A stretch of DNA of 64,000 bases from Strigamia acuminata (taxonomy: Eukaryota > Arthropoda > Chilopoda > Geophilomorpha > Linotaeniidae). The stretch is taken from positions 4,046,259-4,110,258 of the forward strand of contig OX442320.1 of the NCBI GenBank assembly GCA_949358305.1. The letters are read 5' to 3'. Position numbers and translations under genes: made by a program. Numbering within the stretch: the first letter of the stretch is position 1; each line of letters opens with the position of its first letter. Positions 1 to 64,000 of this stretch are shown piece after piece. The notes under the pieces were generated by a model. It was not told the DNA's origin. It searched no databases and worked only from the letters and a program-made list of their open reading frames with translations.

Positions 1-1746
1 ATTGGTTATTATCAGTCATTTTTCCCAAATTATTCAAAAACATGCGAGGTGTTTCGCCCTTTACTCAAAAAAGATTCCGAGTGGAATTGGACGATTCAAC
101 ACCAAGAAGCATTTGATTCACTCAAGAGAGGATTGGCAGAACCAACTCTACACCGGAAATTCCCAGATTGGACCAAGCCATACATACTACAAACAGACGC
201 CAGCTATTCAGGTTTGGGCGCTGCCCTCATGCAACTCAATGATCAAGGTGAACGAACACCAATCGCCTTTGCATCACGTGCATTGAATTCTGCTGAAAAG
301 AATTACAGCGTCACCGAGATTGAATGCTTAGCGGCGGTTTGGGCGGTCAAGAGATTTCGAGTATATCTTGAGATGATGAATTTTTATTTAGAAAGCGATC
401 ATTTGTCGTTAAAGTGGCTTTTCCAGCAGCGAGAACCAAAAGGACGCCAGGCACGATGGGTTTTGTCCCTCAGTGAGTACAAATTTACATTTCTTTACTG
501 TTCAGGAGCACAGAATCGTGTTGCGGACGCCTTGAGCCGTGCGCCTGTGGAACCATCGGAACCATTGGATGCAGACGACTCGCCTCTCGTTGATGAAACA
601 TGCTACATGGCCTATTTTGACGACCCAAATAATTGGCCAAAATTACCAATAATCAACATTATTGGAGTTGGATTGGCTGCGGCACAACAACGAAATAACG
701 CAGCTGTGATGACAAGAGCGCAAAGACGACAACAGCAAATTAAACCAAAATTAGGCAGGCCAAAAGGTTCTAAAAATAAGAAGAGACCACCACCAAATTA
801 TCAGGTATTAACTCGAACCAGAGCACGTCAACAAACACAAGTTTCGACGCCTCCTGGGGCTGTTGCACCATTGCCACCTTTGATGTTGCCTCTGCCATCA
901 CCAAATGTGCCGACCACATCATTTCCGTCCCCTAACACGTTGAGCCCACCTGCAGGACCATCTGGAGCTGCGCGACCAAATTTTGACGGATATGGAGGTC
1001 CGGATTCGGATTCGTCGGACGATTCGACAACTTATCGACCGGCATGGATGAGACGTGCAGGATTTATGCCACAACAAGTGCGTCAAGATCGATCACAATT
1101 TCAAAGAAATGCGTCGAGACGACCAATTGCTGATGGGCAACAAGACGAAGAAGAAGACGAGGCCGAGCGACTCCATGATGCGCCGCAGGATCACCAATCT
1201 TTTCGTCTAATACCAACAATTAACGAAATAATTCGTCGACAACACGAAGATACGTGGAGCGCCGAATTAATCGAATATCTTGATCAAGGACATTTGCCCA
1301 ACGACCAAGTACAAGCAGCGCGTATCAGGTATCGTGCCGTAGATTTTGCTATTTATAAGGGAATGTTGTGTCGTTATCCACCGATCGACATAAATAAAAT
1401 TCGCCGTAGAAGACAAATCTATTTGCCTTCAGCGTTACGCGAACAATATTTCAAAGCTCTGCATTACCCGCCGAGCTGCGGACATTTAGGAGTTGAAAAA
1501 ACACTTCATCGACTCCGGGCCCGAGTTTATTGGCCAAAAATGAAGGAGGACGTATTACTTTGGATTCAAAAATGTGAACCATGTCAACGAGCTAAGCCGT
1601 TGAATCGCCTTCCATATGGACCAATGATCATGGCCAAACCACGACATTTGTTTCACACAATTTACATCGATTATTACGGTAAAAAGCCCCGGTCGATTGG
1701 AGGACATTGTTACGCATTAGTAATTGTGGATGCCGCCAGTCGGTAG
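1..1746 (+). pseudogene. Ty3/gypsy pol: RT end, RNase H, zinc-binding domain
   Basis: This is the downstream part of a Ty3/gypsy polyprotein, cut by the window edge; the frame is open from base 1. In order: the RT/RNase H connection (FRPLLKKD..W), RNase H (LQTDASYSGLGAAL near residue 50, then ESDHLSLKWL), a proline/glutamine-rich linker of about 190 residues, then the HHCC zinc-binding domain (HYPPSCGHLG, CEPCQRAK) and the first integrase aspartate (YIDYYG). It would reverse-transcribe and integrate element DNA. The frame ends at a TAG (1744-1746) in DAASR-stop-LDV, where relatives usually carry Trp, so a nonsense mutation is likely. RT proper and gag lie to the left, outside the window. Confidence 0.9.
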
Positions 1747-2208
1747 TTAGATGTGAGATTGACTGAGACATCTGACTGGAAAACAACAATCAAACAATTG
1801 CAAGGATTTATTCAGCGATGGGCATTTCCAAAAGTCATTATAAGTGACAATGCGCCAGCTTTCCGTTCAATGGAATTCCAGGCTGCATGTCAGAGTTTTG
1901 GCGCCATCAATCGCTACACGGCTGTTTATCATCCACAAGGGAACTTAGCCGAAAGATTAAACCAAGCATTAAAAAACTGCATTTTGGCATATATTGAAGA
2001 ACATGTGCGCTGGGACGTTCACATTGGATATTTTGTGTTAGCAATCAACTCAGCTTATCAGGCTTCGCTTCAATATTCTCCTTATCAAATGGTGACGGGA
2101 CAAGAGGCGCGTTATCCAGGTGATTTCGATTCGGACACTGACAATGGACAGCCACTGCCGCCGGCACGAGCGCGAGAGACGCATGAATTGATGAGAATTG
2201 CGAAATAA
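1747..2208 (+). pseudogene. Ty3/gypsy integrase core, after internal stop
   Basis: Same frame as the preceding segment, continuing after the in-frame TAG. It carries the second catalytic aspartate (IISDNAPAF) and the glutamate region (HPQGNLAERLN) of the DDE integrase core. It ends at TAA 2206-2208, where the coherent sequence jumps to another frame, so a small indel near 2200 broke the gene. With the upstream stop this makes the copy non-functional. Confidence 0.85.
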
Positions 2209-2521
2209 TGCCACTGCAAATTTACAAAAAGCTCAGATTAGACATAAACGTTGGTTCGATCGAAAAAGAAGACCACACGATTTCAAACCAGGCGATTTTG
2301 TGTCTATTAAAAATCGACAATTATCATCAGCGGACCGACAGTTTGCTGCAGGACTTCGACAGAGAACGGAAGGCGTTTACGTAATCCATAAATTAACTGG
2401 ACCCAACACTGTCATTCTTATGGATAAGGATGGTCGTCGAATGCTGCCGTATAACGTCGTAGAATTGCGCCATTGGTTCAACAGTGACAAGTTTTTTTCC
2501 CATAAGATGTTTCATATGTAA
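2198..2521 (+). pseudogene. Ty3/gypsy integrase C-terminal tail (frameshifted)
   Basis: Integrase C-terminal region in a new frame: a basic stretch (RHKRWFDRKRRPHDFKPGDFVSIK) typical of the linker before the GPY/F-type domain, then KLTGPNTVILMDKDGRRMLPYNVVELRHW. The tail should follow directly from the core, so the shift at about 2198-2208 is a disabling indel. The last 33 nt lie inside the left arm of the adjoining palindrome. Confidence 0.8.
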
Positions 2522-3359
2522 CTTCCAGGAGCTCTCATTGTAGATTTGTCAAGTCTTCGTGATAGTCACAAATAAAAACAAACTTGAGTAATGCAAAGCT
2601 AGCTTAAAGGTTATGGGAAGAGAAAAATAAAAATTGAGGAGAAGATTATTTATGTCATTATTAGACCAAATCCATTGTTTATACGTGTTCAATTGTTTCG
2701 AGATTGTTATATCGTTCGTTTAAACGTTGGAAAATTCTCAAATGCCCTCCATTTTTAGTTTTTTAAAGTTTCCAAAAGTTGCCTTTGGTGGCGCTTTTTA
2801 TGACATCATCGGCGACAAACAAGCAGCTTTTTGGCATGGGCTTGGCTTCATTTAAGAGCTACGAAAATTTATTATTAGTTCTTTTGAACCTATACACATG
2901 CACCAAATAGCAAATTGGAATATTTACTGAATATTAAAATCCCAATAACCTAACAGTATTGTCAAATTAATGGAAAAAAAATTTTGTAGCTCTTAAATGA
3001 AGCCAAGCCCATGCTAAAAAGCTGCTTGTTTGTCGCCGATGACGTCATAAAAAGCGCCACCAACGGCAACTTTTGGAGACTTTCGAAAACTAAAAATGGA
3101 GGACATTTGAGAATTTTCCAACGTTTAAACAAACGATATAAGAATCTCGAAACAATTGAACACGTATAAACAATGGATTTGGTCTAATAATGACATAAAT
3201 AATCTTCTCCTCAATTTTTATTTTTCTCTTCCCATAACCTTTAAGCTAGCTTTGCATTACTCAAGTTGGTTTTTATTTGTGACTATCACGAAGACTTGAC
3301 AAATCTACAATGAGAGCTCCTGGAAGTTACATATGAAACATCTTATGGGAAAAAAACTT
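2489..3359. repeat. 871-bp palindrome (long inverted repeat)
   Basis: Two arms of about 380 bp in inverted orientation (left 2489-2870, right about 2978-3359) flank a spacer of about 107 bp. Matching landmarks are the gagctc/tgtagatttgtc segment, the gctagctt segment and the aagcagctt segment. The arms differ by scattered substitutions and are not young. The left arm begins inside the gypsy integrase tail, so the right arm holds an inverted copy of the last codons and stop. No open frame lies in the spacer. Confidence 0.9.
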
Positions 3360-3415
3360 CCTTTTAGATTAGCTGTTTTAAGTTTGTTCAACCATTGAAT
3401 GTTGAAGGGGGTAAA

Positions 3416-3545
3416 TTAAACGCCCCCAAAAACACTGGGATTCCCCCCAAATAAAACTGATTTGACCCCTCTTTTTCAACCCCCCAAATAAAACTGATTT
3501 GCCCCCTTTTTGTAGGAACCTCCCCCCAAATTTTTATTTCGCCAA
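3416..3545 (+). repeat. C-tract repeats upstream of channel exon
   Basis: Five or six runs of 5-6 C alternate with a repeated AAATAAAACTGATTTG segment that occurs twice. The minus strand is therefore G-tract rich, but spacers of about 15-20 nt are too long for a classical quadruplex. It sits between the palindrome and the splice acceptor at 3631-3632. No gene seen. Confidence 0.6.
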
Positions 3546-3632
3546 ATGGCTTATGAACGTCGCAAAAGCATAACTAGCTCAAGTGTGCACATGCAACAGT
3601 TTACTATTCATTCTGAATAAAACTTATCTCAG

Positions 3633-4398
3633 ATATCCATTTTACGATGCAAGAAACCTACCAGAATGCAAAAAAGATATTCTAAGAAATCAACACAAGC
3701 CTAGGTTGCAGTTACTTAATGCTGTGAATGCAATAGAACTGTGCAAATGTCTTGACTTGTGCGATGTGACACAGCTCAGCACATCCTTTGATGCAATACC
3801 ACATTCTGAGAATATCTTGGAAGTTTCTGTCTGCAATAATTACGTTCGCACATCGGAAGAACAATTTGCTTACGACATCATCTCTTTACTATGTGACATT
3901 GGCGGAAACATCGGACTCTACTTCGGATTGTCTTGTTTGGGACTCGTCGAAATATTTGTTCACGGCTACAAAATGCCTCTTTTGATGCTAAGAAAAACAA
4001 CTAAATCAAATTCCAAGTTGAAAGCCAAAATTGAAGCAATTCTAGAAATGAAGCTGAAGACGAAAAAAAAAAATAAACTAGAAAAGTTCATGTTACTATT
4101 TCTGATTTTCATGTCGATTTATCTAGTTTGCACTTCGATTAAACAATACTTTGATTATCCCATCGTCAAAACAATTGAGCTGGTTAGAGACAAAATCATT
4201 CAGTATCCACTCATTGTCCATTGCCGAGAAACTAAAGAAATAAGACGAGCCAAGGAAACTTTAGCAAAACATCTGCAGGATGATGTTCGTCATTACAAGC
4301 TTTCTTATTTTCTTCATCCGTTATCTGAATTTGCAAATAATTCTCTGAAATTATGGAACGCATCTTCAAATTTTAAAGACCATTACAAACTATTCCAA
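3633..4398 (+). CDS. Channel exon: TM2 of unit 1 joined to TM1 of unit 2
   Basis: The acceptor follows a pyrimidine-poor ...cttatctcag at 3631-3632; the donor is CAA|gtaagc at 4399. The frame is open through the whole exon. Order: YPFYDARNLPEC and CKCLDLC (wrist cysteines), TM2 (CDIGGNIGLYFGLSCLGLVE), a lysine-rich linker, TM1 (LLFLIFMSIYLVCTSI), then FDYPIV and YPLIVHC, the usual sequence just outside TM1. The exon starts in the same codon phase as the final exon of the gene, and the two align at their start (YPF.../LPF...NLP.C), so they are paralogous terminal exons. Confidence 0.85.
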
Positions 4399-7300
4399 GT
4401 AAGCAAAAAAATTCTTCGTAATTCTTTATAATTCTTTATAATTTCTTTGTAATTTCTTTCATTTGATTTTAGTCTCACCCCCATTCTTTTTCTCTATTGC
4501 CTGTTCGAGTTCTCTGCATTTATATTTCCCAAACTAATCGAAAGAATGAAAAATCACTTGCCATGTTTACAAACTTTTGTAAATAAATAAAAATGCGAAT
4601 TTTACTTTTCTAGAAAACTGATCATGTAAACAAACCAGTTTTTCAGAAAACACAGACTTATTCAGAAAACTAAATTCCAGTTGCAAGAGGTAGATTTTGG
4701 ATGTTTTGTGCATTGAAAACATGTAAACACCTGTGCATCTGTAAAAGTGCCGTATTGACCGTAATATTTCGTACCCCTAATTAAAAATGGCACCAATTAT
4801 AAACGAAAACGATATATTCCTTTGTTTATAACAATTTTTAATGCTTCTTGCTAAATTTTATTTGTTTCCGGGCTGTAATAGATCGACAACCATTTTGTAG
4901 TTCCAGATGATCAAAATAGGTGCATTCCCCACCCCAACCTAGGGTCAATTTTGACCCCGGAAAGTGTTTTTTATTTTTTTTTCTATTGAAAAAAATGTTT
5001 TTTATTCTGATTTTTTTCGTATTTTGCTTTTTTATCATTTAAAACAATAAAAAAAATAAGAGGACTGATAATTTAAAAAAAAAAAAATTTTCTAATAAGT
5101 TTGATTTTGGGCTAAAAACAAAATTTTAAGGTAAAAAATGTTATTATTTGGTCAAAACTAATTTTTTTTTTTTACTAAAACCATCGTTTTTTTTACTAAA
5201 ACAATCACTTTTTAGTTACGTCGCAAGGACGAACTGGCGCATGGCTGCCGGTACCATACCTTCCGTGTCGTCAGTGTGTTGCGGTATTTCATGGTGTGGT
5301 ATTGTTGCCACTTAACCTTTATTATAAATATATTTTGTTATTGTTGGATCTAATGTAATCACTAGATCCAAAAATACCAAAATAACTAGAATTTGATTTG
5401 AAATAGACAGAAAACGAAGCGAATGCATTTGGACACACACATGCTTCCATGTGCTGTGGCGGCCATCTTTGTTGGGGTCAAAAATGACCCGGGTTGGGTG
5501 AGGAGGGATTTTTTTTTAGGTTGGGGCTGCTAGGGATATTGATAAGGAGAAGTGACTTCTTTCACTTATTTGACTTCTCACAACCGGATATGACGACTTT
5601 TGTGTCATATCTCTGATAAGTCGTTTTGAAAGAAGTCAAATAAGTGAAGTAAGGAGAAGTGAAAAAATAGTTACTTCTTCTTATGAATAAGTCACTTAAA
5701 TAATGGTGCGCATGCGCATATCGCCTGGTTTCGCCTCGTTTTGGAAATTTTTGGTTGCCATCTTTTCCGATCTAATTCGCTCATCGCAATGTTGCCTAAA
5801 ACAAAAGAAATATGTGCTCTAAAATTCTAAAAACGACATGAATTTCTAATTAACACAAGAAAAAGAGATGCATGTGGTTTTTAGAATTTTAGAGCACATA
5901 TTTTTTTTTAGAATGTGAGATTGACATTTGCATCTTGGTTTGGCAGCCATTTGCAATACTTGTTCTGAGCATGCTCAGAACTCGTCACAACTGGATAGAA
6001 TTCAAACACTTAAGTAAAATAATAAGCGCGTTCAAACATAAGTCACTTCTTTCAAATGACTTATTTAATCAACTTGAGGAGAAGTCACTTCTCCTTATCG
6101 ATATTGATAAGGAGTAATGCACACATGACGTCATGTTTACCAGAAAACTAACGTCATATAAATGCACACGGTTATCCAGATAAGTAGAATTCAAACCTTA
6201 ACCTATCTGGAAAACTGATTACTGTACGTGTAAACATGGTAAATGAGAGTCGTTCACATTTTTTTTTAAATCATTTTTATTTATTCAAACTAGCCAACAT
6301 TTCACATCCACATAAACAATTTTTCACAAATAAACCCATTGTCTATTATCAAACCAACAGTATAATTGCTTTCTTGGTACCATGGGTGCCAACATTAACA
6401 TGCTTAGATCAGTATTTTCAAATTGATGTTTTTATAGAGTTTCAGTAAACTTCCTGGCGATTTTGTCACCAAGAATTATGCCAATGTGTCGGCTCTGTCC
6501 ACACCATTTGGAATCTGCACTGAATTTAGGAAAGGTAGGTGTGACTAGGAAACACATTATTGAAGGCTTTTATTTAACTTGACATAAATGTTTGTGTGTT
6601 TCAACTTCTAGTTTGCGTAATTTCTCAAAAATTTTGGCTTCGAGGTACCTTGGACGAATTCGTCCAAGGAGGTACCATACTGTAAAACAGGTCATTCCGA
6701 ACATTGTAAAAAATAATTTAAAAAAAAAGACTCATTTTTAAGCGCTGTGAACTGGAAAAACAAATTACTGTTTATCCCCATGTATAAGCCGAACAATTTA
6801 TTCCAAAATTCGGACCTCTAATTGGGGGAGGGGTCGGCTTGTATGCGCATATTTAAAAAAAATCTGCAGGAGTAGTTTGTGTTCTTATTAACGCTACAAA
6901 TACATAGGTGTATTTCAAAATCAGTTCTATTGGTGTATACGACTTCAGATGAAAGGAGATTGCCACTGTGACCGCTTGGCCACCCTAGGTGACCGGCTTC
7001 ACTCCATACACCGCCTGGTGGCCCCAAGGCCGTCCCCCTCTGTAGAGTAAACTGTTGGCCCAGCTGAGGAGGAGAAAGCTGGGCCAGCAGAGAGGAAGGA
7101 CGTGTGGTACTCGGGAGAGAAGTGTGTGCTGTTGCGGTACCACAACAACCCTGCCTGCTGCTGACTCTGCCCCTCTCATCATTCACCACGTTGACGCTTA
7201 GTAACATGGCACGGTGCCTGTTGGGGCCTTTATGAGTGGTCACATGGATCACACAAGGTAAGTGTGATAGAATGGTCGTCCAGAGTAACCGACCATGTCA

Positions 7301-9897
7301 CTTAAGTTCTGTGTGACGGGCCGATTGCTGGTGTAGCGTGCCTAGTAGTACAGCCACACAAGTGAGATAGAGGATTCCGACCCCTAGACAACGGATTAAA
7401 GGCCAAAACCCAACAATCCGGAGACCCTGTCTCGTTATTACGTGAAGGATACGTCCCTCCCATTGTAGTCAATCCCCAGACTGCAGTGGGTGGGTATGGT
7501 CTTACGACCATACCCAGTCACACCACGAATGATTTTTTAATTTAGTTTATACACGCATCCACCATTTATGAGCAAAATGGTGCCTCAGAATGGGGGGTCA
7601 GCTTATACACGGATCGGCTTATACGCGGGGATATACAGTAACATGTAAAACTGTCGACTATCACAGTCGTCGACTGTCGTATGAATTAATTTCCATTTTC
7701 ATTTTTAGCAGGGATACAGCATAAAAGCCTTTTTCCAAAAACGTAGTTTTTCTGTTTTACTTGTTTTCTTCTCACTTCTAAATGTTTCCAGCTGATCTGC
7801 CGTATTCTTCTAAAAACCTCATATATGTTAGGAACTCTTTCACCACAAAATATAAATGGAATTTGAATCAAGCAGTGAGTTCTTCTTTGGTTTTTAATCT
7901 TTGTTCAGTTGATTACTTTGATTGCCATTCATTCCAGAACTTCATTCTACCACAGAACCAATTTCTGCATCCGAAATATATTGTTTACACACCGAGTGAA
8001 CGCTACATTAAAGTTTATATTCGTCGTAAAACGGTAATCTTTCTATTAAACATTCACTACGATATTTGTACGTCGATTCTATTTAGTTGGTTCGAATAAA
8101 CACTCCAAACAACCCTTGCGCAGCAAATGATCTAATCTCAGCATGCGAACAAAAATGTTGGAAAGACAAGCTTCACTTACAACCATTCAAGTGCAAGTAT
8201 GTGTTTTCAGTATATTGGTTTCCATATCACAGCTTTATGCTGGTAACACACTAGGCATTTGTCTTTCTCAGTGTTGTATCTTGTTCACTAAATTGTGAAC
8301 GTGTTCATAATCTAAAAATCTTTTCGAAGTGAACTAACAAGGGGAGTGCACCAATAAGACTCTTCGGTCATGACATCATTGAATCTCAAATGATGAAATG
8401 ACATCATTGAATCTCAAATGATGAAATGACATCATTGAATGTCATATGATAAAATTCAACCTGGATCTTGGAACTATTTTTTACCTAGCAACAGTTGTTT
8501 ACAATATTCCTCCACAAGCTTAATTACTGCCAAAAGTGTACTATCACCATAGAAAGAGTCCGAATTTAATGTTTGATTTATTTCTTTCTGCCTGTTCATG
8601 GCATAAAAACATTTGGCCAGCTTATTTACCTGTTTGAGATAAATAAATTCCTCAAAAATTTTGTTCATGACCGAAGAGTCTTATTGGTGCACTCCCCTTG
8701 TAAGTTCAAGCTCATAAATTTGAATCAAAACTTCACGTTCAATTTTCTAATTATTTATTTTAGAAATTAAAATGTTTTTTGTTACATTTTGTGGATTGCA
8801 GATGACAAAAAAAACAACTATTTTTTTAGTAAAGCAGTCGTTTTCATTGCTTTCATGGCTGTTTTCGTTGTATAGTGATTATAGATGAATGTTTTGATGA
8901 TGAAAACGTCATCTAAACATTTAAAATAACATTTTTGCAACGTTTTCATCATCAAACGTGATGAACGTGAACTTCGTTCAAGTTCACTCCTAAAAGTGAA
9001 CAAAGATTGAATTTTTTGTTCATCGATAGCAGTGGCCTATTTCCGATTGGCTGAGCCTTTTCACTTCTGTAGTGATACCAAAAATAGATCAAAACAATGG
9101 TTGCCATTTTGACTGCTTTCCAGACAAAACAACCCATAAAAAATTTTGAAAATTGTTTTGTTCCCTGGAAGAAGCAAGCAATAAACTTAATAAACAAGAA
9201 TGTTGAAATAAACCAACATAAATCTTTATTTTATGACTTCAACATACATTTCCTTAGAAAATACAAACAACATTACATCATTTCAATGATTAAAATCATC
9301 AAATTTAAAACCACTCTGAACTATTTTTCCTGGTGGCAGCAGAGTGAGTTATGAGGCTCAGCCAATCGGAAATAGGCCCAAGTGACACATGGACAGAGTA
9401 TAATAAACGTCGTTCATGAATGCGAGCTATTAGTTTGCGTTTGATATAACACTGGTCTTACTATTAGATTGCCATTTATGGAATCGAGTAATCTACCTTA
9501 CTGCCTGACCAGAGAAACGGCTGAAGAGACTGTCAAAATGTATTTGGAAACTCTATTCAAGACAGATCCTCGCAAACATTGTTCCTGCCCATCACACTGT
9601 GAAGAGGCTGTGTTCCTATCGTCAGTACAAGTAATAGGTCTTCATGCCAGTGTTAATAAATTTATTGTTGCCAGCAATATTCGAGAAGTAATTAAGGAAG
9701 AGAAATTAATCTCTATTGTCAAATTGCTTTGTCAAATTGGATCAATCATTGGGATTTTCATCGGTCTCTCGACATTTGCACTCGTTGAATATTCCACACG
9801 ACTGTACAAGAAACGAAACAATTCGGAAACGAAAAACCATTTTATTCACTGTTACAACAAATTTCTTCATTTCGTACGATATCTTAAAAAAATGTAA
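3633..9897 (+). CDS. Degenerin/ENaC-family channel, two units fused (partial 5')
   Basis: Spliced gene for a trimeric sodium-channel family. Exons supported: 3633-4398, 6446-6534, 7792-7874, 7938-8033, 8087-8196, 9468-9897 (stop). Phases agree from 6446 onward. The first exon holds the end of one unit: cysteine-rich wrist, then TM2 with the family GxS filter (FGLSCLGLVE). It then runs without a stop through a basic linker of about 40 residues into TM1 of a second unit and the YPLIVHC start of its extracellular domain. The last exon gives the second unit's Cys-rich wrist and TM2 (IGLSTFALVE). One exon, entering in phase 0 and leaving in phase 2, appears missing between 4398 and 6446. Earlier exons of unit 1 are not in the window. 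Confidence 0.82.
4927..5506. mobile_element. MITE-like element with about 30-bp imperfect terminal repeats
   Basis: The left end begins CCCCACCCCAACCTAGGGTC and the right end is its imperfect inverse (GGGGTCAAAAATGACCC at 5474, then GGGTTGGGTG). No transposase frame. The interior is A/T-rich with poly-A/T runs. The superfamily is uncertain; the GGGTCA..TGACCC ends resemble some piggyBac-type MITEs, but no TTAA duplication is visible. Confidence 0.55.
5536..6104. mobile_element. MITE-like element, ATAAGGAGAAGTGACTTCT ends
   Basis: The 19-nt string ATAAGGAGAAGTGACTTCT starts at 5542 and its exact reverse complement ends at 6098. Imperfect pairing extends outward (atattg/cgatat). The left half contains a nested hairpin (atatgac...gtcatat near 5588-5610). 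No coding capacity. Confidence 0.6.
6446..6534 (+). CDS. Channel exon: extracellular FGIC segment
   Basis: Acceptor ...agtttcag at 6444-6445, donor AAAG|gtaggt at 6535. In the frame that joins the next exon it reads KLPGDFVTKNYANVSALSTP then FGICTEFRK. FGIC.EF is the counterpart of the conserved G-x-C-Y-T-F segment of degenerin/ENaC extracellular domains. It enters with one base of a codon (previous exon must end in phase 2) and leaves in phase 1, matching the exon at 7792. Confidence 0.75.
6766..7640. mobile_element. TA-flanked non-autonomous element with GC-rich cargo
   Basis: The left end reads TACTGTTTATCCCC then atgtataagccga. The right end is its inverse (cggcttatacgcgggg, atatacagta). 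A second inverted pair (tcggcttgtatgcg at 6834; cagcttatacacgg at 7600) lies inside. TA at the outer edge suggests Tc1/mariner-type insertion. The interior (about 6950-7515) is much richer in G+C than its surroundings and ends in a perfect 10-bp hairpin (7492-7515). No transposase or recognisable protein. Confidence 0.65.
7792..7874 (+). CDS. Channel exon: extracellular segment
   Basis: The acceptor follows a pyrimidine tract ending tttccag (7790-7791); donor GCA|gtgagt at 7875. It starts with two bases completing the codon left by 6534 and ends in phase 0: DLPYSSKNLIYVRNSF..., 27 codons. It has no diagnostic motif and is placed by phase and position in the extracellular domain. Confidence 0.65.
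7938..8033 (+). CDS. Channel exon: pre-wrist beta strand
   Basis: Acceptor cattccag at 7936-7937, donor ACG|gtaatc at 8034; 32 codons, phase 0 at both ends. The segment VYTPSERYIKVYIRR corresponds to the conserved P-G-x-E-x-x-I-x-V strand that precedes the Cys-rich wrist in this family. Confidence 0.72.
8087..8196 (+). CDS. Channel exon: Cys-rich wrist
   Basis: Acceptor tatttag at 8085-8086, donor AA|gtatgt at 8197. It reads LVRINTPNNPC..., then SACEQKCWKD and FKCK. The N-x-P-x-N-P-C start and the C-x3-C spacing are the family wrist signature. It ends in phase 2, as needed by the exon at 9468. Confidence 0.8.
8338..8700. mobile_element. PIF/Harbinger-like MITE with TAA target duplication
   Basis: Perfect terminal inverted repeats of about 36 bp begin CAAGGGGAGTGCACCAATAA. 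TAA is present on both sides (8335-8337 and 8701-8703), the TWA duplication used by the PIF/Harbinger superfamily. No transposase. The left interior has three 28-bp units. It sits in a channel intron, inside a weaker outer inverted repeat (GTTCAC-rich, about 8275-9010). Confidence 0.72.
8371..8454 (+). repeat. Three 28-bp tandem units
   Basis: TGACATCATTGAATCTCAAA followed by tgatgaaa repeats at 8371, 8399 and 8427; the last unit is diverged. Each unit is partly palindromic (atcatt...aatgat). Confidence 0.8.
9034..9378. mobile_element. 345-bp MITE with perfect 24-bp terminal repeats
   Basis: The left 24 bp start GGCCTATTTCCGATTGGCTG and the last 24 bp are the exact reverse complement. The interior is A/T-rich without a protein. 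Flanking bases (cagt / caagt) do not give a clear target duplication, so the superfamily is open. It lies in the last intron of the channel gene. Confidence 0.7.
9468..9897 (+). CDS. Channel terminal exon: wrist, TM2, C-terminus
   Basis: Acceptor ...ctattag at 9466-9467; the first base completes the Lys codon begun at 8196. It reads LPFMESSNLPYC, then HCSCPSHCEEAVF (C-x-C-P-x2-C wrist motif), TM2 (LLCQIGSIIGIFIGLSTFAL), a short basic cytoplasmic tail and TAA at 9895-9897. The GLS triplet occupies the family selectivity-filter position. AATAAA-like signals follow near 10000 and 10233. Confidence 0.88.
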
Positions 9898-10010
9898 AAG
9901 CTTCTCGCAATGTCAATGTTGTAATTTAAAGTTAGCACATAATACTATTGTATTTCTATTAAACTTGAAAATGTTCTAATTTTATTCACGGCAAACAAAA
10001 ATAAAAATGA

Positions 10011-10185
10011 TTACCGTACGGCCTCGATTTAACGCCGGGGCGTTTATTAATATTTCCGAGCCGAACCCCTCCCGGGCGAGTCGGTTTTCGGCGGCATTTA
10101 GTGCACTACACGCCGCCTAGCCCCCGGCGTTTAATAGAGGCCCGGCATTTAGATACACCCGGCGTTAAATCGAGGCAGTACGGTA
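10011..10185. mobile_element. 175-bp GC-rich MITE in the channel 3' flank
   Basis: Left TACCGTACGGCCTCGATTTA and then ACGCCGGG; the right end is the inverse with one mismatch (cctcg/gcagtacggta), giving about 28-bp terminal repeats with TA at the edges. The interior repeats GGCGTTTA/CGGCATTTA. The ends look Tc1/mariner-like. No coding sequence. Confidence 0.75.
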
Positions 10186-12301
10186 GTTACATACACAAAA
10201 ACAAAGGTCTATTTGTTCAGTTACTCATTTATTCAATAAATGTCATTGTAAATTCATTCATGTTTCAAACAAGATTTATCTCGTAATTCTGAGTGTTGTA
10301 TTTTGGATATTATGAATGTGAAATAAAATGTTAAAATGATGATGTTGGAAATTGGTTTAACCGTCCATGTATTTTACTGGTTACACATTTGTCGGTTGAC
10401 ACAGCAAGAGTATCAAGTTTAGCATCATCACTGTGTTATTGCATTGTTCGTGGATCAACATCATTTAAGTACTTATGCATTGGTGTTTCATTGTATTTTC
10501 AGTGTTATAAGTCTTGGATTTATTCTGCTGTTTGATTACAGTATATTAATCATGTATTTGATGTGTTGTTTATTGCTTGATGTGTCTGTTTCAACTGATT
10601 ATAATGTCTGGTATTTTTAGGTGTATTAGATTGTCTATTGTTTATTTATAACACCATATGTGATGTAATCTTTGTATTTTTCAAGCCACATGACCATTAG
10701 TTCATGTGTCCACCACTTGTGTTAAGTTTTCTTTTTAGACAAATAAATTTGTGCACTTCACCTGAAGTGTTGCACCAGACAAGTCAATATAACTTATTGT
10801 TTATGCTCACTCACCACAAAACCCCAACAGATGATAGTTAGCAACTTTCATTTCTTCATTTTATTGTACGTTTGTACATAAAATAAATTCTGCGATACTT
10901 TTCTGCCAGATGGGAACCAACAGCAGAAAAGATAAATTTTCTGCCCTAAAAATTTTCTGCTGACAAAATTCAGTCGAGTGGGCACCTAGCATAAATGGTC
11001 ATAACAACCACAAAAATAAATAAAAATCAAAACTACTTCTCCTAGTGGTAGTATACAGTCTGGAGTTAGTCGTAAAATGGCTCTACCACTAGAGAATTAG
11101 GGCCCTTCTTGACTCGAACAAGATTACATGCTAACATTGTTTGATTGATTAAATTTTAAAAAGGGAAAAAGCTTATTTAGCAAATAAAATAAACATTTTA
11201 TGATCAAATAAATAAAATCCATCATTAAAATCACTTTTTACACTAAAATACATAGAAAATAAACAGAACTGCTTTTCCACCTAGTACAGCACAGTCCCAC
11301 AGTATACTGGCTTAGCCAATAGGAGTTAGGACAACGTTGTGGTTTGATGTATCACTTTACTTCAAATAAATGTGTTAGCCAGGTAACAAATAATTTTGAT
11401 TGAGTCGGATTTTCATGTGTTTATATTCTTAATATTTATCAAGGTGCATCAATACACCAAATTTGGTCAGTACTGTGAAGGCTTGCAGTAGTGGATGTTC
11501 CAGCACAACTTTACGAAATTTTCCCGTGATTCCACGACGCTTTTCCTCCTTCTAACCCGAGATAAATAAAAATAAATTTCTCACCTACCTTGTTTCATTC
11601 ACTTATCCAGATCCACGATGATCATTTTCCCGCTTCGATTTCCGTCGAATCCAAATTACTCGCATCGGCCGCCATTACTACGAGGCCGCACGGCATCCCT
11701 GTCGGTCGTCAAAGTTCGTTTCGTTTTCGTGAATAAACAATCACAAAATCTCCAATTTTCCAAACGACGATTCAATTTGATTATGTCCGAACAATTTCAC
11801 ATTGCTACACAACTATCTCGCATCCACATTGTAGCTGCGCTGCTCTTTCCGTTCATACCGCCATCAAAACTACGTCATAAAATCGGTGCCTAGTGTTCCC
11901 TAGTGGCAAAAACGTGAAATGTTTTTTAATAATTCAAACCAAATTAAATTAATTTCATCGAAACAAAAAAACAACAAAAAATATTCGGCTTTGAACTGTT
12001 TAATGCAGAGAAAAAGAAAAACTCGTAAAGATTACAAAAAAAGTAATTTAAAAAAAAAAAACAATATTTTTTGTATTTTTAATTCATCTACCGACGACCA
12101 AATTATTTCCACTTTTTGCATCGCCCCTTGTGGCCAGTTTTCGCATTTTCACTAAAAGCCGTAAAAATATTTCCGCCATCAAACGCCGGTGCAAACTTCC
12201 TATTCCGGTCACCTCTGGGCTGCCGAAATTCCGCGTCTTACAACCAACAACAAATTAAAAAAAATACAAATTTCGACTCTTCAAACTCAATTCTCAATTA
12301 C
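10186..12301. other. Intergenic, mostly unrecognised; one dispersed repeat
   Basis: A/T-rich sequence without a convincing gene on either strand. About 11040-11350 belongs to a dispersed repeat present in inverted orientation at about 23620-23850 (shared landmarks: ccaataggagttag...caacgttgtgg and cttgactcgaacaag). The 11600-12300 part is less A/T-rich and could hold 5' sequence of an unseen gene, but no domain was recognised. Confidence 0.5.
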
Positions 12302-12346
12302 CTCTAGAGATTTGTTCGAGGAACCCACACCCCTCCTCCATCGGTT
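12302..12346 (-). other. Possible 45-nt minus-strand exon
   Basis: On the minus strand tttgtttcag precedes AACCGATGGAGGAGGGGTGT and a donor AGAG|gtaatt follows. It has good splice signals and includes an ATG with an open frame, but it lies beyond the HEI10 stop codon, so it could be a 5' exon of another gene, a 3'UTR exon or chance. No partner exon was identified. Confidence 0.25.
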
Positions 12347-12536
12347 CTGAAACAAAAAAAACACCAATTCAAACATCAAATCACGTCATGGCGCCACATA
12401 ATACAGTGGTGGAAAAAAGTTTGAGACCACTACAGGTTTTTTAGTTGCAAGCAATGCATGACACGTGATTGGCGTCATCCAATCAGCGCCCAGAACAACA
12501 AATCAATAGGAAATAACACACGAATACGTGTCCGCG

Positions 12537-13812
12537 TTATCCTTGGTTCGAGGTATTACCAAAGGGAGAATGTTCCTTTGCAAACGGCTGAAAACGAGGT
12601 CTGAATGCAGCCGGACTCTTAAATGATTCGTCGGTCGTTTCAAACTGACTCGGCACTGTCGATCTTCTCCTCAACGCATCTCTCGTTGTCTGGAGATTAA
12701 ATTTATTGCTTAAATTATTCGCTCGTGAAAATCATATTTTATACCTGAAGTCTTTGGCTTTCCCTGTGGGATTCCGATAATTTCTCGTTCAATTCGCCCA
12801 CATTTTTCTTCTGCGCGGCGATTTCTTTGGTGATCACTGGAAATGTGAAGAAAATAAATGAAATTTGTCTAATTTTGGACGAATTTTGGACAAATTTTGG
12901 ACAAATTTTTTCAAATTTCTCGTCAATTCCGCCTAGAAAACGTCGAATTCCTTCAATTACCCTCAAGTTGTTGCTCCAAACCTATTTTTTTTTAATTAAG
13001 GATAAATCGGGCAGACAAAATTAAATATTTAAAACTAATTAGTTCAGTGTTGATTTTGTTTAAAGGACACAGGAAATTTCCACTTGAACTCGGCCATTTT
13101 CATCGTCGTGGCGAATTTCCAGCTGTTTGTAGCGTTGTTTCGTTTTGTTGGCGACGTATTCCTGGTAAGTGATTTCCAGGTGAACCTAAGCAAAATTTAA
13201 TCAACTTAAAACGAAAATTTCATAGAGAACTGACAGAATTTGAACCTGGTACACCCAAAATGCGATTGCGCGAGAACAAACGTCGAGGATGACGTCAGGC
13301 CGGAATCCGCACAACGAAAGCTTAAAACACAGAAAAATACAAATTTAAAATATAAAAATTTAAGGATTTTTTATCGTTTTTATATTACCGTTTGCATCCG
13401 TTCGTTTGGATTGAGTGGCAGGTGCACGAAATCGTATTTGTCGACCAAACTCGTCTCACCTAGAGTAGAAATGGAATTAAACTGCAATGGCGGCTGGGGG
13501 GATTCAAAATGGCCGACAACTTACATACGGGACAGTGGCGAGAAATTCCGAATTTCCGATAGCCGTCTTCGTCGCAAAATATGTCTATTTCAAGAAATAA
13601 AATTAGCATTTTCCAGTGTTGTTTTTTGTTTTTTGTTTTTAAATAAAATGATTTAAAATGGCGTACGACTGCACGACGTAACCTGTGGAATTTAAAACGA
13701 GCGTTTAAATTTTAAAAATGGTTTTCGATGATTTATATATTTCACGTACCCAAGCGTAGTCTTTCAATTTCTTCCTGCATTTCTTTAAGTTGCAATACAG
13801 TTGTTGGTCCAT
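12537..13812 (-). CDS. CCNB1IP1: CCNB1IP1/HEI10-like meiotic RING E3 ligase
   Basis: Eight exons on the minus strand, every junction GT-AG and in phase: 13812-13750, 13682-13667, 13584-13525, 13459-13389, 13320-13246, 13185-13071, 12981-12961, 12836-12745, plus the stop exon 12689-12537; 221 residues. N-terminal RING: MDQQLYCNLKKC, then C-S-H-I-F-C and C-P-V-C. GFRPDVILDVCSRAIAFWVY is the hallmark motif of vertebrate CCNB1IP1 (GLRPE..LDI.SRA.AFW.YQ). A coiled coil follows, then a basic Ser/Pro-rich tail with FRPRF. The family promotes crossover designation on meiotic chromosomes. The human protein is longer (277 aa), mainly in the tail. The donor at 13070 (gtgtcc) is weak. Confidence 0.9.
12961..12981 (-). 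CDS. CCNB1IP1: 21-nt microexon of the HEI10-like gene
   Basis: Acceptor aaaaatag, 21-nt exon encoding part of the coiled coil (L-E-Q-Q-L-E plus split codons), donor ggtaat. It enters after phase 1 and leaves in phase 1, which is what the flanking exons need. The pyrimidine tract before it is poor (run of A after T-rich sequence). Confidence 0.75.
13667..13682 (-). CDS. CCNB1IP1: 16-nt microexon of the HEI10-like gene
   Basis: Minus-strand acceptor ttccacag, exon GTTACGTCGTGCAGTC, donor gtacgc. It supplies V-T-S-C-S plus the first base of the zinc-binding His. Without it the RING lacks two ligands; with it exon 1 (phase 0) joins exon 3 (two leading bases) exactly. The residues match the V-T-x-C-S-H of the family. 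Confidence 0.88.
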
Positions 13813-14069
13813 AATTAAAATAAAGATAAAGAAACTGACGATTGTAAATGGGAGTTAACACGATGGCTCGCAACGAGGCTTGAATTGTCAGGTGGCGTAG
13901 TCTAGTGGTATTATATCAAAATAAAAAATATCACCGGGAGCTCCGTTGTTGTTTTTGAATAGAAATTGGAAAATAAAATCAGAAATTAAACAAATCAATA
14001 TAAATTGAAATTATTTTTATTTCATTTTGTTTGAAATCCATAGATTCATACAAGTTTTCTTTCTTTGTC
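13813..14069. other. Intergenic between HEI10-like gene and peptide A
   Basis: About 257 bp separate the HEI10 start codon from the stop of peptide A; both genes are on minus. It probably holds the HEI10 promoter and the peptide 3'UTR. No clear TATA box or motif was recognised. Confidence 0.4.
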
Positions 14070-14334
14070 TTAATCGTCAACACACACTCGAGAATTAGAT
14101 AAACATCTCAATTTCGGGCAACACTTCTTATTGTTGCAAGACTCGCCAACTTCGCTGACACATCCACCACCACTTAGGACATCAGTACTTCAAAAAATTA
14201 CACAGAAAAAATTAATTATTTCATTTGTGAGCTAAAAAAATTTAAAATGTTATTAATTCTAACGGTTTCACTTACATTTGTGTGGTTACCACAATCAAGA
14301 AGAAAAGCAGAAAGTGGAAAACAGTTGTATTCAT
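14070..14334 (-). CDS. Secreted cystine-knot (ICK) peptide A, two exons
   Basis: Exon 1 is 14334-14276: ATG, then a hydrophobic signal peptide of about 19 residues, donor AT|gtaagt. An 88-bp intron follows. Exon 2 is 14187-14070, ending in TAA; acceptor ttttgaag. The mature part has six cysteines spaced C-x7-C-x4-CC-x4-C-x6-C, the inhibitor cystine-knot pattern. Total 58 residues. Such secreted knottins serve as venom, antimicrobial or signalling peptides; nothing here says which. It shares exon structure, phase and signal-peptide style with the other four peptides in the window, but its body is the most divergent. Confidence 0.82.
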
Positions 14335-14417
14335 TTTCAGAGTTTTGAATAATTATTTGTGTCTGTTTTGTTTTGCACTATACGTGCTTAATTATTTATT
14401 GTTTGCATATAATAAAT

Positions 14418-14816
14418 AACTTGAATTTAATTACAGGATGTATGTTCATATGCAAAGTGATATCTTCTATATATAAATATATATATATTATTATAGTATT
14501 TATTTCATTTCATTTTAAATCCATAGAATTAAAAAAAAAATTAATTTTTAATGAAAATTGTAATAAAAATCTTTTAAAAAAAAAAAGCGGATGCAAACCG
14601 GAAAACAGCCGTGAGACGGAGCGCTGTAATGAAACACGTTTCCGCCGCATCCCGAATGATCGTCCTGACCAATCGGGCAAGTGACAACTGCGAACGCAAA
14701 CATGACGTGTGTGGATTATCGAAATAAATAAAGTTCTTTTGGGTTCGATTAATATTTTTAATATTTCCGATTTTAATATTTTCAATTACAATTTTCACTT
14801 TCGAAAATCATGATCA
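14418..14816. repeat. Start of paralogous block A (non-coding lead)
   Basis: Sequence from acttgaatttaattacagga onward, including the A-rich run and the rise in G+C around gcggatgcaaaccgg (14586), recurs at 54015-55048; the second half also recurs at 25205-25451. All three lie downstream of a knottin stop codon on the minus strand. The frames seen here are conserved only because the blocks are duplicated. I found no protein. Confidence 0.75.
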
Positions 14817-17800
14817 TTACTCTAGATCACCCATAACATTACAGAAATTAGTAGTGGAACAAGCCCAAGGCATGCAGCATTCTCCTGCTCCCGTTCCACA
14901 ATATTTGTTTTTTTCTACACATGCACCAATTACGATATCACTGAAAAAGAGTTATGAGAAAAATTAATAATTTAATTTCTACTTGAGATTGATAAAAAAA
15001 AAGACAGAAATTGTGTTATTTTCATTGGCTGATTTAAAATTTAAATTTATATTAGACAATAAACGCGGGGTCATAACCATTGATCAAGCGGTAAATAAAA
15101 ATAGACTGCAATAATGTCATATGTGATTTAATAGAACGCAAATCCAACACATTATGTGAAAACTGGCGTTGTTAGAAGTAACAAGGTCGCACGAGTTCGA
15201 GGGAAAGAGCACGGCGCAGCACAGAGAAGCCAACCTGCAGGAGGTGTTTTTGAGTGATATTGGATGACGCGTGACCGGAAGTGCTGTAAAAGTGTCATAA
15301 ATTATCTTGTTTCACCCTTTGTTCCCCTGAATTTGTACTTGTGACCCCCAGAAATTACAATAAACTTGTTCTTAACCCAAAAAAGACATGCTTTATTTCG
15401 AGAATTCATAAAAGTTAGAAAAGTAGTAAATTTACACAGTTTTAGTCAAAATTAGTTACAAATCGACTTTGCGAATCTTCAAATGGTGCCGAAACCCGGG
15501 AAAATCAGTGAATCCGGACAGAAATAAGTAGAAAACAGCATCGTAAAGCCGACCACGCCGAATTTTGACCGAAAATTTCAAGATGGACGCCCTTGATCGT
15601 TTGCGCGCTCAACAAGCCACGTCCAGAGAAGGAGCCAAGCGGTTATGTAATGCGGTACTCGTCGAATTAGCCAACGTTGCTCCAGAAATCCTCGCGTTGA
15701 AACGATTAAAAAACCAGTTGTTAGCAAAGAGTGAACAATTGACAGCGCTCGACGATAAGATATCGCCGATGATTGTTACGCGTGCGGATTTGGAGAAAGA
15801 AGAAAGCGACAACGAAGATTTCCGTAAGTTGATAATCGACTCTCTTACCGATATTGAAGTCAAATTGGAAGAACTTTTACGGCCACCAGCACCAGTTATA
15901 CCCCCAGCGATTCCAATCGGCGGCAGCGCCACGAGCAACTCAGGCGAAGGGACAATAAAGCTGCCAAAGTTAGTAATGCGGAATTTCAGCGGGAATCCTG
16001 TTGAGTGGTCAAAGTTTTGGTCCAATTTCGAGTTGAGTGTCCACGGCAACGGTTCACTTACAGCAAAAGCCAAATTCGTATATTTGAACTCAGTTCTCGA
16101 AGGTACTGCAGCAACAGTTGTTCATGGTCTCAAAATCAGCGATGAGAACTATGAAACTGCAGTGACTTTACTTCAAAATCGATTTGGGCGAAAAGAAGTC
16201 ATCGTGAACGCTCACATTCAGACTTTGATGAAACTTAAACCAGTAAAACGAGTTATCGACCTCGTTGAGTTGCGTAGACTCTACGACACGTGCGAATTGC
16301 ATATTCGAAGTCTCGAGACTGAAGAAATCGATACAGCCACGTTTGGAATTGTATTGTGTCCATTGATACGAAATGCGGTGCCTGACGTTATTGCACTTGA
16401 TTTTGCACGCAAAAATAAAGAAAACACTCACGATATGAAACTGTTTTTGGAGTTTTTCAGAGCCGAACTGGAGTTACGAGAAGAACACGTAGCCGTGAGC
16501 GACCAGACAGAGAAACCAGCCGCCAAGACGTTCGTCGACTACAAGAAGCCGACGCGTAACGACAAAATAGCCTCAGCCAATGCATTGACTACCAACGTTT
16601 CATCATCCAGTTGCGTATTCTGCGACGATGCGTCGCACAAGAAGGAAGATTGTCTGCTCAACATTCCAGATCGATTGAAGCGGTGCATGTCAAAACGAAC
16701 GTGTTTTAGATGTTTGGGCAGCAAACATATGGCGCGCAGCTGTCCCCAGAAAGAGAAGTGTGTGAACTGTGAGCGGTTTCACCATATCCTGTTGTGCGAA
16801 GCGTCGAATACCAAGCCAGAGACCGTGCTTGTGTCGACGTTGACAGCAGCAGCAATTACAGCAGAGAACACTGACTTATTTTTGCAAGTATTAATGACAA
16901 ATGTGGAATCGAATTGTAAAACCAAGGCTGTGCAGTGCATGTTTGATGGCGGAAGCCACAGATCGTTTATTAGCCAGAAACTAGTGAATGAACTCGATGC
17001 CCAAGTAGTGGGAAAGCAAAATATGCAGATTTCCAGTTTTGGCGACTCTAAAACAGAGAGCGTTTGTCGTCGTCGCGTGAAAGTGACTTTAAGAAATATT
17101 ACCGATACTAATAAGTTTGTTGATTTAGAATTGATAGAGGTGCCACGAATAACTCACTCAGTCGCGAGGCAGTCGGGTCCAAACGTGCGCGAGATGTTGC
17201 GCAAACACAAGATCACCTTAAATATCGACCAGATGTCGACCCAACAAGACGAGGTGGCAATTCTAATTGGAGCGGACCACTTTTGGCGTATCGTAACAGG
17301 CGAATCGAAACGTTTAGATGAGGGATTGATGTGTCTTCACACGTCTCTCGGTTGGACAATCCACGGCGCGATCAGAAGCCAAGATGAAACGGTTAGACAG
17401 TCAGCAACCCACGTGAATCTTGTGCAGTATGAAGACCGACTCGACCACCTTCTTCAACGTTTTTGGGAGTTGGAAGCAGTAGGCATTCCCCACGAAACTC
17501 TCACCAGCGCCCAGGACGAAGATGATCAAGCAGTAGCAAAATTTAAAGAGTCCATCAACTGGACGGGTGAGCGGTACGAGGTGCGACTGCCTTGGTTGCT
17601 GGACAAATCAGAGTTGGACAGCAACTATCAAATTGCACTTAAGAGACTGTGGAATCTTGTTCGCAAGTTTAAACAAAATCCGGACTTGTACCACCGCTAT
17701 AAGAAGGTTCTGGACGACCAGAAAATCGCTGGAATAATCGAAACGGCCCCAGAAGTAGCCAACCAGACTGGGTGTTACTACCTCCCACATCGACCAGTAA

Positions 17801-20800
17801 TTCGAGAGCGGAGAAGCACCACAAAATTGCGCATAGTCTACGACGCCTCGTCGCACGCGCAGAAGAGTCGCTCTCTCAACGACTGCCTGTTTACAAGGCC
17901 AAATCTCCTTCCAGAATTAATCAATGCCCTTTTATTTTTCAGACAATTCATTGTGGCATTGATTGGAGACATTAAACAAGCGTTTCATCAAATTTTGCTG
18001 GCGTTAGCTGACCGAGATGCGGTGAGGTTTCTGTGGATCGCGGATGGATGGGACGTTGAAGGACCAATCGTGTTGGAGATTCTCCGACAAACCAGAGTCC
18101 TATTTGGAGCATCTCCAAGTCCCTATCTCTTGAACGGAACGATACAACACCATCTCGAACAATATGCAGATCGTTTTCCCGAATTAATTATGAAATTGTT
18201 AAAGAGATTTTATGTTGATGAATTTTTGAACAGTGAAAAGACAACAACAGAAGCCATTGATGTCTACAAGAAGACGTCAACAATCATGCTCGAAGCCAAT
18301 ATGGAACTAGTGAAGTGGTACAGCAATTCCCCAGTGCTACGAGAGCAATTTGCTGTTGACCATCCAACTGCAACGTTCGAAAGTGAGCAAAAAGTGTTGG
18401 GCCTGAAGTGGAATGGTGAGAGAGACGACTTGTCACTAGAACTCGAGGATGTGAAAGCAACTTTGGAACGTGAATCAAACACTAAACGGCAGGTTATTCA
18501 ATTGGTTGCACAGATCTTCGATCCGTTAGGATTTGCGTCGCCGTTTACAGTTTCAGGAAAGCTGTTTTTCCAGCAGTTGTGGAAATTGCAGATTGGATGG
18601 GACAGTCGTCTCTCCCTCGAACTTCTCGAACAGTGGGAGAAATGGAAAAAGCAGTTGCCATTGTTGGAAAATATTTGCGTGCCACGACATTTTGGCTTGG
18701 ATGCAGAATTGAATAATCACGAAATCCATCTGTTTTGTGATGCGAGCCCCTTAGCGTACGGGGTGGTGGCGTACAATCGTGTGCGTCACCCAAATGGAAG
18801 TTGTAATGTATTTTTTATTCTTTCCAAATGCAGGATCGCGCCAATTAAGACGATTACGTTGCCCAGACTCGAGTTGATGGGAGCTTTGCTGCTGGCCAGA
18901 ATTGCGCACAGACTGAAACAATTCACCACTGCAAAAGTTACAGCTTGGACAGATTCGACAATCGTTTTGTGTTGGTTGAACGAGAAAAGGAAAGCCATTC
19001 CATTCGTAGCCAGGAGAGTGGAGGAAATCCAGATACACGTACCTTTTTCGAGTTGGCGACACTGTCCAGGAGTCCAGAATCCAACAGACCTTCTAACACG
19101 AGGGATAGATGCAGAGGCGTTGATTCAAGCGAATACGTGGTGGAATGGCCCCGAGTGGCTTGTGAAGGACGAGAACGAATGGCCAGACATTAAAATAGAC
19201 GAGAATAGCGACGAGATCGATTCAGAGGACTATTTGGCAGCAGCAGCCGTGATTCCAGAGCCACCATTGATGGACGAGCCATCAAAATACGGCAGCTGGA
19301 GACGATTAGTACGAGTGACCGGATGGGTGCAAAGATTCGTCAAAAACACCAGAGACAAAGTTAGAAATGGCGCACCGTTGACGGTGAATGAATTATCGGC
19401 AGCAGAGCTTTATTGGCTTCGTGTAATGCAACAATCGAACTTTGCAACAGAACTCGCAGCACTCAGCCATCGTCAGGAGTTCGCTCATAACTCTTTTTTG
19501 AACAAAGTCTCGTGTTATATAGACGAAAATGGTTTAATGCGATTGAATACCAGATTGCGATGGGCAAAAATCGACAGCAACATGAAAAATCCTTATGTTT
19601 TGCCCTCAAATCACATTTTAACCACTCTTATCGTTTCAGAAGCACATCAAAGAATTTTCCACGGTGGACTTGGAGAGACTTTGGCAGAAATTCGTCAAAA
19701 GTTTTGGATGCCAAAGCTGAGAAGGACAGTAAAAAGCGTGTTACACAAATGTTTCGTGTGCAAGCGAGTGCAAGGACGTTTCGTGCGCCAGACAGAATCA
19801 TCGTTGCCACCAGATCGTGTCACTCAAGCTGAGCCATTTCAAGTCGTTGGAGTCGACTTCGCGGGCCCATTGTACCAACGTAGTGGAGAAAAATGCTACA
19901 TCGTCGTGTTCACGTGTGCGGTTGTTCGAGCCGTGCACTTGGAATTAGTTTCAAGCATGAATACGGAGCGATTCATTCAGGCATTGAAACGATTTTTTGC
20001 GCGCAGAGGAGTCCCAAGCACGATCTACTCCGACAATGCGCTGACGTTCAAGCGAACAGAGAAAGAACTTTGTGTTTTGTTGAATGCAGTGAGAGGCGAA
20101 CAGATACAAGGATTTCTGACCGAACGAGGCGTGAAATGGCAGTATATAGTCGAACGTGCACCGTGGTGGGGTGGCTTTTGGGAGCGAATGGTGAAGTCAA
20201 CTAAGTCCAGCTTGAAAAAAGTCTTGGGAAAGTCATCCCTAGATTTTGAAGAATTGACAACCATTCTCTCGGAAGTCGAGTCGTGCATAAATTCGCGACC
20301 ACTCTCCTACGTATACACTGAAGACGAAGACAGTCACCCACTCACTCCAGCTCATTTTCTGGTCGGAAAACGAAGCTGTACTTTGCCAGACCCCAGCCAA
20401 AAAACGATTCAACAGTTGCCATCGACATCAGTCACGATTTTGAAGCGTTGGAAACTCCGTCAACTGAAGTTAGGACATTGGTGGACGCGATGGCAAAAGG
20501 AATATCTCACCGAGCTGAGAGTTCACCGTAAAAATGATAAGAATTCACGAGAAGTTAAACAAGGAGATGTAGTTCTCGTAGAAGAGTTAAACCAGCCCAG
20601 GATGACCTGGAAAATAGGAAGAGTCGTTGAGATATTCCGTGGACGAGACGGTCGTGTTCGCGCATGTGAGATAAAGTTACCAGTCGGAAAGAACTTGCGT
20701 CGACCAGTACAGCGATTGTGCGTTCTGGAAACTCACGACATGGAAGAGTTGAGTGGTGATACCACTCCGGCCCCAGTGTGAAAACTGGCGTTGTTAGAAG

Positions 20801-21199
20801 TAACAAGGTCGCACGAGTTCGAGGGAAAGAGCACGGCGCAGCACAGAGAAGCCAACCTGCAGGAGGTGTTTTTGAGTGATATTGGATGACGCGTGACCGG
20901 AAGTGCTGTAAAGGTGTCATAAATTATCTTGTTTCACCCTTTGTTCCCCTGAATTTGTACTTGTGACCCCCAGAAATTACAATAAACTTGTTCTTAACCC
21001 AAAAAAGACATGCTTTATTTCGAGAATTCATAAAAGTTAGAAAAGTAGTAAATTTACACAGTTTTAGTCAAAATTAGTTACAAATCGACTTTGCGAATCT
21101 TCAAACATTAAGCACCTATAAATAGAAGTATTTTACTTACATTTGTGTAGCTAGCACAATCAGGAAGAAAAACATAAAGCGGAAAGCAGTTGCGTTCAT
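14817..21199 (-). CDS. Secreted ICK peptide B, intron split by BEL/Pao element
   Basis: Exon 1 is 21199-21141 (signal peptide of about 19 residues, donor AT|gtaagt); exon 2 is 14940-14817 (acceptor tttttcag, stop TAA). Six cysteines: C-x6-C-x6-CC-x4-C-x5-C. The original intron was about 240 bp, as in the paralogue at 55049-55484; a 5.95-kb BEL/Pao element now sits in it, in the opposite orientation. Reading frame and splice sites are intact, so expression is possible if the intron is still spliced, but the long antisense element could silence it. Confidence 0.78.
15155..15483 (+). repeat. BEL/Pao 5' LTR
   Basis: 329 bp, starting TGTGAAAACTGGCGTTGTTA. It contains AATAAA (at about 15360). It is followed at once by the primer-binding site. 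Confidence 0.92.
15484..15501 (+). promoter_or_regulatory. BEL/Pao primer-binding site
   Basis: TGGTGCCGAAACCCGGGA directly abuts the 5' LTR. It begins TGG, complementary to a tRNA CCA end. I did not assign the tRNA species. Confidence 0.8.
15583..20781 (+). CDS. BEL/Pao gag-pol polyprotein
   Basis: Single frame of about 1732 residues from ATG 15583; the frame is open a few codons upstream but without ATG. Order: gag with the BEL capsid-like region (NPVEWSKFWSNFE), CCHC-type knuckles near residues 343-405, aspartic protease (MFDGGSHRSFIS near 454), RT (IGDIKQAFHQ near 795; catalytic box FYVDEFL near 876), RNase H (FCDASPLAYG near 1050), integrase zinc finger (HGG...CFVCKR), core DDE (GVDFAGP, YSDNALTF, WERM) and C-terminal LKRWKLRQLKLGHWW. 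The stop TGA lies inside the 3' LTR. The RT box reads YVDE where the family has YVDD, which may impair catalysis. Confidence 0.93.
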   Translation: MDALDRLRAQQATSREGAKRLCNAVLVELANVAPEILALKRLKNQLLAKSEQLTALDDKISPMIVTRADLEKEESDNEDFRKLIIDSLTDIEVKLEELLRPPAPVIPPAIPIGGSATSNSGEGTIKLPKLVMRNFSGNPVEWSKFWSNFELSVHGNGSLTAKAKFVYLNSVLEGTAATVVHGLKISDENYETAVTLLQNRFGRKEVIVNAHIQTLMKLKPVKRVIDLVELRRLYDTCELHIRSLETEEIDTATFGIVLCPLIRNAVPDVIALDFARKNKENTHDMKLFLEFFRAELELREEHVAVSDQTEKPAAKTFVDYKKPTRNDKIASANALTTNVSSSSCVFCDDASHKKEDCLLNIPDRLKRCMSKRTCFRCLGSKHMARSCPQKEKCVNCERFHHILLCEASNTKPETVLVSTLTAAAITAENTDLFLQVLMTNVESNCKTKAVQCMFDGGSHRSFISQKLVNELDAQVVGKQNMQISSFGDSKTESVCRRRVKVTLRNITDTNKFVDLELIEVPRITHSVARQSGPNVREMLRKHKITLNIDQMSTQQDEVAILIGADHFWRIVTGESKRLDEGLMCLHTSLGWTIHGAIRSQDETVRQSATHVNLVQYEDRLDHLLQRFWELEAVGIPHETLTSAQDEDDQAVAKFKESINWTGERYEVRLPWLLDKSELDSNYQIALKRLWNLVRKFKQNPDLYHRYKKVLDDQKIAGIIETAPEVANQTGCYYLPHRPVIRERRSTTKLRIVYDASSHAQKSRSLNDCLFTRPNLLPELINALLFFRQFIVALIGDIKQAFHQILLALADRDAVRFLWIADGWDVEGPIVLEILRQTRVLFGASPSPYLLNGTIQHHLEQYADRFPELIMKLLKRFYVDEFLNSEKTTTEAIDVYKKTSTIMLEANMELVKWYSNSPVLREQFAVDHPTATFESEQKVLGLKWNGERDDLSLELEDVKATLERESNTKRQVIQLVAQIFDPLGFASPFTVSGKLFFQQLWKLQIGWDSRLSLELLEQWEKWKKQLPLLENICVPRHFGLDAELNNHEIHLFCDASPLAYGVVAYNRVRHPNGSCNVFFILSKCRIAPIKTITLPRLELMGALLLARIAHRLKQFTTAKVTAWTDSTIVLCWLNEKRKAIPFVARRVEEIQIHVPFSSWRHCPGVQNPTDLLTRGIDAEALIQANTWWNGPEWLVKDENEWPDIKIDENSDEIDSEDYLAAAAVIPEPPLMDEPSKYGSWRRLVRVTGWVQRFVKNTRDKVRNGAPLTVNELSAAELYWLRVMQQSNFATELAALSHRQEFAHNSFLNKVSCYIDENGLMRLNTRLRWAKIDSNMKNPYVLPSNHILTTLIVSEAHQRIFHGGLGETLAEIRQKFWMPKLRRTVKSVLHKCFVCKRVQGRFVRQTESSLPPDRVTQAEPFQVVGVDFAGPLYQRSGEKCYIVVFTCAVVRAVHLELVSSMNTERFIQALKRFFARRGVPSTIYSDNALTFKRTEKELCVLLNAVRGEQIQGFLTERGVKWQYIVERAPWWGGFWERMVKSTKSSLKKVLGKSSLDFEELTTILSEVESCINSRPLSYVYTEDEDSHPLTPAHFLVGKRSCTLPDPSQKTIQQLPSTSVTILKRWKLRQLKLGHWWTRWQKEYLTELRVHRKNDKNSREVKQGDVVLVEELNQPRMTWKIGRVVEIFRGRDGRVRACEIKLPVGKNLRRPVQRLCVLETHDMEELSGDTTPAPV
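20777..21105 (+). repeat. BEL/Pao 3' LTR
   Basis: 329 bp, one mismatch to the 5' LTR. The polyprotein stop codon overlaps its first bases (ccagTGTGA). Confidence 0.92.
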
Positions 21200-21273
21200 T
21201 TTCAGTGTTGGGTTCTTTACTGTGTGAAATATAAATTTCATCTGAATTTATATTTGCAAACGTCGGCAATATA

Positions 21274-22039
21274 CAGGGTGTCCTAAAAGTCTGGTTCCAT
21301 CCAAATATTTCCTGAGCAATTGCATCTAGGCCAACTTTGATGAAGCGATCATATAGGAAGTTGGGTGAGAGCAATCCAATGACGTCATCAAATTTGACCT
21401 TGAAGGCCATTTTCAAGGTCATTCACTTGCTAACTTCTAAACCAATCAGGTTAGAGAAAAAAAGTCAATTACAAAGTTGTAGAGCACCATCAAATTAGTA
21501 CTAACCAATTTATCTTAGTCATCTTAAGTTAAATGTTTTCTTTTTAAAAAGAAGATAAATCAGCTGAAATAAAGTCAGCCATTGTGACAATACTTAAATT
21601 TTTATTAGAAAAATACTGAATTACTTAGATAAACGTATTCAAATGTGCATTATTATGCAAGTAAACAAGAAAAACCCCTGCCTTTTTTTCATGCCTCAAT
21701 AATTATTTTATCACAAGAATAAAAAATTTCACTTTGTGGATTTTTTTTTTTGATTTGCCTCGTTTTTAAAAAGAAAACATTTGACTTAAAATGACTAAGA
21801 TAAATTGGATAGTATTAATTTGATGGTGCTCTACAACTTTGTAAATGACTTTTTTTCTCTAACCTGATTGGTTTAGAAGTTAGCAAGTGAATGACCTTGA
21901 AAATGGCCTTCAAGGTCAAATTTGATGATGTCATTGGATTGCTCTCACCCAACTTCCTATACGATCGCTTCATCAAAGTTGGCCTAAATGCAATTGCTCA
22001 GGAAATATTTGGAGGGAACCAGACTTTTAGGACACCCTG
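21274..22039. mobile_element. Fold-back mariner-like element with about 280-bp arms
   Basis: CAGGGTGTCCTAAAAGTCTG at the left and its inverse at the right, with arms of about 280 bp pairing throughout and TA on both sides (21272-21273, 22040-22041). The paralogous site at about 26397 shows the empty TA. No transposase; the centre is A/T-rich. A diverged relative lies at 54077-54716. Confidence 0.85.
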
Positions 22040-22139
22040 TATAGTATACAACAATACCGGCTTAATTATTTATAATTGCAATTTTTAATTGCATATTAAA
22101 ATTATAAATAACTTAGAATTAGTCACCGTATGCAATCAG

Positions 22140-22440
22140 AGTGAGATCAAATTTTATAAATGGATATTTTAGAATTTTATAAATGGATGTTTTAAATTTT
22201 TATAAATGGATATTTTAAAATTTTATAAATGGATATTTTAAAATTAAAATTTTATAAATGGATATTTTAAAATTGTATAAATGTATATTTTAAAATTTTA
22301 CAAATCCATATTTTAAAATTTTACAAATCCATATTTTAAAATTTTATGAATGGATATTTTATAATTTTATAAATGGATATTTTAAATTTTTATAAATGTA
22401 TATTTTTAAATTTTATAAATGGATCTTACAGGATGTTACA
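22140..22440. repeat. A/T satellite, 23-bp units (block A copy)
   Basis: About a dozen units like ATTTTATAAATGGATATTTT in tandem with a few substitutions. The same unit forms the large array at 26510-28617 and 37011-37510. Confidence 0.9.
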
Positions 22441-23619
22441 GACCCTCTAGCAGCATCTAAACCAGCTCTACAAATAATTGTTTGGATTGCATGAAAACTG
22501 TAATCGGTCGATTTCTTTTACAATCAGTCGATGAAGCTATTTGTAGTTGAATTGTATATTTTCTTTACAATAAATAGAAATTAAAGAAAAATTTAATTAC
22601 CGTATGCATTAATTATATAACTATTGCGCTGAAATGCACATTATTTGTTTTAGTCCCTCACAGGATAAGTTGAAAATGGTGTTTTCTGTTACCATCGGTT
22701 GTAATATGGGATCTGGCAGTGACGCCATCTACTGACAACTTTTCCAAACTTTTCATATTTTTGACATTGTTACACAGTAATTTGCTCGCCAAACTCGTCC
22801 AGGTAAGAGACATTTTTTATGTCCAACGCTGTGCCATGTGCAAGCTGGTATGAGGATATATGAACCAAATGTTTTTTTTGAAATATGCTTCTATTTTTAT
22901 TATTTTAAGCCCGATTGGCTTGAGATTTTGTTTATACTTTCTTCAGATGTACCTATTTAACTGCTTAAAATTTCAAGGTTTAATTAAAACTAGATTTAAT
23001 TTGAGGTCAATCCAGATATATTATTTCACATTCACAGGAGTATGAGGATGTATGGATTTGACTAGTAGATGCGTTGTTCGCAAACATCATCATCAGATCG
23101 ATCAATTAGATAAATAGGGGATAATAGGAGATCTCCTATTAACTTAATCAACCCAAGAGAGTCAGTTTACTCCTTGACTCAGAAATTTAATGTTCTCTTC
23201 AGTTTATCTCACAAAGGGCTGTTAAAGGCTTTGGCTGACATCCTTCTTCAGTTATAACATTCATTTGAGAAAACTTTGTTCATATAACATTTGATAATTG
23301 TTTGTGTAGTTTATTTGCGTTTGATTGAATTAAGTGCACTTACAATTTGATTTAACTGTAAAAAGATATAGTTAACACAGAAACATAAAATCATGTAAAA
23401 AAAGGATTAAGAACATTTGTATAAGTCTGCAGTCTTTTAAACTGTTTGATTTTGTAATCTTTAATACTTGAATTTGTTTGCGGATATTTACTTTGTGGAA
23501 ATTTCCAATTGATTAAATAAAAGAGCAATTGAAATTAAAACTAGAAGTCATTCTTAATAAACCCTTAAAACCCCTAAAATCCAGTTACGGGACAGAACTA
23601 ATAAACCACGTAACAAAAC
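22441..23619. other. Non-coding, end of block A
   Basis: 22640-22800 matches 60650-60860 (end of block C) closely, including gggatctggcagtgac and a CTCF-like gccatctact segment at 22721-22736. The rest to 23619 is A/T-rich with no gene seen. Confidence 0.6.
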
Positions 23620-23850
23620 TCAAAACCACCACAACGTTGCCTTAACTCCTATTGGTTGAGCCATCTCATTGTTGTAGTGGCACAAAAAAGTAGCCCATAA
23701 CACCAGAATTGTAATCTAACTAGTCAAAACCACCAATAAAAAAATTAAACCTTTGTTTACCTGCCAAAAGAAACCAACAAACTATACTCTTGTTCGAGTC
23801 AAGAAGAGCCTTAATTCCCCATTGGTGGAGCCATTTTACTGGTGTAGGGA
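23620..23850 (-). repeat. Dispersed repeat, inverted relative to 11040-11350
   Basis: Contains the complements of the 11050-11340 landmarks (ccacaacgttg..cctattggtt; cttgttcgagtcaagaag). No coding sequence. Probably a MITE or SINE-type family of unknown class. Confidence 0.55.
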
Positions 23851-23939
23851 TCCAAAAAATAAACCCCAACACCAGAATTTCATTACAATGTACAGACATT
23901 GTAATCGATTGCCTAGGTGATCGCTAAAATTTCAAAATT

Positions 23940-24716
23940 GTGTGCTTTCCAGACAAGTTGGGGATGACAACTGTGGACGCACAAAATTACCTGCTGGACG
24001 GGCTGAAAAACAAAACGGCGACAACACCGATGTACTTCATGCAATATCAGCACATCAGCGAGATCGTTCGCACGATGTGGGGCGTGGAGGCACATGCGAA
24101 GGGTGCAACATTCGAGACAAAAGGGAAAACGATGACGGCAAAACCGAACGGAAAGGGGTACGACGCGGGACCTAAATGTTTTAAATGCGGCGAAAAGGGG
24201 CACCAGCAAGCAGACTGCACCAACGAATTTAAATGTTTCAAATGTCATGAGTCGGGACATTTGTCGAGCGCATGTACCAATGGGGTGAAATGCTTCAACT
24301 GTAATGGATTTGGGCACATGGCAAATGCGTGCCCGGAACCAAAGAAAGAACGAAGGCAACCGTCGAAAGCCAAGTTAGATGTTAAATCAAAGAAGATCGA
24401 TAAAGTCTTGGTCACTGGGATGCAGCCGAAATTTCAAGTCGAGATGCGAGTTGACAGAGTCGAAGTGGCAATCAATTCAAGGGTGAATCCGTCGACCAAA
24501 AAGACGCCACTGGAAGTTCTCTACGGATTCCAACCAAGAACCATCGTCGAGCCGAAATTAGCAGCGCTGGTGGTCGAAGAAAGCGGCGAAGACGAGGCTG
24601 ACATCAAGCGTACGAGAGACGAGGCACTCGAGATGCTGACAACGAACCAGATCAAGCAGAAGAAGGCATTTGACAAACACCGAGGGCCAAATCGCGAAAC
24701 AAAGTCGGGGATATAG
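23940..24716 (+). pseudogene. Retroelement gag zinc knuckles joined to integrase tail (internally deleted)
   Basis: The frame opens with gag-like sequence, then three CCHC knuckles (CFKCGEKGHQQADC, CFKCHESGHLSSAC, CFNCNGFGHMANAC). It passes after about 40 residues into the integrase C-terminal region (AINSRVNPSTKKTPLEVLYG..., then MLTTNQIKQKKAFDKHRGP). Protease, RT, RNase H and the integrase core are missing, so pol has been deleted between gag and the end of integrase. Its G+C is higher than the surroundings. The frame is lost near 24705. Confidence 0.75.
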
Positions 24717-25033
24717 TTGTCGTTCGGCGGAAGGCGATTGCCATACAGGGCAAGGCCGGAAATCTCAGCAGTTTATACCGGGGACCGCTACGAGTGAGCA
24801 GAAAGATTTCGAGCACGGTATACGAGGTCACGAGCCTCGAGGATCCACCACGGTATAAGACAACAGCGCCAATCGACCAGATGAAGAAATGGGCGTTTGA
24901 AGACGACGCAATGTCGGAAGCAGAGGAGGGCGAATCAACGAGCGTCGGCGAGGGCGCCGACATTAGTCGGATGACCGAATGTGGAGTTCCAGAGTTCGAG
25001 ACAGCCGACGTCACGTCGCTGGGGGGCATTTAA
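24701..25033 (+). pseudogene. Integrase C-terminal tail continuing in another frame
   Basis: It begins KVGDIVVVRRKAIAIQGKAG, the expected continuation of the preceding integrase tail but one frame away, then LYRGPLRVSRKISSTVYEV and an acidic tail ending in TAA at 25031-25033. A one-base indel around 24695-24705 explains the break. AATAAA follows at about 25106. Confidence 0.7.
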
Positions 25034-25204
25034 ACGTGATGCAGATACGTCCGAGGGGCGTTCAGATGTCGGAACCAATAGGAGCCGACTACCTTTGTAT
25101 TTAAAATAAATCAGTCACTTTGATTTTACCAAGCAAGCGTGTGTGTCGTGGACCAGTGGGTCCGCCATTTTTATTTCCAAAGTCACAACTAGCAATAGTT
25201 CACA

Positions 25205-25451
25205 AAATCTATAAAAAAAAAGCGAATGCAAACCGGAAAACAGCCGTGAGACGGAGCGCCGTAATGAAACACGTTTCCGCCGCATCCCGAATGATCGTCC
25301 TGACCAATCGGGCAAGTGCGAACTGCCAACGTATACATGACTTGTGTGGATTATCGAAATAAATAAAGTTCTTTTGGGTTCAATTAATATTTTTAATATT
25401 TCCAATTTTAATATTTTCAATTACAATTTTCACATTCGAAAATCATGATCA
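25205..25451. repeat. Start of paralogous block B (non-coding lead)
   Basis: The gcgaatgcaaaccgg...cgtttccgccgcatcccg segment matches 14586-14757 and 54815-54980 and ends at aatcatgatcatt just before the peptide stop. The left boundary abuts the gag-integrase remnant. Confidence 0.75.
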
Positions 25452-26326
25452 TTACTGTAGATCAGCAGGTTCATTACATAAATTAGCAATGGAACAAGCA
25501 GAAGGAAAGCAGCATTCTCCGTCTCCCCTTCGTCCACAAGGTTTGTCTTGTTCTATACATGCACCATTTACGATATCACTGAAAAAGAGTTCTGAGAAAA
25601 ATTAATAATTTAATTTCTACTTGAGATTGATAAAAAAAAAGACAGAATGTAGTTTTAATTAAATTAAATATACCGGTATTTGAATCACATGGATCACCTC
25701 TACAGCACTTCCGCCATGGCAATAGTAAATTTGTCAGAAAATTGCTTTAGATTGAAAGAATCGAGACTGAAAAGTGAGCAGAGGGCAGGTTCGCGAAAAC
25801 TGAATACTGAAATTGCAAATTATTACATCTTTCTTGGTTTATTTGTTTTGTCGGAGACTATTTAGACAAAAAATTGACATAGTTTACACCACATACATCA
25901 TGTGTTGTGGCATAATTTATTTAACTTCATACAAGTAAATGGATTTTTCATCCATTATTCTTCTATCTACATTCTCCATCACGACATTCAAAAGACGAAC
26001 AACAATCATCTTTCGTTTCGCAACGTTTCTTGTATTTTCCACATCCACTAACATTGGTAACGCTTAAAAATAAAAAATAAAAATAAAAGAAATCGTGTTA
26101 TTTTCATTGACTGTTTTAAAATTTAAATTTATATTAGACTATAAACGAGAGGTCATAATTCTACCATTGATCAAGCGGTTAATAAAATAGAGTGCAATAA
26201 TATCATACGGGATTTAAAAGAATGCAAACCCAACACATTAAGCACCTCAAAATACTTTACTTACGTTAGCGTAGCTACCACAATCAGGAAGAAAAACATA
26301 AAGCGGAAAGCAGTTGATGCGTTCAT
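25452..26326 (-). CDS. Secreted ICK peptide C (distal alternative body exon)
   Basis: Body exon 25578-25452 (acceptor aacactttttcag-like, stop TAA), six cysteines C-x6-C-x7-CC-x4-C-x5-C, closest to peptides B and E. The only upstream signal exon in range is 26326-26265 (20 residues, donor AC|gtaagt), also usable by peptide D. Its phase (two bases out, one base in) matches both body exons. The intron of the B/E type resumes at about 26087, so about 440 bp carrying the D exon was inserted into the C intron. Expression from the shared exon is inferred. Confidence 0.72.
25690..25730 (-). pseudogene. Possible remnant of a further ICK body exon
   Basis: In one minus-strand frame the segment reads P-W-R-K-C-C-R-G-D-P-C-D-S, i.e. 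a CC-x4-C pattern as in the other body exons, but an upstream stop and no acceptor leave it non-functional. It lies inside the about 440-bp segment that also carries exon D. Could be chance. Confidence 0.25.
25963..26326 (-). CDS. Secreted ICK peptide D (proximal alternative body exon)
   Basis: Signal exon 26326-26265, body exon 26062-25963 (acceptor ttttttaag, stop TAG). Cysteines C-x6-C-x5-CC-x4-C-x4-C: a six-cysteine knot with tighter last loop than B, C and E. The body is charged (K/R/D/E-rich). Distance from signal exon to body exon is about 200 bp, normal for this family. It shares its signal exon with C. Confidence 0.78.
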
Positions 26327-26509
26327 TTTCAGTGTTGAGTTCTTTACTGTGTGAAATATAAATTTCATCTGAATTTAGATTTGCAAACGTCGGCAATATA
26401 TAGTCTATATACAACAATACCGGCTTAATTATTTATAATTGCAATTTTTAATTGCATATTAAAATTATAAATAACTTAGAATTAGTCACCTATGCAATCA
26501 GAGTGAGAT

Positions 26510-28617
26510 AAAATTTTATAAATGGATATTTTAGAATTTTATAAATGGATATTTTAAAATTTTTTAAATGGATATTTTAAAATTTTATAAATGGATGTTA
26601 GAATTTTATAAATGGGTATTTTAAAATTTTATAAATGGATATTTTAGAATTTTATAAATGGATATTTTAAATTTTTATAAATGTACGGAGTTTATTTTAA
26701 AATTTTACAAATTTTTATTTTAAAATTTTATAAATGGATATTTTAAAATTTTATAAATGTATATATTTTAAAATTTTATAAATGTATATATTTTAAAATT
26801 TTTAAAATGTATACTTTAATATTTTATAAATGAATATTTTAAAATTTTTTAAATGGATATTTTAAAATTTTATAAATGGATATGTTAGAATTTTATAAAT
26901 GGGTATTTTAAAATTTTATAAATGGATCTTTTAGAATTTTATAAATGGATATTTTAGAATTTTATAAATGGATATTTTAAAATTTTTTAAATGGAATTTT
27001 AAAATTTTATAAATGGATGTGTTAGAATTTTAAAAATGGGTATTTTAAAATTTTATAAATGGATATTTTAGAATTTTATAAATGGATATTTTAGAATTTT
27101 ATAAATGGATATTTTAAATTTTTATAAATGGATATTTTAAATTTTTATAAATGGATATTTTAAATTTTTATAAATGTACGGAGTATATTTTAAAATTTTA
27201 CAAATTCATATTTTAAAATTTTATAAATGGATATTTTTAAATTTTATAAATGTATATATTTTAAAATTTTAAAAATGCATACCGGTACTTTAATATTTTA
27301 TAAATGGATATTTTAGAATTATATAAACAGATATTTTAGAATTTTATTAATGAATACTTTAAAACTTTATTGCAATCAGAGTGAGATCAAATTTTATAAA
27401 TGAATATTTTAGAATTTTATAAATGGATATTTTAAAATTTTATAAATGGATATTTTAATATTTTATAAATGGATATTTTAGAATTATACAAATAGATATT
27501 TTAAAATTTTATAAATGAATACTTTAAAACTTTATTGCAATTTTTAATTGCATCTTAAAATTAAAAAAAAACTTAGAATTAGTCACCGTATGCAATCAGA
27601 GTGAGATCAAATTTTATAAATGAATATTTTAGAACTTTATAAATGGATATTTTAAAATTTTATAAATGAATATTTTAAAATTTTATAAATGTATACTTTA
27701 AAATTTTACAAATTCATATTTTAAAATTTTATAAATGGATATTTTAGAATTTTATATATGTATATATTTTAAAATTTTATAAATGGATATTTTAAAATTT
27801 TATAAATGGATATTTTAGAATTTTATATATGTATATATTTTAAAATTTTAAAAATGGATATTTTAAAATTTTATAAATGGATATGTTAGAATTTTATAAA
27901 TGGGTATTTTAAAATTTTATAAATGGATATTTTAGAATTTTATATATGTATATATTTTAAAATTAAAAAAATGGATATTTTAAAATTTTATAAATTGATG
28001 TTAGAATTTTATAAATGTATTTTAAAATTTTATAAATGGATATTTTAGAATTATATAAATAGATATTTTGAAATTTTATTAATGAATACTTTAAAACTTT
28101 ATTGCAATTTTTAATTGAAAAAAAAAAAAAAAAAAAATTAAAAGAAAACTTAGAATTAGTCACCGTGTGCAATCAGAGTGAGATCAAATTTTATAAATGA
28201 ATATTTTAAAATTTTATAAATGGATATTTTAAAATTTTATAAATAGATATTTTAAAATTTTATAAATGGATATTTTAGAATTTTATAAGTGTATATATTT
28301 TAAAATTTAAAAAATGGGTATTTTAAAATTTTATAAATAGATATTTTAGAATTTTATAATTGAATATTTTAATATTTCATAAATGAATATTTTAGAATTA
28401 TTTCAATAAATATTTTGAAATTTTATTAATGAATACTTTAAAACTTTATTGCAATTTTTAATTGAAAAAAAAAAAAAAAAAAAAATTAAAAGAAAACTTA
28501 GAATTAGTCACCGTGTGCAATCAGAGTGAGATCAAATTTTATAAATGAATATTTTAAAATTTTATAAATGGATATTTTAAAATTTTATAAATAGATATTT
28601 TAAAATTTTATAAATGG
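26510..28617. repeat. Large A/T satellite array (23-bp units, higher-order spacers)
   Basis: Dozens of units of TTTATAAATGGATATTTTAA with variants (gtatatatt, gaatacttt). At intervals (about 27540, 28100, 28450) a non-satellite spacer recurs: gcaatttttaattg, then acttagaattagtcaccg and gcaatcagagtgagatc. This gives a higher-order structure. The array continues after the gypsy insertion at 37011. Confidence 0.92.
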
Positions 28618-28621
28618 ATAT

Positions 28622-29193
28622 TGTCACGTGTACGAACCGTGCCAATTGATGCGCGATTCGTAGCACGTAATTCGAATCATTATTAGGTTAAATGTTGCTA
28701 AATTTCGGCCACAGATGGCGCTGACGGCTTGGACTCCGTCATCGCCATGTGATGGACCGATCAATTCAATTATGGGGTTTATGGCAGATTTGCTATAAAT
28801 AAGGAGCCCGCACTAAGACAGGTCTCTAATCACTTTTGCTTTTCAGAACTAGAGAGTCTGATGTCGCCTCAATAAAGAGCGCGGCTGATGACTATAAAAC
28901 CAATTTAATTACATCGCAATTAAGTTATCACACAGTAGTTCATAACCCAATTAATAAAGGTTGTACATTTGACAAATGTAAGAAGTGACAATTTATCCAA
29001 AATAACATTCTGACCTGTTGAGAATAAATGTATCTGAATTTATAAGGGATCGAACAAACTTTGTTTGTCCGGTCAAATAAATCTGAATTGAATTTAAAGC
29101 ATAAATGAATCTCATTCTTTCCTTTCACACTCACTAAACCCCAATTAAACATAGTTGCGTGGAGACCTGATTAGGCCCGGATTCCACGTAACA
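28622..29193 (+). repeat. Ty3/gypsy 5' LTR
   Basis: Starts TGTCACGTGTACGAACCGTG and ends CACGTAACA. It contains a TATAAATA box (at about 28793) and AATAAA signals. A CTCF-like CCACAGATGGCGCTG sits at 28709-28723. Confidence 0.93.
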
Positions 29194-30128
29194 AATGGTG
29201 GAGATCGCGGTTCTTTCCCCGGGACCAAAAATTAGAATAAAAAACCCCGAAATTAGAGTTAAAAATCATTAAAATTGTAAAATCTAGAGTAAAATGAGTG
29301 AAATTGGAATTAAAATCACATAAAATTGGCAAATTTAGCTTAAAAATAGCTTTGAAATCATATAAAATTTAGAGAGATCCCAACCTAATTTGAATATGAG
29401 TGAGTCATTTGTGAAATTGATAGGAATGTGAGAGTGAGTCATTGCTAAAGAATAAATAGGTCAATTAGATTGAAAATTGGCAAGATTAAAAAAATAAAAT
29501 AAAATAGAATAGAAGCTTTGAAGGTTTAAATTGGATAAATTTGCATTTGAGTATTATTTATTGTGATATTTGACTTTTAATTGAATTGATATAGTATTAT
29601 TGATTGAACTTTGATAAAATTAAATGAAAGTGTATAGTAATGAAGAATTTAATTGTGAATGTAAGATAAAATTGAATAATAATAGAGAATATATTGTTTA
29701 TATTTATTAATGAATTTATTTTCTTTCCAGAGCATTTTTGTAAAGTGTTATTAATAAGAAGTTTTTCCTTGAATAGTTTTGATGAAATTTTGTAATTATG
29801 ACCGTGAAAATGAATTGTTTTTGATATTTTTGTAAAAAATGATGACCGTGAAAGTGTTTTTTTTTTTTTCCTTGAATTCTTTTGTGGAAATTTTGAGATT
29901 TGATTGTGAAGATTGAATTGTTCTAGTATTTTGAAATATTTCTGTGAAAATTGAAGTGTTTAATCACTGATTTATTTTTCAGAAAGTGAAAAGTGTTCTG
30001 TGTGCTAAAGAGTTATAGTGTTATTTATAACTGGAAAAGTGAATTAAAAGTGCTTCAAGTCTAAGGATTGTGTCTTCGAATTTAATTATTTAACAATTGC
30101 GGAATCCAAACGTTATAACTTTTCACAA
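29194..30128 (+). other. Gypsy primer-binding site and long A/T leader
   Basis: TGGTGGAGATCGCGG at 29196-29210, then about 850 bp of A/T-rich leader without a long frame. Acceptor-like tracts (tttctttccag near 29730, tttatttttcag near 29982) occur. The gag frame is already open from 30048 with no ATG. Confidence 0.7.
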
Positions 30129-31583
30129 GTGGTAACGGATTATTTGTTTTCATCAAAAGATCCGGGAGCACTTGAATCACTGGATGATAAGGTGACTGAC
30201 CGGAAAAAGAGATCAAAATCCAAAGGAGAAGAAAAAATTCAAAAAAGGGAAGATTTTGAAACCCCGGAACAGCGCCATAAAAGAATAATCGATCCAAGTG
30301 TGTACAATTTGTTGTTGCCTGACGAAGCTACGGAATTAGGCAATCTCCTGGATAAAGTGCAAGCAAATTTGGACGACGCATTTGAGGACGCAACTGACAA
30401 TATTGAGGACCAAAAGGAATTAATTCAACCAATATTGGCAATTAAAAACGAACAATTTCCAGATAATATGGCAAATGCTTCACCAGAACTAGTAGCAATA
30501 CAGACGGTATTACAAAATTTAGTGGTCAATAGAAGAAATCCAGTTGACTTTGATCCGGCTACAGGGAATATTGACACATGGTTGATCGGATATGAAGATA
30601 CGATCGCCGATGACACTGAAAGGATTAAACATCTGTCAATTGTGCTGAAATCCTCCGCATCATCGTGGTATCTAGATCAACTTCCACAACATCCGACTAG
30701 AACATGGAGTCAATGGAAAGATGCGTTGAAGGCAAAATTCAGGCGACAAATAACAACAATTTTGTCGAAATTACAGGCAATGCAGCACAAAGATGGGACA
30801 GCAATGGAACATATGCAGAAAATATTAAAAGAATGTTCTTTTGCGAGACCAGCATTTACTGAAGAACAAAAGATATTTCATGTGTTTCAAGGACTTAAAA
30901 AGGTGACTAGAGATAAATTAGTAGTCAATTTTCCAAAGACATTGGATCAGTTAACATCTCAACTTGGACTATTGGAAGCTCATGCATTCAGCGAGGATCC
31001 TGCAGAAGTTTTGCTAACCCTACTGCAAAAAGCTGTTGATACAACAGGCGAGGTGAAACCAAGTTTGTTAGTTGAACCGAGCGACGTCAATAAATCAAAA
31101 GACGAGTTGTTAGCAGAGGTCAAAGTGCTAAGGCAACAGCAGCAGTTTGGGGAAGTTCAATATGCAGAGGTTACTCCAGTCTTCTATCAAAATCAATGGT
31201 ATACACCACATCCAAACCAGGCCCAGTTCTACAATAGAGGTAACTTTAGAGGACGATCTGGACAACAACGTGGATGGTGGAATGACAATAATAGGAACCA
31301 AGGAAGAGGATGGAGTGACAATAGAGGTCAAAACAGAGGTAATTGGAGTAATCAGTGGAATAACTCAGGTCAAGGATTCCAACAGCAAAATCCACAACAG
31401 CAGTGGAATCCACCACAACAGCAATGGAATCCACCACAAGGACAAAGACCACAGGGGAATCCAAATAACCAAGGCCATCCTAAAAATCCAAATTATAAAG
31501 GTAAAAATTTCATTGAAAATTACCAAGGCCGAGGTCAACGAGGAGCCCCACGTGGTGGACCGCCTAATGCATCGGGAAACTAG
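30129..31583 (+). CDS. Ty3/gypsy gag (RGG/QN-rich, no zinc knuckle)
   Basis: Capsid-type gag: FDPATGNIDTWLIGYED near residues 140-155, SSASSWYLDQLP, then helical sequence and a C-terminal tail full of RGR/RGG, Gln, Asn and Trp-Asn-Pro-Pro repeats (residues about 370-480). The tail replaces the usual CCHC knuckles and probably binds RNA. The frame is coding-like from 30048 but the first ATG is at 30468 (residue 114). The start at 30129 is a GTG, so non-AUG initiation or an upstream exon is needed if the N-terminus is real. It ends AAC-TAG at 31583. Confidence 0.88.
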   Translation: MVTDYLFSSKDPGALESLDDKVTDRKKRSKSKGEEKIQKREDFETPEQRHKRIIDPSVYNLLLPDEATELGNLLDKVQANLDDAFEDATDNIEDQKELIQPILAIKNEQFPDNMANASPELVAIQTVLQNLVVNRRNPVDFDPATGNIDTWLIGYEDTIADDTERIKHLSIVLKSSASSWYLDQLPQHPTRTWSQWKDALKAKFRRQITTILSKLQAMQHKDGTAMEHMQKILKECSFARPAFTEEQKIFHVFQGLKKVTRDKLVVNFPKTLDQLTSQLGLLEAHAFSEDPAEVLLTLLQKAVDTTGEVKPSLLVEPSDVNKSKDELLAEVKVLRQQQQFGEVQYAEVTPVFYQNQWYTPHPNQAQFYNRGNFRGRSGQQRGWWNDNNRNQGRGWSDNRGQNRGNWSNQWNNSGQGFQQQNPQQQWNPPQQQWNPPQGQRPQGNPNNQGHPKNPNYKGKNFIENYQGRGQRGAPRGGPPNASGN

Positions 31584-34500
31584 AATGGCCACAAAGACGA
31601 AATAACAAGAAGAAAAGAAGAAAGAGAAAATTAGAAATCATCGAGTTACACGCTATGGACGAACTTTTACAGATTCCAGTAGTATTAAATGGTATGGAAA
31701 TCACTGGTGTCTTGGATTCTGGAGGTTTTCGCAATATCATTAGTGAAGATTTGGTGAGAACTCTGCAGCTCAAATATCAGCCTTGTCCAGGTGTTCGATT
31801 GAGAGTTGTGGATGGCTCATTGATAGTCCCAGAAGGAAAAACCAGGATTACCATTGATGTTGGACAACAACAACACACCATCGACGTATTGATCGTTAAT
31901 GGATTTGGACGCCACTTACTACTGGGAGATAATTTCTTAAGATCTGCAAAGTGTAAACTCGACTATGACCAACAGAAGATCTTTGTAGGCCCAAAAAATG
32001 AACAACAAGAAGTTTTCCCAATGTCAAAGAATTATACTGATGTAAACTACATAGCCCGAGTTTTAAAACCGATAACAATTCCAGCATTACATGAATGTGT
32101 AGTTCCAATTAAAATTGCAAAGAAAGTAGATGATGAACTATTTATAGAACCACTCAGTGGAGTAATTGATCGCTTTGGAGTAATTTGTTGCAAAACATTG
32201 ACTAAATTCAGAAAAGGTGAAGGAGTTCTGCGAGTTGCAAATCCAACTAAAAAGACAATCTATTTAGGAAAAAACTCAGCAATTGCAAAGGCCTTTTATG
32301 TAATTGAGTCTGGCGTGCTTGATGAAAACAGAGTTAATCAATTTGACTTTAGCACGGCCATGGCGAATGACAACATGACGCCATCACAACAAGGGCTAAT
32401 GTTGCGGTTGCTGGAGAAAAATTCGGATAGATTTGCGAAGACTGACAATGATTTAGGCAGAGCTCATACGATTAAACATCGAATTGATACTGGAGATTCT
32501 CCTCCAATCCATTTACAACCTTATAGACGATCGATTAAGGAAAAAGAAATCGAGGATGCTGAAACAAAGAAGTTACTTGAGCAAGGAGTCATTAGAGAAT
32601 CTGAGAGCCCATGGAGTGCACCAGTACTACTCGTCAAGAAAAGAGACGGCAAATGGAGATTTTGTGTTGATTGGAGACGGTTAAACGCGGTAACAAAGAA
32701 AATGGTTTATCCCTTACCACGTATTGATGACACCCTAGATCAATTAGCGGGTGCGAAGTATTTTTCAATGATGGATCTTATCCAGGGATATCACCAAGTC
32801 GAAATAGACGAACAAGATCGTGAAAAGACAGCGTTTACCACGTCTAGTGGACATTATGAGTTTAATGTCCTTGGAATGGGATTATGTAACAGCCCGGCCG
32901 CCTTTCAAAAATTGATGAACAAAGTACTTGGTAACCTCCTGGGAAAAGTATGTATTGCATATCTGGACGATTTGATAGTGTTTTCGAAGACTTTCGATCA
33001 GCATCTTGTTGATTTGGAGGCAGTTTTCCAAAAGCTTAGAACAGCGAATCTCAAAGTCAAACTGAGTAAATGTACGTTTGCGACACACACCATACGATAT
33101 CTCGGACATGTGGTTGATGCTGAAGGTATTTCACCGGATCCCAGGAATCTGGATTCAGTAGCTAAGTTTCCAATTCCTGTGAACGTTAAACAACTACGTG
33201 GTTTTTTAGGATTATGCTCGTATTACCGGAAATTTATTAAAGGTTTTGCGGACATTTCCAAACCTCTGGTGAATTTAACCAAAAAGGATGAAAAGTTTGA
33301 CTGGGGACCACCCCACGACAAAGCATTCCACACGCTCCGAAATGCATTAATAACAGTGCCGGTGTTAGCGCATCCAGATTTTACTCAGCCCTTCATGATT
33401 TCATGCGATGCAAGTGCCTATGGATTAGGAGCTATTTTGAAGCAAAAAGTCAACAATCAAGAGCGTGTTATCGCTTATGCAAGTCGTATGATGAGCACAG
33501 CAGAAATGAATTACACTGCAACTGATAGGGAAATGTTAGCAATCATTTTTGCTATTGAAAAGTTTAGACCGTACTTATATGGACAGAAATTCCAAATTAT
33601 TACCGACCATTCTGCCCTCCAATGGCTGAAAGGAGTCCGAAATCCAAATGGACGTCTAGCCAGGTGGGCGCTGCAATTAGCTGAGTATGATTTTGAAATA
33701 TTTCATAAAAGCGGCAAGAAACATACAGATGCCGATGCTTTAAGTAGGATCCAGGAAGAATTAAGTGAAGAAGAAATAGAAAAATTACCTTCGCTTTTCT
33801 TAGAAAACTTGGACCTCCCTGTTGAACAGAGGAAGGATCCCAAATTACTGGACCTCATAACAGCGCTAGAAAACCAAGAGCAACTTCCAAGAAAAAGAAG
33901 ACGACCACTAAAGCAGTTCGTTCTTCAAAACAAAACATTGTTCAGGAAGAAAAAACTTAACAGTTCCCTGAACATGGAAGATTTATTACTAGTAGTTCCA
34001 AAACAACTTCAAAAAGATGTATTGTATGAAATGCACGATGGATTACTAGGAGCTCATTTGGGATTGGCAAAAACGTGGAAACGAATAAGAACACGATTTT
34101 TCTGGACAAGAATCTATAAAGATGTTAGAAATTACGTCTTGTCCTGCCAACACTGCGCAAAAGCAAAAACAATGACAACGCCAGCTAAAGGATTAATGCA
34201 GCCATGGTCAACAGTCTCAAAACCTTTTGAGCGAATTGGAATAGACACACTAGGACCATTTCCATTGTCACGACTTGGAAATAAACATGTTTTTGTTGTA
34301 ACTGATTATCTTTCTAGAAATGCAATAGCTAGACCAGCAGCAGCAGCTACAGCGTTAGAAGCAGCAAAAACATTGCTTTATGAAGTTATTCTGAAAGAAG
34401 GCAGTCCGAGAGAAATCCTAAGCGACCGTGGAACGGAATACAGGAACAAAATGGTTGAGGAGGTCTCAAATATGTTTAAAAGTTTGCATAAAACTACGTC

Positions 34501-35380
34501 AGGATACCATCCAAGAACAAATGGATTAACTGAGAGATTTAATGCGACATTCGCAAAAATGTTGCAAAGTTACGTCAATGATGAACACACTGACTGGGAC
34601 GAATTTCTTCCATTTCTCCTGTTTTCATATAACACGGCCGTTCATGAAACAACAGGATATACACCACACTATTTACTTCGTGGATATGATGTGGATTTGA
34701 CAGTAGATGTTAATTTGGACTTGCCACAGAAAGAATATACATTAAGAACAGCAAAATTCATTCGAGCAGCCAGGAAAATTGCAAATGAGAGACTTGAAAA
34801 ACAATCTGCAAAAAGTAAGAAAAGATTTGATGAAGACAGAGTCAACAAAGAATTTGAACCAGGTGAATTGGTTTATCTAAAAACCATCAACAGAAAAGTT
34901 GGCCTGTCAGAGAAGCTTTTACCCCAATTTTCCGGCCCGTATGAAATTGTGCGAAGAACTGCACCTAATGACTATGAAATCATCAATTCTACAAGAAAGA
35001 AAAGTGACATAGTGAATGTAGAAAGGTTAAAACCATATAAGGAACGAATTGAAGAAGAAATAGATGAAGTTCTGAAAGATATGCCAGAAAAGAAAGTGAA
35101 ATTTGCTGATAAAGTGAAAAAAATCAGTAAAAAAGGTGAAATTGTAGTTGAAAACACAGAAAAACTAGTGAGAACAACGAAAATTAAGCCAAAAGAACGT
35201 TATATAGATGATACAGAACAGATTTCTCTAAAATCACTATTTGAACCACAGCCTACGGTGAAAACGAATGAAAATCAACTTCAAAACCCGCCACTAGATG
35301 GCGCAAGTCCACAAACCAACGATTTCCGGTCGCGCAGACTCAGACCGCGTAAGCGAAAAGACTATCGCCATTTCTACTGA
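31568..35380 (+). CDS. Ty3/gypsy pol polyprotein
   Basis: Frame -1 to gag, overlapping it by 16 nt; first ATG 31655. Order, in residues from that ATG: aspartic protease (GVLDSGGF near 20), RT (KKRDGKWRFCVDWRRLN near 330; YLDDLIVFSK near 436), RNase H (CDASAYGLGAIL near 583, TDHSALQW near 650), zinc finger (HLG...CQHCAKAK, 800-838), integrase DDE (GIDTLGPF, SDRGTEY, HPRTNGLTERFN), then a C-terminal domain (FSGPYEIVRR) and a lysine-rich tail. All catalytic residues are present and there are no breaks, so it is probably active. It ends TGA 35378-35380. Confidence 0.94.
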   Translation, partial: CIGKLEWPQRRNNKKKRRKRKLEIIELHAMDELLQIPVVLNGMEITGVLDSGGFRNIISEDLVRTLQLKYQPCPGVRLRVVDGSLIVPEGKTRITIDVGQQQHTIDVLIVNGFGRHLLLGDNFLRSAKCKLDYDQQKIFVGPKNEQQEVFPMSKNYTDVNYIARVLKPITIPALHECVVPIKIAKKVDDELFIEPLSGVIDRFGVICCKTLTKFRKGEGVLRVANPTKKTIYLGKNSAIAKAFYVIESGVLDENRVNQFDFSTAMANDNMTPSQQGLMLRLLEKNSDRFAKTDNDLGRAHTIKHRIDTGDSPPIHLQPYRRSIKEKEIEDAETKKLLEQGVIRESESPWSAPVLLVKKRDGKWRFCVDWRRLNAVTKKMVYPLPRIDDTLDQLAGAKYFSMMDLIQGYHQVEIDEQDREKTAFTTSSGHYEFNVLGMGLCNSPAAFQKLMNKVLGNLLGKVCIAYLDDLIVFSKTFDQHLVDLEAVFQKLRTANLKVKLSKCTFATHTIRYLGHVVDAEGISPDPRNLDSVAKFPIPVNVKQLRGFLGLCSYYRKFIKGFADISKPLVNLTKKDEKFDWGPPHDKAFHTLRNALITVPVLAHPDFTQPFMISCDASAYGLGAILKQKVNNQERVIAYASRMMSTAEMNYTATDREMLAIIFAIEKFRPYLYGQKFQIITDHSALQWLKGVRNPNGRLARWALQLAEYDFEIFHKSGKKHTDADALSRIQEELSEEEIEKLPSLFLENLDLPVEQRKDPKLLDLITALENQEQLPRKRRRPLKQFVLQNKTLFRKKKLNSSLNMEDLLLVVPKQLQKDVLYEMHDGLLGAHLGLAKTWKRIRTRFFWTRIYKDVRNYVLSCQHCAKAKTMTTPAKGLMQPWSTVSKPFERIGIDTLGPFPLSRLGNKHVFVVTDYLSRNAIARPAAAATALEAAKTLLYEVILKEGSPREILSDRGTEYRNKMVEEVSNMFKSLHKTTSGYHPRTNGLTERFNATFAKMLQSYVNDEHTDWDEFLPFLLFSYNTAVHETTGYTPHYLLRGYDVDLTVDVNLDLPQKEYTLRTAKFIRAARKIANERLEKQSAKSKKRFDEDRVNKEFEPGELVYLKTINRKVGLSEKLLPQFSGPYEIVRRTAPNDYEIINSTRKKSDIVNVERLKPYKERIEEEIDEVLKDMPEKKVKFADKVKKISKKGEIVVENTEKLVRTTKIKPKERYIDDTEQISLKSLFEPQPTVKTNENQLQNPPLDGASPQTNDFRSRRLRPRKRKDYRHFY
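31574..31580 (+). promoter_or_regulatory. GGGAAAC -1 ribosomal frameshift site
   Basis: In the gag frame the bases read G-GGA-AAC followed at once by the gag stop TAG (31581-31583). Slipping back one base gives GGG-AAA-CTA, the frame of pol, which is open from 31568. This is a canonical X-XXY-YYZ heptamer, placed at the end of gag. No strong stem-loop is obvious in the A-rich sequence downstream. Confidence 0.75.
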
Positions 35381-36438
35381 TTTTGTCTACGGTGAACGCG
35401 AACTAATAGCGTGACCCGGAAAACAAGAACTTCCGACATTTAAGTTGACATTTTGTGTTTGAAATTGTGTTACAAAAGGTTGTGTAAGTGTGTTAAATAA
35501 TTATAGGTGATTTTTTTGGAATGAAATGTGAAGTTTTAAACGTTTTTATAAGCGGACTGCGCGAAACGAAATTAATCGCGATCTTCGTCGATTTGCTTTG
35601 AATTTTTATAGCATTTAATAAGTTAGATAAAATTTTGAAATAATTTGAAATTGAATTTAGTAGTGTAATAGTTTAATTTAAAAATAGTTTTAAAGAATAA
35701 ATTGGAAAAATTTAATTTGAATAATGCGAATTGACTAAGGACGCGAGTGGAATCTATCGCGAATTTTGCTTGAAAATATAATGTGTTGAAAATTTTGATA
35801 AATTTAATGTAAATATTTCACAGCATAATTTTGATTGAATGTTAGAAGGAGTTAATTATTGTAAATAATTGAAATAAGTTGATGTTTTAACGGTATTGTT
35901 AATTTTAAAGAAAATTAGAGAAATAGGAAAAATATTTTTTGAATTTGTTTATTCCCATTTTGGAAAATTGTTAAGAGTTGTAATTTATTATGAAAATGCT
36001 TGTTTTTTAATGTGAATAGTTTTGAATATTGAGTGACAGAATAATTTATATTTATTTTTCATCTTGTTTTAATTTAAAATGTGAACTTTGATTTTGATAA
36101 TTTAATTTTGACAAAATTTTCTTTTGACTTACGTTTTTTTGTTAGACTTTTCAAATATGTAAAGATGAACAATGGAAAAGCAAATATTGTATTAGTGATA
36201 TTAAGTTAGTTTAAGTTGAATTATTTTATGATTTGATCAGAATGGTAACATTGGAATAAAAGGGAGTAAAGTTAACTCCAGAATAATTTAAGTTTGTGTG
36301 ATAACTATGAAACAGCTGAGTGATAACTTATGAAAGGTAGAAATAGCCGAACATTCCTTAAGAATGTCCGATTTAAAAGACACCTGTCTGGTATCGAAAT
36401 TTGTATTTTGGGGTCCAAAACACAGCAAAAAAGGGAGT
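35381..36438 (+). other. Gypsy 3' untranslated region
   Basis: About 1.06 kb of A/T-rich sequence with no frame and no envelope gene, ending in the purine tract just before the 3' LTR. Confidence 0.75.
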
Positions 36439-37010
36439 TGTCACGTGTACGAACCGTGCCAATTGATGCGCGATTCGTAGCACGTAATTCGAATCATTAT
36501 TAGGTTAAATGTTGCTAAATTTCGGCCACAGATGGCGCTGACGGCTTGGACTCCGTCATCGCCATGTGATGGACCGATCAATTCAATTATGGGGTTTATG
36601 GCAGATTTGCTATAAATAAGGAGCCCGCACTAAGACAGGTCTCTAATCACTTTTGCTTTTCAGAACTAGAGAGTCTGATGTCGCCTCAATAAAGAGCGCG
36701 GCTGATGACTATAAAACCAATTTAATTACATCGCAATTAAGTTATCACACAGTAGTTCATAACCCAATTAATAAAGGTTGTACATTTGACAAATGTAAGA
36801 AGTGACAATTTATCCAAAATAACATTCTGACCTGTTGAGAATAAATGTATCTGAATTTATAAGGGATCGAACAAACTTTGTTTGTCCGGTCAAATAAATC
36901 TGAATTGAATTTAAAGCATAAATGAATCTCATTCTTTCCTTTCACACTCACTAAACCCCAATTAAACATAGTTGCGTGGAGACCTGATTAGGCCCGGATT
37001 CCACGTAACA
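36439..37010 (+). repeat. Ty3/gypsy 3' LTR
   Basis: 572 bp, read as identical to the 5' LTR; followed by the ATAT duplication and the resumed satellite. Confidence 0.93.
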
Positions 37011-37510
37011 ATATTTTAGAATTTTATAAGTGTATATATTTTAAAATTTAAAAAATGGGTATTTTAAAATTTTATAAATAGATATTTTAGAATTTTATAA
37101 TTGAATATTTTAATATTTCATAAATGAATATTTTAGAATTATTTCAATAAATATTTTGAAATTTTATTAATGAATACTTTAAAACTTTATTGCAATTTTT
37201 AATTGCATCTTGAAATTTTAAAAAACTTAGAATTAGTCACTGTATGCAATCAGAGTGAGATCAAATTTTATAAATGAATATTTTAGAATTTTATAAACGG
37301 ATTTTTTAAAATTTCATAAATGGATATTTTAAAATTTTATAAATGGATATTTTAAAATTTTATAAATGGATATTTTAAATTTTTATAAATTAACATTTTA
37401 AATTTTTATAAATTAACATTTTAAATTTTTATAAATTAACATTTTAAATTTTTATAAATTAACATTTTAAATTTTTATAAATTAACATTTTTAAATTTTA
37501 TAAATGAATA
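37011..37510. repeat. A/T satellite array, right part
   Basis: Direct continuation of the array interrupted at 28621. Near 37380-37500 there is a homogeneous run of five 23-bp units of the variant AAATTTTTATAAATTAACAT. Confidence 0.9.
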
Positions 37511-38887
37511 TTTTAAAAATTTTATTTGCATTTTAAAATTATTAATAACTTAAAATTAGTCATCGTATACAATCTGAGTGGGAACGCCTTATTGACCTCA
37601 GATATTATGCAAAAGTAATTAATTACTCAAACAAAAACAAATACGGAGTATATATTTATTTTATATTTTATATATTATATATATTATTTTATATACTGCC
37701 TTTTTTATACAATTAAATATTCTTTTTTATATATAATATACTGTATAAAATATATAATATAAAAATAAAAATAAAATAAAAATTCATCCTTTTATTTATT
37801 TTATTTCTTCAAGCAAAACAAAAGCAACAAAAACCAAAAGCTGATCAAGTTTCTCAACATACAGGGTGAACAAAAAGTCTATCACTATAGGAAATATTTC
37901 TGAAAGTGCTGACAATTCATCTGATCTAATGATGGTAAAGTATTAAAGTTGGGTGGGGCAATCTTTTGGTGACCCAAAATTTGACCTTGGAATGTTCCTT
38001 CAAGGTCATTGGGAAATTATCTCGGAAACCGTTAGAGATAGACAGAAATTTCCAATTGTAAACTTGTAGAGCAACATTTTTTTAGTCTAAAAATGACTAA
38101 TTCTCAAATCTTTTGTACTAAAATTTTTTAAGAAAATTGCAATTGAATGAAAGACTAACTATATTTTTAGACTTCTAAACCTGATGTTTAGAAAGTCTCA
38201 TGAAACGGTTCTGTCTGTCTGTCCGTCTGTCCGTCCGTCCGTCCGTCCGTCCGTCGTCAACGATTCCGCAAAAACTATAGCAGCTAGAGCAAAACGGACA
38301 ACGGCATTAAATTCAGCATGCTTATATTATTATTGTAAGGTATTTTCAGATTTCTTGGACCTCCGGTTGAATTAATAAACCGGTTTTAGTGCACTTTTAG
38401 CCGTCTAATAATACTACTTCCGTCCTGCACAGGAAGTTGTAACATTGTACTAGCGCCACCTGGCGGATCCCGTGAGCCATACGTTGCGATACGTTTTCCG
38501 CGCGATTTATTTCCCGATTGTAGCAAACCCGGATGCAACAATTCCGCAGCATATCATTTCAAATTTTGGTGGGATTTTGTTTGTTGTTGCTTTATATTGG
38601 CAAAAAAAAAAAATTTTTTTTTTTTTAAATTACTTTATTTTCTTTTATTTCGGTGTTTTATTTAGGGACAAAAGGACAGGGTTTAGAAGTCTAATATGTA
38701 ATGCTTCCCTGCATTACAAATCCCAGCTTGTAATAAACATGGGAGTTACTGTATATACCCAAAATACATGGAAACGTCACATGGACGTTTCCGGTCAGTT
38801 TGACCAATGGGAATGATTGACATCCAACACACCCACTCAACACGGAACGTATGTTTCGTATTGATGCGGGAATGTTTGACATTCCAA
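37511..38887. other. Non-coding: block B end, mariner-like fragment, microsatellite
   Basis: 37660-37735 matches block C (55920 and 60326) and shows its empty insertion site. CAGGGTGAAC at about 37863 starts a mariner-like fragment inserted at a TA relative to 60528. A tctg/tccg microsatellite runs about 38210-38262. A CTCF-like AGCGCCACCTGGCGG lies at 38452-38466. No gene seen. Confidence 0.55.
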
Positions 38888-39440
38888 CAATTTCTTTTTG
38901 CGCTTCATCTGGAATCAAACCAATGTTTTAATAAATGTATTTTGTCATTAGAATTCGTTTAAAATTAACAGATTTATGTTTTTTAGAAAAATAAATTTGA
39001 CAGTAATTTTACATAAAAATGGGGGTGACATAATAAGTACCGTATAGAATATTTTAGGTTTAATGAAAAAAATGGATAAAATTAACATCACATAACCTGC
39101 CTCTGTCTGATTGGTTAATTAGTGATTACTGATTACGTCATCAATTTTCTGCGATTTTTGAATTGTATTACTTGCTATTTTCTTATTTTGAATCAATCCC
39201 TTGTGCAAAACTTGTAACCAAAAATGGCAGAAAATTGAAGACATAATCACTGATTGACTAATCAGTTAAAGGCAGGTTACGTGATGTTAATTTTATCCAT
39301 TTTTATGTAAAATTACTGCCAAATTTATTTTTCTAAAAAACTTATAAACCTATTAATTTTAAATTAATTCTAATGACAAAATACATTTATTAAAAAATTG
39401 GTTTGATTCCAGATGAAACGCAAAAAGAAATATTTCAAAA
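38888..39440. repeat. Inverted repeat (fold-back), about 260-bp arms
   Basis: Left-arm landmarks (tctttttgcgcttcatctgg, aataaatgtattttgtcatt, gataaaattaacatcac) recur as complements in the right arm (about 39215-39440). The centre near 39160-39215 is unpaired. Arms are several percent diverged. No frame. Confidence 0.75.
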
Positions 39441-39479
39441 AAACTGATTATTCTATACATATGGCGCGCACCTTATGTT

Positions 39480-39766
39480 TTCGGGCTGTGTTCTCATCCG
39501 CGCGCGCCGCATCCGCGTCTCCCTTATCCGCTTGATCCCCCTTCCACGCTCCCTAAAACGCGGCTTTCTTATCCGCGTGGTTCTTCTAGAACCGCCCCAA
39601 TCCCGCTCGGTTTCTAATCCGCGCGGAATATAATTAATAAAAAAAAGGAAATTCCGTTTGGTTTCTAATCCGCGCGGTATTTAATTACTAAAAAAATTTA
39701 AATTCCGCTCGGTGTCTAATCCGCGCCGTATGTAATAAATAAATAAATTAAATTAATCTTAAAACT
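39480..39766. repeat. Cluster of ATCCGCG motifs with three 52-bp units
   Basis: ATCCGCG or close variants occur about nine times in about 250 bp of otherwise A/T-rich sequence. The last part is three tandem units of about 52 bp (TCGGTTTCTAATCCGCGCGG + A/T filler). The cluster directly abuts the 1711-bp terminal repeat. It may be the subterminal region of a DNA transposon whose other end I cannot find. Confidence 0.5.
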
Positions 39767-41477
39767 TGTGACGATGACCTTTCGATGACGCTATCCGCTC
39801 AAAATGTGTATTTTGGCATAACAAGCTAGTCTATCTATTCAGTAGTTGAGAGATAGGATTGACAAAACCTAAAGTGTGAACTGGGTAAAATAATGACACA
39901 TGCGGTTATCAAGACATAACATATTTATTGATATCTAAATATAATCACCGTAAAGTGATTATATTAATCAATTTGCAGGAAATACAATTATACAGTAACT
40001 ATGCCGACAATTGGCTGCATAAATGGGTCGATTAACTATACATACAGTCGCCTAAACGGCGCTATGATAATATCAAGTCGGCTGCATCGGATCGGTAAGA
40101 TGTCGTCTGAATCGGTTGATTATTGGGTCCTAATTGTACATCGGGGTCTGGTTCAAATCTGTAATGAAAAGGTTAGTATCCGAGGACTTCCGGTTGACTG
40201 TATCTGCATCGCCACAAACTTGGGGCGGTTATTGGTTTAAATGGCTTGTGAGAGCCATTTACCAATTGACCTCTTATAAATGTTTTACGACATTTATAAT
40301 TGGTGTGATACGTCAAATGGTTCTTCATACGAGAGTAAACTGTTGCGAGTTTACAATCATAACTTCTGGTTCCGTGTAATGGATGTATTTATTAGAGTAT
40401 TACTTTTCAGTAAATACTCGTAATAATTCTGCTTACATAAAGTTGGCAATTTAGCTACACATTTACTGGCAAGTAAATGCTAATGTAGCTAGTCTTCAGT
40501 TTTTTACAGTTCTGGAAGAAGTATCCGTGTTTATGCACAATGCTGAGTTGTGACATAAACCAGTTGGGGATTTAATCTAACTAAACTTTTCCGAGTTTAG
40601 TTATTTCAACCCTAATGTTACATTTTTGACACGCTGTTCGGCAGCCGTGGTTTACTGTAACTGGCAGGCCTTGTGGAACACTTGTTGAAATATATCCGGC
40701 CCGACGGGATTCTTACTACTCATCGCCGCGACCTGATCTGCTCACGGCCACACAGCCGTCATCGGGCACCCGGACATGGAGGCATCATATCACCCATCTC
40801 CACGTCAAGTGTACGCCGTATGTATGTTCTCATAGGCCCGCAGAATAAAAGGCATTGGCTGCGCAATCAACAGGCAAGCTTGTGTTTGCGCAATCAACAT
40901 AACACCGAAGTAGTAGAATGGGCTCAAGAAAACATATAGTCAAAATATCTGGTCAAGAGCGAGTTACTTCCTGTTGCAAGGAAATATATACTCATGGTGG
41001 ACAATAGCTTGACCATTGCTCCAATGAGAGCAGTGGTCCCCTGAATCCCTCCAATCACTGGTCAGAGTGATGGGATACTCAGGACACATTTTCAGTCCAG
41101 GTGGTCAACAAGAACAAGCCACAGCTCTCTGCTAGGTCGGGACCGGAACTGGATAGCGAGGAACACTTTTGGATTAAGTCTTTCAACTTGATCCGCGGGG
41201 GTCCACGCTTGGAGCAGGTGTGAGGGGGAGATTTAATCCCCTAAACCTAGTTTTGAGGTAACTTTGCAAAATTGCCACAACACAACATAATATCTATATT
41301 TATTTCCATAAATATGGGATAAACTTGGTTCTTTGCTTGGAAATCACATAAAAGTTCCGTTTTATGTGATTTTACATCAAATGACAAATTCTGTTCGAAT
41401 TTGCCGCTTTTGGTCGTCAGCGCCATCTATTGGCGAAATTGTCGTTATATCGAGTGGAAAAGGCCGTGACCGTCATA
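39767..41477. repeat. Left 1711-bp terminal repeat, hairpin-rich
   Basis: Perfect hairpins at 39938-39965 (11-bp stem), 40238-40261 (9), 40274-40299 (9), 40335-40354 (7), 40460-40479 (8, with an 8-bp outer stem), 40579-40602 (9) and 41341-41372 (13). Most loops are 6 nt. A GC-richer core (about 40640-41250) has a frame of 88 codons kept in both copies but with no recognised domain. A CTCF-like GCGCCATCTATTGGC sits at 41420-41435. Confidence 0.85.
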
Positions 41478-41943
41478 CATCTCCCTTAATCACTGGAATT
41501 ATGTAAATAATTACACGTGATTTTCGCCGATAATCGTCTCGATATACGACACTATTCATCGTGGATCAGCAAATGTTACGTATCTTGTAAAAGATATCTA
41601 ACAATGCAAATATAATAAAGAGTGAGGATTATTCATTTCAAATTATATTTTTGACCATTAATAATTTATTCAATCATTAACCGTTCGGGTGACTTCGGAG
41701 ATGAATTGTTTTCCTGAATTTATACAAATTCAGAAAAACAACCAATCGTGAAAACTGGCATCGAAAGTATTTAATAATATATTTTGTACAAAATATAAAT
41801 TAAATCACGTCTTTAGAATATTCTTAATAATTTTAAGATTATTAATAAATGTTCAAAAATCCGTTTTATTCTTAGAGATCAATCATCAAGTCGACATTCA
41901 AAAAAATTAATAATAATTTTTTACAATTATTAGTAAATGTTCA
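41478..41943. other. Interior of composite: hairpin field, left part
   Basis: No gene. Further hairpins at 41708-41739 (imperfect 14 bp), 41779-41796 (18-nt perfect palindrome), 41824-41845 and 41911-41932 (8-bp stems, 6-nt loops). Confidence 0.7.
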
Positions 41944-42842
41944 AACGGATGTTTCATTTCTTTTAATATTTCGATTAAAAATATTAAAATGAAACCTGGT
42001 CAAATTTCTTAGTTTATTTCTCACAAAGAAAGTAAACACAAGAAATTAATCTTCTAATTTTCAAAAGAAAATTTGCTGTTTCTTTTCTTTTAATATTTTG
42101 ATTAAAAATATTAAAAAGAAACCTGGTCAAATTTCTTAGTTTATTTCTCAGAAAAGAAAGTAAACACAAGAAATTAATCTTTTAATTTTCAAAAGAAAAT
42201 TTGCTGTTTCATTTCTTTTAATATTTCGATTAAAAATATTAAAAAGAAACCTGGTCAAATTTCTTAGTTTATTTCTCAGAAAAGAAAGTAAACATAAGAA
42301 ATTAATCTTCTAATTTTTAAAAGAAAATTTGCTGTTTCATTTCTTTTAATATTTCGATTAAAAATATTAAAAAGAAACCTGGTCAAATTTCTTAGTTTAT
42401 TTCTCAGAAAAGAAAGTAAACATAAGAAATTAATCTTCTAATTTTTAAAAGAAAATTTGCCGTTTCATTTCTTTTAATATTTCGATTAAAAATATTAAAA
42501 AGAAACCTGGTCAAATTTCTTAGTTTATTTCTCAGAAAAGAAAGTAAACACAAGAAATTAATCTTCTAATTTTCAACAGAAAATTTGCTGTTTCCTTTCT
42601 TTTAATATTTTGATTAAAAATATTAAAAAGTAACCTGGTCAAATTTCTTAGTTTATTTCTCAGAAAAGAAAGTAAACACAAGAAATTAATCTTCTAATTT
42701 TCAAAAGAAAATTTGCTGTTTCCTTTCTTTTAATATTTCGATTAAAAATACTAAAAAGAAATCTGGTCAAATTTCTTAGTTTATTTCTCATAAAAGAAAG
42801 TAAACACAAGAAATTAATCTTCTAATTTTCAAAAGAAAATTG
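41944..42842. repeat. 128-bp tandem array, left part (seven units)
   Basis: Units start about every 128 bp (41944, 42072, 42200, 42328, 42456, 42584, 42711). Each holds three hairpins: TTTTAATATTT/AAATATTAAAA, GTTTATTTCT/AGAAAGTAAAC (loop cagaaa) and AATTTTC/GAAAATT. The array is interrupted by a copia insertion and resumes at 47803. Confidence 0.92.
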
Positions 42843-43049
42843 TGTTATGAATCAAGTAAAAACGGTTGAAGTTTAATCAAGTATAAAGCAACCTCACTGT
42901 TCTACATCAAGTGAAAGAGTGGGGAAAAACACAGGAAGGATGTTCACTCCATATATGGTAGGAGTGTCACCACAGGATATAAAAAACTCAAACTACACTG
43001 ATTACACAATGACATCAAGTGGTGATTTTCCACATCAAATATCCCAACA
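42843..43049 (-). repeat. Copia 3' LTR
   Basis: 207 bp, TGTTATGAATCAAG...CCCAACA as read on the plus strand; identical to the right-hand copy as far as I can see. Confidence 0.92.
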
Positions 43050-43150
43050 AATTCCCCCAAAATCAACAATTCGATTTCATCACAAAAACACTTCTCAAAA
43101 ACACAATTATATAAAAACAATCAATATGAACACTGCACACAATAAAGTCA

Positions 43151-46100
43151 TTATTCCCCCACAGTCTTTAGTCCTAATGCTTCTAGTATTCCATTCAGTG
43201 CAGGTCCGGCTAAAGGCTCCGTTAAAAAATCTGCTAACATGTCCTCGCTTGGGACATGTTCCACGATAACGTTTCCATCCTCGATCTCTTGTTTGATGAA
43301 ATGCACTTTTCGATTCAAATGCTTGGTCCTAGTCTTCTGTGCACCGCCTCGCAACAGTTTTACTGCGTTCAAACTATTGCAGTGCATTGTTGTGGTCTCT
43401 CCGTCGTCGACTTCTCCATTTAGTCCAATCGCGAGTTGTTTCAACCAAATTAATTCTCGCACTCCTTCGGTCAGCGCCAAGAGCTCACTCTCTGTACTCG
43501 ACATCGCGACTATCGCTTGTTTCTGGCACTTCCAGTTAATGATCGAATTCCCGTCCATCGCAATAAATCCCGAAAACGATCTTGCGTTCGCCGTCCGGTC
43601 CCAACTCGCATCCGAGTAGCCGTGAATGTGGCTCTCTTCTCTTCCGTAACTGAGCTTGTAATCGGCCGTCCCTTTCAAGTATCTCAGCACGCGCTTCAAT
43701 GCGGTAAAATGGATCTTTCGTGGGTCCTTGTTATATTGAGATAACAGGCTCATCGAGAAACTCAGGTCTGGTCTCGTGTGTGTGGCAAGGTACATCATCT
43801 TGCCCAGCAGTTCTTGATACTGTGTTGCGTCAACTTTCTCACTTTCTTCAAATTCATCCAAATTTTGATTGGGGTTCACTGGGGTTATTGCCGCATTGCA
43901 TCCTTCCAATCCCTCGCTCTCCACCAATCTTTTGATGTATCCGCCTTGGTGGATGTTGATTCTTCCATTTTTGTATTCGACCTGGATTCCTAAAATGTAT
44001 TCCAGTCTGCCTATGCTCACGAATTCTATTTCTTCTTTCATTTTTGACATAAGTTCCGTCTCAAATTCATCTGTGGATGCCAAAGATAAGTCATCGTCCA
44101 CGTACACGCCTAGGAACATAAAGTTGCCATCAACAAAAATCACATAAAGGCATGGGTCCTCTGGCGATGGTTTAAATCTGATTTTCTTCAATGTCTTATC
44201 CAACATTTCAAACCAACATCTCCCTGCCTGTTTTAATCCATAGATGCTCTTAATTAATTGACAAACATGTCCTTTTCCTTTCTCAATGTATCCCTCTGGT
44301 TGCATCATAAATATAACTTCTTTCAGCTTGCCGTGAAGGTATGCGGCTTTGACATCATGTTGCTTTAATGGTCTGTTAATTTTTGCTGCTACATTAATCA
44401 GCATTCTGAGAGTCTCTATTCGTATAACCGGGGCAAAGGTCATCTCGTAATCGTCCCCGAATTTCTGCGAGTATCCAGTGGCTACTAGTCTTGCTCGGAA
44501 TCTTTCCGGTTCCCCCTCGGAATTTAACTTCACTTTATAAACCCACTTGGATTTCACCGCCTTCTTTCCTTTTGGTAATTTTCCAATTTTCCACACTCCG
44601 TGTTGTTTCATCGAGCTCATCTCGTCATCCATCGCGGCCTTCCAGTCTGTCGCGTGATGGGAGTTTGTTGCTTCGTGGAAATTTTTCGGCGTTAGAATTT
44701 CTTCTACTAGTAATGCCATTTGCTTTGTCTTAATTCTCTCTGATCTTCGTGCTCCTTGGGCGACCAACTGTCGTTCACGTTCCTCTCTTTGCATCGTGTC
44801 TGCGACCAATTTCATTTCTCTGGTCACTCCTGCCGGTCGTCCTCTCTGTGGTGGTTCGGCACGTTCATCTTGATCGTCATTTTCTTCCACGTTGTCCTCT
44901 GGTTCATTCGTTTCATCTTCTTCTTCATTTATCTCGTTTTGCTCTTCATCCTCGGCATCGTCTGATTCGTCTTCATTTTCTTCACAGTTCAGATCGATTT
45001 TAACTGTCTCCTCTTCATTGTCTTGGATTTCCCCATTCACCAAGTCTGCGCCCGTTTTACTTTCGTCAAATTTTACATCGATTTCTTCGCTTATCGAGTC
45101 GTTTTCTGGGTGGTAAATCCGGTACGCTTTCCTCATATTCGAGTAGCCAATAAATATTGCTTTTTCCGCCTTGGGATCCAATTTCTTTCGTTTGTGATCC
45201 TTGATTAGCACATATGCTATACATCCAAATCTTCTCAAATATTTTAAATTTGGCTTCCTCCCAAACCATATCTCAAATGGTGTGCGTCCATGGACTGACG
45301 ATTTGCACCTGTTGCGGATGTGCGCCACTGTCGATGCGCACTCTGCCCAGAAAATCTTTGGCAGTTTGCAATCTTTCAATATTGCTCTCAACATCTCAAG
45401 TATTGTCCGGTTCGCGCGTTCCGCGACGCCATTGCTAGCCGGGTTAAATGCTGTGGTCAGCTGGTGTTCAATGCCTCTTTTTGTCGTCCATTCTTTCATA
45501 CTTTTGGACAAGAACTCGCCGCCATTGTCGCTCCTTAATTTTTTCAGCTTCTTGTCGGTCTGTCTTTCCATCCCAATGATAAGTTCTGTTAACTTCTCCT
45601 TCGCGTCGCTTTTTGCATTTAATGTCTTAATCATTAGCATCCTACTCCAATCGTCCACTACAGTCATTATATAGTTTGCACCTCCTCGAGATTCGGGTCC
45701 AATTGGTCCAATTAGATCGATGTGCCATAATTCCATGATGCTGGACGATTGTCGGTCTGTTACCGATTTGTGCGACGTCTTTTTCATCTTTCCCGCGATG
45801 CATGGTTCACACACGGCGCCACCTTTGCTGCTAATTTCTATGCCGTATGCTAGTCCTTCATTTTTCATCTCTCTCAGGGTGTTGTAATTTAAATGTCCCA
45901 ATCTCACGTGCCAATTGTTGTCTTTTTCCTCCGCTTTATAAGACTTCTCTTTTTCTTTTATGTTTGCCTTCAACACAAACATGTCTCCTTTTCTTGGCAC
46001 CGTCATAACTTGTTCTCCATTCTCATCGTTAATTGTTGCGCTCGTTTTGGAGAATGTGACTTTTAGTCCATTATCGACAATTTTCGATACTGACAACAAA

Positions 46101-46594
46101 TTGCTTCCAATTTGCGGCACGCACAACACTTTCTTCAATCTGGAATTTTTTCCGTCGTGTTCGAGCACAATCTCGCCCGTTCCAATTGACTTCATACTTT
46201 TGCCTTTCTTCGCCATTCCGATATTCTTTTCATCCTCATCAAATGTGTCGAAATGTTTTGCATCCAGCGCCGTCATGTGGCTTGTCGCTCCGGAATCCAA
46301 CACCCAATTGTTTTCTTCGTTTGGTTCTTCATTTGTTTCTTCATCATTGGTGTTTTCATCCATTTCGTACGTCATAAGTGTAAATTCGGGCTTTTCCTCG
46401 TACGCCATCATTGATATTTCGCTTTTTCCTCTGACCTCGCTGACCGCCTCTGCCTCGTCCACGTCCTCTTGAGTCGCCACTTCTAAATTCTCGTTTGGGT
46501 TTCGAACAATCTTTCGATAAGTGGCCAAACTCCTGGCAGTTGTAACATTTTGCCTCACTGTAGCATTCTCTTGCCATGTGCCCTCCACGGCCAC
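43151..46594 (-). CDS. Ty1/copia pol polyprotein
   Basis: About 1147 codons. Order: aspartic protease ([11 protein letters not shown]), GAG-pre-integrase ([13 protein letters not shown]...CEPCIAGK), integrase DDE ([29 protein letters not shown]), acidic linker, RT ([33 protein letters not shown]), RNase H ([35 protein letters not shown]). No internal stops. Domain order protease-integrase-RT-RNase H is diagnostic of copia. The frame is +1 relative to gag and overlaps it for about 239 nt, so the start is uncertain: expression probably needs a frameshift near the end of gag. Confidence 0.94.
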
Positions 46595-47285
46595 AGTTGA
46601 AGCATGTGCGCTTTGGTTTCTGTCCCTTCTCTCGTGTTTTTAGTGCAGCCTCGTTTGTTGTCGTATTTTTCTCTTCTTTTCTAGTTGAAATTCGACCTTC
46701 CTCCATTTTTAGTATGTTGCGGATTTTCGACATGTCCATATTGGCTTGCACCTCAATTGCGCGCACATTCGCATCAAATTCTCGTCGCAATCCCTTCGTC
46801 ACGTAAAACTGGCTCTCGTAGTCATCAATATTTTTGCCAAGTTTTGCACAGCGGTTGATTATCGCTTCTGCCCTGTTCATGTAGGTGTCTACATCTTCCT
46901 TGCTGTTCATCTTCAGCTGTGTCAACTCGCAGGCACTTCTCATTTGCAATTCTTGGGTTTTTGCCGCCATATTTGTTTTTACCAAATCCCAAAGTGCCTT
47001 TGCACCTTTTGTGTTTGAATACTTCAAAACTTGTGGTGCCGTCATTGTGCTGATCATCGTGAAGTGGGCCGCCGCGTTTTTATCGTCCCATTCGTCCCAA
47101 GTTTTCTCTTTTGCGGCAAAATCCGCTTCTCCTTGAACTCCACGTTGCGGTTCGGCTCCTACAATTACTTCTTTCCACAATTTCTTGGCCCTGAGGACTC
47201 CCTCCACTCTCGATTCCCATAGGAAATAGTTTGCATCGTTTAGTGGCTCAATGTTAGCCAAACTCCAATTACCGGTGTCGCTCAT
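46356..47285 (-). CDS. Ty1/copia gag
   Basis: The start is taken at ATG 47285 ([20 protein letters not shown]), which fits copia gag N-termini; the frame is open to 47360. It contains [20 protein letters not shown] (UBN2-type gag), then two CCHC knuckles ([29 protein letters not shown]) and an [16 protein letters not shown] basic tail. It is adjacent to the primer site and overlaps pol at its 3' end. Confidence 0.93.
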
Positions 47286-47580
47286 CTTTGTTGGTTTCGT
47301 CTCAATTTGCACGTATTGTTCAACTTTTTTCTCCGTCTCGGTTCTGTGGCACAATCTCAATATTGTTTAATTCACCTCGAATCGAATTGTTGCTCACAGT
47401 CTTTGTTAAAGTTGTTTCTCGTCGTCTCGTTTCGTGCTCTTCAAGATGGCGCGGCGTTGCTCTCGATGTTCGCCCCGTGGTTGCTCTCAATGTCGCCTCG
47501 AATCTGCTCAAAACTTCTTGTTTTTCGGTCTCAATACCGTTTTTCTTCTATTCAGTGTGGCTGATGATTGTTCAACCTTC

Positions 47581-47593
47581 CTCTCTGCTACCA
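47581..47593 (-). promoter_or_regulatory. Copia primer-binding site
   Basis: Minus strand TGGTAGCAGAGAG, two bases inside the 5' LTR. The first 11 bases complement the CTCTGCTACCA end of initiator tRNA-Met. Confidence 0.75.
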
Positions 47594-47595
47594 TT

Positions 47596-47802
47596 TGTTA
47601 TGAATCAAGTAAAAACGGTTGAAGTTTAATCAAGTATAAAGCAACCTCACTGTTCTACATCAAGTGAAAGAGTGGGGAAAAACACAGGAAGGATGTTCAC
47701 TCCATATATGGTAGGAGTGTCACCACAGGATATAAAAAACTCAAACTACACTGATTACACAATGACATCAAGTGGTGATTTTCCACATCAAATATCCCAA
47801 CA
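47596..47802 (-). repeat. Copia 5' LTR
   Basis: 207 bp, matching 42843-43049; AATTG duplication follows. Confidence 0.92.
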
Positions 47803-48175
47803 AATTGCTGTTTCATTTCTTTTAATATTTCGATTAAAAATACTAAAAAGAAATCTGGTCAAATTTCTTAGTTTATTTCTCATAAAAGAAAGTAAACACA
47901 AGAAATTAATCTTCAAATTTTCAAAAGAAAATTGCTGTTTCATTTCTTTTAATATTTCGATTAAAAATACTAAAAAGAAATCTGGTCAAATTTCTTAGTT
48001 TATTTCTCATAAAAGAAAGTAAACACAAGAAATTAATCTTCTAATTTTCAAAAGAAAATTGCTGTTTCATTTGTTTTAATATTTCGATTAAAAATACTAA
48101 AAAGAAATCTGGTCAAATTTCTTAGTTTATTTCTCAGAAAAGAAAGTAAACACAAGAAATTAATCTTCTAATTAG
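47803..48175. repeat. 128-bp tandem array, right part (about three units)
   Basis: Continuation of the interrupted array with units at about 47803, 47930 and 48058, ending at cttctaatt where unrelated sequence starts. Confidence 0.9.
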
Positions 48176-51100
48176 CAGTTTGATGTTTTCTTGGGAGGAG
48201 AAAATGTAACTGTCCAGTTGAAGTTTTTCCCCTTTTTGCTCCTATCTTCGAATGACTGCACCTCAGGCGACGGTAGGTGTCTGTCTGACGGTTAATTGTC
48301 TTCACGTCCACTGGGAGTTCGTATTTCTTCACATTGTAAGGCAATTGCAAGACAAACATACTTTATGTAAAGAAAATTCGCCGTTTTTTGTTACTTCTAA
48401 TATTTCGATTGAAAATAATAAAAAGAAAACCTTGTCAAATTGCTTACAAGTAAGTCTGATTTTCAGCAAACTTAAAATTATTTCTAGATTTTTTGAGAAA
48501 CTAGAGCATAATTCATTTCCAGTAGATTTATTTTAAGTGTTATAAAAAGTTTCATTCTTATATACACCTCTTTATTTCCAAATTTTTTGAGAAAGGGTTA
48601 TAAAGAGTTTCATTCTTTACCCCTTCCCCCTTTTTCTTCAGAATTATCAGATTCTGTAGAAATATCAAAAATGAAACTCAGTTAAACTTCTTAGTTTAAT
48701 TTTCAACAAAATAAACATAAAAAATTTAATTCCCAAAATTTTCGGGAGAAAATTATCGTTTTGTTGTCTTTAGTACTTCTGTCGAAATACTAAAGTCAGA
48801 CCTTATTTCCACATTTTTATTAATCACATTCCTGATTAACAAAACGTTGTTTTGATTCTTAAAATGTTTCTTGTGAGAGAAAACATTATAAAAAGGTTGA
48901 AGGTTGGGTGGATGAAAAGTGACCTTTTGGGGTCAACTTAGTCATTCATCCCCCTTTGCTGGGGTTCCCTCTAAGTTTCCATTGTTTCCAACAAATCTTG
49001 TCGGTGCGTCATAATAATTTTTATTCAAAAAAAAAAATGACTCTTCAATTTTACTTTTATTTCTTGCGAAATAATAAATAAAGTACGGTAGTTTCTAATC
49101 AATACGAATAATTCCGGGAACAATGGTTAATTATTATTTTGATTAGAAATAATAATAACATGGTGATCTGGCAGCTATATTTCCCTGGTTTTAAAGAGAA
49201 TTTCCTCTAGTTTGTGAGTCGTTTGCTCCTAGAGGGAGAAAGAGTACAAACTTCGAAAAAAAACTCTACTTTGAACCAGAATCAAATTTGTATCAACTTT
49301 CTTGTAAAAAGAATTTCCTCCAGTTTGTGAAATCGTTTGCTCCTAGAGGGAGAAAGAGCACAAACTTCGAAAAACTCCACCTTACCAAAAAGTTGATTTC
49401 ACGTTAAGTCTTAGTTAATGTGAATAAATTTGACAGGAAGAAGTTTGATTAATATTTCGATTAGAAATAATAATAACACAGTGGTGTTGTAGTTATATTT
49501 TTCTTGTAAAAGAGAAAATACAACAACAAACAATGGTTATAATTTTCTCGCGAAAGAAAAATTACAACACAAAATGTCAAAATGCTCAAATATGAGTTTT
49601 CCAACTTCTATCCAAGTTGTAGAATCTTCAGTTGGCTTTCTTAGTCAAACTTTTTATTCAAAAGAAATTGACTCAAGAAAATCTTCAATTTATTTATATT
49701 TCTCGCGAAATAATAAATAAAGTACGGTAGCCTAATTATTACATTTTTTGTGCAAAAAAATGCAACTAGACGGTTGTTACGAATAAATTCGTGGCAGTGT
49801 TTAATTAATATTTCGAATGGAAATAATAACAACACGGTGAATTGTCATCATATTTTTCTTGTCAAAGAGAAAATACAACAAACAAAACAGTGGTTCTAAA
49901 TTTCTTGTTAAAGAAAAATTAAAACATCAAAACGTTGGTTATAATTTTCTTGTTAGAGAAAAATTAAAACGCAAAACGTCGGTCTAAACTAAAATGGCGA
50001 CAGTACGCCCTCAAAAATAATTTTCCAACATCTGAGTAATATTTCCTTAGCTTAATCTTTTTCGAGAATTAAACTTTTGAAATTTATTAACTCCAAATTT
50101 ACGGTTTTCCCCTGGCTAAATAACTCTTGAAGTTATAAACTAGTGAGAATTCTACATTAATATTTCTACCAAAATATTAAGTAACAAAACCGCTGCAAAG
50201 TTCCATGGTTAATTTTTTTGTATAAAAAGTAACCCTTGAATTCTTATTTCTTGATTTTTCTTAAAATATTTTTTGCAAAAATATCTCAAGGGAATATTTG
50301 TGGAAATACAGTTTAATTAGGTTTATTTTCTTGTAGGAAAATAAACTCTACAATCTCGCTTTTTCTTGATGCTGAAAAATGGTGTCACATCTAACTGGAA
50401 GTGACTACCATAAAACTTCCAAATCGTTCGCGATCACTTATTACAATGTCCAAACGCTCAGGGTTAGATTTATTGTTAGATAAATTCTTTTCCCCTTGTT
50501 TTCTTGCTTCGAATAAATCGCGTCGGTTTTGCCATAATAATTTTTGTTCAAAATTAAATATGAACAGTGCAAATTCAAACATCAGCGATAGTTCGACCAC
50601 CGGTGGAGGTGGAGGAACAAGCCGTCTTGGTGAAGTCGAATACGTACGTCGTTCGGGAGTGGAGTTTCGCAACTCTGCCCTCGAATTATTCGCTACAGGT
50701 GAAGTTCGTTGGTCCTGTCGGATCGGTGTACCGACTCGGGGTTGCTGCACATCCGTACGTTCAGTCGACGGAGCCTCGTGGGACTTTGGAGTCGATGCAC
50801 GTGGCGCCGAAGTTCGTTCTCGTCTCGGTGAAGACGATTTATCTACGGGTAATGGCATTGGAGCATCGAACAACAACAAAAATTGGCGATAGGTTCGGTG
50901 TGAGATTACGTACCGTTTAGTACGTAACCGACAAAATCGAACAACAACAAAAATTGGCGATAGTTCGGTGTTAAAACGTGTACTGTGGGGTACACGAAAA
51001 ACAACAAGAAAATAACGCCCAAAAAATAGATTGGAGTACTGAGGATTTTAATACAACACTAGCGCGGAGAAACAGTCACGCCTAAATTAAAACTAGAGAA

Positions 51101-52303
51101 AGAATAGTACAACTGATTCTTTAAACTTGGTGTGGGCAAAACACACTTAAACTACAAAAATGAAATACACTTTTTATATTAAACTAGCGCTTAGGAAGGT
51201 GCGCTTTAAACTACAATGTTTTAACAAAATTACACTTAACTTTACGGCTTTTTCGGATGCAAAATGGTCCAAACGAACAAGGTGGTCACGGTCCAAAATG
51301 GTGGTCAAGAGACGTCCAGTCAGTGTGGATGCAAGAATGCAAGTGGTCTTCACACTTCCCAAAAAATGGAATTTTTGGGTTAATCCGTTCAGTGGGATTG
51401 GACGAATGAAAAAAATGACACATTTGACGTGTGTCACTCATTCATCACCCAACAATGCATTTCCTTTTTTGGATATGCCACCCACTGAGTTTTGGTCCAA
51501 ATTCTTTTTCGAGAATTTGAACTTTGCCATTCTTGTCAGCAAGATTAACCTGTTTTTTAAGGCAAGTCAAAATCGCCTATTCTCCACAGCTGCTTGACAA
51601 TCTCCAGGCTCTTTGTAAAGAGAAAATTGTTTTTATTTCCTTTCGGGAAATAATCACAAAATACTACCATTAGCCACATTTTTGGTGAGAAAATATGACC
51701 TCTTCAGACTACCATCCAAGTGTCGTTAACTTTTCGTACAAAAAGTTAAAGTTCAAGCATTTTGATTAGAAATAACTTAAACAATGGACAGCATCGTGAA
51801 TTCTTCGAGTTGTAGAAACTTCTGCTCGTTTGTCGAGAATCAAAACTTTTTATTTAAAAGACTTGACCCAACAAACGTCTGGCACATTTATTTATATTTT
51901 TCGCGAAATAATAAATAACGTACGGTAGTCTACTTGTTACACATTCTTGTGAGGAAAATGCAACTAGACTCGGGAAACAATGTTCAATCAATATTTCGAT
52001 TAAAATATTAACAACACTGTGAAATTTGTAATTATATTTTTCTTTTTCGAGAGAAAATACAACAAACAAATCAATAATCGTAATTTTCTCGTTAAAGAAA
52101 ATCACAACACGAACAAAACGGTTATAAATTTCTTTTTTAAGAAAATTTACAACACGGACATTTAGTCATAATTTTCTGGTTAGAAAAAATACAACTCAGC
52201 CATAATTTTCTTGGTAAAGAAAAATTACAACAAAAATGTCAAAATTCAAAATTTTACCTAAGTTCACTTTTAGCTTGCAACCTATCTCGGTGGAACCTCC
52301 ACG
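48176..52303. other. Interior of composite: hairpin field, right part
   Basis: No recognised gene. Perfect hairpins at 48820-48839 (7-bp stem), 50157-50180 (9), 50321-50346 (10), 50906-50927 (8), 50977-50996 (7) and 51726-51749 (9), all with 6-nt loops. A degenerate phrase (ataattttct-loop-agaaaaattacaac) recurs many times from 49480 to 50000 and 52020 to 52240. A minus-strand frame (48359-48168) and a GC-richer segment (50391-50892) are open but unrecognised; the latter's minus-strand reading is Ser/Pro/Arg-rich with a PPPPP run. Confidence 0.6.
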
Positions 52304-54014
52304 TGTGACGATGACCTTTCGATGACGCTATCCGCTCAAAATGTGTATTTTGGCATAACAAGCTAGTCTATCTATTCAGTAGTTGAGAGATAAGATTGAC
52401 AAAACCTAAAGTGTGAACCGGGTAAAATAATGACACATGCGGTTATCAAGACATAACATATTTATTGATATCTAAATATAATCACCGTAAAGTGATTATA
52501 TTAATCAATTTGCATGAAATACAATTATACATTGACTATGCCGACAATTGGCCGTATAAATTGGTCGATTAACTATACATACAGTCGCCTAAACGGCGCT
52601 ATGATAATATCACGTCGGCTTCATCGGGTCGGTAAGATGTCGTCTGAATCGGTCGATTACTTGGTCCTAATTGTACATCGGGGTCTGGTTCAAATCTGTA
52701 ATGAAAAGGTTAGTATCCGAGGACTTCCGGTTGACTGTATCTGCATCGCCACAAACTTGGGGCGGTTATTGGTTTAAATGGCTTGTGAGAGCCATTTACC
52801 AATTGACCTCTTATAAATGTTTTAAGACATTTATAATTGGTGTGATACGTCAAATTGGTTCTTCATACGAGAGTAAACTGTTGCGAGTTTACAATCATAA
52901 CTTCTGGTTCCGTGCAATAGATGCATTTATTAGAGTATTACTTTTCAGTAAATACTCGTAATAATTCTGCTTACATAAAGTTGGCAATTTAGCTACACAT
53001 TTACTGGCAAGTAAATGCTAATGTAACTAGTCTTCAGTTTTGTACAGTTCTGGAAGAAGTATCCATGTTTATGCACAATGCTGAGTTGTGACATAAACCA
53101 GTTGGGGATTTAATCTAACTAAACTTTTCCGAGTTTAGTTATTTCAACCCTAATGTTACATTTTCGACACGCTGTTCGGCAGCCGTGGTTTACTGTAACT
53201 GGCAGGCCTTGTGGAACACTTGTTGAATTATATCCGGCCCGACGGGATTCTTACTACTCATCGCCGCGACCTGATCTCCTCACGGCCACACAGCCGTCAT
53301 CGGGCACCCGGACATGGAGGCATCATATCACCCATCTCCACGTCAAGTGTACGCCGTATGTATGTTCTCATAGGCCCGCAGTACAAGGGGCATTGGCTGC
53401 GCAATCAACAGGCAAGCTTGTGTTTGCGCAATCAACATAACACCGAAGTAGTAGAATGGGCTCAAGAAAACATATAGTCAAAATATCTGGTCAAGAGCGA
53501 GCTACTTCCTGTTGCGAGGAAGTATATACTCGGGGAAAACAATAGCTTGGCCATTACTCCAATGAGAGCAATGGTCCTGCAAATCCCCCCAATCACTGGT
53601 CCAAGTGATGGGATACTCAGGACACATTTTCAGTCCAGGTGGTCATCAGGGCAGACCATAGCTCTCTGCTAGGTCGGGACAGGAACTGGATAGCGAGGAA
53701 CACTTTTGGATTAAGTCTTTCAACTTGATCCGCGGGGGTCCACGCTTGGAGCAGGTGCGAGGGGGAGATTTAATCCCCTAGGCCTAGTTTTGGAGTAACT
53801 TTGCAGAGTTACCACAAAACAACCTAATATCCATATTTATTGCCATAAACATAAGATAACGTTGATTCTCTGCCTTAAAATCACATAAAAGTTGTATTTT
53901 ATGTGGTTTTACGTCAAGTGACAAATTCTATTCGAATTTGCCGCTTTTGGTCGTCAGCGCCATCTATTGGCGTAATTTGTCGCTATATCGATGAGCGACT
54001 GCATGATCGTCATA
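52304..54014. repeat. Right 1711-bp terminal repeat, hairpin-rich
   Basis: Direct copy of 39767-41477. The hairpins are retained. In the 13-bp hairpin (about 53879-53910) the loop changed (gttccg to gttgta) and the one stem change makes a G-T pair. Ends next to acttgaattt, the start of block C. Confidence 0.85.
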
Positions 54015-55048
54015 ACTTGAATTTAATTACAGGATGTATGTTCATATGCAAAGTGATATATTACATATACAAGGTGTCCCAAATGAACGAAGCCGGTCAA
54101 ATAACGAAAAGACCATTTGAGTGAGATGAATGAAACAAATGTAGTACTAGTAAACTAAGTGAGGGCATTTCAAAAATGTGAAAAAATTTGACCTCTAACC
54201 TTTTCTTCAAGGTCATTCCAACTCTAACTTTTAAATTAAGACTCATAGAGCAAAATTCTCAATTAAAAAAAGAAAGAGCACCTTCTGTTTAGAATAAAAC
54301 TGCTCATCAAACTTACTCTAACACAATAACAGATAAAATTACGAAAAAAATAAATCATGAAAAAGTCTTGATCTTGGTTTTCTTTTTTGTATTTTTTGAC
54401 TTTTTTGTATTTAATTACTATGCAGTCATGAATTGTTATTAATTTAACTGGTATTTTAAATGATATTTAACAAATAAAAAAAAGAAAAAGTCAAAAAATA
54501 CAAAAAAAAACCAAGATCAAGACTTTTTCATGATTTTTTTCATGATTTTTTTTGGGTATTGGCAAGTGAATGACTTTAAAAATGGCCTTCAAGGTCAAAT
54601 TTGATGACATCATTGGATTGCTCTCAACCAACTTCCTATACGATTGCTTCATCAAAGTTGGCCTAGATGCAATTGCTGAGGAAATATTTGAGGAGAACAG
54701 ACTTTTGGTTCACCCTGTATATTATTATAGTATTTATTTCATTTCATTTTAAATCCATAGAATTAAAAAAAAAATTAATTTTTAATGAAAATTGTAATAA
54801 AAATCTTTAAAAAAAAAAGCGGATGCAAACCGGAAATCAGTAGTGAGACGGAGCGCTGTAATAAAACACGTTTCCGCCGCATCCCGAATGATCGTCCTGA
54901 CCAATCGGCCAAGTGCGAACTGCGAACGTATACATGACGTGTGTGGATTATCGAAATAAATAAAGTTCTTTTGGGTTCAATTAATATTTTTAATATTTCC
55001 AATTTTAATATTTTCAATTACAATTTTCACTTTCGAAAATCATGATCA
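54015..55048. repeat. Start of paralogous block C, with a mariner-like insert
   Basis: 54015-54076 and 54717-54980 match block A (14418-14757). The inserted 54077-54716 has CACCCTG-type ends and a right arm closely matching the fold-back element at 21765-22039, but its left arm is different. Interior poly-T/A inverted repeat. No protein. Confidence 0.7.
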
Positions 55049-55484
55049 TTAGAATAGATTCTCAGATTCATTACATAAATTAGCAGTGGAACAAGCATTA
55101 GGAGAGCAGCATTCTCCGACGGCTCCCTTTCCACAATATTTGTTTTCTTCTATACATACACCAATTACGATATCACTGAAAAAGAGTTATGAGAAAAATT
55201 AATAATTTAATTTCTACTTGAGATTGATAAAAAAAAAAGACAGAAATCGTGTTATTTTCATTGGCTGATTTAAAATTTAAATTTATATTAGACAATAAAC
55301 GCGGGGTCATAATTCTACCATTGATCAAGCGGTAAATAAAAATAGAGTGCAATAATGTCATATGTGATTTAATAGAACGCAAATCCAACACATTAAGCAC
55401 CTCAAAATATGAGTATTTTACTTACATTTGTGTAGCTAGCACAATCAGGAAGAAAAACATAAAGCGGAAAGCAGTTGCGTTCAT
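55049..55484 (-). CDS. Secreted ICK peptide E, two exons
   Basis: Exon 1 is 55484-55426 (signal peptide encoded identically to peptide B, donor AT|gtaagt); exon 2 is 55175-55049 (acceptor tttttcag, stop TAA). Intron about 250 bp, uninterrupted. Cysteines C-x6-C-x7-CC-x4-C-x5-C. The body is closest to peptides B and C. This is the intact reference for the family and supplies the empty site for the BEL insertion. Function (toxin, antimicrobial or other) cannot be told from sequence alone. Confidence 0.85.
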
Positions 55485-55971
55485 TTTCAGTGTTGAGTTC
55501 TTTATTGTGTGAAATATAAATTTCATCTGAATTTAGATTTGCAAACGTCGGCAATATATGTAGTCTGTATACAACAATACCGGCTTAATTATTTATAATT
55601 GCAATTTTTAATTGCATCTTAAAATTATAAATAACTTAAAATTAGTCACCATATGCAATCAGAGTGAGATCAAATTGTATAAATGGATATTTTAGAATTG
55701 TATAAATAATTATTTTAAAATTTTATAAATGGATATTTTAAATTTTTATAAATTAACATTTTAAAATTTTATAATTGAATATTTTAAAATTTTATAAATT
55801 AACATTTTAAAATTTTATAATTGAATATTTTAAAAATTTTATATGCATTTTAAAATTATTAATAACTTAAAATTAGTCATCTTATACCGAAAGTAATTAA
55901 TTACTCAAACAAAAACAAATACGGAGTATATATTTATTTTATATTTTATATATTATATATATTATTTTATA
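55485..55971. repeat. Block C peptide upstream region and short A/T satellite
   Basis: Matches 21200-22440 and 26327-26520: peptide promoter region, then a few 23-bp units (55670-55860) and tatatttattttatatttt. No gene. Confidence 0.75.
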
Positions 55972-56176
55972 GGGTCGGGGCTTTGCCAGCGTCGAAATTC
56001 GCCAGCTTCTCGTGTTTTAGCGTTAGTTTATTATTATTTTCATTATTATTTTCAATAATGTTTTGCCAGCTTCTGATGTTGCCAGCGTCTATTGTTGCCA
56101 ACGTCAATAGGTTTTAGCGTATATTAAATTAAATAATAAAAAAAATAATAAGTAAAAAAAAATGTGAATTAAAAAT

Positions 56177-56404
56177 ATGCGCCGAACAAACGCTCAAAAA
56201 CTGACCACTAAAATTGAACAACTGCACCCGATGGAGGATTTTCACCGATATGTTGATCGTCCCGACGGTGGTGGGGATGTATCTGACGAGGAATTTGGTT
56301 CTGTGACCATCTTGCGGGATTATTTTTATCAGTATGGATGTTTTGGGCACCCTGGTGGTTGTATTCGAATCAGTGTTTTAATTTTTGGAAAAATTTTTGT
56401 TTAG
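56177..56404 (+). CDS. Short frame at left of LINE, possibly broken gene start
   Basis: 75 codons. The first 55 look coding (acidic and polar, MRRTNAQKLTTKIEQLHPME and on, GGGDVSDEEFGS), then the sequence becomes low-complexity near the probable LINE edge. It may be the N-terminus of a transposon gene interrupted by the LINE, or LINE ORF1 remnant. No domain recognised. Confidence 0.35.
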   Translation: MRRTNAQKLTTKIEQLHPMEDFHRYVDRPDGGGDVSDEEFGSVTILRDYFYQYGCFGHPGGCIRISVLIFGKIFV

Positions 56405-56757
56405 TTTGTGATTGTGATTATTATTGTTATCGTCGATTGATTTTATTTATGTTGATTATTTTACTTATCTTGATTGGATTGATTATTTCATTTATTTATT
56501 TTGTATTGATTATTTCATCTGTTTGGTTATATTTTGCGGGTTCTTTATATTACGTTGATTATTTCGTTTATTTATATTATGTTGAGTTTGTTTATTTCTA
56601 TTATGCTGATTATTTGGTTTACTTATATTTTTCTAATTGTTTTGTTTATTTATATTATGTGGATTATTTTGTTATTCTATTTTGGGGTATTTTAGGATTT
56701 TGGGGGATTTTGTATGACGCAATGGAGGGTTGCGTGGTCACAGGGTGTAACTTATGA
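56338..56757 (+). CDS. Aromatic-rich frame overlapping the LINE start by ATGA
   Basis: 139 codons rich in Tyr, Phe, Leu and Ile from a simple tttattt/gattattt repeat. It ends TGA sharing ATGA with the next start codon (56754). The overlap resembles stop-restart coupling, but the composition argues against a normal ORF1 protein. Confidence 0.25.
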   Translation: MFWAPWWLYSNQCFNFWKNFCLVCDCDYYCYRRLILFMLIILLILIGLIISFIYFVLIISSVWLYFAGSLYYVDYFVYLYYVEFVYFYYADYLVYLYFSNCFVYLYYVDYFVILFWGILGFWGILYDAMEGCVVTGCNL

Positions 56758-59591
56758 TTGTGAGTTGCTTTTACCAGAATGTGCGTGGTTTAAGAACTAA
56801 GTGTCTCGAATTTGTTATGGGTCTTACTGAGGTTGGCGCTGACGTTTACTGTTTATCTGAAACTTGGTTTAATGACGAGATTTATGAGGGCGATTATTTC
56901 ACTAGTCAATTTAAGGTTTTCCGTAATGATCGCGACATTAATTCCGGCCTCACCCGTGGTGGTGGGTTGTTATGTGCTGTTAATTCCACGATTAACTCCT
57001 ATCGTCGTTTTGATTTGGAGTATGGTGATCTTAGCTTATGGGTCGAGTTGGGTTGTGGATCTAGACGGATTTTGGTTGGGTGTTGTTACATTCCTCCTCG
57101 TACTCCGACTCTGGTTCTGCAGGCCTGCTTGGACCGGTGTCGTGAGTCCGTGGCGTCCTTTTCTGGGGATGTTATTCTGCTTGGAGATTTTAATCTTCCG
57201 GGGATTTCTTGGATTCCATTTGATCTTGGGCGTGCCTTGTCGGTGGTTCGAGCCTCGGCCCTTTCCTTAAATGAATTTTCTTGTTTTGTGGGGGTCTCTC
57301 AATTTAACCGAGTTTTGAATTGTCATGGCGATTTGTTGGATTTGATTTTTTCGAACTGCTCCGACCTGTGTGTTTCTCTTGCTGATGCTTGCTTGGTTTC
57401 TCCCGACAATTATCATCCGCCTTTGGCGTTTCGCCTGTCTATTGTTGGTGTCCCTGCTGCGAGAGGTGACTATCTTTGCTTTAGAGCTGGGGATTATCAT
57501 TCTCTATATACTTTTTTGGCGGGCTATGATTGGTCTTGTGTTCTCAGCTGCTCTGATGTTAATGTTGGGGTTGGGATGTTGTCTGACGTTCTTGTGGAGG
57601 CGGTTCGTCGTTATATTCCGCGTAGGGTTCGAATGGATTCTAAGTTTCCCCCGTGGTTCTCCTTTGACTTAAGGGTTTTATTGAGGGACAAGCGTGTTTT
57701 TCATCGGAAATTCAAGCGTTATGGTCGTGGATGTGACTATCTTAGATTTGCGGAGTGTCGCAGGGGTGCTAAGGTTCAGATGAGGAGGGATCGTGAGGCG
57801 TACTTTGGGGTGATTGCGGATTCTGTCCGCTATAATCCTAGGAACTTTTGGCGATTTGTAAAGCCCAGGTATCGTGTTGCCCATTCGGACATTGTCCTGG
57901 ACGATGGAGGGGTTTTGACCGCTGAGTCCGCGGATTTGGGAAGACTCTTTTGTCATCATTTTGGGTCGATTGTATCGGGCTATCACAATACTGCTGCGGT
58001 AAATGAGTATCTGGACTCTGAGATGGGGATTAAAAGCTCCAGTGATTCTTTTGTTGCCGATCGTCTGGACATTCCGGCTTTGTCTGGAATTGATGTTCGA
58101 GCGGCATCGGTGAAGCTCCGATCGCATGGTGCCTGTGGTTTGGACGGGTTTCCGCCGTTCATCCTTAAGGGATGTATTGAGGTGTTATTGGTTCCTCTGG
58201 TTTATTTGTTCAATCTGTCGCTTTCTTGCGGGGTTTTTCCGGTTGCTTGGAAGGATGCGTTGGTGGTCCCTGTTTTCAAGAGCGGTAAGCGCACCAGCGT
58301 ATCCAATTTTAGACCTATCTCTTTATTGAGTAGTTTGGCTAAGTTATTTGAACTATCTGTGCTTGCCAGGATGAGCTCGTGGGTAGATGGATTTACTACG
58401 GATGCCCAGTTTGGTTTTACATGTGGGAAGTCTGTGGAGCTGAATCTCCTGAATTTTTATAATGAGGTATTCGACTCTTTTCATACCAGGGGCCAATTTG
58501 ATGTCATCTACTTGGATTTCGCGAAGGCTTTTGATCGAATTTGCCACGATCTACTGTTGATCAAGCTGGAGTTTTACGGTTTGTCCCCGCGTTTTATTAA
58601 GTGGTTTGCTAGTTATTTAGGTCGGAGGAATAACTTTCTTAGGTGTAATGGGGTTACTACGTCAAGTTGTTACGTGACTAATTCTGGTGTCCCACAGGGT
58701 TCTATTCTGGGTCCTGTGTTGTTCAAGCTGTTTATCAACGATTTATCCTACTTTCTTCGTGGTCTGTCCCACTCGTTCTTTGCGGATGATACCAAGTTGG
58801 GCCGCAGCATTGATACTGTTGGGGATTGCGAGGATCTGCAGCGTTATTTGAATAGAGTACAATGTTGGACTGATGCAAACTGCATGAGCCTAAATGTCAA
58901 CAAGTCAGTAGTGCTTTCTTTCTCCCGTCGTGCTGTGAAGCTTTTGCATCCCTACACGTTGGGTGGTGTTTTGATTCCACGACGTTCGGTGATAAGGGAT
59001 CTGGGTGTGACTTTCGATGATTGTTTTATCTTTAGAAATCATGTTAATCGATTGGTCGGTGAGTGTACGAGGGTTTTGGGCATTCTCTTCCGTCTCTCTT
59101 TTGTTTTTACGTCTCCGGGTCCGCTTCGCTTGTTGTTTATTTCTTTGGTTCGTTCTCGTATTTTGTTTTCGTCTTTGGTTTGGAGGGGCTGTGCTGTCTA
59201 TCTGCTTAACCGTCTCGAGGGGCTGCAACGTAATTTTGCTTGGATGATTTATAGGAGATATTTTTATCACCTATTTAATTATTCTTATTCGGAGGTGCTC
59301 GTGGCTTTGGGTTTGCGTTCTGTTGGTTCCCATATGATTCTTCTTGACTGCATTTTCGTTTTTCGTTTGATCAGTGGCAAGGTCGTGGCTCCCTGTCTGT
59401 TATCTTGCTTGCACTTTAATGTTCCTTGGGTGGGGAGGGAGTTGCGCACCCCACGTGTTACTTTCTCTGTTTCTAACTCTTACTCCCCTGTTGGGCGTTT
59501 ATTACGGAGCGTTAATGTCTTTTTGGGTGATATTGACATTTTTAATTGTACTCTCTCTGGTATTGAGCATGCTTTTGTTGTTGGGTCTTGA
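56754..59591 (+). CDS. Non-LTR retrotransposon endonuclease-reverse transcriptase
   Basis: 945 codons. APE-type endonuclease: YQNVRGLRTKCLEF, CLSETWFND, GGGLLCAV, LLGDFNLPG (residues about 8-150), DLIFSNC. RT: FRPISLLSSLAKLFEL, DFAKAFDRICHDLLL, NSGVPQGSILGPVLFKLFIND and FADDTKLG (near 690), then the thumb region with LGVTFDD. Layout and motifs place it in the Jockey/CR1 group. It nicks target DNA and primes cDNA there. Intact, so possibly active. No Cys-rich C-terminus or RNase H is seen. Confidence 0.93.
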   Translation: MIVSCFYQNVRGLRTKCLEFVMGLTEVGADVYCLSETWFNDEIYEGDYFTSQFKVFRNDRDINSGLTRGGGLLCAVNSTINSYRRFDLEYGDLSLWVELGCGSRRILVGCCYIPPRTPTLVLQACLDRCRESVASFSGDVILLGDFNLPGISWIPFDLGRALSVVRASALSLNEFSCFVGVSQFNRVLNCHGDLLDLIFSNCSDLCVSLADACLVSPDNYHPPLAFRLSIVGVPAARGDYLCFRAGDYHSLYTFLAGYDWSCVLSCSDVNVGVGMLSDVLVEAVRRYIPRRVRMDSKFPPWFSFDLRVLLRDKRVFHRKFKRYGRGCDYLRFAECRRGAKVQMRRDREAYFGVIADSVRYNPRNFWRFVKPRYRVAHSDIVLDDGGVLTAESADLGRLFCHHFGSIVSGYHNTAAVNEYLDSEMGIKSSSDSFVADRLDIPALSGIDVRAASVKLRSHGACGLDGFPPFILKGCIEVLLVPLVYLFNLSLSCGVFPVAWKDALVVPVFKSGKRTSVSNFRPISLLSSLAKLFELSVLARMSSWVDGFTTDAQFGFTCGKSVELNLLNFYNEVFDSFHTRGQFDVIYLDFAKAFDRICHDLLLIKLEFYGLSPRFIKWFASYLGRRNNFLRCNGVTTSSCYVTNSGVPQGSILGPVLFKLFINDLSYFLRGLSHSFFADDTKLGRSIDTVGDCEDLQRYLNRVQCWTDANCMSLNVNKSVVLSFSRRAVKLLHPYTLGGVLIPRRSVIRDLGVTFDDCFIFRNHVNRLVGECTRVLGILFRLSFVFTSPGPLRLLFISLVRSRILFSSLVWRGCAVYLLNRLEGLQRNFAWMIYRRYFYHLFNYSYSEVLVALGLRSVGSHMILLDCIFVFRLISGKVVAPCLLSCLHFNVPWVGRELRTPRVTFSVSNSYSPVGRLLRSVNVFLGDIDIFNCTLSGIEHAFVVGS

Positions 59592-59803
59592 TGCTAATTT
59601 AATGTAATTTTAATTTTGATTTTTTGTTTTTGCTGTTGTGTTTCTTTTGATGTTCTATTTTGAATTATGATTTTTTTTTGATCTCTTTTTGTTTTTGTAA
59701 TTGACGATGGTTGTTTAGGTGGTTTGATGGGTGTCCCCCCCCTGTAGGCTTCGGCTGTTGGGGGGCACCCTTCTTTTGGAAAATAAACAATAATAATAAT
59801 AAT
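59592..59803 (+). repeat. LINE 3' UTR with stem-loop and (AAT)n tail
   Basis: T-rich stretch, then a GC stem-loop (GGGTGTCCCCCC at 59729 against GGGGGGCACCC at 59760-59770, loop with gtaggcttcggctg). AATAAACAATAATAATAATAA follows, the microsatellite tail that ends CR1/Jockey-type LINEs. Confidence 0.85.
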
Positions 59804-60325
59804 TAGATGGAAATTGTCGACTTTGTCGCATTGGATGCTGACGAAGCTTTGGTCGAGTGGCGTGGCTTCGTTGGAGACGTCTCGGACGTGGATCGTGAAG
59901 GTTGAGAATTGGTTGATGACTGATTTGCTGATTTCTTGCTTGATTACGAGGCAGAGTGGGGGATACGGGAATGAGAGTGTGGCGCCGTCCGCGTGGTTGA
60001 TGAACGGCAACAAAAGGCGGCGTTGGTTGGTGGTCGGCTGGCTCGGCTGGCGGGGTACGTAACGTGCACGCGACGCGTACGTTAACGTTACGCTGGCGGT
60101 CAATACGCTGGCACAGAGTGACGCTGGCAAAAAAACGCTGGCACCATAAACGCTGGCGGTACAAACGCTGGCAATAACAAGGCTGGCACAAAACGAAATA
60201 TAAAGTTATTTATTTATTTAAAAAGGACGCTCAAAAGCCTATAAGCTGGCAAAAGAAAAAAAAATTACAACAGAGGCTTAAAATATGCACGCTGGCAGCC
60301 TTAGTCGCTGGCAACGCACCGCACC
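59804..60325. other. Right flank of the DNA transposon
   Basis: 59804-60060 has open frames on both strands (minus YVPRQPSQPTTNQRRLLLPF...) but no recognised domain. From 60068 to 60315 CGCTGGC occurs about nine times, the mirror of GCCAGCG at the left end. Confidence 0.6.
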
Positions 60326-60930
60326 ATTTTATATACTGCCTCCTTTATACAATTAAATATTATTTTTTATATATAATATACAAAATATACAAAATATATA
60401 CCCTGTATATAATAAAGCAATTAAGTTTGTAATAAAATTCATCTTTTCATTTATTTTATTTCTTCATTAATTATTCAAGCAAAACAAAAGCAACAAAAAC
60501 CAAAAGCTTATCAAATTTTTCAACATATGTAATGTTTTTCTAACATTTCCCTTTTTAATATTCCACCCCTCTTTGGCAAGGCCATTTTAACACCTTCATA
60601 GATCCTGTGCACTTCAATGTCTAGAACCCTTTGTCTGAAATCTTTATGTATATTCATTCTAATATTATCATTTGTAATTTTACCATTTGTTTCAGCCCCT
60701 CACAGAATAAGTTGAAAAGTGTGTTTTCTGTTACCATAGCTTGTTATATGGGATCTGGCAGTGACTTTCCCAAAACGCCATCTACTGGCAACATTTTCAA
60801 ACTTTCTATATTTTTGACATTGTTTCACAGTAATTTGCTCGCAAATTACTCGAGTGCAACAACCCCAAGATACCAACCAACTTCAGTTATAAATTCCTAA
60901 GAATTTATAAGCGGTCAATTGTTCGGGGGC
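60326..60930. repeat. End of paralogous block C
   Basis: 60326-60530 continues the sequence broken at 55971 and matches 37697-37860. 60650-60860 matches 22640-22800, including a CTCF-like cgccatctactggca at 60776-60790. A perfect 10-bp hairpin with CTAA loop lies at 60887-60910. No gene. Confidence 0.7.
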
Positions 60931-61218
60931 GCTATAGCTAGCGCTACAATTTAAACCGCAACCCTGCCCTCGCGCGACAAGCCCTCGCGCGACACCATGT
61001 TCACGCGACAAAGCTAATGCGCGACAGAGTCTGTGCGCAACATAGCACGTGCGCAACCAATCTCTCACGCGACTGGGCAGATCCGCGAAAAGTCGTTAAG
61101 GCGACAAATTATATTTATATTATATTTAATTACATTTTACATTACATTTTTTTATGACCTTATTAAACTTTGTGTTTTATTAATTTTCGAAGTTGTGTAT
61201 TTAATTAAGTTTTGTATT

Positions 61219-61345
61219 TTATTAAGTTTGATTGCATTTTCACATAAAACGATTGCGTTTTCACACAAAACGATTGCATTTTCACACAAAACGATTGCAT
61301 TTTCACACAAAACAATTGCATTTTCACACAAAACGATTGCATTTA
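61219..61345 (+). repeat. 21-bp tandem repeat
   Basis: About five and a half units of TTGCATTTTCACACAAAACG + A with single-base variants. It produces repetitive frames on both strands that are not genes. Confidence 0.9.
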
Positions 61346-61502
61346 TTGTGTAACTTTTCTGCACCTTACACTTATAATTTCTTCTTGAATGCAAGCAGAA
61401 ATATAAGCACAAGGTGCAGAAAGGGTAATGATGCATTTTGAGGTAACTAGGGTCACCTTAGCAATGCCATTTTGGCGATGGGTCATTTTTGCGACGGAAG
61501 CG

Positions 61503-61584
61503 ACTTAAACCTGACCTAAAATGACCTAACCTGGCCTAAAATAACCTAACCTGGCCTAAAATGACCTAACCTGGCCTAAAATGT
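61503..61584 (+). repeat. Tandem units of about 23-24 bp (CCTAACCTGGCCTAAAAT)
   Basis: Three to four units with the core CCTAACCTGGCCTAAAATGA. CCTAA resembles the arthropod telomere repeat but the spacing and GGCC interruptions do not. Confidence 0.85.
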
Positions 61585-61749
61585 CCGACGTTACGGTTTT
61601 TGGGGAAAACGAAAACGGAAGCAGAAATCAGAAAATTAACGACCAGTTATACTAATTTCAATTGCCCTCATATGGCCCATTATTTAAATTTTTTAATTGC
61701 ATTGTTAGCTGTCAGCGTTGTTATGCATGTGCTTTCTGTTTTCTTATTC

Positions 61750-61830
61750 AAGGGGGGCTCTGCCCCCCCTGAACCCCCCCTCTCCGCCCCCGCTCTTCCC
61801 CGACCCCCCTGCCCGCTAACATTGTGGAAC
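61750..61830 (+). repeat. G-then-C-rich hairpin segment
   Basis: GGGGGGCTCTGCCCCCC forms a stem, followed by a run of C-tracts (gaaccccccc, cgacccccctgccc). Strong strand asymmetry. No gene. Confidence 0.75.
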
Positions 61831-62410
61831 CAGAGACAACAACAGCAACAACAAAAACAATTGGCCATTTGATTCCCTGCTTAACCTACAGCCATTAATC
61901 TCCTGATTTCTGGTTCAGTTTTCGTTTGCCCCCAAAACCGTCAACGCCATTCGATTTCCAACCCTTGACTACCTCTAAAACCAAATATTGGATTTTGGAT
62001 TTGTTTTAAATATTTTTTTCAATTCAATTCGCGGTACGTTTCGTGTGCGTACGACGATCCCAAATGCACCTTGCCTTTTGCGCGGTTAGGCAATTATGCG
62101 GCTCAGGCTTGCGCGGCAATTCAATCAGCGCTTTTTACTACCATTGAGAATTTCTGCTTATTACGCGCTTGGTTATTCCGCGCTTGTTATGAGTTCCCGA
62201 CGTTACAATCATACAATATGTTACAATACATATACCGTACCTATTTTTGTCGAGTTTAGGGTTTGTCGCGCTAATGCTGTGTCGCAATAAAAGCATTGTC
62301 GAGTTTTTGCTTTGTTGCGCTTTTGCGTTGTTGCGGTAGCAGCAGTGTCGCGTTACGGCTTGTCGCGGATTTGCTTTGTCGCGTAATTACTCCTGCCATT
62401 GTGAGTTGGG

Positions 62411-62615
62411 CCTATAGAGGGCGCCACGGGACGGCGCTGAATAAATCACTTGTGATGTTATCCAACATGGCTGAAGCCACGCCGTTATCATTGTGCGACT
62501 TCAGCTAGTCACAACTACTTACATGATGTCAGGATAAAAGAACTTTCAACTGTGAGTGAATTATTAGAGTGTCAGGGACAAATACAAACGTCCAGTGACT
62601 CAATACCACAGCGTG
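62411..62615 (+). promoter_or_regulatory. Probable LTR/leader of the following gypsy element
   Basis: Contains a CTCF-like CCTATAGAGGGCGCCAC (62411-62427), AATAAA at about 62440 and TGTGATGTTATCC at 62452, then leader to the gag ATG. LTR limits and primer site could not be fixed because the partner LTR lies beyond the window. Confidence 0.4.
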
Positions 62616-64000
62616 ATGGCCGATCCAGTTGCGAACCAGCCCAAGGGATCCAGTGGTGCGCGCCCACCAAAGCCACTAGTAATACAACCAGACAATATGG
62701 CGACAGTATGGGAGGAATGGCTAGACTCCTATGAGTGGTATGCTGTGGCGGCACAAACCGAGACCCAGTCGGCTAAGGTACAAGTCGGATTAATGATGAG
62801 TGCCATCGGTCCAGAAGCTAGGAAGATTTTTAAAACTTTTGAGTTATCCGATGATGACAAAAAGAAATTGACTGTGGTGAAGAAAAAATTCACGGATAAA
62901 TTCGCGCCTACAGTAAACGAGAGTTTCGCGAGATATGAGTTTTTGACGCTACGCCAAGCTGAGGGACAGTCGATAGATGAATTCGTAACGGAGGCCCAAA
63001 CAAAAATGGCGAAGTGCAATTTCAAGACGCTAGCTGATGGAATGTTGCGGGACATGCTTGTGGTTGGCGTGAGAAGTGAAACCTTGCGACAACGGTTATT
63101 AGAAGAGACCGGAATGACGCTAGAAAAGGCGATACAGCTTGCACGATCGTCTGAGGCAGCAGAAAAGCAAGTGAAAGCTATGAAAAATTCAGGCGAATCT
63201 AAAGTGGATTTTGTGAGAGCGAATAAAAAGCCAGGACGAAGCATGAAAAATTCGTCGGATGGATTTTCCAAGCCATGTGGTCGGTGTGGTCGTACACACG
63301 AATTCGGGAAATGTCCAGCTTATGATAAGGCATGTAATAAATGCAAAAAGAAAGGACATTTTGCCAGTGTTTGCAGAGCCAGCCAGGCCGAGGGCAAGGA
63401 GAAATGGAAGAAAACCAAACCAAAGCAAGGCGTCGACATGGTAGACACCGAGGGAGACGAATCAGGCGAGGATTTATATTCCACATTGATGATTGATCGA
63501 ATCACCGTATCGCAGACGGATGATGACGACGATTGGTTTGAAACAGTGAAGCTTAATAATCAAGTTTCAATTGACATTAAGTTGGACTCAGGTGCAAGAT
63601 GTAACGTGATACCAGCATCAGTAATACGAAAACTGGGTGTGAAAGTGACGGAGTCACCAACGCGTCGGTTGCGTTCGTACACGGGACACCACATGAAGGT
63701 GGTGGGTGCAATAACTTTAGAATGTGCAATGAATCGTGGTAGATCGCCGGTAGAATTTCAAGTGGTGGAGGAAGACGTACCAGCATTATTTGGGCGAAAA
63801 ACGTGCGCGCAATTGAAGTTGATACAACGAATTAATGCCTTGGAGCCGGAAGTCACCGATGACGAAATAATGAAAAACATTTTCAGCGGGTTGGGCTGCG
63901 CCAAGGATTTCATTTATGACATTGATATTGACGAGAAGGCGCCGTTCAAAGTTTTTCCACCGCGGACAATTCCGCATGTACTGCAGAAACGCGTGAAAGC
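62616..64000 (+). CDS. Ty3/gypsy gag-protease, start of pol (open at window end)
   Basis: Frame open from ATG 62616 to the last base (461 codons plus 2 nt). Gag: WEEWLDSYEWYAVAA near residue 38, FTDKFAPTVNESFARYEF, then QAEGQSIDEFVTEAQ (retrotrans_gag pattern). Two knuckle-like Cys clusters (CGRCGRTHEFGKC, CNKCKKKGHFASVC) near residues 220-250. Aspartic protease near 325: IDIKLDSGARCNVIPASV. The region before RT follows (FKVFPPRTIPHVLQKRVK). Gag and pol are fused in one frame, as in mag/CsRn1-type gypsy elements of invertebrates. RT, RNase H and integrase presumably follow outside. Confidence 0.92.
   Translation, partial: MADPVANQPKGSSGARPPKPLVIQPDNMATVWEEWLDSYEWYAVAAQTETQSAKVQVGLMMSAIGPEARKIFKTFELSDDDKKKLTVVKKKFTDKFAPTVNESFARYEFLTLRQAEGQSIDEFVTEAQTKMAKCNFKTLADGMLRDMLVVGVRSETLRQRLLEETGMTLEKAIQLARSSEAAEKQVKAMKNSGESKVDFVRANKKPGRSMKNSSDGFSKPCGRCGRTHEFGKCPAYDKACNKCKKKGHFASVCRASQAEGKEKWKKTKPKQGVDMVDTEGDESGEDLYSTLMIDRITVSQTDDDDDWFETVKLNNQVSIDIKLDSGARCNVIPASVIRKLGVKVTESPTRRLRSYTGHHMKVVGAITLECAMNRGRSPVEFQVVEEDVPALFGRKTCAQLKLIQRINALEPEVTDDEIMKNIFSGLGCAKDFIYDIDIDEKAPFKVFPPRTIPHVLQKRVK

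Follow-up and report, generated by a model that had tools for sequence, protein, structure and literature searches.

A field of hairpins with a prevailing six-base loop in a non-autonomous LTR retrotransposon of Strigamia acuminata and its possible role in RNA recognition

The window analysed here is a stretch of 64,000 nucleotides, of which positions 39767-54014 are one non-autonomous LTR retrotransposon, lying on the minus strand and split by a nested copia element, that carries a field of hairpins whose commonest loop is six bases long. The most probable reading of this field, to which we give a probability of roughly one half, is that the hairpins are RNA structures kept by selection, which would act as dispersed binding sites for a protein encoded by the element, most likely Gag, for packaging; the same estimate covers jointly the proposal that the type of loop is set by the family to which an element belongs. 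The structures themselves, their concentration in the non-coding parts of family A (the family of the window element), the covariation and low variation of their stems and the bias towards the sense strand are direct observations.

The hairpin field and its host element

All 14 inverted repeats listed in the original prediction are present at the positions stated there, each with a 6-nt loop and a perfect stem of 7-13 bp, and a recount of their loops returned the same 10 of 14 that begin with C and end with A when read in one orientation. The excess over chance was also borne out: for perfect stems of at least 8 bp and loops of 3-12 nt, 41 hairpins were found in 39767-54014 versus 3.5 in dinucleotide shuffles, and for perfect stems of at least 8 bp with loop 6 alone the counts were 19 versus 0.4, overlapping hairpins being included in both the 41 and the 19. 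Duplication inflates part of the count: hairpins of the LTR enter it once per LTR, and some hairpins recur in the units of a 127/128-bp tandem array. When the LTR, the array unit and each spacer are taken once only, 24 of 53 hairpins have loop 6, against approximately 1.2 expected. A chance origin of the field is ruled out by the shuffled controls, and simple duplication as its source by the single-copy counting.

The rest of the window, which had been named beforehand as a comparison, shows a hairpin excess in places (42 hairpins versus 16 in shuffles at 1-15 kb, 8 versus 4 at 56-64 kb), without a loop-length peak of comparable size; such a peak was also absent when the 1-15 kb excess was inspected. 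Outside 39767-54014 and four satellite stretches the window holds 17 loop-6 hairpins, and C..A or T..G loop ends occur in 3 of them (a hand count) versus 17 of 24 in family A. Scans of the window with Rfam 15 and ARAGORN gave no match above the gathering score and no tRNA gene, respectively, and no complementary loop-loop kissing was seen by eye among the sense-strand loops.

The window copy has the structure of an LTR retrotransposon, with LTRs, a primer binding site, a polypurine tract and a 4-bp TSD. The 3' LTR (39767-41479, minus strand) is a direct repeat of the 5' LTR (52304-54014, minus strand), with 94.6% identity over 1709 aligned columns. The 5' LTR has 44 matches in the genome, and a scan that allowed mismatches found 9 hairpins in it, of which 7 have loop 6. 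The probable TSD, ACTT, is read at 39764-39767 and 54015-54018, and its left copy shares one base with the assigned LTR end, which leaves a margin of 1-2 bases on the LTR ends. The primer binding site TGGAGGTTCCACCGAGAT (52284-52301, minus strand) is of the tRNA type, and we take it to resemble the 3' end of tRNA-Gln; a short polypurine tract (41480-41487, minus strand) adjoins the 3' LTR. TATA-like and AATAAA motifs were seen by eye near the end of the LTR, and from their position most LTR hairpins would lie in U3, at the 3' end of the RNA.

The first ~1426 bases of the 5' UTR (50879-52303, minus strand) match many places at 96-98%, one of these matches adjoining the LTR of the autonomous copy described below, and the stretch 50560-52303 holds 11 hairpins, 7 with loop 6. 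The hairpin-rich non-coding interior (48174-50878, minus strand) occurs at 10 other places (9 at 98% and 1 at 96%) and is missing from the autonomous interior read, save for 83 nt that are 72% like the autonomous gag region. Repeat comparison identified a single tandem hairpin array on the minus strand, which the copia insertion has split into a part with 128-bp units (41950-42841) and a part with 127-bp units (47803-48173). The copia element itself (42843-47802, minus strand) has gag and pol ORFs, 207-bp LTRs at 42843-43049 and 47596-47802 and the TSD AATTG, and contains 3 hairpins versus 2.1 in shuffles. The claim that the field spans the whole interval thus stands for the LTRs, UTRs and spacers, and fails for the hairpin-poor middle, 42843-47802, which is the nested copia element. 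A Pfam scan of four ORFs of the outer element returned no families. With its long LTRs, its long interior without gag or pol and its multiple copies, the window element resembles the large non-autonomous (LARD-type) LTR elements.

The loop-6 hairpins were located as follows. In the LTRs, those at 39938-39965 (second copy 52475-52502), 40335-40354 (52873-52892) and 41341-41372 (53882-53905) had been listed and were also recovered by the inverted-repeat scan. The scan likewise returned the hairpin at 40238-40261 (52775-52798), whose family C homologue is a tetraloop hairpin that differs by two compensatory pair changes, and the hairpin at 40274-40299 (52811-52836), which is absent from the earlier list and has one pair seen as A-T, G.U and G-C among LTR copies. 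The hairpin at 40578-40603 (53116-53141) has the same sequence in all 29 LTR copies aligned, and the one found by the scan at 53503-53524 has its perfect stem listed for the 5' LTR only. The 3' UTR hairpins (41824-41845 and 41911-41932), the interior hairpins (48820-48839, 50157-50180 and 50321-50346) and four of the 5' UTR (50906-50927, 50977-50996, 51726-51749 and 51990-52009) were both listed and scanned, and the scan added three more in the 5' UTR, at 51358-51379, 51498-51519 and 52083-52102.

The autonomous partner and the loop types of related families

An autonomous partner that shares the LTR and the 5' UTR exists in the genome, and the window element is a non-autonomous relative of this Ty3/gypsy element of ~15.5 kb. 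In the one autonomous copy read (C1:58768700-58779400), RVT_1, RT_RNaseH and Integrase_H2C2 share one ORF and rve is on the piece that follows, with RT, RNase H and integrase in the gypsy order. Contig C1 starts with a TTAGG array, an indication of an arthropod host. The family A Gag has a Retrotrans_gag match and a zinc knuckle just below the cut-off. A third reading frame, ORF3, is preceded in family A by a hairpin-rich spacer; it has a zinc-ribbon-like core and no Pfam match above the cut-off, and its counterparts in families B, D and E2 are 27-35% identical to it, with the Cys/His positions aligned. The LTR and 5' UTR of family A contain 22 hairpins in 3135 nt (7.0 per kb) versus 2.95 in shuffles, and the coding parts of one autonomous copy contain 1 in gag, 5 in pol and 0 in ORF3 versus 1.1, 1.8 and 0.5, respectively.

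The primer site at the LTR end is also found, with at most a few changes, in families B, C, D, E, E2 and F. An extended pattern of it has 248 exact matches in the genome versus 0 for the reversed control; 12 of these loci were fetched, chosen by eye among the TTCC-type matches listed and away from copies already known. At locus C91 the primer-site word is absent from the stretch fetched. Of two tRNA-Gln-like patterns searched in the host, one had 0 matches and the other 355, and the single locus read was the primer site of another family and no tRNA.

The commonest loop length differs between families, being 6 in A (14 of 22 hairpins), 3 in B (5 of 11) and D, and 4 in C (3 of 10), E (4 of 8) and F (8 of 11), with E2 having loop 4 in 4 of 11. 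The 46 hairpins with loops of 3-6 in families A, B, C, E and F entered a permutation test, in which 1 of 20,000 permutations reached the observed link between loop length and family. The total hairpin excess is moderate in C (10 versus 2.3) and E (8 versus 3.05), and the loop rules for C, E, F and G are based on 4-8 hairpins each. In the loops of A, position 4 is A in 18 of 24 while the mirror, T at position 3, occurs in 6; position 5 is A or C in 23 of 24, yet its mirror, G or T at position 2, also holds in 18 of 24, so that the position-5 rule is only partly directional. On the sense strand, the triloops of B have A as third base in 9 of 9, are closed by C-G in 8 of 9 and conform to C[NNA]G in 8 of 9. 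The C....A loop of A fits a putative tetraloop with a U.G or C.A wobble as its closing pair. On the joint reading given above, A would carry a wobble-closed tetraloop, B and D a triloop closed by C-G, and C, E, F and G a plain tetraloop. As with dispersed packaging signals, the element has multiple stem-loops with a common loop feature, and their presence in its RNA is predicted from the sequence.

Stem conservation, strand bias and the possible reader

Variation was compared in 29 family-A LTRs (the 44 matches minus 14 without a locus and minus L035, a partial LTR match). A minor allele present in at least three copies is found in 2 of 172 stem columns versus 227 of 1579 others, and one present in at least two copies in 11 of 172 versus 270 of 1579. 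In a six-copy set of the 5' UTR the stems are not clearly less variable, with minor alleles in at least two copies at 4 of 180 versus 36 of 1321 columns and in at least one copy at 7 of 180 versus 134 of 1321.

Homologous hairpins persist between families with different stem sequences. From F to G, the LTRs of which are 66.5% identical, pairing is retained in G for 44 of the 47 stem pairs without gaps (slid control, 7-16 of 44-47), and the 8 pairs that changed on both sides are all paired, against 1.9 expected. From E2 to E, 51 of 56 stem pairs are kept, and from E2 to L063 48 of 56 are kept, yet just 2 of 5 doubly changed pairs pair. One-sided stem changes on the sense strand favour G.U over A.C (20 versus 6) when only hairpins that retain at least 70% Watson-Crick cells in a copy are considered, while unpaired transitions are balanced (716 versus 737). 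The unfiltered pairwise G.U/A.C counts, which include non-homologous chance hairpins, show a weak bias (7/5, 6/3, 8/7 and 9/7), and from G to F there are 0 G.U and 2 A.C. The z-scores of RNA folding are as low in coding windows (gag -1.02, pol -1.40) as in the LTR (-1.24) and UTR (-1.25), and those of the sense strand are not lower than the antisense ones in B, C, E2 and F.

Of the two causes put forward in the original prediction, the better one is selection for sites to which a hairpin-specific protein binds, with the amendment that it acts at the RNA level and that the reader is probably encoded by the element. The sequence of the stem would be nearly irrelevant provided that the arms pair, and the loop would carry the identity of the family, with the RNA-binding protein of each family recognising the loop on its own element RNA. 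Gag would be the likeliest reader and the selective, cooperative packaging of its own RNA into particles the likeliest purpose, in the manner of RNA viruses with dispersed packaging signals. The non-autonomous copy, which has kept the LTR and 5' UTR hairpins and has an extra hairpin-rich interior without gag or pol, would fit a parasite of packaging. As a counterpoint, the LTR hairpins would be mostly in U3, at the RNA 3' end, unlike the mapped Ty1 packaging region, which the accessible text of PMC4974528 places near the 5' end. More tentative, and somewhat short of an even chance, is a hairpin-loop code. Under it, the RNA of a family would bear dozens of marks distinguished by a loop length, a closing pair and a base rule peculiar to that family, and the family's Gag, or its ORF3, would respond to no other mark. 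If so, families would keep their particles to themselves, non-autonomous copies would cheat by multiplying the mark, and the type of loop and the RNA-binding region of its reader would evolve together, like RNA-phage coat proteins and operator hairpins.

The zinc-ribbon-like ORF3 is a second candidate reader, and it could bind the hairpins in place of Gag for RNA export, stability or translation. This is unlikely on balance: ORF3 is conserved in B, D and E2 (27-35% to A), has no Pfam match above the cut-off and lies downstream of a hairpin-rich spacer in A, yet a family-C copy has hairpins and no ORF3 in the 857 nt read before its 3' LTR, the 1.3 kb between the pol match and this stretch being taken as the rest of pol. 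We regard as equally unlikely a host-facing role in stability, translation or the avoidance or attraction of small-RNA pathways, with host factors or none as reader. The distribution of the hairpins over UTRs, spacers and LTR and the conserved LTR stems agree with it, but a single host should impose a single loop type, whereas families in the same genome differ, and the loops of B hold a sequence rule.

Slightly less probable again is a mutational origin, in which template switching or fold-back by the reverse transcriptase makes and re-perfects hairpins, the loop size is a property of the enzyme of each family, and function is unnecessary. According to the accessible part of PMC8794818, template switching can yield perfect stems and multibase compensatory changes; family-specific enzymes could explain family-specific loop lengths, and the non-coding location is consistent with tolerance. 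Such a process predicts stems as variable as their surroundings and strand-symmetric changes, whereas shared variants are far rarer in the A LTR stems (2/172 versus 227/1579 columns), a strand-symmetric process would not produce the G.U excess of 20 over 6 in retained stems, and some loops and closing pairs obey sequence rules; the six-copy 5' UTR set and the unfiltered counts are weaker on this point. Low stem variation, pairing kept in changed stems, the G.U bias and family-specific loop length together disfavour fold-back synthesis leaving a fixed loop, the other cause originally proposed, and template switching may be a source of new stems. A DNA-level role, as cruciform-like sites bound in double- or single-stranded DNA, is very improbable, because the equivalence of C....A and T....G loops on the two strands and the failure of folding z-scores to separate strands in B, C, E2 and F are outweighed by the sense-strand G.U excess in retained stems and by directional loop positions (in A, A at 4 in 18/24 versus T at 3 in 6; in B, NNA in 9/9).

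Relation to known systems

LARD-type elements are alike in their long LTRs, long non-coding interior and several similar copies; the window element differs in its hairpin-rich interior, its 127/128-bp hairpin array and the autonomous partner with common LTR and 5' UTR in the same genome. With Ty3/gypsy elements (Metaviridae) the autonomous family shares gag, the order protease-RT-RNaseH-integrase, LTRs, a tRNA-type primer site and a polypurine tract, and it differs in its zinc-ribbon-like ORF3 and in hairpin fields whose loops are specific to the family. How LTR retrotransposons choose their own RNA for packaging is an unsettled question. In the accessible sections of the 2016 review PMC4974528, Ty3 RNA structure and Gag sites are undefined, Gag binding sites in Ty1 or Ty3 RNA are not precisely defined, and scattered sites may contribute. 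A genome with several related families that each have a prevailing loop of their own allows the question to be put to a direct test, in which loops are exchanged between reporter RNAs; it also lets the joint evolution of an RNA-binding protein and its sites be followed in nature, and provides a simple sequence signature for finding further such elements.

Hairpin or stem-loop fields with loop rules were not found in the literature on LTR elements covered, most subscription papers being outside its scope. The stem-loops of the retroviral R region and of Sire LTRs are alike in lying in LTRs with both arms conserved, but in the accessible text of PMC3601003 they are single structures near R or the polypurine tract, in contrast to the field found here, where hairpins are many and each family has its prevailing loop type. 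Template-switch hairpins, as described in the part of PMC8794818 available, also have perfect stems and compensatory changes, whereas the sense-strand wobble bias, the loop rules and the low stem variation found here point to selection. Among phage coat proteins, those of MS2, PP7 and Qbeta differ in the hairpin structure that they prefer, and that of PP7 accepts stem changes as long as pairing is preserved, according to the accessible portion of PMC7952577. A further likeness is to the dispersed packaging signals of RNA viruses (for example MS2, STNV, HBV and enteroviruses), which, in the sections of PMC6281560 available, comprise many stem-loops with a shared loop feature and one reader protein; the present case differs in being an LTR retrotransposon, with long perfect stems in mostly non-coding parts and a reader that is putative.

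The element carrying the hairpins

The hairpin field lies in an LTR retrotransposon (family A) with direct repeats at 39767-41479 and 52304-54014 that are 94.6% identical, and ACTT at both ends. The element is placed on the minus strand because, on their inner sides, the right LTR is bordered by the primer site TGGAGGTTCCACCGAGAT and the left LTR by a short purine tract. It is interrupted at 42843-47802, within a tandem array, by a nested copia element that has matching LTRs, ORFs for gag and pol and the TSD AATTG. Four ORFs of the outer element were scanned and showed no domain of gag or pol. Its LTR has 44 scored matches genome-wide (492 first-look candidates). Internal bases 1-1426 recur at many genomic places at 96-98%, including a copy of about 15.5 kb at C1:58767002-58782496, and the remaining interior recurs at 10 other places (nine at 98%, one at 96%). 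The autonomous interior, read from one copy as two pieces, encodes gag, a Ty3/gypsy pol and a third ORF.

The original prediction described unrelated hairpins, usually with six-base loops of the form C....A. All 14 that it listed are exact, and the excess over shuffled sequence is borne out: a mechanical scan of 39767-54014 for perfect stems of at least 8 bp with loops of 3-12 found 41, compared with 3.5 in dinucleotide shuffles, and 19 stems with a loop of 6, compared with 0.4. Part of this count consists of duplicates, given by two long direct repeats and the 127/128-bp tandem array. When each non-coding segment is counted once (stems of at least 7 bp), the loop is 6 in 24 of 53 hairpins, for about 1.2 expected.

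The hairpins are concentrated in the non-coding parts of family A. A mismatch-tolerant scan placed 9 in the LTR, 11 in 52303-50560, 14 in 50560-48174, 5 and 15 in the array and 3' UTR, and 6 in the spacer; the autonomous 3' UTR has 2, gag 1, the pol pieces 5 and 3, and the ORF3 stretch 2. Perfect stems set against local shuffles, a comparison that for coding parts covers family A only, amount to 22 versus 2.95 in the LTR and 5' UTR, 1 versus 1.1 in gag, 0 versus 0.5 in ORF3 and 5 versus 1.8 in pol, where the top of 15 shuffles likewise reached 5. The corresponding values are 3 versus 2.1 for the nested copia element, 10 versus 8.7 for the other gypsy stretch of the window, 8 versus 5.1 for the BEL stretch and 8 versus 4.0 for 56-64 kb.

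The window also holds, at 1-15 kb, 42 hairpins versus 16.3 shuffled (2.6x), of mixed loop lengths and with no comparable loop peak. An inverted repeat at 2489-3359, with 385-nt arms that are 97% complementary and 101 nt apart, comes behind gypsy-type integrase pieces, and a 282-aa ORF at 3583-4431, read by eye, resembles a portion of a DEG/ENaC-type ion channel. Four places, at 22149-22424, 26509-28622, 37010-37525 and 55672-55843, share an A/T-rich satellite of 23 bp, AAATTTTATAAATGGATATTTTA.

Loop length in related families

All related families come from one genome, that of an arthropod judging by its TTAGG telomere, and most are represented by one or few copies. Among 50 scored matches in a pol search (4249 first-look candidates), 33 are at 96-100% and 17 at 70-72%. 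Searches that started from E, C and B yielded 90% between E2 and E, 72-73% between C and E, and 68% between B and E. In B, C, D, E and E2 the primer site stands at the end of the LTR; extended by 8 further bases, it has 248 exact genomic matches, versus 0 for the reversed control. Twelve of these were fetched, all of TTCC type: eight belong to the E group, three to a new family F (one only partly alike) and one to B. A further family, G, surfaced from matches of a 16-base core. F and G are characterised here by LTR and UTR only, and the gag reading covers family A.

The core has 355 genomic matches, and G copies carry two or three tandem primer sites 235 bp apart, three in the copy at C1:1010700-1014300 (L070). 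For E2, 43 of 48 scored pol matches, a lower bound, are at 90% to E with nearly equal scores and no inner stop, mostly in a 1435-codon frame, on contigs C1, C3, C4 and others; E2 looks like a recent burst. A relative of family C (L055:2406-2863) has a cluster of long hairpins on TTTGGTACCA units, with no counterpart in C and with loops mostly of 5 nt (TATGT, TATAT, ATATA, ACATA).

The commonest loop length is family-specific. In the LTR and 5' UTR of a single copy from each family (perfect stems of at least 7), the loop is 6 in 14/22 hairpins of A, 3 in 5/11 of B, and 4 in 3/10 of C, 4/8 of E, 4/11 of E2 and 8/11 of F. The association of family with loop length (A, B, C, E and F; loops 3-6; 46 hairpins) was reached by 1 in 20,000 label permutations. 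With spacers included, loop 3 accounts for 9/18 in B and 8/15 in D, while in G loop 4 is found in 6/15.

On the sense strand, the hexaloops of family A end in T..G (9/24) or C..A (8/24), with a pyrimidine at position 1 in 22/24, A at position 4 in 18/24 (mirror, T at position 3, 6/24) and A or C at position 5 in 23/24 (mirror, G or T at position 2, 18/24). In the Leontis-Westhof classification the wobble pairs U.G and C.A+ are isosteric, so the predicted C....A rule is naturally understood as a tetraloop with a wobble pair closing it. In B triloops the third base is A in 9/9 and the closing pair C-G in 8/9. Few hairpins stand behind each of the rules for C (CGAA, CTAG, TGAG, CCAG), for E and E2 (including TATT, TCAT, TACT, CATT, CATA) and for F and G, where the loop starts with A in 5/8 and 4/6.

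Covariation and strand of the stems

These are RNA-type hairpins with covariation, and stem variation in the LTRs is low. The structure of the hairpins is conserved and their sequence is not. One homologous hairpin common to A and C has two compensatory pair changes and differing loops. The LTRs of F and G are 66.5% identical over 1454 columns; from F to G, 44/47 ungapped stem pairs still pair (with the partner shifted by 1-3, 7-16 of 44-47), and all 8 pairs changed on both sides are paired, for 1.9 expected under independent change. From G to F, 41/43 pair, including 7/7 doubly changed (10 cells gapped), and one G hairpin has no counterpart in F. Pairing is kept in 51/56 from E2 to E (doubly changed, 6/7) and 29/31 from E to E2 (4/6), and more weakly in 48/56 from E2 to the copy L063, with just 2/5 doubly changed pairs paired.

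Among 29 family-A LTR copies, the minor allele occurs in at least three copies at 2/172 stem columns versus 227/1579 others, in at least two at 11/172 versus 270/1579 and in at least one at 18/172 versus 377/1579, with a slight bias given that the hairpins were chosen by perfection in one copy. The 5' UTR (6 copies) is less clear, with 7/180 versus 134/1321 for at least one, 4/180 versus 36/1321 for at least two and 1 versus 10 for at least three.

One-sided stem changes in hairpins retained between copies (six alignments) gave G.U 20 times, A.C 6 and other changes 14, beside 10 Watson-Crick changes. The excess of G.U over A.C (Fisher p 0.004), with unpaired transitions of the two kinds balanced (716 and 737), favours a function as sense RNA. 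Unfiltered counts of G.U versus A.C in family A are 9 versus 2 in the LTR and 4 versus 1 in the 5' UTR; the pairwise counts, which take in non-homologous chance hairpins, are weak (C with C91 and C95, 7 versus 5 and 6 versus 3; E with E3, 8 versus 7; E with E2, 9 versus 7). Folding z-scores do not separate sense from antisense in B, C, E2 and F, lean to sense in the 5' UTR and spacer of A, and give values for gag and pol that are just as low as those for LTR and UTR.

Candidate readers of the hairpins

Each family would encode its own trans-acting reader of its hairpins. The main rival to Gag is the protein of the third ORF, found downstream of pol in families A, B, E2 and D (L039:873-2258, minus strand; L042:1065-2753, L053:1377-3029 and L046:1594-2688, plus strand; frame broken in D). 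It carries a CxxC..CxNC..CxxC..H core, and in B, D and E2 it is 27-35% identical to A with a zinc-ribbon-like Cys/His core; it had no Pfam match above the cut-off (best, Anti-TRAP, E 0.0076 in B), and the 857 nt read upstream of the family-C 3' LTR contain no such ORF. Template switching is able to create and repair hairpins (PMC8794818) and may be the source of new stems, but alone it leaves the low stem variation, the loop rules and the wobble bias unexplained.

Packaging is the work of Gag in LTR elements, and for this reason, together with the diversity of hairpins preferred by phage coat proteins, Gag is the favoured candidate reader. The preferred hairpins of these coat proteins differ in structure and loop size, and the PP7 coat protein tolerates stem changes that preserve pairing (PMC7952577). 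The idea of dispersed packaging signals is established (PMC6281560), and the review PMC4974528 describes the sites of Gag in Ty1 and Ty3 RNA as not precisely defined.
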